The notes under the pieces are model-generated. The model had not been told where the DNA came from. It worked only from the letters and a program-made list of their open reading frames with translations, and did no database searches. A program made the translations under genes and the position numbers. Positions 1 through 64,000 of a stretch of DNA of 64,000 nt are shown here, piece after piece. The first letter of the stretch is position 1, and each line of letters opens with the position of its first letter. The stretch is from Harmothoe impar (Eukaryota > Annelida > Polychaeta > Phyllodocida > Polynoidae): assembly GCA_947462335.1 (NCBI GenBank), contig OX381720.1, positions 565,501 through 629,500 of the forward strand. The letters are read 5' to 3'.

Positions 1-3000
1 TCTTCCTCATGACGTCTCTTGTAGTTGTAGCGGATGCCACCCTCGGCAGTCCCATCCTCGTCTGTCAGTTCAAATGGGAATCCGTACTTACACTTTCTGA
101 TGATTTTGCCTGCCACTCGAGGGAAACATCTGGCTGGACGACACTCGTGGATTTGGAACTGGCCCACCACATTCCGCATTTCCTTTACAGAGTCCTTGTG
201 CTGTTCACGGCTCTCCGGCCGGGGAAATTCAGCTCTCACCGCATCCGCTGGAATAGTGCCGGGCTCACACCACACCACCATGTGAATATGAATAGCTCCG
301 CGCCCTTGAAATTCTACTCTGTACCACGAATCACGGACCTTACCAATGGGGCCGTTTTCGTTCTGCAGCACATAAGACTTGAACTGTGCGAAACGTTTGA
401 AGAATGCGACAGTTGTCTCCACCGAGAAGAGAACCGTCGACGACGTGTTTGAATCTGTACAGATTCGACCATCAGGTACTGTTGGATAGGCCCCATAGCC
501 ATGCTTCACCACCGTTTGCAGTTCGGGCCATCCGTCGTTCTGTGTGAGTGTGATGAAGAAGTCTGGCTGTCCCAATTCCGTACTGACGGCCACCAGCTCA
601 AGCAGCCTCGCCTTCCAATATGACTTACTGCCGACCACAGTGTTTGGCAGTGTACTTCCAAACTGCGAGAACTTCCCTTCGGTGCTCGAATTACTCTCTC
701 GTAGCTGACCCACATTGGGAACCTCGGTACCCGGCTCTGTAGTAATGACTCTGGTTTTCGCCACATAGAATAAGCGATCTTTAATCAAGCGGTCCACCCA
801 AAAGAACGAATAGTTGATGTCGGATCTCCACCGGGAATCATAGCAGAGAACCCGGAGCTTGATGTACTGCATTGGTTTGAGATCGGAACGCTCAAACCAA
901 CTCCCATGACCATATGGAAATAGCCATGTCCATGCCTTTGCCTCCAAGTGCTTATCCCTGTATGAGATGCCCTTATTGAGGTCCACAGCAAATTCGCGTG
1001 AATGTTGGACACCGATGATGTCCTCATGTGGATTAAGACGTGGCAAACCCCTTTCAGGGTCCAGAGGGACAGCCCATGCTACTGATTCATCGTTGAGGTG
1101 TTCACATATAGGGTGGCCTCGAGCATCTGGACAGTCTGTCTCAGTGGGAAGTAGATCTATGTCGGCATGCCGGTACAGTGTCTCATAGTTTGATTTGAAA
1201 TCTTTGAACAGAAAATTGTTTCGACCAAAGAATTTCACAGCTGCAACTATTCTCTCATCAGAGACATTCTGCGCCTCCTCGTCCGGACGTCTGACCATGT
1301 AACCGTACAGGCCTGCGTAGTTATGTGCAACTCTCGGCAAAACATTGACTTCTCCAACTTTGTGAACCCAAATACGTCGTGCCTTGTTGTTAGCCTTCTG
1401 GGTAGTAGAAAATATGTTGGCAAGAGAAGCATTGCCCTTCTCGTGATCGTTGCGCAGTGCACTGACAACCTCAGGCAACCGAAAGATGGCAGGATGAGAT
1501 GGATCCGGATTGATGTTGGCAGTGCATGGGTAGTAATTCATAGGACGACGTCTACACTGATAACAGGCATAGAACTTATGTACCACCGTGTTTCCATCCA
1601 AATAGGTGAACTCGTAGGGAAGCTCAAACTCGTAGTCACTCATCGAATATGTTATACGCGCAGGGGGTTCATTCGGTCCTTTCTTGCGGTGGAACAAATG
1701 ACCATACTTTAAATTGCCATAAAGCAACATGCCACAATTAAAGCAAACTGCCTGAAACAGCCGATCTCGGCTACGCTCTACCTGCGTATCGATTAGACGG
1801 TTATACACAATAGTACTAAGAATGCTTAAATTGAAACACATGTCATTAGGCATGTCAGCCTGGCCGGCGTTATCTCCCGTCTCAGCCTCTTTTCCTTCAC
1901 CTGGTAAATCAGACCATTTGGCTTTCTTTCTTTCCTTCTTAAGCTTACTGGCCTTACTGACTATTTTTGATTGGTGTACATTAGACTCTGGCACAAGATT
2001 ATTGAAATGTGCAGCAAGTAGATGTGACCTCATTCCATGGAAGCTATTGATGTTTGGCATGCAAATTTGCTCTTCTGTACGCTGCATAGCAAGCTTCAGC
2101 ATTTCCACCAAATGAGGAGTCCACTTGACTCGCGCCTTCACTACCTTAACTATGGCCGTTCCATCAGCCACCGGAGCGTTGACGTCTTCCTGCTCATGGT
2201 CGTCTTCAACATCTTCGTCCTCATCAAAAACAACTGGACCTTTTGTCTTTCGCTTGTATTTGACCGGGGGATCGACCTCCTCTTCTGCAGAAACGTCTAC
2301 ACCCACCACATGTGAATTTTGTTGCAGAAAGGGCTCGTCCAAAACAAAGTCAACATCCATGTCACATGCTCTACGCTTAGCCTGTTCCTGAGATTGGTCC
2401 TCAGATTGGGAAGATTCATAATAACATACTGTAGGTTTTCCCCTTCTATTGCGCTTCTTGTCTTTGTTGAAATAATCCACGCCATCTGTACACCCGTCTC
2501 CACCTGGTCCTTTGGGCAACAGAGGAACGTCTGACTGCTCTTCTGACCCCGCATCTCCACCTGGACCATGAGACCGAATGGCTGCGTCTCTTTTTGCGAA
2601 CCACTCAGCGTCGCGTGGGAACTGTACCGATCCCCTGAGCTCTGCATTCTCCTTGAGCTTTTGGTAACGCTTTACGAGTGCCTGGGACGACTGCTTGGCG
2701 TCTGGGTAAATTTTCTTCCATTGAACCAATATCAATTTACCAAATTTTAGACTACATTCCTCCGTAAACCTAAACTCTGCTTCGATTTTCAACGCTGCCG
2801 CACCACACATTTCCAGGTTTTCAGTCATGGCCTCGGTCCACTTTGTGTAGACTGTCTTTTTCTTCTCTGGCGGCTCTTTCTTGACACATTCTGAATAGGC
2901 AGGTGGTCTGATATTAAAGTAAGCAGGGGTTTTCTCCTCTAACAGGTGGTAAATACGAATTAAGGAGAGGCCACTCACGGGACTATCAGGATACATTACG

Positions 3001-3164
3001 TTCCATTGATCTTCCATCATGGCTGATAACTCGGCTGGACTGAGCGCTAAATTTCTGCGTTCTACCACGTCCGCATAGACATTACGGAGGACTCCACACA
3101 TATCGGCAGTCCACTTTTCACCATTTTCCTGAGAAGATTGCTCATGGAACACTCCAGACTCCAT
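1..3164 (-). CDS. Helitron Rep/helicase, N-terminal part (cut by window edge)
   Basis: An uninterrupted frame of 1054 codons starts at the ATG at 3164 and is still open at position 1. The C-terminal third of the visible part matches the Helitron N-terminal (HUH Rep) domain. It has LFPYGHG at about residue 745, PDFFITLTQNDGWPE at about 870, and the metal-binding HUH motif HIHMVVW (His959 and His961), followed by the usual Cys-rich HEC..RC and CKYGFPFE segments. Two Cys pairs (CFNCG near 473, CYQC near 534) lie upstream. Residues 1-400 hold three KWT-initiated helical repeats, at about 18, 108 and 346, resembling SANT/Myb-type DNA-binding units and separated by acidic linkers. The catalytic Tyr motif and the PIF1-like helicase would lie left of the window. 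Rep of this family nicks and joins single-stranded DNA for rolling-circle-like transposition. No stop or frameshift is seen, so the copy may be young. Confidence 0.9.
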   Translation of the reverse strand, partial: MESGVFHEQSSQENGEKWTADMCGVLRNVYADVVERRNLALSPAELSAMMEDQWNVMYPDSPVSGLSLIRIYHLLEEKTPAYFNIRPPAYSECVKKEPPEKKKTVYTKWTEAMTENLEMCGAAALKIEAEFRFTEECSLKFGKLILVQWKKIYPDAKQSSQALVKRYQKLKENAELRGSVQFPRDAEWFAKRDAAIRSHGPGGDAGSEEQSDVPLLPKGPGGDGCTDGVDYFNKDKKRNRRGKPTVCYYESSQSEDQSQEQAKRRACDMDVDFVLDEPFLQQNSHVVGVDVSAEEEVDPPVKYKRKTKGPVVFDEDEDVEDDHEQEDVNAPVADGTAIVKVVKARVKWTPHLVEMLKLAMQRTEEQICMPNINSFHGMRSHLLAAHFNNLVPESNVHQSKIVSKASKLKKERKKAKWSDLPGEGKEAETGDNAGQADMPNDMCFNLSILSTIVYNRLIDTQVERSRDRLFQAVCFNCGMLLYGNLKYGHLFHRKKGPNEPPARITYSMSDYEFELPYEFTYLDGNTVVHKFYACYQCRRRPMNYYPCTANINPDPSHPAIFRLPEVVSALRNDHEKGNASLANIFSTTQKANNKARRIWVHKVGEVNVLPRVAHNYAGLYGYMVRRPDEEAQNVSDERIVAAVKFFGRNNFLFKDFKSNYETLYRHADIDLLPTETDCPDARGHPICEHLNDESVAWAVPLDPERGLPRLNPHEDIIGVQHSREFAVDLNKGISYRDKHLEAKAWTWLFPYGHGSWFERSDLKPMQYIKLRVLCYDSRWRSDINYSFFWVDRLIKDRLFYVAKTRVITTEPGTEVPNVGQLRESNSSTEGKFSQFGSTLPNTVVGSKSYWKARLLELVAVSTELGQPDFFITLTQNDGWPELQTVVKHGYGAYPTVPDGRICTDSNTSSTVLFSVETTVAFFKRFAQFKSYVLQNENGPIGKVRDSWYRVEFQGRGAIHIHMVVWCEPGTIPADAVRAEFPRPESREQHKDSVKEMRNVVGQFQIHECRPARCFPRVAGKIIRKCKYGFPFELTDEDGTAEGGIRYNYKRRHEE

Positions 3165-3223
3165 AGCAACTGTAGTACTGGTATTGTATGGCTAATTATG
3201 TTGCCTTGCACAACGCAGAGAAG

Positions 3224-3250
3224 GCTGCAAGAAAGAGGGAGCAGAGAAAT
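3224..3250 (-). promoter_or_regulatory. 3' splice site ahead of Rep ORF
   Basis: On the minus strand a pyrimidine-rich run ending TTTCTTGCAG places a canonical acceptor at 3225/3224, 60 bases before the Rep ATG at 3164. This suggests that the Rep exon is spliced to something upstream, which could include the blocks at 3255-5321. It is a motif reading only. Confidence 0.45.
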
Positions 3251-3254
3251 TATT

Positions 3255-4211
3255 TTAATTTATATTGTCGCTGTTGTACACACCATACAACAGTTCACAA
3301 CACTGTTGAGATAACCCTCTAGAAGACGGGGAAAATAATACTTCCCCCGTGGAAAGAAAGGTCATTTTGTGGAGTATAGTAGTCCGTGTGGAGACTTCCA
3401 ACTGCTCTTCTAGGTTTTCCTCTACTTCACCCCATCCTTCGCTTTCAGGGTACATAGCTGAGTTGCCAATTTGAAATGCCTCCGCAGGTAATGAACCCCA
3501 ATCACAGGCCTGCCAGACAGACTCATCCATGTCGACAATTTGGTTCAGATACTGCTCCAATTCTCTGTCCTCAAACTCCACTACCATATTCGGTGGCAGA
3601 CTACCTGGAGATTCGGGAGTGGGGAACATGTCCACGCAATAGTCTGCCGACTGAATTGAACTCAGATCACCCTCTGAACACTCCCCCTCGGTCTGCCTTG
3701 TGTCATCATCGGTGAAGTAGCCATATTGAACAGAGATGTACTCTGACACAGCATACTGGGGGATGGACGTGTTAAATCCAAGGGTGAACATTTCAGCAAC
3801 AATTTCTCGCGGTCGCAAAAGGCTGGAATCATAGTACACCTCCACCATGTATCCACAGGCCTCAGCCTGTACAGACTTGTCCGTGTGGCCGTAAGATATT
3901 ATATTGTCTTCCTTGTTGTACTCAGCCAGTTGACAGACAACATCAATGCCAGGAGACAAACAAAAATATACCCCCAATTCAAATGCTGTAGACTTGACCT
4001 GAACGTGTCGAGGTAGGGCAATTTTTACAGGTGCAAAGATGGGCTGCTTGACCACTGCCAAAATTGTTTTGGTATGAAAGGGATTGGAAGCCACAAGCAG
4101 AGGAGACATTTCCAATCCGTTATCCACCACAGCATTTAATGCCAACAGTTTCAGTGTGGGGAAAAGAGGCATGACTTTTATCTGAAAAATGGAAGAGGGA
4201 AGAATAGACAT
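3255..4211 (-). CDS. Unknown protein or exon, weak ZU5-like start
   Basis: The frame is open from the ATG at 4211 (318 aa) to a stop at 3255. A strong acceptor (pyrimidine tract then TTTTTCAG) falls at about 4182, so the first ten residues may be intronic and the true exon may start at 4181. The first 75 residues have a pattern seen in ZU5 beta-sandwich domains: an MSPLLVASNP-like strand, then a PVKIALPRH strand. The rest is acidic, with no domain I recognise. It lies 90 bases upstream of the Rep ORF on the same strand and almost abuts the next block at 4216. ZU5 domains sit in ankyrins, UNC5, PIDD and many invertebrate Death-fold receptors, but assignment here is tentative. It could instead be an accessory ORF of the Helitron. 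Confidence 0.5.
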   Translation of the reverse strand: MSILPSSIFQIKVMPLFPTLKLLALNAVVDNGLEMSPLLVASNPFHTKTILAVVKQPIFAPVKIALPRHVQVKSTAFELGVYFCLSPGIDVVCQLAEYNKEDNIISYGHTDKSVQAEACGYMVEVYYDSSLLRPREIVAEMFTLGFNTSIPQYAVSEYISVQYGYFTDDDTRQTEGECSEGDLSSIQSADYCVDMFPTPESPGSLPPNMVVEFEDRELEQYLNQIVDMDESVWQACDWGSLPAEAFQIGNSAMYPESEGWGEVEENLEEQLEVSTRTTILHKMTFLSTGEVLFSPSSRGLSQQCCELLYGVYNSDNIN

Positions 4212-4215
4212 ATGT

Positions 4216-4713
4216 TCATTCTTCGTCCGCACTCTTTGAAAACCACAGGTCTTCGGATATGGATGTTTCGACACAGGTAACAGAGATATCGTTCAGGGGT
4301 ATTATTCGTATGGTGCGTTTGACCACAGAACTATACTCTGCACACCTCAGCACTGTAGCTTGCTGAAGACGAAGGGTGACAGCTTCAGTCATGGGGAATA
4401 AGTGAAGGTCAGTGGACTTGAGAAAGTCATCTCCCGAAACAACACGCGACCGTATGTACACCTGAATGAACATTGTAACGTCGTCCTGGCACATGTTTGA
4501 AATTGTTTTAGAATGAAAATGATATTCACAATGCGGGAAAAGATAGGTCACATCCTCGTTCAGAGAGACAAAACACCCGACCCCATAGGCAAGAGGACTA
4601 ATAGTAAGTGGACCATTGACATGAAGCTCTGTAGACGGTCGCTCAATCTCCACAACCTGCAATTCATCGGCGAAAACATCGGCGTACAGACGCTTAGTAA
4701 GCCAGTGATCCTG
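4216..4713 (-). CDS. Unknown exon with ZU5-like pattern
   Basis: The frame is open from about 4716 to a stop at 4216 and has no convincing ATG, so it is read as an exon. A plausible acceptor (pyrimidine-rich, ending TGACAG/CAG) gives a start near 4713. The translation carries LTISPLAYGVGCF followed by a YLFPHCEYHF strand, which recalls the 'SPVV-CGP-F-KPV-LPHC' core of ZU5 domains. A second beta-rich half follows that could be UPA-like. It overlaps the 5' end of the block at 3255-4211 in another frame. No consensus donor joins the two, so they may be separate genes, or a frameshift may have split one gene. The resemblance is by eye only. Confidence 0.4.
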   Translation of the reverse strand, partial: QDHWLTKRLYADVFADELQVVEIERPSTELHVNGPLTISPLAYGVGCFVSLNEDVTYLFPHCEYHFHSKTISNMCQDDVTMFIQVYIRSRVVSGDDFLKSTDLHLFPMTEAVTLRLQQATVLRCAEYSSVVKRTIRIIPLNDISVTCVETSISEDLWFSKSADEE

Positions 4714-4869
4714 CTGTCATACAGGAAGAGCTGCAGCAGCAAGGTCTCTCAATTTGGGAAACATGTCGTGACTGTGACTGTGGGTTTTGAGAAAAGAAGA
4801 CAGTTGACCATGTTAGGTGTTACCCACCAGAACAGACGAACAACAATACAACGTACCTACCCAGTTGAC

Positions 4870-5321
4870 TTAAAAGTTCCCCATCGCGACTGTGCTGCCT
4901 GTCTCCATGACATAAAATTCTCCGTTGTCTTGCATGGGCTCAAACATGTAAGCAGTCTCCCTTGACAGCGAGCTGAGATAACTCAGACCGCAGTTGTCCA
5001 TTAGTGTCCACTTATGGAACAATGGACAGAAACGATCTTGAAATATTATGTGGATACAACCCCAACCTTTCTCCATGTCGGACAGGAGGCAAGTGCTGTC
5101 TTTGTGGATAGCTACTTGGTAAAACACTCCCTCCTTCTGCAGAGTATTTATAATGTTGTTGATAGCACAATACCAATAATGACACTCACTATTGTAACTC
5201 TGGAAAGGTTCCCCTTCTTTTTGTCCCTTTGAGATAAACTCCCATATCTCTTGCGCATATGTAATTTCAACATGTGCTCTCACAGTAAACAGGTATAAAT
5301 CGTCGCAGCTCATATTGACAC
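4870..5321 (-). CDS. Unknown 147-aa protein or exon
   Basis: The ATG at 5313 opens a 147-codon frame ending at 4870. It lies 8 bases inside an exon defined by a near-perfect acceptor (CCCTTTACAG/GTGTC at 5322/5321). The protein is rich in Trp, Tyr and Cys (HYWYCAINN, HKWTLMDNCG) and has no signal peptide or obvious membrane segment. I do not recognise a family. A donor-like AG/GTACGT lies just after the stop at about 4850, so the stop may precede a 3' UTR intron or the block may be part of a longer gene that has decayed. It is the most upstream of three same-strand blocks leading to the Helitron Rep ORF. Confidence 0.45.
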
Positions 5322-5685
5322 CTGTAAAGGGAATTATTTTTATTAAAGAATGTCTTTACTTTTATACTTTTCGATGAATTGTATACAGCCATAGAATAAA
5401 ATATATAATTATTATTATTTTTAGTATTAGTATTAACGCCATGTTTAATTGAATTTCTCTTGTTATTATAGATGGAACTACCACCCACAGAAGACTAAAA
5501 TGACCTGCCGACCTTCAGATATGCAGTATACGACACAACCCCAACCATACTGGCCTGCGACGTCATCAAAAGCATGTCAAGTCATCAGTTTATTCAAGAA
5601 GGTCTTGCTCAGTATCCCATCAAGGAGATGTTGACCGAGCAGATGTGTGTATGCAATTCAGCCAGGTCAAAAGACCACGTACATC
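5322..5685. other. Non-coding, probable intron
   Basis: AT-rich sequence immediately upstream of the 5321 acceptor, with a short TTA/TTG microsatellite-like run near 5400-5440. No gene is visible. Confidence 0.5.
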
Positions 5686-5990
5686 ACTACCCACCTTGAA
5701 AGCCATTAATTAACACATCAAGGAGATGTTACATTAAGATGAAATTTTTGGCAGTGGGATATGAGTGTGTTGTGCATGATAGTGTTTTAGACCCACCTTG
5801 AAAGCCAGCTATAATCACATGAAATGATTGTGAAAACGAACACTTCTGTGTTTGGCAGTGGGTAATACATGTGGTGATATGTGATAAAAAGGCCCACCTG
5901 CAAGCCATAACTCACATTAAAGGTAAATAAACACACTTGCAAAGTGCTAAAGGAAATATACCTGTGAGTTACTGGCAGTGGCAGTGGCAT
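5686..5990. repeat. Tandem repeat, about 100-bp unit, 3 copies
   Basis: Three degenerate units each run from 'cccacctTgaaagcc' to 'ggcagtgg' (starting near 5690, 5790 and 5895). The same unit appears in reverse orientation at 32270-32400, so it is a dispersed satellite-like repeat. Confidence 0.6.
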
Positions 5991-7095
5991 GTGAAATATG
6001 TGACATGACATGGATTTACCGGAGAGTGGCAGGGACATTAACTGTGAGTACACCCAGTTTACCATGCACCTACTCACATAACCTTGGTTTAAGACCAACT
6101 CGGGATTTACTTTCTTACTAACATAAAACTAAGGAAGATATTTCAAACAACTCAGGAACACTACGCTTGATTCAATACACAACCCAACAACACTGCATTT
6201 AAATTGATACAGCACAGTTATCACTTTAGGGACTTGAATGAACTAAAGGACATGTCAACCAAGCAGACAACTGTTATTAGTTTAGTTGTTAGTTATTATT
6301 TCTCAAAGATGGATACAACCTTGATATTTTCAGAGTAACTGGACTGTTACACTTGTGACGATGGCAGACCAAAATATTGTTGAATAGAACCATGCATAGT
6401 TACATGACTTATATATTGAATTTCTACATATGCAAGGCTACTGGCTGACATGTGTACTTATAGTTTCAGCGTGCTAGAAATACGTCCCGTGTGTGACTGA
6501 AATACACTGTAAAATTGAAATTTTCAGTTCTTAAATAGGCAATAGTACTGGCTGATAGGTGTTGTTGGGGTGGCGCCCCCTGTACCATACAACTACGCCC
6601 TGTGTATGACTGAAATAGCCTGTAAAATTATATCTTGAGATTTTACATAGGCAATGCTACTGCCTGATATGTATTCTTGACGTGGCGCCCCCTATACTAT
6701 ACAGGGCACACTACGCCCACTTTTTTTTTTTTACATATAGACTATGGCACTGGCCAGAATGAGATTGTTGCTTCACATGCCAGTTACACATACACATTTC
6801 TAGAAATGCATTTATGCATAAATTGATGTATAATGAGGGCAAAAGGGATGATACATAAATAGATGATGCCACCCCTGAACAGTTAAGTAGTGTACTAAGG
6901 TATGTGCAAGTTGCATGAATAGGTCTTCTGAAATATAAATACCCATTATATTGTAGCTAGCATTTTTGATGAGTTCTCTAGCGTCCCAGTTTTTATAATG
7001 GAAATTATGATACCGGTACTTATGTGTAGAGTGAGAAAATTTGAGTGGAGAATTTGTTAATTTAGGATTGACCTATAAACATATCATATAAAGGG
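5991..7095. other. AT-rich spacer with one 120-bp direct duplication
   Basis: Positions 6476-6595 and 6596-6716 are two diverged copies of a 120-bp segment that ends in 'tggcgccccctataccatac'. The remainder shows no gene or recognised element. Confidence 0.5.
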
Positions 7096-8052
7096 TTAGG
7101 CCTATATCTCCAATATCACACCTGCACACAATCTAATATAGACCTTGAAATTTGTTACTTGCGGGGGGGGGGGGGGGGTTGGGGAATTTTGAAATTTGAG
7201 CACAACTTAAACTATACAGTACCGGTATGAACTCACAGACCAATGTGACCAAAACTAAAGTGCCCATTTCGGGGAGTTAGGCCTATTTCTCAAATATGAC
7301 ACTTGTACACAATCTAATATAGACCTTGAAATTACAGAAAAAAATATTTCCAGGAAAATGGGTCAATTTTTTACTTCAGGGGGGGGGGTTGGGGAATTTT
7401 GAAATCTGAGCACAACTTAAACTACACAGTACCGGTATGGACTGACAGACCAATGTGACCAAAACTAAAGTGCCCATTTCGGGGAGTTAGGCCTATTTCT
7501 CAAATATGACACTTGTACACAATCTAATATAGACCTTGAAATTACAGAAAAAAATATTTCCATGAAAATGGGTCAATTTTTTACTTCAGTGGGGGGGGTT
7601 GGGGAATTTTGAAATCTGAGCACAACTTAAACTACACAGTACCGGTATGGACTGACAGACCAATGTGACCAAAACTAAAGTGCCCATTTCGGGGAGTTAG
7701 GCCTATTTCTCAAATATGACACTTGTACACAATCTAATATAGACCTTGAAATTACAGAAAAAAATGTTTCCAGGAAAATGGGTCAATTTTTTACTTCAGT
7801 GGGGGGGGTTGGGGAATTTTGAAATCTGAGCACAACTTAAAATACACAGTACCGGTATGGACTGACAGACCAATGTGACCAAAACTAAAGTGCCCATTTC
7901 GGGGAGTTAGGCCTATTTCTCAAATATGACACTTGTACACAATCTAAAATAGACCTTGAAATTACAGAAAAAAATATTTCCAGGAAAATGGGTCAATTTT
8001 TTACTTCAGTGGGGGGGGGGGGTTGGGGAATTTTGAAATCTGAGAATTTTGA
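7096..8052. repeat. Satellite-like array, 210-bp unit, about 4.5 copies
   Basis: The unit runs from an oligo-G stretch plus 'ttggggaattttgaaat', through 'acagtaccggtatg' and 'ggggagttaggcctat', to 'gggtcaattttttactt'. Copies start near 7170, 7380, 7590, 7800 and 8010 with exact 210-base spacing in the middle. The first copy is the most diverged. Unit-to-unit identity in the core is very high, which points to recent homogenisation. Confidence 0.9.
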
Positions 8053-9027
8053 AATTATAGAGATCATATCATAATAATAGTACCGCTAGAACATGCTTGC
8101 CATAAATTCTTTATAGATTATTTCAAGTAACAAATTAAACATAATAATACACTTGTTAACCCTTTAAGACAGCAGAGTGCTTTAACCCTTTAAGGATGGC
8201 ATGTCACTGAAAGCTAACATTTGATGGAATGATGCACCAATGCAGCCCCAACCCCAGAGAGTGTTATGATGCAGACCCGGAGTGTCTCAACCATGTAGGG
8301 TTGGCATAGTGCTTGAATGCACGCCTCACGAGTTACTTGCTGCATTCATGCATAATGACGACAAAAGAGGATGATACATTGGGCCATGATGCTGTCATTC
8401 AAGGGTTGATGGAGTATGCCCTTTCTTTGCAGAGTGACATGAACTCGTGAGGACTGCATTTATGCATGATACCAATGCTATGGGATTGATACACTCTCAA
8501 AAGGTTCGTCATGATATGTGCATAAACACCACCGTCCAAAGATCATAAACTGTGGTCTGGTAAGACCTAGTCTTGACCTTGTGAGTCAGTGCATTTTGGC
8601 GACTTCATACTTGAATACATCTTACATGACACCAGAAAATGATATGCACATGAAAACATAAAACAAACAACTTGAGATGGTGTAAAAGCAAACACACTGC
8701 ACTGAATTTACGGTAGTTTTTTTTAAAAGACTAATTTGCAAAAAGGTGGCTCCATTTTACAACGGAATATGAATTTATTCTTATTCATAAGTTAGCCATA
8801 TTATACTTCTCAACTTTAAGCCCAGAAGAAGGATATACAGACTAAATGATTCAGAAAATGCGGACAATTTTTTTGAAAAGTGTTTGCTTTAAACCAACAA
8901 CTCAATAACCCTAAAATAGGACAGGAACTGTGAGATGTGACGTGTTAGCATCTGACCCCCCCCCCCCCCCACTCACACACACACAGTTACTCTCCTATTT
9001 CTTTGTATATTGAAGAAAACAACTTAC
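8053..9027. other. Non-coding, probable intron sequence
   Basis: No gene seen. It contains a poly-C/CA run at 8957-8985 and several short repeats of 'tttatgcat'. It lies between the 9028 donor and the array, so it is probably intronic if the exons at 9028-9198 and 5321 belong to one gene. Confidence 0.4.
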
Positions 9028-9198
9028 GGTGATTGACGTGGAGTGTCTTGATCTTGATATACACTTGAAGTTGACACAGTGATTGACGTGGAGTGTCTTG
9101 ATCTCAGAACTTGAACTGGAAATTGACTTGATGATGATGATGATGATGATGTTGAACTGTGAATTGACTTGGAGAATGCCGAGGCTGTATTCTGGGAA
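9028..9198 (-). other. Predicted internal exon, Ser/Thr-rich
   Basis: On the minus strand a pyrimidine tract ending CACCCAG gives an acceptor at 9199, with an alternative CCCAG at 9192. ACC/GTAAGT gives a donor at 9027. The exon is 171 bases, a multiple of three, and two frames are open. The more protein-like frame is Ser-rich through a (TCA)n microsatellite at about 9131-9150 and holds a duplicated RSRHSTSITV-type motif, from a 48-bp duplication. It may belong to the gene whose later exon starts at 5321. No transcript evidence is available. Confidence 0.4.
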
Positions 9199-9429
9199 CT
9201 GGGTGTCCAAGAAAAAAGAAAGAATGTGTGAATGAATGAATGACTGAATGAACCACATATGTGTTTAATTAACATTATTTACCGAAGTTATTCACATTAA
9301 AATAACCGTAGGTAGCATAAATTTGTTGTTAATTGAATTTTACCGGAATTTCACAAAATTTACTTGAGATTTACATGACATTTCCACAGCAAAAATAATA
9401 ACCAACAGTGCGCACGTCTTGACACTCAC

Positions 9430-9490
9430 CTTGAAAGAACTCAGAATGCCTTCAAACTTGTCTGAAGCGCTCTCTTATAGTCCGATGTCA
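9430..9490 (-). other. Predicted first exon (5' UTR), minus strand
   Basis: CTTTCAAG/GTGAGT is a textbook donor at 9430/9429. A TATA-like ATTTATAGAC lies about 30 bases upstream of position 9490, so transcription could start near there. No ATG lies in the short exon, which would be leader sequence. It has upstream CArG and GC boxes at 9766-9846. Confidence 0.4.
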
Positions 9491-9765
9491 ACAAACCCGA
9501 AGTGGCGGTGACGGTCTATAAATTGCTCGTTTCATCAACTCTCCATCAAAAATAACCATTGAAAAGCGAAAATAAGAGTTATTTTAGGATGTAATATGCA
9601 TTGACACCTATATTTTGATGAAAAATAGTTTTATTTCTTCAAAAGTACACTTTGATGACCCTCAGGCGGTGAAACTTTGTCGCTACTTCTCTGACGTCAC
9701 TGACACATCAACCAATGAGCGTGCGGCAGTGTCCTGTGATTGATGGGCGTCCACTGGATGGCGTG

Positions 9766-9846
9766 CCATATTTGGAAATGTGGGCGGGGCTTAATGATAC
9801 CGCACGCCTTTGGTTGGTGTGCCATATTTGGAGATGGGGGCGGGGC
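9766..9846. promoter_or_regulatory. Duplicated CArG + GC-box module
   Basis: CCATATTTGG occurs at 9766-9775 and 9822-9831, a perfect CC(A/T)6GG serum-response box. Each copy is followed within 15 bases by GGGCGGGGC (9782-9790 and 9838-9846) and 'ttaatgatayCgcacg'. The 56-bp unit is present twice. It lies between two divergent transcription units, about 280-360 bp upstream of the minus-strand leader and about 700 bp upstream of the plus-strand TATA box. Confidence 0.55.
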
Positions 9847-10535
9847 TTAATGATATCGCACGACTCTTGATGTTTTCTTTCCTACTCAATGGCCGGTTTA
9901 CGCCCAGTTTTACTATTACCATTGTATTTGGATGAACAACAAAGCAATGAATATGTTGGAGAAATAAAGCATAATGTAAATAGGAATTCAAATATTGAGA
10001 GATGAATACAAATAAGATTATTTTAAACGTGTATGGCATACAGCACAAGATGGATTAGTTGAACGTTGTCAACTGAAGTCGACTGGGTCTTGCAAGCTGT
10101 GCTTGTTTATAAATGAAATACCTAATATTATCAATAATATTTAATGTTATGTGTTCTAATTTGAGTTTGCTATTTACTGTTAGAATAAAATATACCACAT
10201 TCATGTTATTATAAGTTTATGTTAGTACTTTATGTGTACCTTATGGCCAACATTATGTGAACATGACCACAACCATCGAAACTCCATGGAAATAATATCT
10301 AAATAACTTAAACAAAGACGATAATTTTTTTAAAATTTTTTTTGCATACATACATGTAACTTATGATGTATTTTATGCACTTCAAATGGTATTTTATTGA
10401 GGACACAACACAGTGCAACATATCAAAGTGTGCTCCGCAAGAAACACAACTTTAGGTTATGTCAGGTTCAGTAAAAAAAAAAATTTGGAGGAGAGGGGGG
10501 AGTACACAAACGTCCGCGCTCATAGACGCTAGGCC
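9847..10535. other. Intergenic AT-rich spacer
   Basis: No gene is seen. The stretch has AT-rich single-copy-looking sequence and a purine run just upstream of the TATA box at 10536. Confidence 0.4.
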
Positions 10536-10543
10536 TATAAAAG
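10536..10543 (+). promoter_or_regulatory. TATA box
   Basis: TATAAAAG lies 53 bases upstream of the ATG at 10589. A start near 10566 would give a 5' UTR of roughly 20-25 bases. Confidence 0.6.
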
Positions 10544-10588
10544 CACACTCCACACAGACACAAGTGTCATTTGGTGACTTGCGTCAGT

Positions 10589-11008
10589 ATGGACGATTTC
10601 CTGAAAAAAGTATTAGACGACGGTGTAGTAGGAGAGCTAGGATATTTACCACCATGGCTAGATACTAGCTATGAGTATGGGTGGCATGAGCCAGACATGG
10701 ATAGAGAAATGGAGGAGCGGAGACAAGTGAGGTTGGAAAGGCAGGCAGCCATGATAAGAGAGAGGGAGGAGGTGAGGAAGTTCAAGGAAGAGAAGAGAAA
10801 GGACAGGGAAAAGATCAAGGAAGAAGAAAGGAAGGAGAAGGAAAGGAAGGAAAGAATTCTGCAGTTTGCAAAGAAAATAAAGAAGCATATGGATGATGAG
10901 TTAGAAAGGAGGGAGACTGCCTTGAAAGACTTTCAAAACAGAGGTAGAGCAGCATACTGTCCGGACTGTCCTGACTGTGTGTCCAAAAAAAAATCAATTG
11001 AAGAGTAA
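10589..11008 (+). CDS. Small charged coiled-coil protein, 139 aa, unknown
   Basis: A single-exon frame runs from MDDFLKKVLDD to a TAA at 11006. I chose the first ATG (10589), which sits downstream of a TATA box at the right distance. The N-terminal 45 residues are acidic and aromatic (LPPWLDTSYEYGWHEPD). Residues about 47-115 are almost pure Lys/Arg/Glu and should form one long helix or coiled coil. The tail has a compact CPDCPDC cluster that could bind metal. No family is recognised. A poly-C run follows the stop. The intronless structure and the nearby mobile elements leave open that this belongs to a transposon or is a retrogene. Confidence 0.6.
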   Translation: MDDFLKKVLDDGVVGELGYLPPWLDTSYEYGWHEPDMDREMEERRQVRLERQAAMIREREEVRKFKEEKRKDREKIKEEERKEKERKERILQFAKKIKKHMDDELERRETALKDFQNRGRAAYCPDCPDCVSKKKSIEE

Positions 11009-12432
11009 CCCCCCCCCCCCAACAAAGGTCCTTTTAAGGACCCCCAATCTATACTAAAGGTTCAGATTCAATATCTCTATTCACCCCCAGTTTACCCCCC
11101 CCCCTACTTGCAAATAAGCTATATTGATGTATGTGTAAATAGGCCTAGTCCCCTAAAAAAAATATGTTGTGGTGACATTCCACAATATGACACTAGCTGA
11201 CGGAATGACTGAAAAATTCAATTCGTAGGCCTAGACCGGCTCCCTAGACCGAGAGACAACTTTTTCATGCCAGGGGTTACCAAGCCAATAAAAACAACTG
11301 GATTTGACGTATGCTTTATAAAACTATATTCCCCATGACTTGGCAACAGTTGAATGTAGTGTTGTGGTCCAGTATATAAATTATAGTTAATTCCCTGGAA
11401 GGAAACGATCGGGTTTTGGCTTTTGGAAATTGCCGGGCTGAGATTGACAGCATTGTTTACGTTTTAGCGCAGACACCGGGTTCGCAGAATGATAGATAAC
11501 AGACGTTACTTTATTGTTTTTAGTCTAAAAAGCACACACCACTTGCAGAACAGAGGTAAATAGATATACTGGGTGTATTTATACATTGCCATTAGACTGA
11601 AATACATGGATAATATATTTAGAAAGTGAGACGCCGCCGACTTTCAGAACTGACAGCGACGGTAGTTGATGCGCATCCAGTCTGCGCAGGATTTGACCTA
11701 CTTAAGGCGGCCAACAGCGACCGCGGGGAGCATACGTTGCGTATGTCTTCCCCGACTGGCAAATTAATAATAGTTTTCGTCCACTTGAATCATTTTAACC
11801 TATTTTGAAACAATAATATAGAAAGAATACCACTTTCATTTTATTTTGGATACCTTATTGATGATAACAACACGTTGTTGACACAGAAGAACGCTAAGAC
11901 ATTTTGTAAACAATGATTCTCCCTCGGCCGCGTTGACCTTCACCTTGACAACATGACGATTTACGTTAATTTATGCAAGTTACCTTGACAACATGACGAT
12001 TTACGTACAACACTGTCGTGAATATGGTGATAACTAATAAAAACATAATATTACAGCGTTTCACTGTTACATCCATCATTTCAGATGTCATTTGTAACAA
12101 TAAAGCGGCAAAAATGAAAAAAAAAAAAAACTCGATTGTGACCCCTTTGGTTGTCGTCAAAAAATGGACAAATTTCAAGAATACGACGAGTCAAGTTTCG
12201 GCGACTAAACTTTGTCGAAAATCAATCAATCCTCTTCTATTTGGACATTTGAGTTGAATTTTATTGCGGATTATCAAAGAATAATATGTTTTCTTTACGT
12301 TGTCAGCTTTTAAGGCAGGAGAAACAATGATAAGTCGTGGAAAATGGACTTCAAGCGAGACGAGTCAGTGAACTCACTGACTCGCCTGTAAAAAAGTCAA
12401 CTTCGAGGAAGGTTATTATTGTAATCTGTTAA
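11009..12432. other. Intergenic spacer
   Basis: No gene seen. It contains poly-C runs (11009-11020 and 11093-11104), a direct repeat of 'accttgacaacatgacgatttacg' near 11938 and 11981, and a perfect short palindrome at 12361-12384. Confidence 0.5.
12361..12384. repeat. Perfect 24-bp palindrome
   Basis: CGAGTCAGTGA-AC-TCACTGACTCG has an 11-bp perfect stem. It lies 50 bp left of the first 4.4-kb tandem unit. Confidence 0.6.
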
Positions 12433-15400
12433 ATAAGGACACAAACTCCACACAGATTTGACCATTGCTGAACGTAGTAGGTGATGTGTTGAGTTTCCAA
12501 GGTGGTTATTGGTGCCTTGTGATATTAACTGATACTAGTCAAGGACTATCAGTTGGACAGTTTTTATATCATGTGCCTACGGGACTATGGTTTGATACCA
12601 GAGACTATACTTTTGATATAAACTGTTATGTGCATGTTAACTTGTGTGTTCATGTATGTACGCCTGTTTTAACTATGAGTAGAAATGTTACTTGTTTATG
12701 AATAGATATACATGGTATATAATGTATCCAAGAGGTATTATTATCATAAAACCAACCCTGCCTACATTCTTGAGGGGGGTAGTGTGACGGGTTGACTATG
12801 AGTCTAACTGTTATCGTGGTATATCTTTTAAATGTTGTTATGATGTAAAACGACACGGTTCTACTGTTATACTTATATGGTTTATTCATCTAACAAGTAT
12901 CGTCCGTTCGTTACATATACCTAGTTGGGTTGTATACGGTAGTGTACCGGTACTACCCTCGGTTCTATTCGGTAGTATTTACATAAGCATGTTACATAAC
13001 TATACCTACTAGGTGGCGCTGCTGGTACGGTCACGTGGCCTATGCAACAGTGTATATAAGGTGACTACTTCCCCATTGGAAGTCAGTCAGGTTTGCGACT
13101 GTCCAGGCAAGACCACCCTGTGCTCCGGGCTTAACACTACGCTGTGGGGTTACTTCCCTGTAATATGATCTGATCTGATCCCTGTATATCTGATGGTTAT
13201 ACTGCTGCTATAATACTCAAGACTTTCCTTTGTAATAAAGTTGGCGTATATTAAAGTCTAATTTACCTTGTCTGGTTTTTGATCTCATGCGTTACACTTG
13301 TAGTAAGAGACCAACTACAGAACTATAGACTTTTAGTCTGGTGGGTACTTCTGGTCGGCCTGGTTGCTATGACAGAGTATTTTAGAACACTTTACTTTCC
13401 TTTTTTTCTGATGAACATCAGTTCAGATATCTTATGTCTTACATGATGAATGTGTATCTTAATGATCTTTAGACCAAATATAGTTCAGATTACTATAACA
13501 AGTAAAACCACATTGCAACACATAATTATTTGCCTTGAATTCCTGCCTTTATTTCATGCCAATGCTGATGTTGGGTACATTTTCTCAGCCTCACCCAGCG
13601 GGATGTGACCAGGTCACTGAGGGAGTCATGCATCCAGTCCTAGTGGGAGGGTGTGGTTTTCTGCAAAAACTGCTGATGTTAGCATTTCCCGCTTGGTGTA
13701 ACAAAGCTAAATACACCCACTGGTGCTCTGGAAGCTTCACGTTTCTTCGTGCAGCAAAAGTTATAGTTCCTGAAATGATAAATTATGGCAATATTTCATG
13801 ATTGCTGGGTGTTAGCAATAAGTCCCAATTTATATCCTGGGCTAGCATCATTAAATGTTTTGAATGCAAACATGTATATATCTAGAAATGCATCTGCCTT
13901 GCAGGTTATTTGGCATTTTCAGGTATTACTTACACGCAGCATAAAGCGTTCAATTGTTGTGAGCTACACCCATTACATTCCGAACAATTGCACATTGCAT
14001 CACTGGTGTGTAAGGTGGTTAAACAAACCAAGGCAAGTAAGCACATTGTTCTGAAAAAAAGCACAAGTAATGTTGGACAAACAGTAGTTCATGTTGGAGG
14101 AGGCAAAACACAGACAAAAGTTTACTTAATATCTTAAAGCTGCATGGTACAGCATTTATGACCTGACTGGGAGTCAAAATCATGATTGTGTCAAAAGGTT
14201 TAATTCAGCATAATTATTACACATTCAATTGTCATTCAACAATATAGTGTTCTAAACATCCATCCATATGGACCAACAAGGAAAATGGAACCTTTGTGCC
14301 GGATTGTTTGGTACAAACTTTGGCCAACAGGGGGCTCAATTTAGCCAAAAGGGTTCACAATATTGCAAAAAAATGTATCAAGATCACTTTCCAATGCAGA
14401 ATGCATCAGCCCTATTCACACACCAGAACTGCATACCCTTGGGAAGGGAATTAACCCCTTATGGTCAACGAGAGGCATGAACATGGCAGTTTTATTGGTG
14501 TGAACAACTTCATCATTGAAAGATATTCTGGAATTAATTGCTTTTCATGAAGGTTTAATTAATGATTGAAAGATACATGTCTTTTTTTCATTTTCCATAC
14601 AAAAAAAACTTTATCATGAACACAGCCATTTGAAAGACCTTCCCTTTCAGAAAATAAAATTATGAAATGCTTCAAATATGAAGAATGCATGCAATGTTAC
14701 AGCCTCTAAAATTGGTAATGGGTTTCCCCGAGTGAAGGGTTTAATCAATTAAAACTGAACTTACCCTGCGTTCATCTTGGAGGTCCTTTCTGAAAGTCTG
14801 TCACTGTTTTGTAGTTTGCTGCTGTACACTGAAGTAGTGGTGTTGGAACTGTTTATAACCAAAAAAGCTGTGGTTGGAAACATGATATTGCCTCATAGAA
14901 TGTGTTTTAACACATGGATTTCTGTGTAATGTGCCTGTCATGGGAACAGGAATGAGAAAGGAATAGCAGTAATAACTAGGTAACAACTGTGCACCTTGGA
15001 AACAATGTACCATATTGCAAATCACACATAGAGAGTTCAATAAAGTTAGAAGTCCACCATTGCTTTGATTTTAGATTAATTTTAGAGTGAGCTTGTCAGA
15101 ATCCTACCAGATGCAGAAAGACTAAACTTAACTTTCACCACTTTAGAATGGTTATGTCATCATTCAGGTTGATAATAATCTGCCGTGTTTTCACAGAGAT
15201 TGCTATTCCGCCACCCCTATTCCCGCTTCAACTGGCCTGATTGTTAGTTATATTATTCATACTAATCAAAGTCATAACTGGTTCATTTCACACATTTGGG
15301 TGAGCTTGAACGTCCCAACACTACATTCCTTATGACAAAGGTAGGTTCAATTTTACCACTCATTGGTTTTCCCAGGTTATGTGATCCCTATTGTCCCTTT

Positions 15401-16829
15401 TGACAGGCTTAGAGTGGATACAGGTCTGTGTATTTTCTACTCTCTAAATATTAGTGCACTTATTCCCTTTCAGGGAATATCTAATTTAGATTAGGAATGG
15501 CAATTTGTTATAAGTAAAATTCCTTTCATTTCCATAAAATAATCTAAATGCCATGTTTGTGGTATTAGTCTGGGACCTACCTGCTACAAAGACCTTGATT
15601 TGAGTATAAATGTGAGCAGTGGAGGACAAGGATAGTGTGGGGTGACCTGTTCAGTGAAGTATATGATGGACAGATGTGGGAGGAATTTGCTGATCCAAAC
15701 AATTTTCTAAAACAATCCTAATAACTTTACATTGATGCTGAATGTAGATGGGTTTCAACCTTATAAACAGGTAAACAATTCCATGGGAGCAATCTGCCTT
15801 GTGGTTCTCAACCTGGCTGTAGAATGTAGATTCAAACAAGAAAATGTGATCCTTGTTGGGTTAATGCCAAAGTTTTGAAAAAGAACCACGGACAAATACA
15901 TTCCTGGAACCACTTGTTGACAGATTGCTACAAGCATGGTATGATGGATTCAGACTTTTAAGCTATAGCTCTCAGAGTGTACCTAAGCTGGTCAGGCTTG
16001 CTTTGATTTGTTGCGGCTGTTATGTACCTGTCCAGGTCTAGGCAGCTATATGACAGGCTCCTAGGCAGGCTCAGCCGGTGGCCCCAGTACGATCGGCCAG
16101 ACCAGCGCGGTATGATATGCCCTTTTTTTTCAGGGCACAATCAGACCAAAGGGTAGCTGGAGGCGAACCTACTGTTGCGCCAAGTACATCTTCAGGTGGA
16201 GGCTAGTGTGGTTTGCACCACACAGGCCCCTCCTGAGGGAAGTTCTGATGGGGAGGAAAAGCCATCTGGTGGTGTCCCTGTGGACACCTAAGGATTGGTG
16301 CCCTGTCAGGCCCTCTGGGATGCACCGTTCTGCCCCTCCGAGGTAAAACTAAACTGACGCCGCTACGCGCCCCTGGACCAACCGAAGCAGACCGACGGTG
16401 CTGTCGTGACTTACCGAGTCGCTACTGCTACCAAACCGGAAGCAGCCTGATGTCTTCAACCGTGGTTTAAACCTAAGCCACAACCGTCTGTTCTCAAAGA
16501 TTCTACTGCCCGCCAGGGCGTCTGATCCTGAGGTCACTCTATACTAGTTTGACCTATGAACTAAACCATGGATCTCCCTCCTGTGATAACTATATATATG
16601 GAGGCACGGACCAACCTTTTTATATTCATATTTCACAAGAGATGGAAGCACTATACGGGTGCGGGACTCTATCCATCTCTACCGCCATGAACTGCTAGGT
16701 ACTGGAGAGTGACCCTAATAAGGATGACGATTTATCCAATCTTATTTAGGATATGCATTTATGGATTTTATATATAAACTCTTCTTCGCCAAAGGAAGTG
16801 GGAACTGCTATAGTTCATTATTTATATAT
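12433..16829 (+). repeat. 4.4-kb tandem segment, copy 1
   Basis: The segment runs from 'ataaggacacaaactcc' to the same word at 16830. It repeats at 16830-21228 and 21229-26203 with only scattered substitutions. It contains a Gypsy-like 3' LTR (12783-13296) and then about 3.5 kb of non-coding flanking sequence. Short open frames inside are conserved between copies only because the DNA is nearly identical, and I do not regard them as genes. Near 16120 a pyrimidine tract precedes a GC-richer 400-bp stretch that may be the 3' internal region of the same retroelement. Confidence 0.9.
12770..13296 (+). mobile_element. Ty3/Gypsy-type 3' LTR with polypurine tract, copy 1
   Basis: A purine tract, TTGAGGGGGGTAG, directly precedes a 514-bp LTR (12783-13296). 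The LTR starts TGTGACGGG and ends GCGTTACA. It holds a TATA box (TATATAAGG, near 13064), a probable start region around 13090 and an AATAAA at about 13234. The preceding 350 bp looks like internal 3' sequence but holds no clear pol frame. Identical copies are at 17180-17693 and 22936-23449. Confidence 0.75.
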
Positions 16830-19800
16830 ATAAGGACACAAACTCCACACAGATTTGACCATTGCTGAACGTAGTAGGTGATGTGTTGAGTTTCCAAGGT
16901 GGTTATTGGTGCCTTGTGATATTAACTGATACTAGTCAAGGACTATCAGTTGGACAGTTTTTATATCATGTGCCTACGGGACTATGGTTTGATACCAGAG
17001 ACTATACTTTTGATATAAACTGTTATGTGCATGTTAACTTGTGTGTTCATGTATGTACGCCTGTTTTAACTATGAGTAGAAATGTTACTTGTTTATGAAT
17101 AGATATACATGGTATATAATGTATCCAAGAGGTATTATTATCATAAAACCAACCCTGCCTACATTCTTGAGGGGGGTAGTGTGACGGGTTGACTATGAGT
17201 CTAACTGTTATCGTGGTATATCTTTTAAATGTTGTTATGATGTAAAACGACACGGTTCTACTGTTATACTTATATGGTTTATTCATCTAACAAGTATCGT
17301 CGGTTCGTTACATATACCTAGTTGGGTTGTATACGGTAGTGTACCGGTACTACCCTCGGTTCTATTCGGTAGTATTTACATAAGCATGTTACATAACTAT
17401 ACCTACTAGGTGGCGCTGCTGGTACGGTCACGTGGCCTATGCAACAGTGTATATAAGGTGACTACTTCCCCATTGGAAGTCAGTCAGGTTTGCGACTGTC
17501 CAGGCAAGACCACCCTGTGCTCCGGGCTTAACACTACGCTGTGGGGTTACTTCCCTCTAATATGATCTGATCTGATCCCTGTATATCTGATGGTTATACT
17601 GCTGCTATAATACTCAAGACTTTCCTTTGTAATAAAGTTGGCGTATATTAAAGTCTAATTTACCTTGTCTGGTTTTTGATCTCATGCGTTACACTTGTAG
17701 TAAGAGACCAACTACAGAACTATAGACTTTTAGTCTGGTGGGTACTTCTGGTCGGCCTGGTTGCTATGACAGAGTATTTTAGAACACTTTACTTTCCTTT
17801 TTTTCTGATGAACATCAGTTCAGATATCTTATGTCTTACATGATGAATGTGTATCTTAATGATCTTTAGACCAAATATAGTTCAGATTACTATAACAAGT
17901 AAAACCACATTGCAACACATAATCATTTGCCTTGAATTCCTGCCTTTATTTCATGCCAATGCTGATGTTGGGTACATTTTCTCAGCCTCACCCAGCGGGA
18001 TGTGACCAGGTCACTGAGGGAGTCATGCATCCAGTCCTAGTGGGAGGGTGTGGTTTTCTGCAAAAACTGCTGATGTTAGCATTTCCCGCTTGGTGTAACA
18101 AAGCTAAATACACCCACTGGTGCTCTGGAAGCTTCACGTTTCTTCGTGCAGCAAAAGTTATAGTTCCTGAAATGATAAATTATGGCAATATTTCATGATT
18201 GCTGGGTGTTAGCAATAAGTCCCAATTTATATCCTGGGCTAGCATCATTAAATGTTTTGAATGCAAACATGTATATATCTAGAAATGCATCTGCCTTGCC
18301 GGTTATTTGGCATTTTCAGGTATTACTTACACGCAGCATAAAGCGTTCAATTGTTGTGAGCTACACCCATTACATTCCGAACAATTGCACATTGCATCAC
18401 TGGTGTGTAAGGTGGTTAAACAAACCAAGGCAAGTAAGCACATTGTTCTGAAAAAAAGCACAAGTAATGTTGGACAAACAGTAGTTCATGTTGGAGGAGG
18501 CAAAACACAGACAAAAGTTTACTTAATATCTTAAAGCTGCATGGTACAGCATTTATGACCTGACTGGGAGTCAAAATCATGATTGTGTCAAAAGGTTTAA
18601 TTCAGCATAATTATTACACATTCAATTGTCATTCAACAATATAGTGTTCTAAACATCCATCCATATGGACCAACAAGGAAAATGGAACCTTTGTGCCGGA
18701 TTGTTTGGTACAAACTTTGGCCAACAGGGGGCTCAATTTAGCCAAAAGGGTTCACAATATTGCAAAAAAATGTATCAAGATCACTTTCCAATGCAGAATG
18801 CATCAGCCCTATTCACACACCAGAACTGCATACCCTTGGGAAGGGAATTAACCCCTTATGGTCAACGAGAGGCATGAACATGGCAGTTTTATTGGTGTGA
18901 ACAACTTCATCATTGAAAGATATTCTGGAATTAATTGCTTTTCATGAAGGTTTAATTAATGATTGAAAGATACATGTCTTTTTTTCATTTTCCATACAAA
19001 AAAAACTTTATCATGAACACAGCCATTTGAAAGACCTTCCCTTTCAGAAAATAAAATTATGAAATGCTTCAAATATGAAGAATGCATGCAATGTTACAGC
19101 CTCTAAAATTGGTAATGGGTTTCCCCGAGTGAAGGGTTTAATCAATTAAAACTGAACTTACCCTGCGTTCATCTTGGAGGTCCTTTCTGAAAGTCTGTCA
19201 CTGTTTTGTAGTTTGCTGCTGTACACTGAAGTAGTGGTGTTGGAACTGTTTATAACCAAAAAAGCTGTGGTTGGAAACATGATATTTCCTCATAGAATGT
19301 GTTTTAACACATGGATTTCTGTGTAATGTGCCTGTCATGGGAACAGGAATGAGAAAGGAATAGCAGTAATAACTAGGTAACAACTGTGCACCATGGAAAC
19401 AATGTACCATATTGCAAATCACACATAGAGAGTTCAATAAAGTTAGAAGTCCACCATTGCTTTGATTTTAGATTAATTTTAGAGTGAGCTTGTCAGAATC
19501 CTACCAGATGCAGAAAGACTAAACTTAACTTTCACCACTTTAGAATGGTTATGTCACCATTCAGGTTGATAATAATCTGCCGTGTTTTCACAGAGATTGC
19601 TATTCCGCCACCCCTATTCCCGCTTCAACTGGCCTGATTGTTAGTTATATTATTCATACTAATCAAAGTCATAACTGGTTCATTTCACACATTTGGGTGA
19701 GCTTGAACGTCCCAACACTACATTCCTTATGACAAAGGTAGGTTCAATTTTACCACTCATTGGTTTTCCCAGGTTATGTGATCCCTTTTGTCCCTTTTGA

Positions 19801-21228
19801 CAGGCTTAGAGTGGATACAGGTCTGTGTATTTTCTACTCTCTAAATATTAGTGCACTTATTCCCTTTCAGGGAATATCTAATTTAGATTAGGAATGGCAA
19901 TTTGTTATAAGTAAAATTCCTTTCATTTCCATAAAATAATCTAAATGCCATGTTTGTGGTATTAGTCTGGGACCTACCTGCTACAAAGACCTGGATTTGA
20001 GTATAAATGTGAGCAGTGGAGGACAAGGATAGTGTGGGGTGACCTGTTCAGTGAAGTATATGATGGACAGATGTGGGAGGAATTTGCTGATCCAAACAAT
20101 TTTCTAAAACAATCCTAATAACTTTACATTGATGCTGAATGTAGATGGGTTTCAACCTTATAAACAGGTAAACAATTCCATGGGAGCAATCTGCCTTGTG
20201 GTTCTCAACCTGCCTGTAGAATGTAGATTCAAACAAGAAAATGTGATCCTTGTTGGGTTAATGCCAAAGTTTTGAAAAAGAACCACGGACAAATACATTC
20301 CTGGAACCACTTGTTGACAAATTGCTACAAGCATGGTATGATGGATTCAGACTTTTAAGCTATAGCTCTCAGAGTGTACCTAAGCTGGTCAGGCTTGCTT
20401 TGATTTGTTGCGGCTGTTATGTACCTGTCCAGGTCTAGGCAGCTATATGACAGGCTCCTAGGCAGGCTCAGCCGGTGGCCCCAGTACGATCGGCCAGACC
20501 AACGCGGTATGATATGCCCTTTTTTTTCAGGGCACAATCAGACCAAAGGGTCGCTGGAGGCGAACCTACTGTTGCGCCAAGTACATCTTCAGGTGGAGGC
20601 TAGTGTGGTTTGCACCACACAGGCCCCTCCTGAGGGAAGTTCTGATGGGGAGGAAAAGCCATCTGGTGGTGTCCCTATGGACACCTAAGGATTGGTGCCC
20701 TGTCAGGCCCTCTGGGGTGCACTGTTCTGCCCCTCGGAGGTAAAACTAAACTGACGCCGCTACACGCCCCTGGACCAACCGAAGCAGACCGACGGTGCTG
20801 TCGTGACTTACCGAGTTGCTACTGCTACCAAACCGGAAGCAGCCTGATGTCTTCAACCGTGGTTTAAACCTAAGCCACAACCGTCTGTTCTCAACGATTC
20901 TACTGCCGGCCAGGGCATCTGATCCTGAGGTCACTCTATACTAGTTTGACCTATGAACTATACCATGGATCTCCCTCCTGTGATAACTATATATATGGAG
21001 GCACGGACCAACCTTTTTATATTCATATTTCACAAGAGATGGAAGCACTATACGGGTGCTGGACTCTATCCATCTCTACTGCCATGAACTGCTAGGTACT
21101 GGAGTACCGACCCTAATAAGGATGACGATTTATCCAATCTTATTTAGGATATGCATTTATGGATTTTATATATAAACTCTTCTTCGCCAAAGGAAGTGGG
21201 AACTGCTATAGTTCCATTATTTATATAT
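16830..21228 (+). repeat. 4.4-kb tandem segment, copy 2
   Basis: A 4399-bp copy of 12433-16829, differing at scattered single bases. It joins head to tail with copy 1 without extra sequence. Confidence 0.9.
17167..17693 (+). mobile_element. Ty3/Gypsy-type 3' LTR, copy 2
   Basis: Offset by exactly 4397 bases from the first LTR, with the same polypurine tract, TATA box and AATAAA. Confidence 0.75.
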
Positions 21229-21455
21229 ATAAGGACACAAACTCCACACAGATTCGACCATTGCTGAACGTAGTAGGTGATGTGTTGAGTTTCCAAGGTG
21301 GTTATTGGTGCCTTGTGATATTAACTGATACTAGTCAAGGACTATCAGTTGGACAGTTTTTATATCATGTGCCTACGGGACTATGGTTTGATACCAGAGA
21401 CTATACTTTTGATATAAACTGTTATGTGCATGTTAACTTGTGTGTTCATGTATGT

Positions 21456-22809
21456 GGCTCAAACCTCTGACCTATGTTGTTTTGGCTATTTCTGTCCCTT
21501 TTCAGGCTTATAGCCCTACAGAATAACCAGTTTTGCACCAATTTTTTCAAAAATTTGGCATATGTGAGAAAACATCCCAACAATTCAGGATTTTTTGTTT
21601 TTTTTTGTGTATTGGCCCAATATTTTTCGTTTTTAGGCCCTCCAAAGGCCCAAAAACCCTTAAAAACGTCAAAAACCCTTTAAATGACATGTTTTACATG
21701 TCTCCCATGTCTACTAAGACAGTAACAGCCTATCCCTAGTATCTTTTTCTATTAGGCCTATGGTATAGTCAATTGATTCACAAGGATTTCACTAGATATG
21801 TACCGTATTTTTTTCTCCACAGCCATTTAAGTGTATATTGTCAGCAAAATTTTCGAATGTCCTTTCATTTTGATACCACTATACAGTAAATAAACAAGAT
21901 CCAAACAGTATCCCTTGTACCTCAGATCGTGAGGTAACTATTGTGTCTTTTGCCAGAAAAAAGAAATTTTGAAAAAAATCTAATATTCCAGCCTCCAGGA
22001 CCAAATGTGTATTGTGATACTTATTTTGGTCTCGGAGTCACCCTCTTATTTTAGTCCCGGAGTCACTCGCCTTGCTGATAATAGTAAAACCCACACAGAA
22101 TTGTTAATATCCTATATATTTTAGTTATCTTTAGTGCCACTGCTTCCTATCCACCCCCTCTAATGCTCTAAACCAGAAATCTGATGATTCCACTAATTTA
22201 ACCTACATTTATACAATATTTTATTTTGGTCCCGGAATCACCCGGGTGACTCCGAGACCGAAATAAGGTGAAATAGCCGCTTTTTAGGCCAGTACTGTTC
22301 CAAGTAGGTTCAACGAAGGATCCTAATGGTCCATATTTCCTAAAGAATATACCATCAGGATATTGTAGAGTGATTTTGACAATTAATTGAACCATTTTGA
22401 GTGAATTAGGGTAAAATGAGAGTATGTTGTTAAAATTTTAATATTTTTGATAAATCTTCAATATTCATCGAGCTGTATCTCAAAAACTATTTTTCTGAGG
22501 GTATCCATTCTTGGTATGTCTTAAGATATATGTTGTCCCAGTTTATAAACAAAGTTATTAGTTGCTGTTATGTACTTTAAGACATTATGTACATAATCAC
22601 CTTATTTTGGTCTCGGAGTCACCCGAAAACGGATAATCAAGTTCATGAGGCAATAAAAAATGAACCGCTAGGGTTAGAGATGTATCAAAATGTGTTCCAA
22701 GGAGCCGAGATATATACCTTTCAATGATATAAACTTGTTTAGATATATAAAGAACTTTCTGATTTGTCCTTCCTGTATCCTAAAACAGCATAAGTCAGGA
22801 GTTTGAGCC
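21456..22809. mobile_element. Non-autonomous TIR element, 1354 bp
   Basis: The ends are GGCTCAAACCTCTGAC and the reverse complement of GGCTCAAACTCCTGAC, a 16-bp imperfect TIR. The target ATGT is duplicated (21452-21455 and 22810-22813). Copies 1 and 2 of the 4.4-kb unit give the empty site. There is no transposase ORF. Internally the word TTATTTTGGTCTCGGAGTCACCC recurs near 22022, 22054 and 22600, and as an inverted pair near 22223-22262. A 4-bp duplication fits several superfamilies, so I leave it unassigned. Confidence 0.85.
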
Positions 22810-22922
22810 ATGTACGCCTGTTTTAACTATGAGTAGAAATGTTACTTGTTGATAAATAGATATACATGGTATATAATGTATCCAAGAGGTATTATTATTA
22901 TAAAACCAACCCTGCCTAATTC

Positions 22923-23449
22923 TTGAGGGGGGTAGTGTGACGGGTTGACTATGAGTCTAACTGTTATCGTGGTATATCTTTTAAATGTTGTTATGATGTA
23001 AAACGACACGGTTCTATTGTTATACTTATATGGTTTATTCATCTAACAAGTATCGTCCGTTCGTTACATATACCTAGTTGGGTTGTATACGGTAGTGTAC
23101 CGGTACTACCCTCGGTTCTATTCGGTAGTATTTACATAAGCATGTTACATAACTATACCTACTAGGTGGCGCTGCTGGTACGGTCACGTGGCCTATGCAA
23201 CAGTGTATATAAGGTGACTACTTCCCCATTGGAAGTCAGTCAGGTTTGCGACTGTCCAGGCAAGACCACCCTGTGCTCCGGGCTTAACACTACGCTGTGG
23301 GGTTACTTCCCTGTAATATGATCTGATCTGATCCCTGTATATCTGATGGTTATACTGCTGCTATAATACTCAAGACTTTCCTTTGTAATAAAGTTGGCGT
23401 ATATCAAAGTCTAATTTACCTTGTCTGGTTTTTGATCTCATGCGTTACA
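22923..23449 (+). mobile_element. Ty3/Gypsy-type 3' LTR, copy 3
   Basis: Same LTR as at 12783, with starts and ends conserved and a single-base difference near the AATAAA-proximal region. Confidence 0.75.
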
Positions 23450-26203
23450 CTTGTAGTAAGAGACCAACTACAGAACTATAGACTTTTAGTCTGGTGGGTA
23501 CTTCTGGTCGGCCTGGTTGCTATGACAGAGTATTTTAGAACACTTTACTTTCCTTTTTTTCTGATGAACATCAGTTCAGATATCTTATGTCTTACATGAT
23601 GAATGTGTATCTTAATGATCTTTAGACCAAATATAGTTCAGGTTACTATAACAAGTAAAACCACATTGCAACACATAATTATTTGCCTTGAATTCCTGCC
23701 TTTATTTCATGCCAATGCTGATGTTGGGTACATTTTCTCAGCCTCACCCAGCGGGATGTGACCAGGTCACTGAGGGAGTCATGCATCCAGTCCTAGTGGG
23801 AGGGTGTGGTTTTCTGCAAAAACTGCTGATGTTAGCATTTCCCGCTTGGTGTAACAAAGCTAAATACACCCACTGGTGCTCTGGAAGCTTCACGTTTCTT
23901 CGTGCAGCAAAAGTTATAGTTCCTGAAATGATAAATTATGGCAATATTTCATGATTGCTGGGTGTTAGCAATAAGTCCCAATTTATATCCTGGGCTAGCA
24001 TCATTAAATGTTTTGAATGCAAACATGTATATATCTAGAAATGCATCTGCCTTGCAGGTTATTTGGCATTTTCAGGTATTACTTACACGCAGCATAAAGC
24101 GTTCAATTGTTGTCGGCTACACCCATTACAGGCCGAACAATTGCACATTGCATCACTGGTGTGTAAGGTGGTTAAACAAACCAAGGCAAGTAAGCACATT
24201 GTTCTGAAAAAAAGCACAAGTAATGTTGGACAAACAGTAGTTCATGTTGGAGGAGGCAAAACACAGACAAAAGTTTACTTAATATCTTAAAGCTGCATGG
24301 TACAGCATTTATGACCTGACTGGGAGTCAAAATCATGATTGTGTCAAAAGGTTTAATTCAGCATAATTATTACACATTCAATTGTCATTCAACAATATAG
24401 TGTTCTTAACATCCATCCATATGGACCAACAAGGAAAATGGAACCTTTGTGCCGGATTGTTTGGTACAAACTTTGGCCAACAGGGGGCTCAATTTAGCCA
24501 AAAGGGTTCACAATATTGCAAAAAAATGTATCAAGATCACTTTCCAATGCAGAATGCATCAGCCCTATTCACACACCAGAACTGCATACCCTTGGGAAGG
24601 GAATTAACCCCTCATGGTCAACGAGAGGCATGAACATGGCAGTTTTATTGGTGTGAACAACTTCATCCTTGAAAGATATTCTGGAATTAATTGCTTTTTA
24701 TGAAGGTTTAATTAATGATTGAAAGATACATGTCTTTTCTTCATTTTCCACACAAAAAAAACTTTATCATGAACACAGCCATTTGAAAGACCTTCCCTTT
24801 CAGAAAATAAAATTATAAAATGCTTCAAATATGAAGAATGCATGCAATGTTACAGCCTCTAAAATTGGTAATGGGTTTCCCCGAGTGAAGGGTTTAAAAA
24901 ATTAAAACTGAACTTACCCTGCGTTCATCTTGGAGGTCCTTTCTGAAAGTCTGTCACTGTTTTATAGTTTGCTGCTGTACACTGAAGTAGTGGTGTTGGA
25001 ACTGTTTATAACCAAAAAAGCTGTGGTTGGAAACATGATATTCCCTCATAGAATGTGTTTTAACACATGGATTTCTGTCATGGGAACAGGAATGAGAAAG
25101 GAATAGCAGTAATAACTAGGTAACAACTGTGCACCTTGGAAACAATGTACCATATTGCAAATCACACAAAGAGAGTTCAATAAAGTTAGAAGTCCACCAT
25201 TGCTTTGATTTTAGATTAATTTTAGAGTGAGCTTGTCAGAATCCTACCAGATGCAGAAAGATCCTTGGGCAGCACTAAACTTAACTTTCACCACTTTAGA
25301 ATGGTTATGTCACCATTCAGGTTGATAATAATCTGCCATGTTTTCACAGAGATTGCTATTCCGCCACCCCTATTCCCGCTTCAACTGGCCTGATTGTTAG
25401 TTATATTATTCATACTAATCAAAGTCATAACTGGTTCATTTCACACATTTGGGTGAGCTTGAACGTCCCAACACTACATTCCTTATGACAAAGGTAGGTT
25501 CAATTTTACCACTCATTGGTTTTCCCAGGTAATGTGATCCCTATTGTCCCTTTTGACAGGCTTAAAGTGGATACAGGTCTGTGTATTTTCTACTTTCTAA
25601 ATATTAGTGCACTTATTCCCTTTCAGGGAATATCTAATTTAGATTAGGAATGGCAATTTGTTATAAGTAAAATTCCTTTCATTTCCATAAAATAATCTAA
25701 ATGCCATGTTTGTGGTATTAGTCTGGGACCTACCTGCTACAAAGGCCTGGATTTGAGTATAAATGTGAGCAGTGGAGGACAAGGATAGTGTGGGGTGACC
25801 TGTTCAGTGAAGTATATGATGGACAGATGTGGGAGGAATTTACTGATCCAAACAATTTTCTAAAACAATCCTAATAACTTTACATTGATGCTGAATGTAG
25901 ATGGGTTTCAACCTTATAAACAGGTAAACATTTCCATGGGAGCAATCTGCCTTGTGGTTCTCAACCTGCCTGTAGAATGTAGATTCAAACAAGAAAATGT
26001 GATCCTTGTTGGGTTAATGCCAAAGTTTTGAAAAAGAACCACGGACAAATACATTCCTGGAACCACTTGTTGACAAATTGCTACAAGCATGGTATGATGG
26101 ATTCAGACTTTTAAGCTATAGCTCTCAGAGTTTACCTAAGCTGGTCAGGCTTGCTTTGATTTGTTGCGGCTGTTATGTACCTGTCCAGGTCTAGGCAGCT
26201 ATA

Positions 26204-27965
26204 ACTGTAGACCCCGGTTAAGCACTCTTTATACCTGTGCAAAGGATCAAACACAAATCTGTGGCCAGAATAGAAACAATAAGAGGCAAATGTATTCTGT
26301 TTGTCTGTCCCTATCTTACTTGTGAGTAGGATTGAGAGGCTTAGTCCGTCTGGACAGGGAGTTAGTAGTTATGCGGGCAGAAGTTTGAGTGGGTAGACTT
26401 GAAATTGAATCACTAGGGGGTACGTCAGAAGTAAGGCTGATAAATGCAAAGAGTACACCTAGGGGACAAAGGGATGAAGTAAACTGTAGGGCATTAAACA
26501 AAGAAATGAGAAACACTTGTGGCCTCTCTACCCAATATGGGCAAGCACTAATCCCAATAAGTGATTCACCTTCATTGAGTGTCGGAAAGATGGTACATGA
26601 GGAGTTCAGAACAGGGTTGTGGCAGTTTGAGTGGTAGACATTAAGTAAGACAACCAATAGAAAGTTTAAGGGATTGACAATGGACAGTGGACATAGAAAG
26701 TGGAGAGACTGACAGAGGAATATCAATTATTATAGAAGTAAATGACACCATCTAAAATAGTATATTGATAAGGGCAGGTAATTAGCAGGTAAGTTAGTCT
26801 GGGTCACATGGAAAGTAACCGGGAGACTGGCAGAATCACGTGGTGAACAGGCTGATGGACAGAAGTGCCTCTGCTCTATGTATCTCCCAATGAGTACAGT
26901 GTCCTATTGACCTTGTGTAAATGATCCAATTCATGATGAAAAGCGCATTTGAATAATTGTGTCCAGAGCATTAATGAGCCTCCATCAATGTGTGTAAATG
27001 TGTGAATATATATATTGACATGTGAGCAGCACTATAAGAATGCTGGACATTCGGATTACCTTTTGGGGAACATGATTGTCAACTTCGAGGGACTAACAGT
27101 GAATATGTTTATGAGAACAAAAGCCTTTTTATTCCCACTATAGGATTCTTATGTAGCTGCAGTCCGGGGTAGTAGCGCCAGATGTGTCAGACTAATATCT
27201 ACCAGGCTGCTTCATAATTATTATTATGAAAAGAGTTTAATATTTATATTTAGTTTTTCATGATTATGCCAAGCATAATAAGGAAGATTGGACAGTTCTG
27301 GGAGAGTGAGTGAAGTGCCCCACCAGTAGTGGCCTGTTAGAATACCCTAGGTCAATTCTGGAGGGATACCATAAGAGTTACCTCTACAGAGTTATCACTG
27401 TGTGGAAGAAATTTCACAAATCATGTAAAACAGAATCCTCATGGGATATATTCATGTCAAAGGACTGAAACAGGGTGAGAGAACTCTTTGCGGAGAAGCA
27501 GAGAGGGAAAGGACAGCTGCAAGTCCAAGACAGTTCTCACACTGACACTACATATACCTATGGTTGTACCATTGCAACATGTTGATTAGATGTTATATAT
27601 AATGCCCTTGTATAAAAGCCTATATGATAGCACTTATGAGGAGAAAGGACCTCTGATGTAATTTAGACTAGTTCTCCATTGACATATGTAAAGTATTTTG
27701 AACTGTGTGCAATGAAATACATTGATAAACTCAAAAGATTTGTCATATATTATTTGGATCTTCGATGGCAGTAAGGTACATATTTATCTAGATGATGTGT
27801 AGGGGTTTATTAATCATACAAACTTCATACATCTCATTTACTCCATAATTCATCCCCTTCAGACCAGTTCTGTGTCTAAAATAACTTGCAGGCATGGTTT
27901 GGAACACATGGCTAAATATATGCCACTAATCACTCCATCAGGGTCTAGGTGTTCTTGACCTTGCC
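26204..27965. other. Spacer, no gene recognised
   Basis: Single-copy-looking, moderately AT-rich sequence. An open minus-strand frame at 26316-26726 has no domain and biased composition, so I do not call it a gene. Confidence 0.4.
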
Positions 27966-28440
27966 TGTCACGGTCAGGTATTCCATCAGCCGTCATCTTC
28001 CTTCAGTCCCTTCATGGTTTGGGGTTTGCCTGTACCCTGCATTCTGTATGGGGATCCAAGCAGCCCTTTCCCACACAACCCTGGTACCGGTGAGTGGCCC
28101 AGGGGTCAGCACTGGTCGCCTTACCCTACTATATAAGGCGGTCAGCTTCACCTGATTAGGGTCCTGTCTTTGGTCCAAGCCTCGCTTGGACATCGACGAT
28201 TCCTGTTCCCCCTTCCCCTTTGTCCCTACGGCGCTTGTTTCCCTTGCCCTTTGGCGGTTCACTCCCAGCTTAAACAGACTGAATGGTGCCTCCACTAGTG
28301 TCAAAACCAACCCAAACCATATCCCTTCCTGAAACTGCTGTTTGTCTGAGTTGGTTTGAACCAATAACAACCACTCTCTGCGTATGTCACCTTGTTTACT
28401 GATCTTTCGGATCCAAACCATACGAGGAATACGAAATTCA
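27966..28440 (+). mobile_element. Probable 5' LTR of decayed Gypsy element
   Basis: The segment starts TGTCACGG and ends ATTCA. It has a TATA box (TATATAAGG at 28130-28138) and is followed at 28441 by TTGGTGCAGTGACC, which has the position and form of a primer-binding site. No matching 3' LTR was found downstream, so the LTR borders rest on position alone. Confidence 0.45.
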
Positions 28441-28465
28441 TTGGTGCAGTGACCAGTGCTTATGG

Positions 28466-29060
28466 TTGAGAACACATCATTCATGTTGGACAGATGAGCA
28501 GCAATCCAAAGCCACTGAGCCAGCCTGGACAGATTTGTTCATGGCTATTGAGATGCACACCACGAAAAAGGGACTTTTAAATAATAGAGGCGGTCATGTC
28601 CGAGCCCTTCGGGATCCATCAAGACAGGAAGATGAATTTGAGGTGGTGGAAGTAGAGGAAGAAAATGGGACATGGCAGTTCTTGAAAACCCATGGCAGAT
28701 ATGATCCAATAGCAAAGAGAATAGAAAGTATGGTGACTACAGCTCCTAGGGCTAGGCTCCCGAAACCTTTTGGATCAAAAACAACCGGGGATAGAATGAC
28801 ACTAAGTTTAGTTCAGGGAATCGAGAAGCCTGGGGCACCCCAATGGTTTCTACGGCAGAGTCTGGTAGGAAAGCAGCTGCTACTAATACTCAACCACGGT
28901 CAGAGGATTTGGTGGAGAAGTTGTTAAGACAGCTTCAAGCTAGTTTGAGGCGGGACTGAGAGATCCAATTCCCCGCGCTATGTTCAAGTCCTTTCGCTGT
29001 CAGACACTTGGCCACTGTGCATCTGAATGTGTAACCCCAAACCCATCCCCTTGAGTAAAT
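28466..29060 (+). pseudogene. Gypsy gag remnant
   Basis: A frame of about 150 codons from 28466 has a basic, gag-like composition. A zinc-knuckle relic (RCQTLGHCASEC, lacking the first Cys in proper spacing) lies at about 28997-29035 in another frame. The order LTR, primer site, gag, pol on the plus strand supports the call. Confidence 0.5.
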
Positions 29061-29159
29061 GTGGTAGGAGAGAAGATTTCAGATCACTTGAAAAACTAGC
29101 AGGGATTGCTCGCATCGTGGACCGGGTGAGAAAAAAGAAAGCAGAGAGACAATAAATCT

Positions 29160-30400
29160 GAGAATCCTATCGGAGATTCTCTGGGTGGGAATGCTTGGTT
29201 CTGTACCTTTGATCTCCAGTCTGGGTACTGGCAGATAGGGATGAAGCCTGCATTGAGAAAACGGCCTTCTCAAGTCACTTGGGGTTGTTTGAGTATAATG
29301 TGATAAACTTCGGCCTTTGCAATGCACTGGCAACTTCCAAAGCCATGATGAAAACATTATTGGCCGATCTGTTGTGGAAGAAATGTCTGGTTTATTTGGA
29401 TGATGTCATGGTGTTTGGGCAAACCTTTTCTGAATGTGCAGCGAATCTGGAGGAGATCATTGGTTGAATACATGCCAATGGTTTGAAGCTCAAGCCAAGA
29501 AAATGTAACTTCTTCAAGAAATTGATTACCTACCTGGGAAGGGTGATCTGCACTAAGGGAAGTCCGGGCTGACTCAAAGAAATTGAAAGTAGTTGAGGAA
29601 TGGGAGACACCCAGAACTCTGAAGTAGGTCAGGTCTTTTTTGGGGATTTTGCTTGTACCTTCTGGACTTCATTCCAAACTACGCCAGAGTGAGCTATCCC
29701 ATCTAACAACTGGCCAGTTGGACATCAAGTAGAAGTAAAGACCTTTTTCCCTGGTACAAATTGGAAGATGATTCTTTTTAGCTAAGGAAAAGCAATGAAA
29801 GCATTGGGGCTGCTCTATCTCAGATCCCATTCGTGAGCAATTCTATGAATCATGCTCAACAAAACTACTACACTATGAAGCGTGACTTCTTGGCAGTAGT
29901 AGGATACACCAAGGAGTCAAAGCACTTTCTGTGGTGCAGCAATTGTGAACTGATCATTCCTTACTGAGGTGGTTGTTAAACATCAAAGAAGCGGAGAGTA
30001 TGACAGGACGATGGTTGGCACACCTGTCCGAATACTGGAGCACAGTCAAATAGAGCTCCAGCCAGGCATCATGCCGATACTCTGAGTGGGTTGCCCATTC
30101 GGAAGTGCAATGGACTAGATTGTGATGACTGTGGGGCTCACAATGCAGTGATCGCCACGACCAGTTCTAGCTTCCAGTTCACGCAAGAATTCCAGCTAGC
30201 AGATCCTGTCAGTGTAAACCTCATCAAAATGTTGGAAAAAGGGATAAAACCAATGCGTTCAGAGATTTCACTGGAAAGTAAGGAGGTGCGGCAACAATTA
30301 GAGCGGTGGGGACAGCTGCATTTGTGGGATCAGCAATCGTGTTGTTGGATATGATACCAACTAAAGCCGGCAGGCATAAAGTGGGAGATTGGAAGACCCA
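29160..30400 (+). pseudogene. Gypsy pol remnant (RT and RNase H)
   Basis: Several frames hold pieces of a Ty3/Gypsy polymerase in the correct order. These are FDLQSGYWQI (RT motif A), FGLCNALAT, the catalytic YLDDVMVFG (near 29395), LITYLGRVI, an RNase H part with NYYTMKRDFLAVVGY, and a C-terminal 'Lp.rkcn...dCgah' relic near 30090. Multiple frameshifts and stops show that it is long dead. No integrase or 3' LTR could be found. Confidence 0.75.
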
Positions 30401-33129
30401 CAGTCATGAGCCTCTATGAAATAAGAAACTCATGGCCAATTATGATGGGCCGTGGCAGGTGATATGATTTATTTCAGTAACCGCCTGTGAAATCTGAAAC
30501 AAAATTGGAGAGCCTCAAATGTCACTTGCTGACAGACTGTGCCTGAACGGGGGACGTATGCCACAAGGGAAAGAACAAAAATTCGAATTAAGGAGGAGAA
30601 AATGGATTCTGTGTATTATATTTTTTAAGATTTAATATTGCATGGAAAATGACCAAAATGTCTCAATTTGACAAGCTTACTCGACAATTCATGAAATATG
30701 TACATATATGTATTTGTAACTCAATTGTTTTTTTTTTGTTAACTTTTGAAAAGAATTCATTCGTATGAATTGATAGGTACATATCTCGTCTAGGTCAATC
30801 CAAAAGATAAAAGATTTGCTGAAGGGAGCAACTGAGGAATATTGAGTTAAATGAAACAACATCTATAGACTATACACACTGGGAAGGGCTTGGCCTGGCC
30901 GTTGTAAGTGGCAGGTAGTGCTGCACCTCCCGGGGAGGGGGGGGGGGGGTATGCCGGGCCAGTGCAGGATACTTTGGAGTCACAGATGGTATGTGCAGGG
31001 GGGGGGGGGGGCGGCATTTCACAGCTTTCCCGGCATATGGAGAGAGTGGTAGGACTGATGGGGGGGGGGGGGGAGGGGGCATCTGAAGGCATCTAAGTCA
31101 TGAGTGGCAAGTGTCACACATGCACACACATGTATATGTACTGTGGTCATACTTTGCTGGGTATATATTTTCGCTATATTCACGGAAATGAATAATCTGC
31201 AAAATTCTTGCATGCTACAGTATGGAATAAATACCCGCAAATTAGTCTTTTTTGCCACCTCAGCGAAAATTTACACCGGTGAATATAAGTACTTTCACAT
31301 TATATGAGATTACAATTAAAGGCAAATTTGGTGTAAAGCTACTGTTATCCCTCTTTGAGGTAACATACATAGCTTGGTGGCTTAGTATCGGTTGCAAGGC
31401 TGTCGGGTTACACATTATATAACTTCAAAGACTAAGAATTCTGTGGCCTCGCTCCCGGTGAGTAGACACTTGCATGCATACCGCACATGTGTTTACACAT
31501 GGGATAGAGGCAGGTGAGGCGGGGGGGCTAGGGGAGGGGGGGGGATAGACCCCAGGAATGAGGACGGACTTTTCAATCCAGGATGTACTATCTTTCCGGT
31601 TGTTGCTTAGACCTAATAATGGTGAAAAATCATCTTCCGGGAAGCAAGATGCACCACGAGTTCCCCTTGTACACAAATTCAAGGGGAATTTCTGTTTCAT
31701 AATTATATCAACCAAAATGATGAATATTTCTTGAACCAAAAGTAATGCACATAGGAAATACTAATATATATTGTTCACCTTTCCATTTTTGATGGTTTCA
31801 CAAATGAAAAGTAAGAGTAATTATATTTTATATATATATATATATGTATATCAATAACAAATTTGCATTTTCTATCAATTAAAGAGCAGGGTCATTTTCT
31901 ACAATGCCTCCATTACTTAGTCCTCAAGGGAAGAACCACTTAGTGAAGCAACAGCTTTAAACGTCACAGGTATAGTCCTTACACACCTACTGAGGTAAAA
32001 GCTGTCCTGTTCTTCATGAATTTAAAAGTTGTGGTCCTGGGTTCTGTCAATCTCTTCCTTATATTCCTTTTTGTAAGAAAGTCTATTCACAGTTGGCCTT
32101 AAACCAATGTTATGTTTATGGTTAACATGCTGCACTCACAGTTACTGTCCCTGCATGTTGCTGATAAGTCTGTGCCATCTTACACACCAGTATTTCCTTC
32201 ATTTCAAAAGTGGGTTTGTTACCTTTAAATTCAGTTCTGGCTTCCAGGATGGCTATGTAGGCAAATATCAAGACACATATACCCCACTGCCAAACACTTA
32301 GATGTGATTATAGCTGGCTTTCAATCTGGGAATAGAACACTTATACACATAGCTTGACCTAAATATTAACACTTATATCCCACTGCCAAAAAAATTGGTA
32401 ATTCAACATCTCAGTCTTGGATGAATCCATGGCTTTTAAATGGGCAGACATATGCACCTAGCCGGTTAAATTGGCTGACTTGCATCTTCATGTGGTAAAT
32501 AGCTGCCTTAACATCTCTGTGATGTGACACTCAGGCTCACCTTGCTATCTGGGTTGCAGAATGGGTGGCTGACATGACAGGAGAGATTGGTGCCTACACG
32601 TATCCATGGTGTTGGTATGCTGCAGGCCTGAAGGTCTGCTGGTCACATTGGTTGTATGGTGTCAGTTAAACCCTTCTCTCAGCCACTGTGTGTCTTCGAC
32701 AACATCCACAAATTTTGGACTTCATAAAAACCTCACAAAACATAATTATAAAGAAATTAATAATGGTTTATTTATTATGATTAGCCCAATTGTTGAGAAT
32801 GGGCTAACAACAGAGAGAAACTAAAATGAGATTGAACTATATATTCTTTTTAAATTACATGTTTCAGCCATGCTAGACAGGAAAAAGTGGAAAACTATTC
32901 ATGAGTTGAACATGTGAGTTGAACATGTGATAAATATCGCTTTATTGACACTTAGTATAGCAACTTAGGCCTGTGCTGTATGCTTTCTATATGATAAGGC
33001 TAACAGTCACTTTTATTGTCTAGGTCTAACTGATTATAATGCGCATCTAGATTTGTATGTTGAAACATAAAAGTCTGTTTTAGATTTCTATTTTTAAGGC
33101 TTGTGTAAAACACATTTATAATAAAATCT
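30401..33129. other. Spacer with oligo-G runs and AT microsatellite
   Basis: Three oligo-G runs of 12 or more bases lie within 150 bp (about 30938, 30999 and 31060), each embedded in related GC-rich sequence. More G-runs lie at 31519-31543. A (TA)n tract is at about 31829-31846. Copies of the 5.7-kb tandem unit lie in reverse at 32270-32400. No gene is recognised. Confidence 0.5.
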
Positions 33130-33204
33130 ATATTCTGATGACAAATGACTTGGATACAGGAGAACATTTGCCCTAGACCTCGGTCATATTTTGGTAAGGT
33201 AGGC
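33130..33204 (-). repeat. Split direct repeat B2 (75 bp)
   Basis: Identical to 33404-33478, from 'atattctgatgac' to 'taaggtaggc'. It forms the 3' end of the Ngaro-like element on the minus strand. Confidence 0.85.
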
Positions 33205-33235
33205 ATTTTATTAACATTTATAACAAAGTGAAAAA

Positions 33236-33404
33236 GAAAAAATATATGCTCCTCCTTTGGGAATTTGAATTGGAATGCGCGGTATGTGCGCGTCGGGCTC
33301 CAGCATTGGAGCCCCCTAGTGAGTGAATATTGAACTAGTGGTAGTTTCCCATTTGGGATTACATAATATATACCCATAGTTACTATGACTAACTATGGTA
33401 CACA
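33236..33404 (-). repeat. Split direct repeat A2 (169 bp)
   Basis: Matches 38227-38318 joined to 47990-48073 with few differences. It keeps the uninterrupted site ('ccctagtgagtgaatattg') that shows where the large element inserted into the other copy. Confidence 0.85.
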
Positions 33405-33478
33405 TATTCTGATGACAAATGACTTGGATACAGGAGAACATTTGCCCTAGACCTCGGTCATATTTTGGTAAGGTAGGC
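33404..33478 (-). repeat. Split direct repeat B1 (75 bp)
   Basis: Second copy of 33130-33204, directly after the end of the recombinase ORF on the minus strand. Confidence 0.85.
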
Positions 33479-33516
33479 CAAAAACCCAACAAACAACACA
33501 TTTGCCTAACTCAGTT

Positions 33517-34323
33517 TCACTTAAACTCGCCCAGATGCTGGGCCACCACCAAGTCTTTATGCTTCCTTGAGTCATAAGTGTCTGATAAATATAGAAGCAC
33601 AGCCCAACTGCACCAATCTCCATAGCTCTCGACGTCGTGGAGAGGGAGGAAGGTTGCCAGGTAAGATGCCGAGCTGCGACGAACACTGTGGGTGGAATAG
33701 TGACCCACCAGCCCCACCTCCCTACATGCCACCTTCAGCCAAGCATTATATGCTGAATAAGTGAAGCCAAACAATGACTGACTGTCCTTCCTACCGGTTG
33801 TTGCCAGATAAACCCTGAGGTACCTCACAGGGCACAAGATGCTACCGGTAGATTCTATAACAGGGATCCTATTGATCCTTTCTCTAAACTGAATAGTCTT
33901 AGAGCTTCTCATTATCACATCCATGCCCGATGGGTTGAAGACAATGTCCCCCACCTGTAGCTAATGGGCCGCTACGGTAACATGGCCCACCCTCAGAAGG
34001 CATCTGAATGACAGCACCAGAGCAGTCCGAAACTCCTTCAGTACTGTTAGATCAAGTGTCTTGAATATATCCACCAAGTTCCACGGAGACAGGGGGAGTG
34101 CTGGGTCAGTGGATGCTCCTAATAGTCTCTTGGCACCCTGGAGCGTTGATTTAATTATAAACATAGATGGATCTGGGTGGGTATAGCCAAGATATTGATG
34201 CAAGGCCCATAAGCCTGACACATAATGTGTAATGGTCACATAGCAAACAGTCTCAGTTAAGTGGGTCATAAACAAACACACCGCCTCAGGAGTGGATGGT
34301 AGAGGATGTAGGTCATATTCCAT
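33517..34323 (-). pseudogene. Tyrosine recombinase (broken), Ngaro-like
   Basis: The core-binding part (33961-34323) carries VSGLWALHQYLGYTHPD and the first catalytic Arg in LLRVGHV. The catalytic part (33517-33958) carries HSVRR (the His-x-x-Arg pair) and a Tyr candidate in LYLSDTYDS. A TAG at about 33961 separates them in one frame. The N-terminal start (TRRSQWRRYFKFC, near 34820-34850) is cut off by a LINE fragment. Recombinases of this class insert the circular cDNA of the retrotransposon. Two lesions make this copy inactive. Confidence 0.85.
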
Positions 34324-34815
34324 ATGAAGAAAAACCCAGAAAAGCCTACATAGATAGACTAACCAGAGACCAAACCAGAATCATCTTCTGCGCAAGAACA
34401 AGAATGATGAAGGTAAAATCCAACTACAAAAACATGCACCCCAACCTCCAATGCAGGGGGTGTGGCCTAGATGAGGAAACCCAAAGACACATCCTGGAAG
34501 AGTGCCAAGAAATGAGGAAAAGTCTAAAAAATAGTGGGTATGCAAATTACAGCAAAATATTCTCAGAGGATACTCAGGTACTAAAACAAGTGGCTGTTGA
34601 ACTAAAAAAGGTGGAAACCACCCTAGAATCCTGGACACAAGCACAGCTCGCCCCCGGCTGAGCGGCCTGGTAAACCAGTGTGAGAAACTGAAGCACCTCC
34701 AATAGCAAGTGGCAAGTCCCCCAATAGACCCCCACTAGCAAGAGGCAGGTCGCACCAGCAACCCACACCCAGGCTCAGTGCACGCAGCAAGCAAGCAAGC
34801 AAATACAAAACTTGA
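34318..34815 (+). mobile_element. 5'-truncated LINE fragment (ORF2 C-terminus)
   Basis: Plus-strand codons up to a stop at 34661 encode the end of a non-LTR ORF2, with a CRGCGLDEETQRHILEEC zinc knuckle (C-x2-C-x8-H-x4-C type) typical of LINE C-termini. A (GCAA)n tail at about 34785-34803 ends the element. It splits the recombinase of the Ngaro-like element between FKFC and EYDLHPLP. Target-site duplication is unclear. Confidence 0.75.
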
Positions 34816-34856
34816 AATACCTACGCCATTGAGACCTCCGGGTCTTCAGTGTGTTA

Positions 34857-36134
34857 TCAGCCCAACACAGGGCCCTTATTCGACCCCAGTCCTTTCTCAG
34901 CGAGTCTATGCCTACAACATAAATTAAAGTCAATAATTAGATCAGAACACACTACCACTGAATCAGGATTCATCGGACGCGACAAGCAGTCTGCTAGCAA
35001 ATTATCTTCAGACCGTATCCATGATGGTTTCAGATATATATTGTACAAGGCCGCCGTCCAGAATATTTCCCGCAGCCAACCCATAGTAGTTGGGTTTGAT
35101 CCCCTACCGGTACGTAATTCGTGGTACAGTTGTGTATTGTCCGTCACGACCTCCACCACACAATTCTTCCATGTGGTGCAACAGCGGTGGAGAGCAGTCA
35201 ATACTGGCCACAACTCTCCCACGTTAATGTTGTCCTTGTAAATTGGCTCGAGGGGCGCCTTTGCATGATGACCACAGACGGCCCCATGATCCCCCCAGAA
35301 CCCCCAGTAGTAGTCATCCTCTGAATGTCCTCCAAATCCAGTCGATGACTTGTCTGTGGTCAGAATCACAGACCTACAGTCTTTGTTGAACATACGGGCC
35401 TTCCCATTAAAAGTCACTATGAATGTAGCCCACCAGCTCAAGTCCAGGATAGCCAACTCACCCAGAGCAATTCTTTTACACTCTGGCCCACTATCTCTGA
35501 GCAGGTTATAGATCCTCCTGGTGTATGTACGACCCCCTCTGACTACAGCAGCGCAGTGTGCCAACAATCCCGCTGTCTGCTCGAGCAGCTTCCTTGAGCA
35601 CCACCTTTTACCTTTAAGCATAGTCACACAGTTGATCACACGTTCCAATTTGTCGTCCCCAATTGACAGGGTCAAGTCTACGGTATTTATTACTATACCC
35701 AAATACGTAATCACCTGGCTGGCCGACACCACCTTCTTCTCCACTACTTTGAAGCCCAACCTCCCCAGGACCGCATGTAGCGTCTCCTGGGCCACGTTAC
35801 AAGTATCCTGGGTCTTGCCCATGACCAAGTAGTCGTCCAAGTAATTGACAATGTTATTCACACTTTCTAGTTTTGTGCATTTTACAACAAAATCTGAGAC
35901 CTGAGTGAAAATCAACGGGGGAGACCGCAGACCAAAACAAATACACATGTCTTGAAACCAAACGCTACCTTCACCAGTGTCCCACTGGAACCCCTGGTAG
36001 TCTCTATGACTGGCTATTACATTACAACTGCAGTATGCCGAGGAGATGTCTGAGACAGCACAGAATTCACCCCCCTCCAACATATCCACCACGTCATCCA
36101 CAGATTTTATACTTAAACTTTGAGCATGACTCAT
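34857..36134 (-). pseudogene. Reverse transcriptase-RNase H of Ngaro-like element
   Basis: The frame covers most of RT and all of RNase H. Motif A is SDISSAYC, then a CFGL segment and the catalytic YLDDYLVMG. The RNase H residues appear in TTDKSSTGFGG, INVGELWPVL, VVTDNTQ and NLLADCLSR. The stop at 34857 is the natural end. The frame is out of register with the upstream RT start at 36094-36366. One extra A in an A-run near 36108 would explain this, so the gene is frameshifted. Confidence 0.9.
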
Positions 36135-36366
36135 CCATGTACAAGTTAATAATCACGTCTTCAGGAGAGGAAGAGTCTGTTATGGGTCTGAGTGACCCAT
36201 CCGGTTTGATTACACCCCCCAATGAATGGACACACGGGGGTTTATGAGAAACCTGGAGAATTTTGCCCGCCCCCAGCTCGCTCATAATTTTTTCAGACAT
36301 TTCAGCTTTAAATGCACCTTTTGTGACAGAACTATAATTCTCACAATAATACGCAGATTCACAACT
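36094..36366 (-). pseudogene. RT N-terminal piece, Ngaro-like pol
   Basis: Carries GGVIKPDGSLRPITD, the first RT motif of DIRS/Ngaro polymerases. A TAA at 36367-36369 separates it in frame from the pol piece upstream. It runs into the frameshift near 36108. Confidence 0.85.
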
Positions 36367-37077
36367 TTAGTTGAGGATACGGAATCCCCTACACACACCT
36401 GTAAGTACATACCAATCCTGTTCCGTTATCACTTCAAATCTATACATAAAGCTTGCAACTTGACACGGGCGCAGTTGTGACACCGCCCCTTGTATAATGT
36501 ATGTACATTCACAGATGCCCGCTAGACAGTGATGAAAGACAGGAATGTATGAGCCCGGGACAACCTCAACCACACACACCGGTACAGCACAATCATACAA
36601 GTTACCAAAAGATTTACACATACTCACGGAGCGTGACATGCCAACATAATCGGGTAAATCCTCCCATTCGCCGGCCGACTTTAGAATGACTTTTACCTCG
36701 GCTAAGCCATTGCTGCTTTTAAACAGACGAATGGCGGACTGACGTAATTGACCGTCATTTACGGGGGGCAAGCCCACATTATCACTGACCCTGGATTTAT
36801 CAATATCGTGTGTACAATCAGTATCTGCTTCGCCGAATGCTAAATTATCCAAAGCACTGGTAATTCCGCCCCCGCTATTTACAACACCATCGTAACGCAC
36901 TGAATTACGGCACCGACCTTGACCTTCACTATCAACAACACCATGTGTATCACACTTTGCCGAATTTACCGACTCACAATCATTGACTGTAGGGGATTTA
37001 CCCACGGATAAATGCACACAATTACTACTTACCTGTGACGTATGGTGAGTGTCGACAGGCAATGCCGTCACGGGTAG
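36367..37077 (-). pseudogene. Pol N-terminal region, Ngaro-like
   Basis: The 235-codon frame begins just after the gag stop at about 37075 and ends GVCRGFRILN, a typical lead-in to DIRS-class RT. The first 150 residues are low complexity (Asp, Ser, Val rich) and may be linker. An in-frame TAA closes it. Confidence 0.65.
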
Positions 37078-38226
37078 TCAAACAACACTGCTACCAGTTT
37101 TGTCACCTTTTTTACACTTTAACATGCCATGGCCGGGACTATCACAGTAAGCACACTTATGCATATAAGCACAGCCCTAACACGGGCGACCACTACAAAA
37201 AGAGAAACAGCAGCCTTTTTCGGCGGTGAGACCCTTCCAGCCGTTGAAACTGGACCTTTGTGATGACCCCCCACGGCCAAACCAGCCCCCGCAACGGCCC
37301 CCAGACCTAACGCATTAGTCTGAGAGTGGCTGGACAAGCCCCTAGCGTGCTGGTACCGGAGTAACCCAGGTGGAAGTTAGATAGGGCTGTATCAACCCCT
37401 TTGAAGGGATCCTCCCCCTCCCTCACATTGGTTTTTAGCAGCTTGTTCCCGAATAGCATAATCATAAGCCACCTAAGCCCTAGTATCATAAATGCCTTGA
37501 CCTGACATGGTGACCACATAAATCAGATGGGCCCTGAGCCCTCAAGTCGGTTCCCCTCTGTCCTCCAGGTGATCAATCAAACTCGTAATACACACAATCA
37601 GTTTTTCTGGAGTGTCTATGGGGTTGGCCTTTTTCCATTCACTCTCGGGGAGAAATCTCACAATGTCAAACTTACTCCGCTTTTTTCCGGAATGCTTGAG
37701 AAGAGTCGATAACAGGTTGTCCTCATCCTCCCCCCACAAATCCTGCATGGGGAACCTTTTCTTGTAACAGTGTCCCTCCTCCCGGTGCTGGCGGTCGCTA
37801 GGGACGCCGCCACGGCCGCCATCTTGGAAGCCCAGGCCGCCCGCCGGCGGAGACGCTGCCGATGCCCGGGAATTTTTCAACTCCACGGTGAGATCCTTCA
37901 TCATGGACTGCATGCAAACCATTGAATCCTTCATGGCCTTTGCCACTTCAGCTGACGCCAGCATTGACTCTTTCATGGCCTCTGCCAAAAGTAGAGCCTC
38001 ACTTTTTTCGGTAACTCCCGCCTGGGCGCCCAGAGGTGGGGTAGGTGGTGGTATGGTAGGATCACCACTCCCGCCCTGTCCCCCCTGCTCCGTTCTTTTG
38101 GGCGTTCCTTTGTCTGGCTTACGAGCGTGACATAATGGGCATGCCTTCATGTTGCCATGGTAATCCTTGCCGCAGAAGCAAATTGTCCTGCTGTCCGTAA
38201 TTCTGTCAGTAATCAGTAATCCTGCA
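37078..38226 (-). pseudogene. Gag-like protein remnant of Ngaro-like element
   Basis: The piece at 37542-38190 starts with a Cys cluster (CFCGKDYHGNMKACPLC) and runs through a Pro/Gly linker, an Ala/Met-rich helix and DIVRFLPESEWKK. A further piece near 37100-37150 encodes HKCAYCDSPGHGMLKC, a CCHC zinc knuckle, preceded by an in-frame TAG. The order matches gag before pol on the minus strand. Frames change at least once in between (about 37300-37540). Confidence 0.65.
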
Positions 38227-38318
38227 GAAAAAAATACATGCTCCTCCTTTGGGAATTTGAATTGGAATGCGCGGTATGTGCGCTTCGGGCTTCAGCATTG
38301 GAGCCCCCTAGTGAGTGA
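38227..38318 (-). repeat. Split direct repeat A1, outer part (interrupted)
   Basis: Matches the first 83-90 bp of 33236-33404. The match stops at GAGTGA (38313-38318) and resumes at 47990, so a 9671-bp element with a 6-bp target duplication has inserted here. Confidence 0.85.
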
Positions 38319-38400
38319 AGTAGTATTGTATGTATCGGAACGGGACTATAGTTAAGTACTGTTTATTACTCAATCGACCTGCAGCCAATCAGAGGCCTCC
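38319..38400 (+). repeat. Left terminal inverted repeat
   Basis: About 82 bp that pair with 47908-47989, with two or three mismatches. It ends in a CCAAT-containing segment. Confidence 0.9.
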
Positions 38401-38490
38401 CTTTTGGCGGGAAATTCAAAAGCAGCCAATGAGAGGCCTCCCTTTTGGCGGGAAATTCAAATAGGTCACGTGACCGGAAGTGACCTACTT
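38385..38490 (+). promoter_or_regulatory. Two CCAAT + E2F modules, E-box and ETS site
   Basis: CCAAT at 38385-38389 is followed by TTTGGCGGGAAA (38403-38414), an exact E2F consensus. The pair repeats at 38426-38430 and 38444-38455. The palindromic GGTCACGTGACC (38464-38475) and CCGGAAGT, an ETS/GABP site, follow. This combination is typical of S-phase and viral early promoters. No clear ORF starts just inside, so what it drives is unknown. Confidence 0.6.
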
Positions 38491-38695
38491 CAAAATAAGT
38501 CACTTGAGATTTTGATGGATAAATAAATTTAAAAAAAGAAAAAAAAAGCAAGCTGAAAAAAGCTTGCTAAAAAATAATTTAAAAATGTGGCTCTTTTTTT
38601 CTAGGGGGAGAGGGGCACTCTGGGGGGCACTCTTTAAGATGCATGGGGGGGGGGGAGGGGGGGAGGGGGGGGAGGGGCAGGGTTTTTTAAGAGTG

Positions 38696-38744
38696 AGACT
38701 CGCTTCTCTGCCCTCTCTAAAAGAGAGGGCAGAGAGGCGAGTCT
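38696..38744. repeat. Long hairpin, about 22-bp stem
   Basis: AGACTCGCTTCTCTGCCCTCTC and its near-perfect reverse complement are separated by a loop of about four bases. The hairpin follows a poly-G-rich stretch (38645-38680). Confidence 0.7.
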
Positions 38745-39246
38745 ACTTACCATGAAAGGTATCATGATCGCGTTTATGATGATGTGCATCTCTTGCTGGC
38801 TAGACTTTCAAGCAAATTTGCCAAAGTCCAGCCCGTTATTGAATGTCCGGCCTAGCCTGACCCATCTATTATAGTCTAGCAGCGCCTGACCTTTGTATGA
38901 GAGTAGTATTGGCGACATTGGCTGACTCTGATATTTACCTGTGTGTACGGAGAGAGGAGAGGGTTCACAGCCACAGCTCTCTTAAGGCAAAGCTTGCGCT
39001 TATAGAGCGCTACTAGTGGAGGTCTGGATAAGAAAGCTATGGCGGTTGTCTTCAAAAAAAATAAAAATAGTCATGGCGCATGTCGATGTCGCTTAATTAT
39101 GCTCATATCTCATGTCGATTTTAAGAATTGCTCATGTCACCTGTCACTATGTTTTTCAAGCTTCATGTCAAATGTCACTAGACCTCATGTCGAATGTCGA
39201 TTCTAAGAAACAGATATGTCACCATCTCGAATTTAGCGGTCCACAT

Positions 39247-39249
39247 TGC

Positions 39250-39288
<39 letters not shown>

Positions 39289-39458
39289 TGCTGCTGATTT
39301 GCTGTTGCTGCTGCTGTCGGTGCTGCTGCTTGTGCTGCTCGTGCAGCTGCTACAGCTGCTGACAGCTGCTGCTGCTTGTACTGCTCGTGCAGCTGCTGCA
39401 GTTGCTGACGATGTCACGGATGCTGTTGACAGATGCTGCTGCTTGTGCTACTCGTGCA

Positions 39459-39489
<31 letters not shown>

Positions 39490-39625
39490 ACGATGTCACG
39501 GATGCTGCTGACAGATGCTGCTGCTTGTGCTGCTTGTGCAGCTGCTGCAGCAGCTGCTGCTTGTGCTGATCGTGCTGCTGCTGCAGCAGCTGCTGCTGAC
39601 AGATGCTGCTGCTTGTGCTGCACGA
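39247..39625. repeat. CTG/CAG-rich microsatellite
   Basis: About 380 bp of imperfect (CTG)n, with internal 100-bp duplications containing 'gacgatgtcacggatgctg'. The right arm has only about 70 bp of the equivalent tract (about 46310-46370). Open frames through it are low-complexity artefacts. Confidence 0.9.
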
Positions 39626-39682
39626 GACCGAGTAGCCGCTATTACTAATGCCACTAATACTAGTATGAGAAAATACATTTAG

Positions 39683-40472
39683 TCAGTCGACTAAATCAAG
39701 GATGTTTTCTGACTTCAGTGGATCGTTTAGCCATCGGCCACAGGCAAAACTTGAAACCATTTTATACATGGGACAATTGGCAGAGTCGAAACATGTTGGT
39801 ACGACGGGGTCGATCATGTTCATCATCAGTTCAGGCAAAGGAAGTGTGTCGACAGCCCGCGAAAACTTCATGTCCGGATGTTTCAACACAACACTTTTTA
39901 TCACACTCACACAGCTGCTTTGAAGAGTGAATCCTTGACCAAACTTGAGCTTTTCCAACACAGCTTTGGCCTCCTTCTGTGCAGTAAGGGATCTCTCTTT
40001 CGGGGTCATCGCAGTGCTGGCTAGCATGTCCTCAAAGTCTTTAACATAATGTTCCAACGGGCTACAAATGATGTACTCCAGATCATCGTCCGCATATGTC
40101 GTCTCCTCGCACCATACTTCTTTTGTTTCGAATTCCGTCATTTTCTGAACAATCTCCTCGTGAGTGCGTTGCATATATCGAAGCTTCTTCAAAGACCAGA
40201 TAACTTGTATGCCGAACGCTGAAAAACCTGAAGGAATTTCACCACTACAGTCACGCCAACTATACGGAGCTAAGAAAAATAGCTCCAACAAAATTTTCTC
40301 CCTCGTCCTTCCAATGTTTCTTTACCTCACATGCATCATAGGGCACTGTTTCTCTTCTTGCTTCTAGTGGGAGTTGCTTTTTCTTTCTTGGACTCATTTG
40401 GAGAGTTTCGATGCTCTGTAGCGTCGACACTTCGATAAGAAAAGAAGCTGTAAAGGTAGAAATAACCCTCAT
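39683..40472 (-). pseudogene. Broken copy of the inverted-arm gene
   Basis: About 80-90 percent similar by eye to the protein at 45384-46235. A deletion of about 65 bp between two GGAC words, just after VKKHWKD (near 40290), shifts the frame, so the N-terminal part (40290-40472) and the C-terminal 202 codons (39683-40291) are out of register. The different leader before the shared MSPRKKK supports the shared Met as the true start. I do not recognise the family. Confidence 0.8.
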
Positions 40473-41087
40473 AACATGCTGAGCGAGCGTGGAGTGGACA
40501 ATGCTACGATGAGTGAGAGCAGCGTTTCACTCCTTATGTACCCTGTCCTAGATAATCCTCTTAAACAGCTGAAAAGACTCTCTCAGTACAGAGTCTCTAC
40601 TCAATTAAGTGATCTGTTAAGTAAGTTTTCACATGCTACTTGACTACTGCAGGAGGGTTTAGACTTAAGCAGCTTAGTGCACACACGTGTCTGTTAGAAA
40701 GCTACCTGCACACCTGTCTTCCTTTTTCACTAGTATTTACCCCTTGCCGACTAATAAGGCACCTATACACGTGTCAGCCTCCTTATATACGTCATTCTTC
40801 CTCTCGAGAGGAAGAAGTGTGTCTCTTCGTTTTTTTGTTTAAGAAGTGAGGGTCTTTAAGATCACGTGCCTGGAAGCGACTTGATGAAGCAAGTGACTAG
40901 AAGCGACGACGTCACATGCTTTTTAATGAGGTGATCAGCTGTGACTGGCGGCGGCGGCGGCGGTGGCAGCGACGGTGGTGCTGGTGGTGGTGGTAGTAGA
41001 CGTTACTGTGGTCAAAGGTGCTATGGTTTTTTTTCCAACAGAAATCAGAGCTTTTATACAGAGGGAGTTTAATCCTATTTCCAACAG

Positions 41088-41650
41088 CACCCCAGCTGTC
41101 CAGCAGCCGCTCCGCTCCGTAAGAGCTTCTTAAGAGCTTAGATGACGAGGAGCGTGTCATCATCATCTTTGGTGGCCAGCTGAAAATGGTGTTTTTTCTT
41201 TATCCATTAGCCTTACCTCCTACCCCCTACCTGAGGACGACTCTCTCCCCCTTTAGCATTCATTGTAACAAACGTCAGAGGTCAGGTGAAAATCTGATTT
41301 TCATGCACAGCCTTAGTCAGCTGTCACTCCTATTGAACTAGCTAGCCGCCGCCGACCTGTCTACTCACCCCAGCTGTCCAGCAGCCGCTCCGCTCCGTGA
41401 GAGCTTCTTAAGAGCTTAGATGCCGAGGGGTATGTCATCGCCGTCTGTGGTGGCCAGCTGAAAATGGTGTTTTTTTTCCTTAGCCATTAGCCTTACCTCC
41501 TACCCCCTACCTGAGGACAACTCTCTCCCCCTTTGGCATTCATTGTAACAAACGTCAGAGGTCAGGTGAAAATCGGATTTTCATGCACAGCCTTAGTCAG
41601 CTGTCACCCCTATTGAACTAGCCGGCCGCCGCCGGCCAGTCTACTCACCA
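41088..41650. repeat. Direct duplication, about 285-bp unit, two copies
   Basis: Both copies run from 'cagctgtccagcagccgctccgc' to 'gccgccgccg'. The second starts at about 41371. The copies share GC-rich, partly palindromic words. No ORF. Confidence 0.85.
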
Positions 41651-41799
41651 CGGCAGGAGGCGGTGATTTTTTTTGTTTTACACTTAAGTCGCTCACCACA
41701 TGCACACGCCTCTACTCACAGACAGACACTCCCGTCTTAGGGGGTCCTGCTTCACACTACACGCCTCCTGTAGTTTTTTGTATACACACTCTAAGCTCA

Positions 41800-42150
41800 T
41801 GACTGCTTAATCCTTTATACAGCTAATGCGCGTTGAATTAGTACAGTCGGTACACCGCCCGCTCATGGCAGTCCATCTCTCAAAAAAAAAGAGGGAGGGG
41901 GGAAAGAGATCCAGCTGAAAACGTCATGACTTATGTCTTTTGTTTCTCTTTGGGAATGTCCGCCGGTCAGCTGGCGGCAGCAACTGCTTAATCCTTTATA
42001 CAGCTAACTCACGTTGAATTGCTGAACAAGGTAGTAAGTAGCTTAGCTCGTGTCAGTCGATCTCTCAAAGGGGAGGGGGAAAGGAGTCCAGCTGAAAACG
42101 TCATGCCTTATGACTTTTTGTTTCTCTTTGTGAATGGTCACCGGTCAGCC
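41800..42150. repeat. Direct duplication, about 180-bp unit, promoter-proximal
   Basis: 'aatcctttatacagctaa' to 'tttgtttctctttg' occurs twice (about 41810-41955 and 41990-42135), just upstream of the TATA box of the Death-domain gene. It may hold doubled regulatory sites. Confidence 0.7.
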
Positions 42151-42203
42151 GGCGGGCAGCTGAAGAGAGCTGTAAGTAGCTTAGCTCTAGAAGCGAGAAG
42201 GAG

Positions 42204-42210
42204 TATATAA
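42204..42210 (+). promoter_or_regulatory. TATA box of Death-domain gene
   Basis: TATATAA, followed 25-30 bases later by an initiator-like TCACTC (about 42234). The ATG at 42270 has a strong context (CACCATGA). Confidence 0.7.
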
Positions 42211-42269
42211 GAGGCCTGGAAACACCCGTTCAATCACTCAGTCTTTTGCTGCTCTCTACAGGCACCACC

Positions 42270-42744
42270 ATGAGCAAAACACAACAACTACTGTCGTCCA
42301 AGGATCTAATCGAGTTCAAGAACAAGAAGAATACGCAGAACGGTGATCGTTTACTGTCAGCGTCTCCTCTTGCTACTGAAATTGAGACTACCGCCGCAAC
42401 CGCTTGGGCTTATCACCCTCCCGCTGTAGCGAGCGCACACAGCAGTAGTAGCGACGTTGTTACACTCGCGACGGTTGTTGCTGCTGAGCACACTGCTGCC
42501 GCTACTGCTGCGCCTGCTGCGGCTGCTAGTGATCCTCGTGCTGCTAGTGCTGCTGCTACTGCTGCTGCTGCTGCTGTTGCTGCTGCCGCGCCTGTTACTG
42601 CTGTGCCTGCTGCTGCTGCTGCTGCTGCTGCTGCCACGCCTGTTACTGCTGCGCTTGCTGAGGCGGCTGTGCCTGCTGCTGCTGTGCCTGCTACTGCTGC
42701 ACCTGCTACTGCTGCACTTGCTAGCGCTGCGCTTGCTCCTGCTG

Positions 42745-42782
<38 letters not shown>

Positions 42783-43856
42783 ACTACTGCTGCTGCTGCT
42801 ACACCTCTTGCTGCGACTACCGCTACTAGTACTGACACGCAGTACGTTGCACAGAACTTCTCCACCGCTTCATCAACCGACGCCATCAACGCTGCTCGCG
42901 CTGAGACTTACAGCTATTCGGACACTCAGCCTCAGCAGCGCGTAGTAGACATACATGTCCTAAAGCAACAGGGTGAAACAGAGAACGACGCTGACGACGA
43001 GGCGTACGAGGAACCCGAAGGGTCACGGGCGCACAGTCCGTTTTTCGACCTCATTTCCACTGGTAGTGCGTCCGGTCCGTGTCGCCTGCCCTCACCAATA
43101 CCTTACGAAGTCATGTGGTTGCCCTGTTCCGACAACGAGTCGTCTGATACCAGCGCAGACGCTGCTCCTGTTATTGGTTCTGCTGCAGCGGTACCTGTAT
43201 CATCATACTTCAAAGCAGAGCCGTTAGGATACTTGTCAGACGCTATGCTACTGAAAATAAGTGGTAAGTTGCCGACATCAGATTACATACGGTTAGGTTC
43301 ATTCCTTGAAGTGAACTTGAAGGATATGGGATATCTCAGTTGTGAGACAAGTGTCATAACTCAAGCTAGAGAAATGTTCACTACTTGGTACCAGAAAAGT
43401 TGTACTAGTAGGTGGAAGGACCTAGCCACCGCCTTGGAAGAATCTTACCGTATGGACCTCATCAAATTCTCACGTGAGTACATGGACAAGCATGACATGT
43501 GGGATGGCTTAGAGAGTGGAGACATGGAGTGGAAAGTGCAGAAATATTTCTCTCTTTTAGCTGAGCTCTGCCCTAGAGACTGGAAGACCATAGGGATCTA
43601 CTTAGGGTTGACTTCTCATGAAGTAACTTCCATCTCTCAACCTGTGCCTTCTGACAGGACTGTGAAGAACCCTGTGTATGAAGTGCTGAAAGCTTGGAAG
43701 TACAACGAGACGTCTGAGCCTATGGCTCTGATGAAAGTGTTGGAAGACTACATGGGACGCGGCGACGTCGCAATGTATGTTCAAGGGTTGTATGCAGCTG
43801 TACCCAAAGAAATAAAAGTGAGCTGTGACACTCCAGTGTTGACGACTCTCGTCTGA
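42270..43856 (+). CDS. Tandem Death-domain protein with Ala-rich region, 528 aa
   Basis: The frame is intact from the ATG at 42270 to a stop at 43856. The open frame extends a few non-ATG codons further upstream, but the TATA spacing and Kozak context favour 42270. Residues about 65-195 are an alanine-rich tract (mostly GCT codons) broken by Pro, Thr and Val. A Ser/acidic linker follows. Residues about 320-405 look like one Death domain (SRWKDLATALEESYRMDL). Residues 430-508 form a clearer second one (DWKTIGIYLGLTSHEV, then VLKAWKYN and MKVLEDYMGRGDVA). Death domains mediate homotypic assembly of apoptotic and innate immune complexes. A capsid- or enzyme-type domain is absent, so this is likely an adaptor or decoy. 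Many viruses and adintovirus-type elements carry such genes. Domain calls are by eye. Confidence 0.8.
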
Positions 43857-44022
43857 TCCCTGCAGTAAGATGGACATCTGTTGAAATCGATCCTACACTA
43901 CAGACGTCTTTCACTATGCTAATAGCATCGTGTGGTAAGAGGCGTCTAGTATTCGAAGTGATAAACAACGTTTATTTTTTTAATATTTGGTAAATAAGTG
44001 AAAAAACAAAAAAAAGAAAAAC

Positions 44023-44150
44023 ATGCCGCAGGACGTTTGCGAAAAGTGTTTCAAAATTTTTAAAAGACCGTACAATCACGAGTGACCCGTAGAAAAATTA
44101 AGAACGATACCTAAGTTTTGCCCTCTATGCAGCGATGTCGGCTAGCGTCG
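44023..44150 (+). pseudogene. Cys-pair remnant upstream of PolB piece
   Basis: MPQDVCEKCFKIFKRPYNHE ends at a TGA (44085), and the same frame resumes with KFCPLCSDVG before another stop. The two CxxC pairs look like a broken zinc-binding module. It may be the start of the polymerase ORF or a separate small gene. Confidence 0.4.
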
Positions 44151-44221
44151 CATACGACTTTCCGGGGTAGGAGGGGCAGCGTACGTCAGAGAATCCGACG
44201 CAGATTCCGACCCCTTGTTAG

Positions 44222-44554
44222 ACCGAGTTTAAAAATCACATAAACGAGAACGTCAAAGTCATCGAGAAAGCTGTGCTAGAAGTTTACCGACCAACCTTAG
44301 CGAAGTTACATGTAGCGATAGGTGAAGCTCTCCTGCTAGAGGAAGCGACATTCACCCCTTCTCCAGGCGGCTTCGCTGCAGCTCACACCAGACAACCGTT
44401 AGTTCAACTGAAGAAGCGGCTTCTGAGATACATCCGTCAAGCTCCAGTCGTACGCTTCAACTCGGAGAGTTACGACTTGAACCTGATCAAAAAATACGCC
44501 TTCACTCGTTATTTGCCTCCGGAGACCGAAGAAACCAACAATTCAGCGTCATAA
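44222..44554 (+). pseudogene. Protein-primed DNA polymerase B fragment
   Basis: A 110-codon open stretch between stops contains VVRFNSESYDLNLIKKY, the exonuclease II motif of protein-primed family B polymerases of Polintons, adenoviruses and relatives, where the Asn-x3-Tyr-Asp pattern marks the catalytic site. Upstream is a basic helical segment (AHTRQPLVQLKKRLLRYIRQ). Downstream, to about 45080, stops in all frames leave no polymerase domain. The rest of the gene is lost. This is the best evidence for the lineage of the element. Confidence 0.65.
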
Positions 44555-45087
44555 AGAGAAGCAATCAATAGTTGACGTAGTAGTCAACTTTTTTAGCACT
44601 TGGTTACAGCTACGCGAATTATTTGCGAGCTTTCACTACAAACGAAGAGAAAGGTTGCTTTACTTACGAATGGATGACGTATACCAAGAAACTAGTAAAC
44701 AAAAAACCCCTGCCACCGAGATCGACTTTTTGACAGCGACCTGACGGGCGTCAAAATGGCCGAAATCCGACTACGTCACATGTCAGAAAGTTTAGTATGA
44801 CAAGAAGAAGCAAACTATGACAGATTACTCGATCCACTACAACAACGAAGACGTCAAATCTTTCATAGAAGCTTTTTGAAAAAATCACGCTATTTTTTTC
44901 CAACATAGCAGCATTGTCATTGTCATGTTGAAAGACGCCATCTCTCTCGCCAGTTTGACTTTACAAGACCTCTTCCAAAAAACCTATAAGCTGTGTTCAC
45001 AACGTTCCCTCCGTTCGACGCCGTCCTCCACGCTCTGATCAAAGAAAATGTAGTCAGTGGTCCTTCCATCATCTTCCATAGATTTCA

Positions 45088-46660
45088 CGAGAAAGAGTGT
45101 ATAGGTGTCTTATAAGTCGGCAGAAGGTGAATACTAGTGAAAAAAAAAGAAAGCGCGTGTGCAAGTAGCTTTTTCTAACAGACACGTGTGTGAACTAAGC
45201 TGCTTAAGTCTAAACCCACCTGCGGTAGAAGCTCTGTACTTAGAGAGTCTTTTCAGCCGTTTAAGAGGCTTATCTAGGACAGGGTACATAAGGAGTGAAA
45301 CACCCCTGTCACCAGTCACACTTTCTCCACCCGCCCTTCATCTTCGTAGCATCGTCCACTCTACGCTCGCTCAGCACGTTACGATGGTTAGTTCTGCTAT
45401 TTTCTTTGTTTATGAAAGTGTTGACGCTACAGAGCATCGAAACCCTCTCGAAATGAGTCCAAGAAAGAAAAAGCAACTCCCAGTTGAAGCAAGAAGAGAA
45501 ACGGTGCCCTATGATGCCTGTGAGGTAAAGAAACATTGGAAGGACGTCACCAAGGAGCAATGGATAGAAGCATGCTTCAACTTCATCGGAACAGTAGTTT
45601 CATTTGGACAGAGGGAGAAGATTTTGTTGGAGCTATTTTTCTTAGCTCCGTATACTTGGCCTGACTGTGGTGAAATTCCTTCAAGTTTGTCAGTCTTCGC
45701 CATACAAGTTATCAACTCCTTGAAGGAGCTTCGATATATGCAAGGCACTCAGGAGGAGATTGTCAAGAAAATGACGGAATTCGAAACAGGCGAAGACACA
45801 ATATGGTGCGAGGAGACGACATATGCGGACGATGATCTGGAGTCCATCATTTGTAGTCCGTTGGAACATTATGTTAAAGACTTTGAGGACATGCTAGACA
45901 GCACTGAGATGAACCCGAAAGAGAGATCCCTTACTGCACAGAAAGAGGCCAAAGCTGTGTTGGAAAAGCACAAGTTTGGTCAAGGATTCACTCTTCAAAG
46001 CAGCTGTGTGAGTGTGATAAAAAGTCTTGTGTTGAAACATTCAGACATGAAGTTTTTGCGTGCTGTCGACACACTTCCTTTGCCTGAACTGATGATGAAC
46101 ATGATCGACCCTATGGTACCAACACGTTTCGAGTCTGCCAATTGTCCCATGTATAAAATGGTTTCAAGTTTTGCCCGTGGCCGATGGCTAAACGATCCAC
46201 TGAAGTCAGAAAACCTCCTTGATTTAATCAATTGACTAAATGTATTTTCTCATACTAGTATTAGTAGCATTAGTAATAGCGGCTACTCAGTCTCGTGCAG
46301 CACAAGCAGCAGTATCTGTCAGCGGCATCCGTGACATCGTCAGCAGCAGCAGCAGCAGCAGCTGCACAAGCAAAAGACAAACACCGTAGTCTCCTCATCC
46401 AGACCTCCGCTAGTAGCGCTCTATAAGCGCAAGCAGTGGCTGTGAACCCCCTCCTCCCGCCGTACACACGGGTAAATATCAGAGTCGGCCAATGTCGCCA
46501 ATACTACTCTCATACAAGGGTCAGGCGCTGCTGACCTATAATAGATGAGTCAAGGACTATTCTACTGAGGGTCAGGCTACGCCGGAAATTCAATAACAAG
46601 CTGGACTTTGGCAAATTTGCTTGAAAGTCTGGCCAGCAAGAGTCCGGCATACTCTCCCAA
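45088..46660. repeat. Right internal inverted arm
   Basis: Reverse complement of 38790-40772. Beyond it, 46700-46890 resembles the distal end of the arm again but in the orientation of the left arm, so 46480-46890 is itself a palindrome-like structure. Confidence 0.8.
45384..46235 (+). CDS. Unknown protein, inverted-arm gene (intact copy)
   Basis: The frame is open from an ATG at 45384 (283 aa). A second in-frame ATG at 45453 (MSPRKKKQLP, 260 aa) is the better start, because sequence conservation with the broken copy begins there. A TATA-like TACATAAGG lies near 45284. The protein has a basic start, a helical middle (KKHWKDVTKEQWIEACFNF, then REKILLELFFLAPY), an acidic segment (EETTYADDDLE) and a Met-rich end (PLPELMMNMIDP). 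No domain is recognised, and the helical first half could be a Death-fold or DNA-binding module. It lies downstream of the Death-domain gene on the same strand. Preservation of this copy while polymerase decayed suggests use or recency. Confidence 0.65.
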   Translation: MVSSAIFFVYESVDATEHRNPLEMSPRKKKQLPVEARRETVPYDACEVKKHWKDVTKEQWIEACFNFIGTVVSFGQREKILLELFFLAPYTWPDCGEIPSSLSVFAIQVINSLKELRYMQGTQEEIVKKMTEFETGEDTIWCEETTYADDDLESIICSPLEHYVKDFEDMLDSTEMNPKERSLTAQKEAKAVLEKHKFGQGFTLQSSCVSVIKSLVLKHSDMKFLRAVDTLPLPELMMNMIDPMVPTRFESANCPMYKMVSSFARGRWLNDPLKSENLLDLIN

Positions 46661-47045
46661 GAGTTCAGCATTGCCAGACTATGGCATGAGGATCCCGCAT
46701 GGTCAGACTTTCAAAAGCAAGTTTGCCAAACTCCAGCTTTTTATTGAATGTCCTGCGTAGCCTGACCCTCACTAGAATAGCCCTTGACCCGTCTATTATA
46801 GGCCAGCCGTGCCTGACCTTTGTCTGAAGGTAGAATTAGCGCTATTGGGTGCCTCTGATGTTTGCCTGTGTGTAGTCAAACCTCGCCTGAGAGAGACATA
46901 CTTCAGAAAGAAAAGAAAAAGCGGCGTGAGAAGGTGACGGGATCCCAAGTGTCAACCCTAAGACTTACATTTGCTACGATCAAATCAGCGGAACCGGTGA
47001 AAGAAAATCTTAAAAAAAAGTGTACAGAAGTAGTCGTCTTCTTAA

Positions 47046-47234
47046 ATGTTTTCGAAAACGAAAAACTCTCCTTGCGGTAAATATAAATTTCAAAAGTGGT
47101 ACGAACCAAAAATGGCCACTTACACCATAGAGAAAGATGACGTGCGCTACTTGTATTATAAGCGTCGCGTGCATTCTAACGGTGTGACAACGAGTCCTTT
47201 AAAATATGAAAAAAGTGTGTTATTGATTGATTGA
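47046..47234 (+). CDS. Small basic ORF, 62 aa
   Basis: It starts at ATG 47046, holds a basic, Lys/Tyr-rich sequence (KYKFQKWYEPK, RYLYYKRRVH), and ends at 47234. AATAAA-like signals follow from 47272. It is the last ORF before the right terminal array and could be a real small gene or the end of a decayed one. Confidence 0.35.
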   Translation: MFSKTKNSPCGKYKFQKWYEPKMATYTIEKDDVRYLYYKRRVHSNGVTTSPLKYEKSVLLID

Positions 47235-47599
47235 GCGCATCTTTTCAAAAATAGAGTGTTATTAGAATTGAAAAAAATAAAATAAAAAAATAAAATAAAA
47301 TTATTGTTGTGTTTATTTTCATACGTCTTCTTTTATTAGTAAGTAAAACAATTATAACAATTAACTAGCGTGTCCTCTTAAAGTGACACTTCCTCCGGTC
47401 GCTGCTGAATCGTCTAATTAAGGTATGTGTCGTCGTCACTTCTAGTCACGTGACTCATCAGGTCACTTCCGGTCGCGTGATCCTAAAATCGATCACTTCC
47501 TAAACAAAATTAAATTAAGAGACACATTTCTTCATGACCCAACCAATCAGAGGTCTCCATTTGACCAGAAGTAGGCCCCTCATTTGCATAAATGGGTCA

Positions 47600-47907
47600 C
47601 TTCCGGTGTACCAGCCAATCAGAAGCCTCTAACTAAGTCAAGGTCGCTTGACGTCACTTCCGGTATGCCCTTATATGTACATGTGAAGGTCACATGACGT
47701 CACTTCCGGTATGCCCTTATATGGGCGTGTGACGTCACATGACGTCACTTCCGGTATGCCCTTATATGGGCGTGTGACATCACTTCCGGGCAAATGGAAG
47801 CCTCTGATTGGCTGAGTCATGACCTTGACCTCTAACTAGGTCAAGGTCACGTGACGTCACTTCCGGTATGCCCTTATATGGGCATGTGACGTCACTTCCG
47901 GTCAAAT
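47600..47907. promoter_or_regulatory. CRE-ETS-CArG array near right terminus
   Basis: The composite TGACGTCACTTCCGG (a CRE fused to an ETS site) occurs repeatedly between about 47655 and 47900. In three copies it is followed by ATGCCCTTATATGGGC, which holds a perfect CArG box (47715-47724, 47760-47769, 47872-47881). CCAAT boxes in reverse (ATTGG) and TCAAGGTCA words are interspersed. The unit is about 40-45 bp, partly tandem. Confidence 0.7.
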
Positions 47908-47989
47908 GGAGGCCTCTGATTGGCTGCATGTCGATTGAGTAATAAACAGTACTTAACTATAGTCCCGTTCCGATACATACTATACTACT
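47908..47989 (+). repeat. Right terminal inverted repeat
   Basis: Reverse complement of 38319-38400 with a few mismatches. It ends CATACTATACTACT, followed by the GAGTGA target duplicate. Confidence 0.9.
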
Positions 47990-48073
47990 GAGTGAATATT
48001 GAACTAGTGGTAGTTTCCCATTTGGGATTACATAATATATACCCATAGTTACTATGACTAACTATGGTACACA
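47990..48073 (-). repeat. Split direct repeat A1, inner part
   Basis: Resumes the Ngaro-like A repeat at GAGTGAATATTG and ends 'ggtacaca', matching 33320-33404. Confidence 0.85.
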
Positions 48074-48805
48074 AATGTACTATTCTTTCCAGGAAAAAAA
48101 GTTCTTCATTTCATTACATTGACCTGCTAATAAAGAAAAGATGGATATCACACAAGAGTGATGAGAATGATTCAGTGGACAAAGCTTTCATCAATCACAG
48201 CAAAATGACACAATTTACACTGATTAACTCAACATAGATTCAGTCGCATATCATTTTAAAGATCAAGGCAAGTCATGTTGGGTAAAGTACTGACTGACTT
48301 TCTGATTGATTTTGGACACCATGCAGCCATGGCAATATGTAGCACTTGTCTGGTATGTCCCTATGAGGTGACTGTGGCACAAATCTATAACCCTGTACTT
48401 TTTCCCGACTAATGGTCATTCTTACTTTCCTGACTGCAGCTATAGATCACACATATTGTTGCAGACATATTTAAGCACATGGTAACAAAGAGCATACACT
48501 GAGCTTGTATATCAGTAAAAGTTGTCTAGCTCATGGAGCCTCCTAGTGTAAGAATCTGGGTTTGCAAACAAACCAGCTAATCCTCTAAAATTTACTATTT
48601 TTGAGCTACTTTCTTAAGTTTCCATAAGCATCATAGTTATCTTTGTCATACATTACAATAAATGGTGTACATCACAAATGACAAAATTACAATTGTGGCA
48701 CATATCATGGCCTGACTTTTTATTGATTCTCTTTTACAATCAAGGCTTATCAATGACTGATAATGACAGCAAGGATCACTCCAATATAGCATGATGTTAC
48801 ATATA
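48074..48805. other. Spacer, no gene recognised
   Basis: AT-rich sequence with no feature I can support. Confidence 0.4.
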
Positions 48806-49700
48806 CCCTTGTAGCTCCCCCGGCCTCCTGGTAGTTCCCCCTCCCTCCTTGTAGCTCCCCCGGCCTCCTGGTAGCTCCCCCAGCCTGCTGGTAGCTCCCC
48901 GGCCTCCTGGTAGCTCCCCCAGCCTCCTGGTAGCTCCCCAGCCTCCTGGTAGCTCCCCCGGCCTCCTGGTAGCTTCACTGGCCTCCTGGTAGCTCCCTGG
49001 GCCTGCTGGTAGCTCCCCGGCCTCCTGGTAGCTCCCCCTCCCTCCTGGTAGCACCCCCTCCCTCCTGGTAGCTCTCCCAGCCTCCTGGTAGCTCCCTGGG
49101 CCTGCTGGTAGCTCCCCTGCCTCCTGGTAGCTCCCCTGGCCTCCTGGTAGCTCCCCGGCCTCTTGGTAGCTCCCCCAGCCTCCTGGTAGCTCCCCCTCCC
49201 TCCTGGTAGCTCCCCCAGCCTCCTGGTAGCTCCCCTGGCCTCCTGGTAGTTCCCCCAGCCTCCTGGTAGCTCCCTGGGCCTCCTGGTAGCTCCCTGGGCC
49301 TCCTGGTAGCTCCCCCGGCCTCCTGGTAGCTCCCCCGGCCTCCTGGTAGCTCCCTGGGCCTCCTGGTAGTTCCCCCAGCCTCCTGGTAGCTCCCTGGGCC
49401 TCCTGGTAGCTCCCCCTGCCTCCTGGTAGCTCCCCCTGCCTCCTGGTAGCTCCCCCAGCCTCCTGGTAGCTCCCCCGGCCTCCTGGTAGCTCCCCCGGCC
49501 TCCTGGTAGCACCCCCGGCCTCCTGGTAGCTCCCCCGGCCTCCTGGTGGCTCCCCCTGCCACCTGGTGGCCCCCCCGGCCTCCTGAGAGCTCCCCCAGCC
49601 TCCTGGTAGCACCCCCGGCCTCCTGGTAGTTCCCCCGGCCTCCTGGTAGCTCCCCTGGCCCCCTGGAGGCTCCCCCAGCCTCCCGGTAGCTCCCCCAGCA
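48806..49700. repeat. G/C-skewed minisatellite, 20-bp unit, about 45 copies
   Basis: The unit CCTCCTGGTAGCTCCCCCGG varies at the last three to four bases. The minus strand is G-rich (GGGGGAGCTACCAGGAGG). Because the unit is not a multiple of three and has no stop word, all three minus-strand frames are open for hundreds of codons, which gives misleading long ORFs of Gly/Arg/Gln/Glu repeats. Confidence 0.9.
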
Positions 49701-51829
49701 TAGCAGATAAGATAGACGCATTATATATATATAACAACTCACCAATAGAGATATACTATTTGAATTTGTTCAGTTGGTTAGTGCCATAACTTGAAATTGA
49801 AATTCTTTAAAAAAAACAAGACAGTGTTTTACCAGCTCACTAGTATCTTGCCTGTATCTTGGGCAGGTCAATATGCATGATATTGGAGTTTATAATGTGT
49901 TCAATTTGCAATTGCACATAGCATAGGGAGCACATCTGACTGAATTCACAAAGAGACAAATGTTAAGAGTTTTATCTAAATATGCAATGAAAATAGATGT
50001 TATTTATAGAAGTGAGTATTAACTATCGGATGTTTAAACAATTAGAATGACAGGTATTGAAGGACAACAAGGCTGCATTTCTAATATGCACATTAAACAC
50101 ATTGTGGACAGGATGAGGGAAGGTCCTTAGTTACCAACTGGTGAATCCACCATACAGGAACACCTGCAGTCACCACCTCACCTCACCATGAAGCCTTTAA
50201 CCATACTGTAACTTGTCAGATTATGTTGATACAGTGATACTGTGTTATATATTTATATATGTATATATATCATATATAGTATATATATATAAATATATAT
50301 TTATAAAGATAAATATATCCATGAGCCAGGAGGTAAGTGGGTACCATCTTGCGCACCAAGGTTCATACCATTTTTTTGAAAGATATATGTCTGGGGATCA
50401 TTTTTTTGTAGGGTAGCAGTTGGGACATGGTAGCCATCTGTATGTAATCAGAGGTCAAAGGTCAAGGTCATGCCAAAACCCATTTACCATGAAAATTCAA
50501 TGAAAATTCAATGAAATTGAGTGTACTTCAGAAGATAAACAAGCTAGGTCTCCAATATTGTGTGTGTGTATTGAGCTACAATAGTCATACAGTGTATGAT
50601 AATCAGGTGACCTTGGGTGGAGGTCAAGGTCATATTTGGGCCAAGGTCAAGGTCATAATTGTCAAGGTCAAATATCAAAATATTGGTCAGAAATAAGTAT
50701 GCCTGATAGTCATGGCTCTTATGGCAGTTCTGGCTGCAGAGATATAAAAGGTTGTGTTTATGGGCTTTGGTAATACTACCCAAGCTACCAAATATGTGTG
50801 AAAGTCTTTTAAGGAGATAAGTAATATGAGTTCTATTTGTTGATTTACTGAACAACAATGAATTGAAGCAAGCATCCATAGAGCATACTGATATTATGTA
50901 ATAAACAAGAGAAAGAAAACAATATACATAAAAGGAGTATTAATATTAGTAGACTGTTTCATTGAGGTTTCAGAAGTCAAATTTTTTATATTTCCATGAA
51001 CTTGTTGCTATGTTTGTTGCTATGCTCTGTGGTTGCTAGGCAACAAATAAGTAAAATTATTTCAGTGGTTACACTTGATCTAAGATGTGGGTGTCCATAT
51101 GTATTGTGCTAAAGTTTCTTGTATTGATAACAATACAAAGCTGGAGGTATTTAAACTTAAAACTTGAAGGAAAAAACAAAAACAAGACAATTTTCTGTAA
51201 TGCCCCTGGTGGCAGAATTAAGAACTAACTGCCTTAAAAGGTGGGAAACTATTGAATAACACATATAAAGGTACAATGTTAATGAATCTCACAAATTTTC
51301 ATTCATGAAATTATAAAATAATTTTCCAAATATTAATAATTGGAAAAGGAGATGGATTAATAACTAAATCTGATTACTAAACTATGAGCCAAACTGTGTG
51401 CTGGCTTGGTAACAGAGAGGAAAATAGCTTGAAGACAAGCAGACAAGCAGACAAGCTCTACCAAGAATGAAATCATTGTTTTGAAGGATACAAGAAGTGT
51501 TCCGAATGTAAGTATTGAACATCTTTGATCTTCTTAACCCTTAGGTTCACAATGTATCATAAATAACATTTTAATTTGTAAATATACTAGTTTAAATCAG
51601 ACTTATTTAATATGTTATGTCATAGTGAGTGATAAGTGAACTTAGTTATGGCGGCCATTGAATGCTGACGTGCACACATTGGGCTCCTGCCTAAACATGG
51701 ATTTAAGCAGTATAATGTGTAATCTGACGGACTAAACATTACTAGGATTACGTATAAGTACTTAGTGCAACCACTAGGAATAGTTAGGTCAGGATCAAAC
51801 GTCTGGTTATTAAAATCCAGGCATATACA
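49701..51829. other. AT-rich spacer and possible LINE 5' UTR
   Basis: A (TA)n-rich stretch is at 50240-50310 and an AGGTCA-rich stretch at 50450-50680. The last few hundred bases before 51830 may be the LINE 5' UTR, but its 5' border cannot be fixed. Confidence 0.4.
50450..50680 (+). repeat. Cluster of AGGTCA half-sites
   Basis: GAGGTCAAAGGTCAAGGTCA at about 50451 contains a DR1 arrangement and the extended TCAAGGTCA form. At least five further AGGTCA words lie at 50619-50675. It may be a degenerate minisatellite or nuclear-receptor binding DNA. Confidence 0.5.
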
Positions 51830-54787
51830 ATGACACAAAAGGACAAAAAGGCCAGGAAACTACACAGGAGGGCAGCAGGAAGGGGTAGAGGCCGGGCAGT
51901 CCTATGTGTCCCCCTCAACCATGGAGCTACTGCACCAGGTAGACCTGGAACACCAAAGAGATCACGTTCAGAAAGTGGAGGTGAGATTTCTAAGCTTATA
52001 GACAGAAGCCCATCCGAAATCTCACCCATTTATAAAAGGAACAGGTTTGAGTTACTACAGACACCAACCCCAGTAACTAGGGACGCCAAATCCACCATTG
52101 TTGACGGTGGTCAAGGCAAACCCCCACCGACAAACACGGATACTAACACAGCCATGATCGACTTGCCACCCTCCTCATTAAGGGGTGACAGTATTGTGGA
52201 AATACCTGACCCAACCAAACTGGCAATCAATTTTGCCAACCAACATTCTACCCCAAAACCGCATCTACCACTTGGTATTGATGGAAATGAAATAGACTCT
52301 GACTCTGTCTTAGCCGGAGGGGGTCAGGGCATTATCACTGCAGCTGTATCCACAGCTGTAATAGATACCTCCAGTACTCCTACAAGAAATCCGCTAGAAG
52401 AATTCATGGATGATTTAAATGCATCTATCATAAATAGGAGTTCAGCAGGATATGTTGCTGACGTGAACCTCATGGCAGGGAGGGGAGGAGGGAGGAGGGA
52501 GGCCCTCAGCTCTACTAGGGCACTGACCCCTCCTGACTCCCCTGATACTGGAGCCCATGTATGGCCACCTCCACCACCACCACTACTACCCACGGAGGTA
52601 TACACGTACAACACACCACACGGCACAGCTACCATGTATACACCCCTCCCCCCAGCTCCGTCAACTGTACCACCTGACAGCTACCTGCCTGGAGCTGTCC
52701 CTGACCCTACACTCTATATGAGCAACAGGATGTACGGTATGATGGAATACATAAAGGAGAATATGGTGAAAAAGGATGAATTGAAGGGCCAGATGGACTC
52801 TTTATCATCCAACTTTGACTCGAAAATAAACTCAATGTCAAGCAGCCTAGACATTAAACTGAATAATCTGGGCACCAGGCTAACTGCGTGTGAGTTAGCT
52901 ACAACCAATCACCAAGCAAGTGTGGAAAAGGCACTCAACGAACAGAAGGCAGCCTGTGCACTCCAGGTTAAGGCTGTCTCAGATGATATGAGTGCCAAGC
53001 ACCAACAGCTATCGACTAAATTAGATACTCATATTGGTGAATTTGCTCAAATGAAACAGACCTTGAATGAAATCCAGTCACATCAATCAAAGGTCAGTAT
53101 CCAGGCTGCTGCATCAGCTGGCAGTGGTTATTCTGCCTCCGTTACCATGGGTATGAAAAAGCCAGAAATAGCTCGCCCTGGTCCAGTTAGTTCACACCCA
53201 CTGCAGTCAAAACGTCCCACATTTAACGCAGTGGTTGTAGGTCTTGAACCTGAGCCTAATGAAAACATCTTTGATGTATTAGGTAAAATCATGAATGCAC
53301 TGGGAGTGCATTACGTGAAAGAGGACATCTCATCAGTGGCACGTATTGGCAGACCAAGTAAGAAGCCCAGGCCTATAATCATAGAATTCTACTCAGCAGA
53401 GATGCTGGATACAGCACTGGATGTGAGATCCAGAATAAAATCTCTGGGTAATGAGGTCTGGTTCAATCCTGATGAACCCAGGGACGTCAGGATCCAGAGG
53501 TATATGTTACGCAAAATATACAATCACATCCGTGATGAGCCTAATACCTTTGCTGCACTGGATGATGAGGGTCTCATGATCAATGGACAGTTATACCCTC
53601 CCACAGCTGAGAGTGTGAAGTCGATCCCTACTCAATACAGGCCTGCTGACCTACACACTCCTAAGGCTACAGGGAAGAAAACAAACAATCCTAATGCAGT
53701 GAAGTCTTCTGCACCTAAAGCCAATGCTGGGACTCACCAGCCTCAGGTAACCGCTAGTGCCACCCATGCACCTAACCTAGCCACTCTGCACGACCCCCTC
53801 CCCCCAGCAACAACCACTGGCCAGTCCCTCCCACCCACCGTGACGCACGTCCCCGAGGCGGCTGCCGTCACCGCCCTGCCTCCACCACCACCACCCAGAG
53901 GGCCCGCCCGTAAACAGGCTAGCTCAGTCACTCTCCACCACCCTGCACCTGTGGTCATTTGCACCACCAACCAAAACCAACAGCAGCAGAGAACGAAAAC
54001 AAAACACACTGAAGAGAAGGCAGGCAAACGTGCACCATCTTCTTTTATCAGAACCAAGAACACCCCACCTGAAAAGATTACCATGACTAAACATGGGCTA
54101 ATCTTCAGTGGGGTAGAGGCATTTCTAAGTAACTTTTACCCCTGTCCTGTGCGCTGCATCCTAAATGGTACTGATGTCACCTTTGCCTCTGTGGAGCAGG
54201 GATATCAGTACTGCAAAGCAATGCACGTGCATGCCTATAAGGCTGCTGAGGAAATCCTGGCTGAGCCACATGCTCCAGCCAACAAGTCAAGAGGTCGAGA
54301 AGTGGATACTGATGGTTCAGACTGGCCAAACCTGGCAGTACCCATTATTCATGCACTAGCACTCGCCAAATTCACACAAAACACCACCTGCAGGACCAGA
54401 CTGACACAAACTGGCATAACTACACTCTGGGAGGGATGCTCCTGTTCATTCTGGGGCGCAGGCATACCCTTTGGAGAACCCGAATATCATACTCTGGACA
54501 CATTACCTGGTCAGAATGTGATGGGAGGTGTCCTCATGAACATCCGAGAAGTGCTGCAACACAAGACACACCTTTATGGAACAGACCCCAGGGCACCCCC
54601 TGTGATCTCATTGCCACTAGTCAGCCGTCACCGACAGCCACCACCACCACCACCACCACCACCACACACACCAGCACCTCCTCACTACGGCCCACCAACC
54701 CACCCACCACACATGTATGGCCAACACATGGGTATACACCCCAGCCAACAACCACACCGAGCTCCCCTTAACACATACAGGTACTGA
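51830..54787 (+). CDS. LINE ORF1 protein with C-terminal NADAR (YbiA-like) domain, 985 aa
   Basis: The ATG at 51830 opens an uninterrupted frame. The N-terminus is basic (KKARKLHRRAAGRGRGR), followed by a long Pro/Ser/Thr linker. Residues about 300-425 form a coiled coil. Residues about 460-605 resemble the RRM-like domain of LINE ORF1 proteins (FNAVVVGLEPEPNEN, SVARIGRPSKKPRPIIIEF). Residues about 755-910 match the NADAR/YbiA family in order: FLSNFYPCP, ASVEQGYQYCKAM, ALALAKFTQN, TGITTLWEGC, FWGAGIPFG, GQNVMGGVLMNIREVL. NADAR proteins act on N-glycosidic ADP-ribose or related nucleotide adducts. A His/Pro-rich tail closes the protein. All key blocks appear intact. The first parts should bind RNA and oligomerise, while the role of NADAR here is unknown. 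Confidence 0.85.
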   Translation: MTQKDKKARKLHRRAAGRGRGRAVLCVPLNHGATAPGRPGTPKRSRSESGGEISKLIDRSPSEISPIYKRNRFELLQTPTPVTRDAKSTIVDGGQGKPPPTNTDTNTAMIDLPPSSLRGDSIVEIPDPTKLAINFANQHSTPKPHLPLGIDGNEIDSDSVLAGGGQGIITAAVSTAVIDTSSTPTRNPLEEFMDDLNASIINRSSAGYVADVNLMAGRGGGRREALSSTRALTPPDSPDTGAHVWPPPPPPLLPTEVYTYNTPHGTATMYTPLPPAPSTVPPDSYLPGAVPDPTLYMSNRMYGMMEYIKENMVKKDELKGQMDSLSSNFDSKINSMSSSLDIKLNNLGTRLTACELATTNHQASVEKALNEQKAACALQVKAVSDDMSAKHQQLSTKLDTHIGEFAQMKQTLNEIQSHQSKVSIQAAASAGSGYSASVTMGMKKPEIARPGPVSSHPLQSKRPTFNAVVVGLEPEPNENIFDVLGKIMNALGVHYVKEDISSVARIGRPSKKPRPIIIEFYSAEMLDTALDVRSRIKSLGNEVWFNPDEPRDVRIQRYMLRKIYNHIRDEPNTFAALDDEGLMINGQLYPPTAESVKSIPTQYRPADLHTPKATGKKTNNPNAVKSSAPKANAGTHQPQVTASATHAPNLATLHDPLPPATTTGQSLPPTVTHVPEAAAVTALPPPPPPRGPARKQASSVTLHHPAPVVICTTNQNQQQQRTKTKHTEEKAGKRAPSSFIRTKNTPPEKITMTKHGLIFSGVEAFLSNFYPCPVRCILNGTDVTFASVEQGYQYCKAMHVHAYKAAEEILAEPHAPANKSRGREVDTDGSDWPNLAVPIIHALALAKFTQNTTCRTRLTQTGITTLWEGCSCSFWGAGIPFGEPEYHTLDTLPGQNVMGGVLMNIREVLQHKTHLYGTDPRAPPVISLPLVSRHRQPPPPPPPPPHTPAPPHYGPPTHPPHMYGQHMGIHPSQQPHRAPLNTYRY

Positions 54788-54881
54788 GCTACCCTTCTAA
54801 ACTTTGCTGTATGTCACACTGCCACAGACTGGACTGTTAGGACGTTTACTGGATACCTTGTGCCCCATACCAACCTACACC

Positions 54882-55517
54882 ATGCGCTCCCTATTAATTG
54901 GGGACTCCAGAGTTAGTAGGCTCGCCAGCTACATGGATCCAAATGAATGTGCCACTGAAAGTATTGGTGGTGCCACTCTACAGCGGATATGTAGGAGAGT
55001 ATGTGAACTGTTGCAGGAGGGAAACATGTACAAGTGCATCTACATCAGTGCAGGTATATGTAATCTAGTGAAAAGGAATCCTCAGTATGTCTCCCACGTA
55101 GTGAATGCACCTAGTCTAAGTGTATTTAAACAGAGGTTCCTAGCTGAACTTCAGTTTATAATCTGCAAAATCCAGAGTCTGGTCGATGAGATTCCAGTCA
55201 TCTTTGTGCCCTTTTATGGTGCAGAGTTAATGATTCTGAATGGACCACCCTACTATCATGACCCCACTCAAAAGCAATTAGACACACTTGTGCTGTATGT
55301 TAATGCAGCTCTACATCGTCTCAACAAGAGTGGAGGGTTTGTAAGCCCTCAGGTAGATGCACTAGTCCACATCTACCACAGCTGGTGCCGAGACTATGAG
55401 CACCGTTACTGGCTGTTATACGATGGCATACACCCATATGATACCCTCTCTCAGATGGAGGCTAAGGAAATCCAGCTGGCCATGGATGACAATAAATCCC
55501 TTGGACTGCATGATTAA
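54882..55517 (+). CDS. SGNH/GDSL hydrolase ORF of the LINE, 211 aa
   Basis: The first ATG in frame is 54882 (MRSLLIGDSR), although the frame is open from just after the ORF1 stop in another register. Block I is GDSRVSRL (the nucleophile Ser), block III is SAGICNL, and block V is DGIHPY, with Asp and His of the triad. Such esterase domains are known within or next to ORF1 of CR1 and related LINEs, where they may act on lipids or acetyl groups. The ORF starts 95 bases after the ORF1 stop, so reinitiation or frameshifting might express it. No signal peptide is evident. Confidence 0.8.
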   Translation: MRSLLIGDSRVSRLASYMDPNECATESIGGATLQRICRRVCELLQEGNMYKCIYISAGICNLVKRNPQYVSHVVNAPSLSVFKQRFLAELQFIICKIQSLVDEIPVIFVPFYGAELMILNGPPYYHDPTQKQLDTLVLYVNAALHRLNKSGGFVSPQVDALVHIYHSWCRDYEHRYWLLYDGIHPYDTLSQMEAKEIQLAMDDNKSLGLHD

Positions 55518-55544
55518 ACGACACATCACTGACTGATTGTTGAA

Positions 55545-56535
55545 ACAAACACTACTTTGATATGTTTTGGCAAAATAGTAGTTTTTTGCATAATCTGTTT
55601 CTCTCTTTGGCCAAAAGAGCTTACACACATATAATATATTACCTGGGAAGCTGACCATAAGCAAAGAGTTGCAGGCAGTCTTCACTTGTAATGTTTGTAT
55701 TGAATTACCCATTGCACACCTAGTATAGAAATATGCTATTACACACTGCCATCAATAGATCCTCATTGTGCACACTACACGTTGATATGTTGCTATTTGG
55801 CATAATAGTAGTTGGGTTTTTTTTTTTTTTGTGTGTTTTTTGTGTGTGTTTTTTTTGTGTGTTTTTTTTTGTTGTTGTGTGTTTTTCTTTGTTTTTTGCA
55901 TAATCTGTGTCTGTCTTTGACCAAAAGAGCTTACACACATATAATATATTACCTGGGAAGTTGACCATAAGCAAAGAGTTGCAGGCAGTCTTCACTTGTA
56001 ATATTTGTATTGAATTACACATTACACATTTAGTATAGAAATATGCTATTATACACTGCCATTAATAGATCCTTCATTGTGGATATTACATATTGATATG
56101 TTGCTGTTTTGGCATAATAGTAGTTCTTTGGCGTAATCTGTGTCTCTCTTTGACCAAAAGAACTCACACAATATAATATATTACCTGGGAAATTGACCAG
56201 AAGCAAAGAGTTGCAGGCAGTCTTCACTTGTAATATTTGTATTGAATTACACATTACACATTTAGTATAGAAATATGCTATTATACACTGCCATTAATAG
56301 ATCCTTCATTGTGCATATTACATATTGCTATGTTGCTATTTTGGCATAATAGTAGTTCCTTGGCGTAATCTGTGTCTCTCTTTGACCAAAAGAGCTCACA
56401 CAATATAATATATTACCTGGGAAATTGACCATAAGCAAAGAGTTGCAGGCAGTCTTCACTTGTAATATTTGTATTGAACTACACATTACACATTTAGCAT
56501 AGAAATATGCTATTATAGACCGCCAGTAATAAATC
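55545..56535. repeat. Tandem repeat between LINE ORFs, about 235-bp unit
   Basis: Units begin near 55721, 56031, 56267 and 56497 at 'tagtatagaaatatgctatta', with a partial unit upstream. The first full unit is longer (310 bp) because of a T/GT-rich expansion at 55819-55890. The rest of 56536-57481 is AT-rich, with a T-run and an A-run near 57140-57225. Confidence 0.85.
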
Positions 56536-57481
56536 GTTCATTGTGCATATTCTACGAGACTGTGGTCCAACTGCTGCTGGCTTCAGTCAATCATATATAC
56601 CATGAGGGAGTAACCAATTAGCAAAGTGTTGCAGGTTGCCTACCATATATGTACTACTGTAATTGATCAATTTGATCTGAGTTATTGAATAGCTGAAGGT
56701 TTCACGACTGACAATCTAATCCTTTTGTGTGTAAGACCAATGAGCAAAGTGTTGCTGGTCAAATGCCTGATATGTATTACAGAAGTATCCACACAATCTG
56801 ATAGGTTATTTACCCATTACATAATATAACACTAACAATTATACTATCCATTCCCACTCGATCAACTGTATTAACTATGTATCTCTTAGTCTGTCAACCT
56901 AAATATCATATGCCCACATTGGGCTGAGTGGTACACTGGCATTCTAAAAATAGTTCAGTTTTCTGAACTCCTATTTCTTTCTCTCCAACTTATGATCGAA
57001 ACTGGAATGACTAACACATAATGCATGCTTCAAGTACTGTATCCTTCTGCCTTGTGTCATATCTAATCAGACAATAGTGATTGATGTACACACTGGCTCT
57101 TTCCTTGGATCATACTAAAGACATGTTAGACATTTATTTATATATTTTTTTTATTTTTATTTTTTTTTCTCCGAATATCACAGTTTTGGAAAAAAAGAAA
57201 ACTCACCAAAAAACAAAACAAAACAAAAATTAGTTAGCCTAGCCCCTTAGGAGCCACTACTTGGTTCAATAATACATTTGCATTACTTCATTCCTGGGGC
57301 CCGTCACCCCTTTTGTGGCCCATGTTTGGTTACTATTGACACTTATATAAATGTCAATTCACTGATTACACCCACTGTTTATGCACAGGTGTGCCACACT
57401 CACGTGTGATACAGCTATGCTTAATCAGCCACCAGACTTCGCTGCTAGTTTGTGCTACATGCGCAACTGTCTGAATAATCC

Positions 57482-57865
57482 ATGGGCAAAGGAGCCCCAC
57501 CATCAAGCAATATTGTAATGGACTGCCCCCTGATGAATGGTCATTATGGGACCTTAAACCATAGCTTTAACCCCCTACTAATAATCACGCACCCTGTGAG
57601 AACTATGCATGAGTCATATGTTTCCTCACAGTCCATCACACAGTCTGAGCACTTTAGCTCAGCTGATGGACTTATGTTGGCACACTGTATGCCCCTGCAC
57701 ATTAACACTTTGAAGAAAAAAATACAAAAAATGAGTTTAGTAAAAGAGTACCACACATACATAGGCCCAACTTATGTCAAGCCCTTTTTTCTTGACACAA
57801 AGGGTGCCTGGCCAACTACCACAACCAAAGGGTTCCAAATACCATCAGCGCTTCTACTCGCCTAA
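57482..57865 (+). CDS. Hypothetical 127-aa ORF before LINE ORF2
   Basis: An ATG-initiated frame that ends 8 bases before the ORF2 start. Composition is unremarkable (His, Thr, Pro rich) and there is no recognised domain. It may be chance or a leader ORF. Confidence 0.2.
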   Translation: MGKGAPPSSNIVMDCPLMNGHYGTLNHSFNPLLIITHPVRTMHESYVSSQSITQSEHFSSADGLMLAHCMPLHINTLKKKIQKMSLVKEYHTYIGPTYVKPFFLDTKGAWPTTTTKGFQIPSALLLA

Positions 57866-57873
57866 ATGAGCTC

Positions 57874-60780
57874 ATGTCAATGAAGGGTATGAAGATAGGT
57901 CATCATAATATCAGAAGTATGGTGGCCCAAAAGAAATTTGAGGTTATAACTGACCTCGTGCCTCTCTTCGATATATTCTGTGTAACAGAAAGCTGGTTAG
58001 TCGAGCCATATCCAGACAATAAAATAATAGTGGGTCAATACCAAACTTATAGACTGGATAGAGTGATAGACAAAAATGGCGGGGGTTTACTGATATATGT
58101 CCACAATAGATTAGCTCCATATTGCTCAATTGTACACACGCTTACAAAATCTAATGCTGATATAGAATTACTTGTCATGAACTATACTGAGGATAAGCAT
58201 CGCCTGATGACCATAGTACTCGCGTATAGACCTCCCAACAGTAGTTATGTCAGATGCCTTGACACATTACTCGAAGCCTGTCAGGACGACCTGCTGGAGG
58301 GTAGGGAGCTATGGTTATTAGGTGACCTAAACATAAACCTTTTTGACCCTGACCATCCTAAAACAAAGAAATATCATAAGGTCTTAAGTGATCTAAACCT
58401 AATGGATAAAATTAACATAATCACTAGACCAAACCAGAATGGTCATGGAGGCTCCTGCATCGACCCTATAGCCACAAACTGTGACATAGTGATGCACAGT
58501 GGCACTCTACCAGAATATGTATCAGATCACTTACCCGTTTATGGTGTTAGGAAACGTCCTAAATTAGTACCGGTGAATATCACTATAAATGGTAGGTCTT
58601 ATAGGAAGTATGATAGAGGCAGATTTACTGACTATCTGCTAAATATAGATCTGTCTATCTTTAATGCTAGTAACAATGCCGATGATAAGTGGAACATACT
58701 ATTACTGTACATACATACATATTTAGACAAGCATTGTCCCATAAAGGAAATGAAGCTTAAAGATTATGGTAAGGAATGGATGAATAATGATATTCTTGAA
58801 CTAATACACCGCAGGAACGAGGCCATGCATGAATATTGCACTGCTGGCAAAAACAACCCTGACTTGCTGCAACTAGCCAAAGACCTTAGGGACGAGATAA
58901 ATATTGCATCAGAGTATGCTCAAGATAATTTCATGGTAGATAAATTGGAAACTCTGTCCAACAACCCATCAAAATTCTGGCGTGAATTGAACATCCTGTT
59001 AGGTAAAAGTAGTAATAACAAACCTGAAATCTCTCTAAAACATCATATAACCAAGGAGGAGCTGCGGGGTGATAAGGTTCCAAGTTATATTAATGATTTT
59101 TTCTCCACTGTTGGAATTGATTTGCTGAACAAACTAGGAACTGTAGCAGAGGTAACCCCCCTCTCTGATCCTGTGACACAAACATATTCAGAAATTCCCA
59201 CAACCACTATCAGTTACGGTGAGGTCATGAAGCTGGTTAAGAATATAGAAGTGCACAAATCAAGTGGTGTGGATAATATCTCTACTACAGTGCTTAAGGA
59301 CGCTCTAATTATACTCTGTCCACAATTGACATCAATAATTAATTGTAGCTTACATACAATAACCTTCCCAAAGTCCTGGGCAACCGCCAAAGTAGTTCCC
59401 CTACCTAAATCAGGGGACTTAAAGAACATAGGAAATTGGCGACCAATTTCTCTTTTACCGGTGCCGAGCAAAATAATGGAACGTATCATTTATAGCCGCA
59501 TCTATTCATACCTAGAATCAGATAAAAAACTATCCAAGTTCCAATATGGTTTTCGTTCATCCAGGGGCTGTAGTGATGCACTGTTTTCTCTTGTCAATGA
59601 CATTTACAAGGCGAGAGATGAAGATATGATAGTCACGGCATGCTTTCTGGATATACGTAAGGCTTTCGATTCGATCCATCATGGTGAGCTCATTGCAAGA
59701 ATGAAATCATATAATTTACCTATTATATACACTGACTGGCTACATTCATACCTGAAAAACCGAAAACAGCGTGTCATTTGTAACAACACTTCATCATCTC
59801 TACTTGATATCAGATGCGGAGTGCCGCAAGGGTCTATATTGGGCCCCCTATTGTTTATCTGTTTTATTAATAGTCTTCCTGATCAGCTTATACACTGCCG
59901 AGTTTCTATGTATGCAGACGATGTTGTGTTTTATGTACCTGGTCGCACTTTAGCAGAAACTGAGTTAAAGTTGCAAAACGATGCTACCAGAGTATATAAT
60001 TGGTTTAGCAAAAGTGGTTTATGTATCAACACTGCCAAGACAAAAATAATGATTTTCAATCAGCCTAGGACTCATAATCAGACAATATCTATTTACATGG
60101 GTACAACTGAGCTAAGTGTCTGTGACTCCTATGAATATCTAGGAGTCATTTTGGATAGCAGGCTTAACCTTAATAAAATGGTGAATCAAACAGTATCCTC
60201 TAGCTCTAATAGACTATTCATGTATGGTAATCTACGTAAGAAAATGTCTCAGAGAGTAGCTACCCTTGTATATAAGCAAACTATATCTCCAGTTTTAGAA
60301 TATTGTGGCTTTCTGTATAATGGCCTGACAGAAACTAACCAATTGTCTCTACAGCGGGTTCAAAACCGCTGTCTGAGAGTCTGTTTGAAAGTAAGACTTA
60401 AGTTCAATGTAATAAAGCTGCATGAGGAAACAGACATACCTTTTATCGGTGTCAAGCATGATATGCAGTTACTGTTACTAACACACAAGTATGTCTACAG
60501 TGGTAACACTGACTTTGCCAACAAAGGCCTAATGTTGGAAAATGTTAGACAAGTAGGTATGAGGACGCGCTCTGCCGAAACAGGTCTATTAGTCTACCCC
60601 CCATCCAAGAAAAATGGGTTTAAAAAGAGTCCACTTTATAGAGGTATAGTTTTATGGAATAGCCTACCCCCTGAATGTAGAACATGTACAGATATCATTA
60701 CTTTTAAGAGGCTCACTAAGGCAATTTTAATTGCCATGCATATGAAGAAGTGGCGCAAGATTTATAAGCAGCCTGTTTAA
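57874..60780 (+). CDS. LINE ORF2: EEP endonuclease and reverse transcriptase, 968 aa
   Basis: The ATG at 57874 starts MSMKGMKIGHHNIRS, which opens the exonuclease-endonuclease-phosphatase fold. The catalytic blocks follow: CVTESWL, LAYRPPNSSY, LLGDLNIN and VSDHLPVY (residue about 215). RT begins near residue 455 (SSGVDNIS), with PLPKSGD, NWRPISLLPV, FQYGFRSSRGC, LDIRKAFDSI, CGVPQGSILGPLLF and the YADD active site near residue 680. The C-terminal 200 residues are a helical domain without a zinc knuckle, as in CR1 elements. The endonuclease nicks target DNA and RT primes from the nick. The frame is intact throughout, so the copy could be active or recently so. Confidence 0.95.
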   Translation: MSMKGMKIGHHNIRSMVAQKKFEVITDLVPLFDIFCVTESWLVEPYPDNKIIVGQYQTYRLDRVIDKNGGGLLIYVHNRLAPYCSIVHTLTKSNADIELLVMNYTEDKHRLMTIVLAYRPPNSSYVRCLDTLLEACQDDLLEGRELWLLGDLNINLFDPDHPKTKKYHKVLSDLNLMDKINIITRPNQNGHGGSCIDPIATNCDIVMHSGTLPEYVSDHLPVYGVRKRPKLVPVNITINGRSYRKYDRGRFTDYLLNIDLSIFNASNNADDKWNILLLYIHTYLDKHCPIKEMKLKDYGKEWMNNDILELIHRRNEAMHEYCTAGKNNPDLLQLAKDLRDEINIASEYAQDNFMVDKLETLSNNPSKFWRELNILLGKSSNNKPEISLKHHITKEELRGDKVPSYINDFFSTVGIDLLNKLGTVAEVTPLSDPVTQTYSEIPTTTISYGEVMKLVKNIEVHKSSGVDNISTTVLKDALIILCPQLTSIINCSLHTITFPKSWATAKVVPLPKSGDLKNIGNWRPISLLPVPSKIMERIIYSRIYSYLESDKKLSKFQYGFRSSRGCSDALFSLVNDIYKARDEDMIVTACFLDIRKAFDSIHHGELIARMKSYNLPIIYTDWLHSYLKNRKQRVICNNTSSSLLDIRCGVPQGSILGPLLFICFINSLPDQLIHCRVSMYADDVVFYVPGRTLAETELKLQNDATRVYNWFSKSGLCINTAKTKIMIFNQPRTHNQTISIYMGTTELSVCDSYEYLGVILDSRLNLNKMVNQTVSSSSNRLFMYGNLRKKMSQRVATLVYKQTISPVLEYCGFLYNGLTETNQLSLQRVQNRCLRVCLKVRLKFNVIKLHEETDIPFIGVKHDMQLLLLTHKYVYSGNTDFANKGLMLENVRQVGMRTRSAETGLLVYPPSKKNGFKKSPLYRGIVLWNSLPPECRTCTDIITFKRLTKAILIAMHMKKWRKIYKQPV

Positions 60781-61200
60781 TACAGGACAAATTGTATACA
60801 GTTAATACTTGGTTACTTAATTTTCACAACCTGTTATTCTTTATACCATTGTCTGTATGAGTTAGAATGCAATAACACTGGAACCCTGTTGGTACCTGTT
60901 TGGCTGTGCTATAGTAGCCTATTATTCATTTACCTGTTTGTAACTACTTCACTTGAGAATATGACAGTTGTAAACCTAAAATGCTGTTCATAGAAATATT
61001 AATGACATAATATCCTGGTTATACTACTAATCCTTTGTAATCCTCAATACATGTACAACCGTGATCATGACATCAAACTTTGGTGTGTAGAGAGGCAAGG
61101 GACGAATTGCACGTCTAACACCCTCTACATACATTTGATCATTGAATTGTATTTATGAAAATCACCTGGTGAAAATAAATACTCTTTAAACTCAAAAAAA
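60781..61200 (+). other. LINE 3' UTR and end
   Basis: AT-rich sequence with AATAAA near 61173, ending in 'taaactcaaaaaaa'. A clear target duplication was not seen. Confidence 0.5.
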
Positions 61201-61680
61201 TAGGGAGGTTTCAAGCTTAAATAGACAGATAACAACATAAACTGTTGAGAAACCCCTACATTTCATGTATTGTAATCATTACTTTGAGGTCACTTCCAGT
61301 AGGCCCATACTCTTAATCAATATACCGATTTGAACCTAAGATAACAAGGGATCACATGTTAATATGTGCATCTATACATATGCAGTACACTTAAAGAGTT
61401 GCTGTCATGAGAATAGGATACAAATGAGGTTAAAGTTGCATCCTATTTATGCTTTTCACTAAAAACACCACAATAGTTTCGATAACTTTCTTATCCTTCT
61501 CTAGATTTATCTGAAACAGCAGGCACAGCAGTGTTTAAAACTACTGATGTACATTACCCATGTGCTTGATTCAATGAGTAGACATTACTACTACATCATT
61601 GTTGGGAATATCTTGATCAGACTAAGGTATTATTTATAGCTACATTATTGAACCATTTTGCAATTGTATGTTGGATTTCA
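61201..61680. other. Spacer, no gene recognised
   Basis: AT-rich sequence, nothing supported. Confidence 0.4.
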
Positions 61681-61779
61681 GGTGGTTGGTGTGTTTCTAC
61701 ATCTGTGCCGGTATCTGTGTTGCATCCAAGAATGGATTAGAAGGGTCCACCAAAACCAGTCTACGCAGACCACCTACTA
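61681..61779 (+). other. Predicted exon upstream of right-edge gene
   Basis: It is bounded by TTTCAG/G and AA/GTGAGT. One frame is open (WLVCFYICAGICVASK) and ends in phase with the exon start at 63485, where the join would read on into a CxxC motif. This phase agreement is the only support. Confidence 0.3.
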
Positions 61780-61780
61780 A

Positions 61781-62170
61781 GTGAGTAATTCATATGAAAA
61801 CTGTAAACCTCTGTGCAATGTCTGGTATGAATACACAGGTGGATTGAGGCAGATGTATGTAGAGTGAAGGAGACGAGTGTAGAGTGAAGGGGACAATTGT
61901 AGAGAGAGAGATGTGTGTGCATAGGGGGAGGGCCTGTGTCATTTCATAGGCCTATTTTATAGCACTTGATGGGCCATCGGAATACACAGCATAAATCGTT
62001 TTATGCACCTCAAAAATGACGGGTATGGTGTCCTTTAAGTGTAACTTAAAGCCCAATATATCTCATGTAAATATTGCAACCAATATAATGAAGTTTAATG
62101 ATCCTTGTCAACCTCGCGTTGGATGGGATTTAAGGGAAATTTATGCTGGTCATGTGACCAGAATGAGACT
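61781..62170. other. Spacer, probable intron
   Basis: Contains a short 'gtagagtgaagg' repeat near 61857-61900. No gene. Confidence 0.4.
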
Positions 62171-63290
62171 TGCCTCATATCCGCCTGCCCTTATGCCTCA
62201 AACACTATATAGGTTAAAATCATAGCAAACTGCCCTAAAATATCAACTTACCCTTATGCCTCAAACACTATATAGTGTGCCAATATACCAAATAGGCCCT
62301 AAATAACAACTTGCCCTTATGCCTCAAAACCTATATAGTCAGCTAATGTACAAGCCTAAAATATCCGCCTGCCCTTATGCCTCAAACACTATATAGGTTG
62401 AAATCATTGCAAACTGCCCCAAAATATCAACTTGCCCTTATGCCTCAAACACTATATTGTGTGCCAATATACCAAATAGGCCCTAAATAACAACTTGCCC
62501 TTATGCCTCAAAACCTATATAGTTAGCTAATGTCCTAAACTACCCCAAAATATCAACTTGCCCTTATGCCTCAAACACTATAATAGTGTTCCAATATACC
62601 AAATAGGCCCTAAATAACAACTTGCCCTTATGCCTCAAAACCTATATAGCCAGCTAATATCCTAAACTACCCCAAAATATCCACCTGCCCTTATGCCTCA
62701 ACCACTATATAGATTGCCAATATACCATATAGGCCTTGAATAACATCTAGCCCTTATGCCTCAAAAACTATATAGTCAGCTAATGTACTAAGCAAGCCTA
62801 AAATATCCGCCTGCCCTTATGCCTCAAACACTATATAGGTTGAAATCATTGCAAACTGCCCTAAAATATCAACTTGCCCTTATGCCTCAAGCACTTTATG
62901 GTGTACCAATATACCAAATAGGCCCTAAATAACAACTTGCCTTTATGCCTCAAAACCTATATAGCCAGCTAATATCCTAAACAAGCCTAAAATATCTGCC
63001 TGCCCTTATGCCTCAAACACTATATAGTCAGTTAAAGTACTTAACTGCTTTAAGATGTCCACTTGCCCTTATGCCTCAAATGCTATATGGTGTGCCAATA
63101 CAGGGCATTTGTGGTGTAAGGGTGTTTGTGGCATAAGGGCATTTGTGGTGTAAGGGCGTTTGTGGCATAAGGGTATTTGTGCTTTAATGCAATTTTTGTG
63201 GTATAGTGGCCCGTGGTTTGCCCTCATGCCTCAAACGGTCATCTTTTTGAGGGTTAGTGGCAAATTTGTGGCGTAAGGGCCCGACAGGAC
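62170..63290. repeat. Tandem array of GCCCTTATGCCTCAA monomers, higher-order, partly inverted
   Basis: The 15-base word TGCCCTTATGCCTCAA recurs about every 55-60 bp from 62190 to 63080, each followed by 'acactatata' or 'acctatatag'. Two or three monomer types alternate in a higher-order unit. From 63105 to 63290 shorter monomers run in reverse (GGCATAAGGGC, GTGTAAGGG). Confidence 0.9.
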
Positions 63291-63484
63291 CTAGGTTAAC
63301 ATTAAACATTGACTAATATTCCTTATGTTACTCTGACCTATTCAAAATCAACTTTCAATCAATAGCTTTTGTAAGCTGGGTTATAACCAAGTATAACAGT
63401 AAAAAAGAATTTGAAAAAGAAAAAAAAGTAGATATAGCAACTTTAGTAGAACGATCCCAGTAAAAGAATTTTCTTTTATTTCAG

Positions 63485-64000
63485 AGAAAAGATAGAGTGC
63501 ATATTTTGCTCCTCTACCACTAAAGATTTGGATGGACATTTTGATTAGTCCACAGGACTATGAATCCTGGTGTACAGTATTGAATGCAGCAGTTGTCAGG
63601 AAATATAGCAAGATTATTGAACTCAGTTTCACTATCAAGGGCAAAGAGGTGCCATCCTTTGTGTACCATAAAAAATGTCGATCCACCTTCATAATGAAAC
63701 GAGATCTGAATGCACTTAGAAGAAAAGCAGGAGAACTTGAAACCTATGAGAGCACACAGTTAAGAAAACAAGTAAAACGATTGGCCTCTACAACTAGGAT
63801 ATACCCTAGAGTCTGTATTTTCTGTGCTAAAGATAAGTATGTCAAGGGCAGCCATAAAAGGGAAAGAATTCTCACCTCTACCCAGTTGAAGTCTGATAAT
63901 ACTTTACGGAAATGTGCAAAGAAAAAACAAGATGACAAGATCCTAGCAGTAACAGCTCGTGATATTGTGGCTGCAGAAGCCTGCTATCACAAATCTTGCT
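63485..64000 (+). CDS. Zn-binding protein of unknown function, partial (runs off right edge)
   Basis: An acceptor (tttatttcag) at 63484 opens an exon. Its first frame gives a CIFCSSTTKDL Cys pair, then stops at 63547. The main frame is open from an ATG at 63532 to the window end (156 codons). It contains VYHKKCRSTF, a VCIFC pair, a basic KGSHKRER stretch, LRKCAKKKQDDKIL, and ends TARDIVAAEACYHKSC. The 'RDIVAAEA-YH-C' block is familiar to me from large families of uncharacterised proteins in fish and marine invertebrates, often in repetitive loci. The frame break at about 63540 suggests either a damaged copy or an unrecognised splice. Confidence 0.55.

Follow-up and report, generated by a model that had tools for sequence, protein, structure and literature searches.

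The window analysed here is a stretch of 64,000 nucleotides of the polynoid annelid Harmothoe impar (assembly GCA_947462335.1, contig OX381720.1, positions 565,501 to 629,500), and it contains on its forward strand the element whose features are listed in Table 1. By its ORF2, which codes for an endonuclease and a reverse transcriptase (RT), this element is a LINE (non-LTR retrotransposon): in Pfam, the RVT_1 match lies above the cut-off (E=1.2e-40), and Exo_endo_phos_2 (1.3e-5) and Exo_endo_phos (0.0018) are both placed before the RT and below their cut-offs (25.5 of 27.4 bits and 18.5 of 24.5 bits). The RT is far from that of human L1 (24% identity), and CR1 is a plausible clade for the element. 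Its ORF1 protein (ORF1p) runs from a low-complexity N-terminus through a probable coiled coil, an RRM with a CTD, and a linker, to a NADAR domain and a proline-rich tail. In our view the element is best explained as a copy, apparently intact, from a LINE lineage that is old and has diversified.

Table 1. Features of the NADAR-bearing LINE (window positions)
Feature	Position	Strand	Remarks
5' region	51681..51829	+	51681 is the start of similarity to L029 and L030; the region reaches at least this far
ORF1	51830..54787	+	985 aa from ATG
Probable coiled coil of ORF1p	52718..53101	+	residues 311-438 of the stop-to-stop frame; suggested by weak Pfam matches below cut-off
RRM of ORF1p	53216..53473	+	found by fold
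CTD-like helix and strands	53480..53656	+	3' of the RRM, in the style of L1 ORF1p
NADAR domain	54119..54556	+
NADAR codon E43	54194-54196	+	P. nicotianae numbering
NADAR codon K50	54215-54217	+	P. nicotianae numbering
NADAR codon E125	54431-54433	+	P. nicotianae numbering
Small separate ORF, SGNH/GDSL-like	54882..55517	+	211 aa; weak Pfam match to PF13472
Spacer, SGNH-like ORF to ORF2	55518..57873	+	tandem repeat ~55563-56551
ORF2	57874..60780	+	AP-type endonuclease ~57937-58542; reverse transcriptase 59404-60153
3' untranslated region	60781..61200	+	ends in AATAAA ... AAACTCAAAAAAA (read from the sequence)

The true 5' end of the element was not found, and neither was a target-site duplication (the longest shared word, of 9 bp, is no longer than in shuffled sequences); an Rfam scan of the window returned nothing at gathering thresholds. 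The 3' end is similar to the ACTCAAA-repeat ends of two other elements (L013 and L014), and a spacer of about 1.8-2.2 kb occupies the same place in two related elements on other contigs, L029 and L030. The SGNH-like ORF has counterparts in L029 and L030 (66-68% identity) and in L012 (37%); its matches to PF13472 (E=0.019 in the window, 8.7e-4 in L029 and 4.2e-4 in L030) score 15.9-21.3 bits, below the cut-off of 32.9, and the ORF of L012 and of L026 has no Pfam match. L029 and L030 also carry, at the corresponding position, a counterpart of a small ORF that lies just before ORF2 (57479-57865); the sequences agree little, and this ORF is not regarded here as a gene.

The RRM-like domain that the initial annotation placed in ORF1p escaped our sequence searches and is seen by fold only; structurally, the RRM and CTD part is matched best by human L1 ORF1p, which bears that proposal out. 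Upstream of the RRM a coiled coil is probable. On its predicted fold, with the RRM followed by the CTD, the protein would be a type II (L1-type) ORF1p, a type found in human LINE-1 and also in some CR1 and L2 subgroups (PMC4120745), from which it differs in that a NADAR domain comes after the CTD. The ORF1p domains named in PMC4120745 are RRM, CCHC, PHD, CTD, coiled coil, zinc finger/leucine zipper and esterase, a list that does not include NADAR; RRM-CTD-NADAR is an added ORF1p architecture.

The complete-looking NADAR domain reported at the C-terminal part of ORF1p proved to be one by profile (PF08719, E=1.6e-22, 81 bits against a curated cut-off of 35.1) and by predicted fold. The AlphaFold2 model (pLDDT 94.9) has as its best PDB match in Foldseek the NADAR-ADP-ribose complex of Phytophthora nicotianae (8bau, E 9.4e-9), and it also matches E. 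coli YbiA (2b3w, 1.9e-6), the comparison suggested at the outset. Protein database searches gave little: with the NADAR domain alone, one match among 70 candidates (P0001, 34% identity); with ORF1 residues 768-930, none among 133 long candidates; with ORF1 residues 420-930, none at E<=0.001 among 8000 scored, probably because low-complexity words swamped the candidates. Two scans of viral contigs, one using ORF2 and the other NADAR, turned up no relative.

The fusion recurs widely in the 1.5-Gb genome. Of 3484 NADAR candidates the best 150 were scored against Pfam, and all 150 pass the cut-off. Downstream of 20 hand-picked loci we read an endonuclease and RT of the window type in 17, a deeply divergent endonuclease and RT in two and another element in one; L029 and L030, which are additional to these 20, repeat the whole layout of ORF1, SGNH-like ORF and ORF2. 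NADAR is the best conserved domain of ORF1 between the window and these two elements (77-78% identity, against 67-69% in the RRM region). Its dN/dS was measurable in 12 pairs out of 18 and lies at 0.03-0.17 in these, the pairs being non-independent and many having a high dS (above 2.5 in three), and the domain is under purifying selection. Two NADAR-bearing families have spread recently, their members lying on different contigs: L022 and L023 are 99.05% identical over 5156 bp, L013 and L014 99.2% identical over 6070 bp and 98.2% over a further 733 bp. One could argue for a one-off capture, an assembly artefact or a chance fusion in the window copy, since among the scored candidates there is no close second ORF1 of its family, the nearest being 61% identical. 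However, the repeated layout on other contigs, the 150 candidates and the selection on the domain all speak against this, and we consider it extremely improbable. The question whether the fusion is shared by other families of related LINEs, and whether its codons are constrained between copies, is in this way answered positively on both counts; we are nearly certain that NADAR serves the element as a functional part maintained by selection, and its recurrence under selection across many families suggests that it helps these LINEs to copy themselves.

The two deeply divergent loci deserve a comment. From PDB scores alone (L1 90.9 bits, R2 66.9 bits) L020 and L028 could be taken for L1-like elements, but direct comparison does not support this (L020 stands as close to the window RT, with 112 bits, as to L1, with 95.5 bits), and in the RT tree L020 joins the window-type rows and not L1. 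They are a second, deeply divergent RT group.

E43, K50, K75, W89 and E125 (P. nicotianae numbering) are identical in all 23 aligned LINE rows and in the four host-like rows; in the window domain the catalytic E43, K50 and E125 are E35, K42 and E114. Residues at these three positions of E. coli C7 NADAR affect guanine-ADPr hydrolysis and DarT1 rescue, with a minor effect in vitro of Ala and inactivity with Gln at the E43 position, and K115 (equivalent to K75) is required for rescue and dispensable for catalysis (PMC11543638). The ADP-ribose contacts are another matter: the window copy keeps R79, W89 and W133 of 8bau, has Ala at R93 and, whichever alignment register is used, no Asp at the D130 position (R93 and D130 are named as contacts in PMC11543638), and across the LINE rows R79 is Arg in 5/23, R93 is kept in 7/23 and D130, counted at W-3, in 13/23. 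In the nematode protein SNA-3, mutated residue sets including an Asp and a Trp, which we take by spacing for D130 and W133, impaired function (PMC9303266), so that a NADAR lacking D130 may have changed catalysis or none.

A NADAR tree in which the host-like rows and P0001 stand together against the LINE rows is not rejected (p-AU 0.259), and hence the tree speaks neither for nor against one common origin of the LINE domains; the only positive hint of one is the active-site loop, which from E125 to the W133 column spans 7 positions in all 23 LINE rows and 8 in 8bau and 2b3w. NADAR in a LINE ORF1 is already in print: a 2025 paper reports that Tx1 LINEs in the oyster Crassostrea gigas have a YbiA-family NADAR in their ORF1 (PMC12477816), and the present LINEs are a variant of that fusion and not its first instance. 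The oyster elements, classed as Tx1 and set beside ours by description, are mentioned there in a single sentence that does not touch on selection, mobility or ORF1p architecture; what we add is these three aspects and the occurrence in two deeply separated RT groups. The same paper describes NADAR in Ectocarpus Gypsy elements, likewise retroelements, which are LTR elements with the domain in Pol and for which the authors suggest possible horizontal acquisition. Certain RNA-virus polyproteins offer a parallel in a selfish genome with an ADP-ribose-processing domain alongside its replication proteins; the carrier here is a LINE, and the virus authors argue for targeting of host ADP-ribosylation. 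SNA-3 is similar as an animal nuclear RNA-handling protein whose function needs conserved NADAR residues, and differs in being the product of a host gene, one that serves SL1 trans-splicing, and in having three NADAR domains (PMC9303266).

What might the domain do? We predict that the LINE NADAR is probably an active hydrolase or N-glycosidase. Counter-defence, that is, reversal of host ADP-ribosylation, would fit NADAR biochemistry: related enzymes remove ADP-ribose from DNA bases, guanine adducts are the nucleic-acid substrate described in the literature, and eukaryotic NADARs assayed elsewhere hydrolyse guanine-ADPr (PMC11543638). Host ADP-ribosyltransferases would place ADP-ribose on the RNA or cDNA of the element, on target DNA or on protein of the RNP; ORF1p, joining an L1-type RNA-binding part to a catalytically active NADAR, would carry the enzyme to element RNA and cDNA, where it would hydrolyse these adducts, most likely on guanine, so that copying can proceed. 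We give such removal of ADP-ribose from element nucleic acid or RNP an even chance of being correct, and it is the best explanation overall; that resistance to host ADP-ribosylation is the purpose of the domain is a more tentative suggestion.

NADAR may instead have been retained for binding or for structure (as a reader of ADP-ribose, RNA or protein, or as an aid to ORF1p assembly), a role for which full catalysis is unneeded. The variable R79, R93 and D130 would agree with this, as would families such as L022, where NADAR follows close behind an RRM-like stretch (read by eye) as an accessory RNA-binding part would, and SNA-3, an RNA-metabolism protein whose NADAR domain 1 is without catalytic residues (PMC9303266). 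However, the residues that never vary comprise the catalytic E43, K50 and E125 as well as those of the fold, and we think this explanation rather unlikely. It is also conceivable, if unlikely, that the domain is active as an N-glycosidase or as an ADPr-processing enzyme and serves to mature or repair the RNA of the element itself, host defence playing no part. The location in an RNA-binding protein and the link of NADAR to RNA processing (PMC9503650, PMC9303266, PMC12477816) favour this idea, which is close to a suggestion made in PMC12477816; yet the RNA-processing literature cited establishes no RNA substrate of a NADAR, and sequence cannot separate maturation or repair from removal of host ADP-ribosylation.

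What NADARs do in eukaryotes, and in animals among them, is described as unclear (PMC11125620), and vertebrates are said to lack the domain (PMC11543638, PMC9303266). A LINE lineage that has kept NADAR under selection while its RTs diverged deeply, and that has spread recently, makes it practicable to test how NADARs function in animals and whether nucleic-acid ADP-ribosylation restrains transposons. As a speculation that we consider doubtful, NADAR could serve invertebrate LINEs generally as a counter-defence module. Their hosts would tag the nucleic acids or RNPs of retroelements through (guanine) ADP-ribosylation, and LINEs from two or more deeply separated RT groups would have in common a NADAR eraser, carried in ORF1p and going back to one origin, that allows copying. 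If true, hosts would possess a defence against transposons, based on nucleic-acid ADP-ribosylation, that has so far gone unrecognised.

The initial annotation had seen a complete-looking NADAR domain in the ORF1 of the LINE studied, and this is borne out: PF08719 is the one domain above the Pfam cut-off in ORF1, an AlphaFold2 model of the domain has a pLDDT of 94.9 and a pTM of 0.88, and a structure search of the PDB with the window NADAR returned, at E <0.001, only 8bau (P. nicotianae NADAR with ADP-ribose) and 2b3w (E. coli YbiA), the same two that a profile search returned (3.8e-29 and 3.5e-24, respectively). The similarity of the element to its nearest relatives in the genome (L029 and L030) starts at 51681; its true 5' end was not found, and no flanking repeat beyond shuffled sequence was found that would mark a target-site duplication.

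Features of the window, and host-like NADAR ORFs of the same genome
Feature	Position	Strand	Evidence or remark
ORF1 open frame	51788-54787, first ATG 51830	+	open reading frame
NADAR domain in ORF1	54119-54556	+	PF08719, E=1.6e-22
Separate ORF, SGNH/GDSL-hydrolase-like	54882-55517	+	Pfam likeness below cut-off
Spacer between SGNH-like ORF and ORF2	~2.4 kb	+	partly tandem repeat
ORF2, endonuclease (EN) then reverse transcriptase (RT)	57874-60780	+	RVT_1 1.2e-40; EN below Pfam cut-off
3' end of LINE	AATAAA, then A-rich end near 61200	+	sequence reading
Long open Helitron-like protein	3-3191	-	Helitron_like_N E 1.7e-23; runs off window start
RT ORF of another retroelement	34857-36152	-	RVT_1 2.4e-9
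ORF with Death domain	42180-43856		E 1.3e-10; alanine-rich sequence before domain
GC-rich minisatellite	48646-49769		three reverse frames open; repeats such as ELPGGRGSYQEAGGATRRPG
Host-like NADAR ORF L001	G000:C19:3413638-3417087		
Host-like NADAR ORFs L002-L004	G000:C21:30056293-30086070		three within 30 kb

The genome, judged by its size, its kinds of element and the Death-domain ORF of the window, is probably that of an animal. The PF08719 profile was run over its 1.51 Gb (736 contigs), and the best 150 of 3484 first-look candidates were scored, a best-first and hence non-random sample; all 150 exceed the cut-off without an internal stop. From these, 20 loci (L009-L028) were picked by hand for long frames and a spread of scores, so that NADAR is present in all 20 by choice of sample, and L029 and L030 were added later. 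Window-type EN and RT matches lie downstream on the same strand in 17 of the 20 (L009-L017, L019, L021-L027), the RT being 34-58% identical to that of the window, and partial, at the end of the locus, in L014 and L026. Two further loci (L020 and L028) carry an EN and RT of another group, and in the last (L018) the NADAR ORF1 is followed directly by another kind of retroelement (L018:5134-9778), which has an RT and weakly matches a tyrosine recombinase and was perhaps inserted into the LINE. L029 and L030, 61% identical to the window ORF1 query, are arranged like the window element, with an ORF1 frame (1009 and 1017 aa, respectively) followed by the SGNH-like ORF, a spacer and ORF2, and with the 17 window-type loci they make it plain that the fusion is not a one-off.

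The RRM query matches 12 of the 20 loci at E<=1e-3 (an RRM-like stretch in L022 was read by eye only). For the SGNH query there is a clear match in L012, a weak one in L026 and none in the other 18. Extra ORFs of ~250-355 aa, which may be further accessory LINE proteins, stand between NADAR ORF1 and ORF2 in L013/L014, L019, L016 and L021; the two checked (L013 and L019) have no significant Pfam match. In a search with window 53120-54560, 89 of 7871 candidates were scored, which gave a list of 141 ORF1 matches; none of the 141 matches the RRM half without an adjoining match to the NADAR half, an outcome favoured by the picking of candidates on the whole query. NADAR is only partly covered in two of these matches, three have one stop, and no close second ORF1 of the window family was seen among the scored candidates (89 of 7871). 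Contigs C9, C16 and C17 have no rows among the listed PF08719 and ORF1 matches; the remaining contigs numbered 1-21 do.

The dN/dS of NADAR codons between copies was computed by Nei-Gojobori over 18 chosen, non-independent pairs, and the ratios, 0.03-0.17 in the 12 pairs where they are finite, show purifying selection on the NADAR of these LINEs. The most informative pairs are L024-L027 (dS 0.26, ratio 0.10), L020-L028 (dS 1.27, 0.09) and L029-L030 (dS 1.78, 0.03); three finite ratios have a dS >2.5 behind them, and of the remaining pairs four are saturated, one is identical and one has one nonsynonymous and zero synonymous changes. For EN and RT the ratios, where finite, lie at 0.02-0.13, apart from EN values of 0.27 and 0.37 in two near-identical pairs that differ by few changes; the EN of L007-L008 has six nonsynonymous and zero synonymous changes. 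L022 and L023, on different contigs, are 99.05% identical over 5156 bp, and L013 and L014, also on different contigs, 99.2% identical over 6070 bp with a further 733 bp past an insertion, from which we conclude that NADAR-bearing ORF1s have spread recently.

Whether NADAR and RT have travelled together was judged from groups set mainly by the RT tree (L018, L026, L028, L029 and L030, which have no RT row, were placed by hand) and then compared with the NADAR tree. The window, L013 and L015 groups and L020/L028 each form one side of a branch in the NADAR tree, and the L022 group is broken up. Co-inheritance is thus general in the sample, though not without exception, because the RT of L025 joins L022/L024/L027 (100/99) and its NADAR falls elsewhere, with L026; exchange of ORF1 and a long-branch effect are both possible explanations of this discord.

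Against the PDB, the window RT scores R2 (3.4e-17) and human L1 (5.2e-16) about equally, and that of L020 has L1 (4.8e-25) above R2 (8.8e-18). A nearer relation of the L020 RT to L1 is not borne out by direct comparison (95.5 bits, 26% with L1; 112 bits, 26% with the window RT) or by the RT tree, which joins L020 to the window-type rows and not to L1 (95/88, with very long branches); RTs of the window type reach 214 bits or more against the window RT. On these bit scores and this tree we regard L020/L028 as a second RT group, about equally distant from the window type and from human L1 in score, and no closer to the window type than human L1 is. The window type itself may be CR1/L2-like, to judge by its motifs and by 3' tails made of short repeats, (TTGAA)n in L022/L023 and ACTCAAA in L013/L014. 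Both groups share one peculiarity of the domain: from E125 to the W133 column there are 7 positions in all 23 LINE rows (the window copy and 22 loci), whereas 8bau, YbiA and the four host-like genes have 8, and P0001 (the one match of the domain among 70 protein-database candidates, 34% identity) has 9. This common loop suggests either a shared origin of the LINE NADARs or an exchange of ORF1 between LINE groups, of a kind that PMC4120745 argues for in other ORF1s. An arrangement of the NADAR tree that keeps the host-like rows and P0001 together against the LINE rows is not rejected (p-AU 0.259); the tree, in which long branches call for caution, neither shows nor excludes a single origin. The host-like rows, L001-L004, are short and are the four highest-scoring NADAR ORFs (Pfam 150-178 bits); they look like host genes, since they cluster together, have D130 and keep the standard loop length.

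Pocket residues were placed via 8bau, whose numbering is used, with roles as given in PMC11543638. In the window copy the catalytic E43, K50 and E125 are kept, as are K75, R79, W89 and W133; two ADP-ribose contacts are lost, R93 being replaced by Ala and D130 being absent. Across the LINE rows E43, K50, K75, W89 and E125 are present in 23/23, W133 in 19, with Y or F replacing it in the other four, D130, scored three positions before W133, in 13, R93 in seven and R79 in five. The ten rows lacking D130 belong to the window group (eight) and the L015 group (two); in two of them (L010 and L017) an Asp lies one position further on, and the shorter loop could bring it into register from the other side. 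To judge from these alignments, the catalytic centre is retained and other ADP-ribose contacts have drifted, and the substrate may therefore be altered.

The ORF1p of L1-type LINEs coats the RNA of the element. A NADAR within ORF1p would be tethered on the RNA-cDNA intermediate, and the simplest selected benefit would be that ADP-ribose is taken off nucleic acid or protein there. Guanine-ADPr is hydrolysed by bacterial NADARs and by those of a phage and an oomycete (PMC11543638, PMC11125620). The clam protein CARP-1 and the butterfly pierisins, which modify guanine N2, would be possible invertebrate sources of such adducts; that NADAR erases these is an assumption in the paper concerned (PMC11543638). 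ZAP belongs to the PARP family. It is reported to restrict human retrotransposition (PMC4441479), the NADAR of animal RNA viruses is argued to oppose host ADP-ribosylation (PMC9503650), and retrotransposon NADARs are suggested to process the RNA intermediate (PMC12477816). Sequence alone does not choose between removal of ADP-ribose, opposition to host ADP-ribosylation and processing of the RNA intermediate.

A NADAR in a LINE ORF1 was already described in 2025, briefly, in PMC12477816, the single paper found with YbiA, LINE and ORF1 as whole words; in titles and abstract openings, from a literature with most subscription journals outside its scope, no other transposable element with a NADAR was noticed. 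What we add is the RRM-CTD-NADAR architecture, by structure, and a wide radiation within one genome over two deeply separated RT groups, together with purifying selection and recent spread, the common shorter loop and the changes in the pocket residues.
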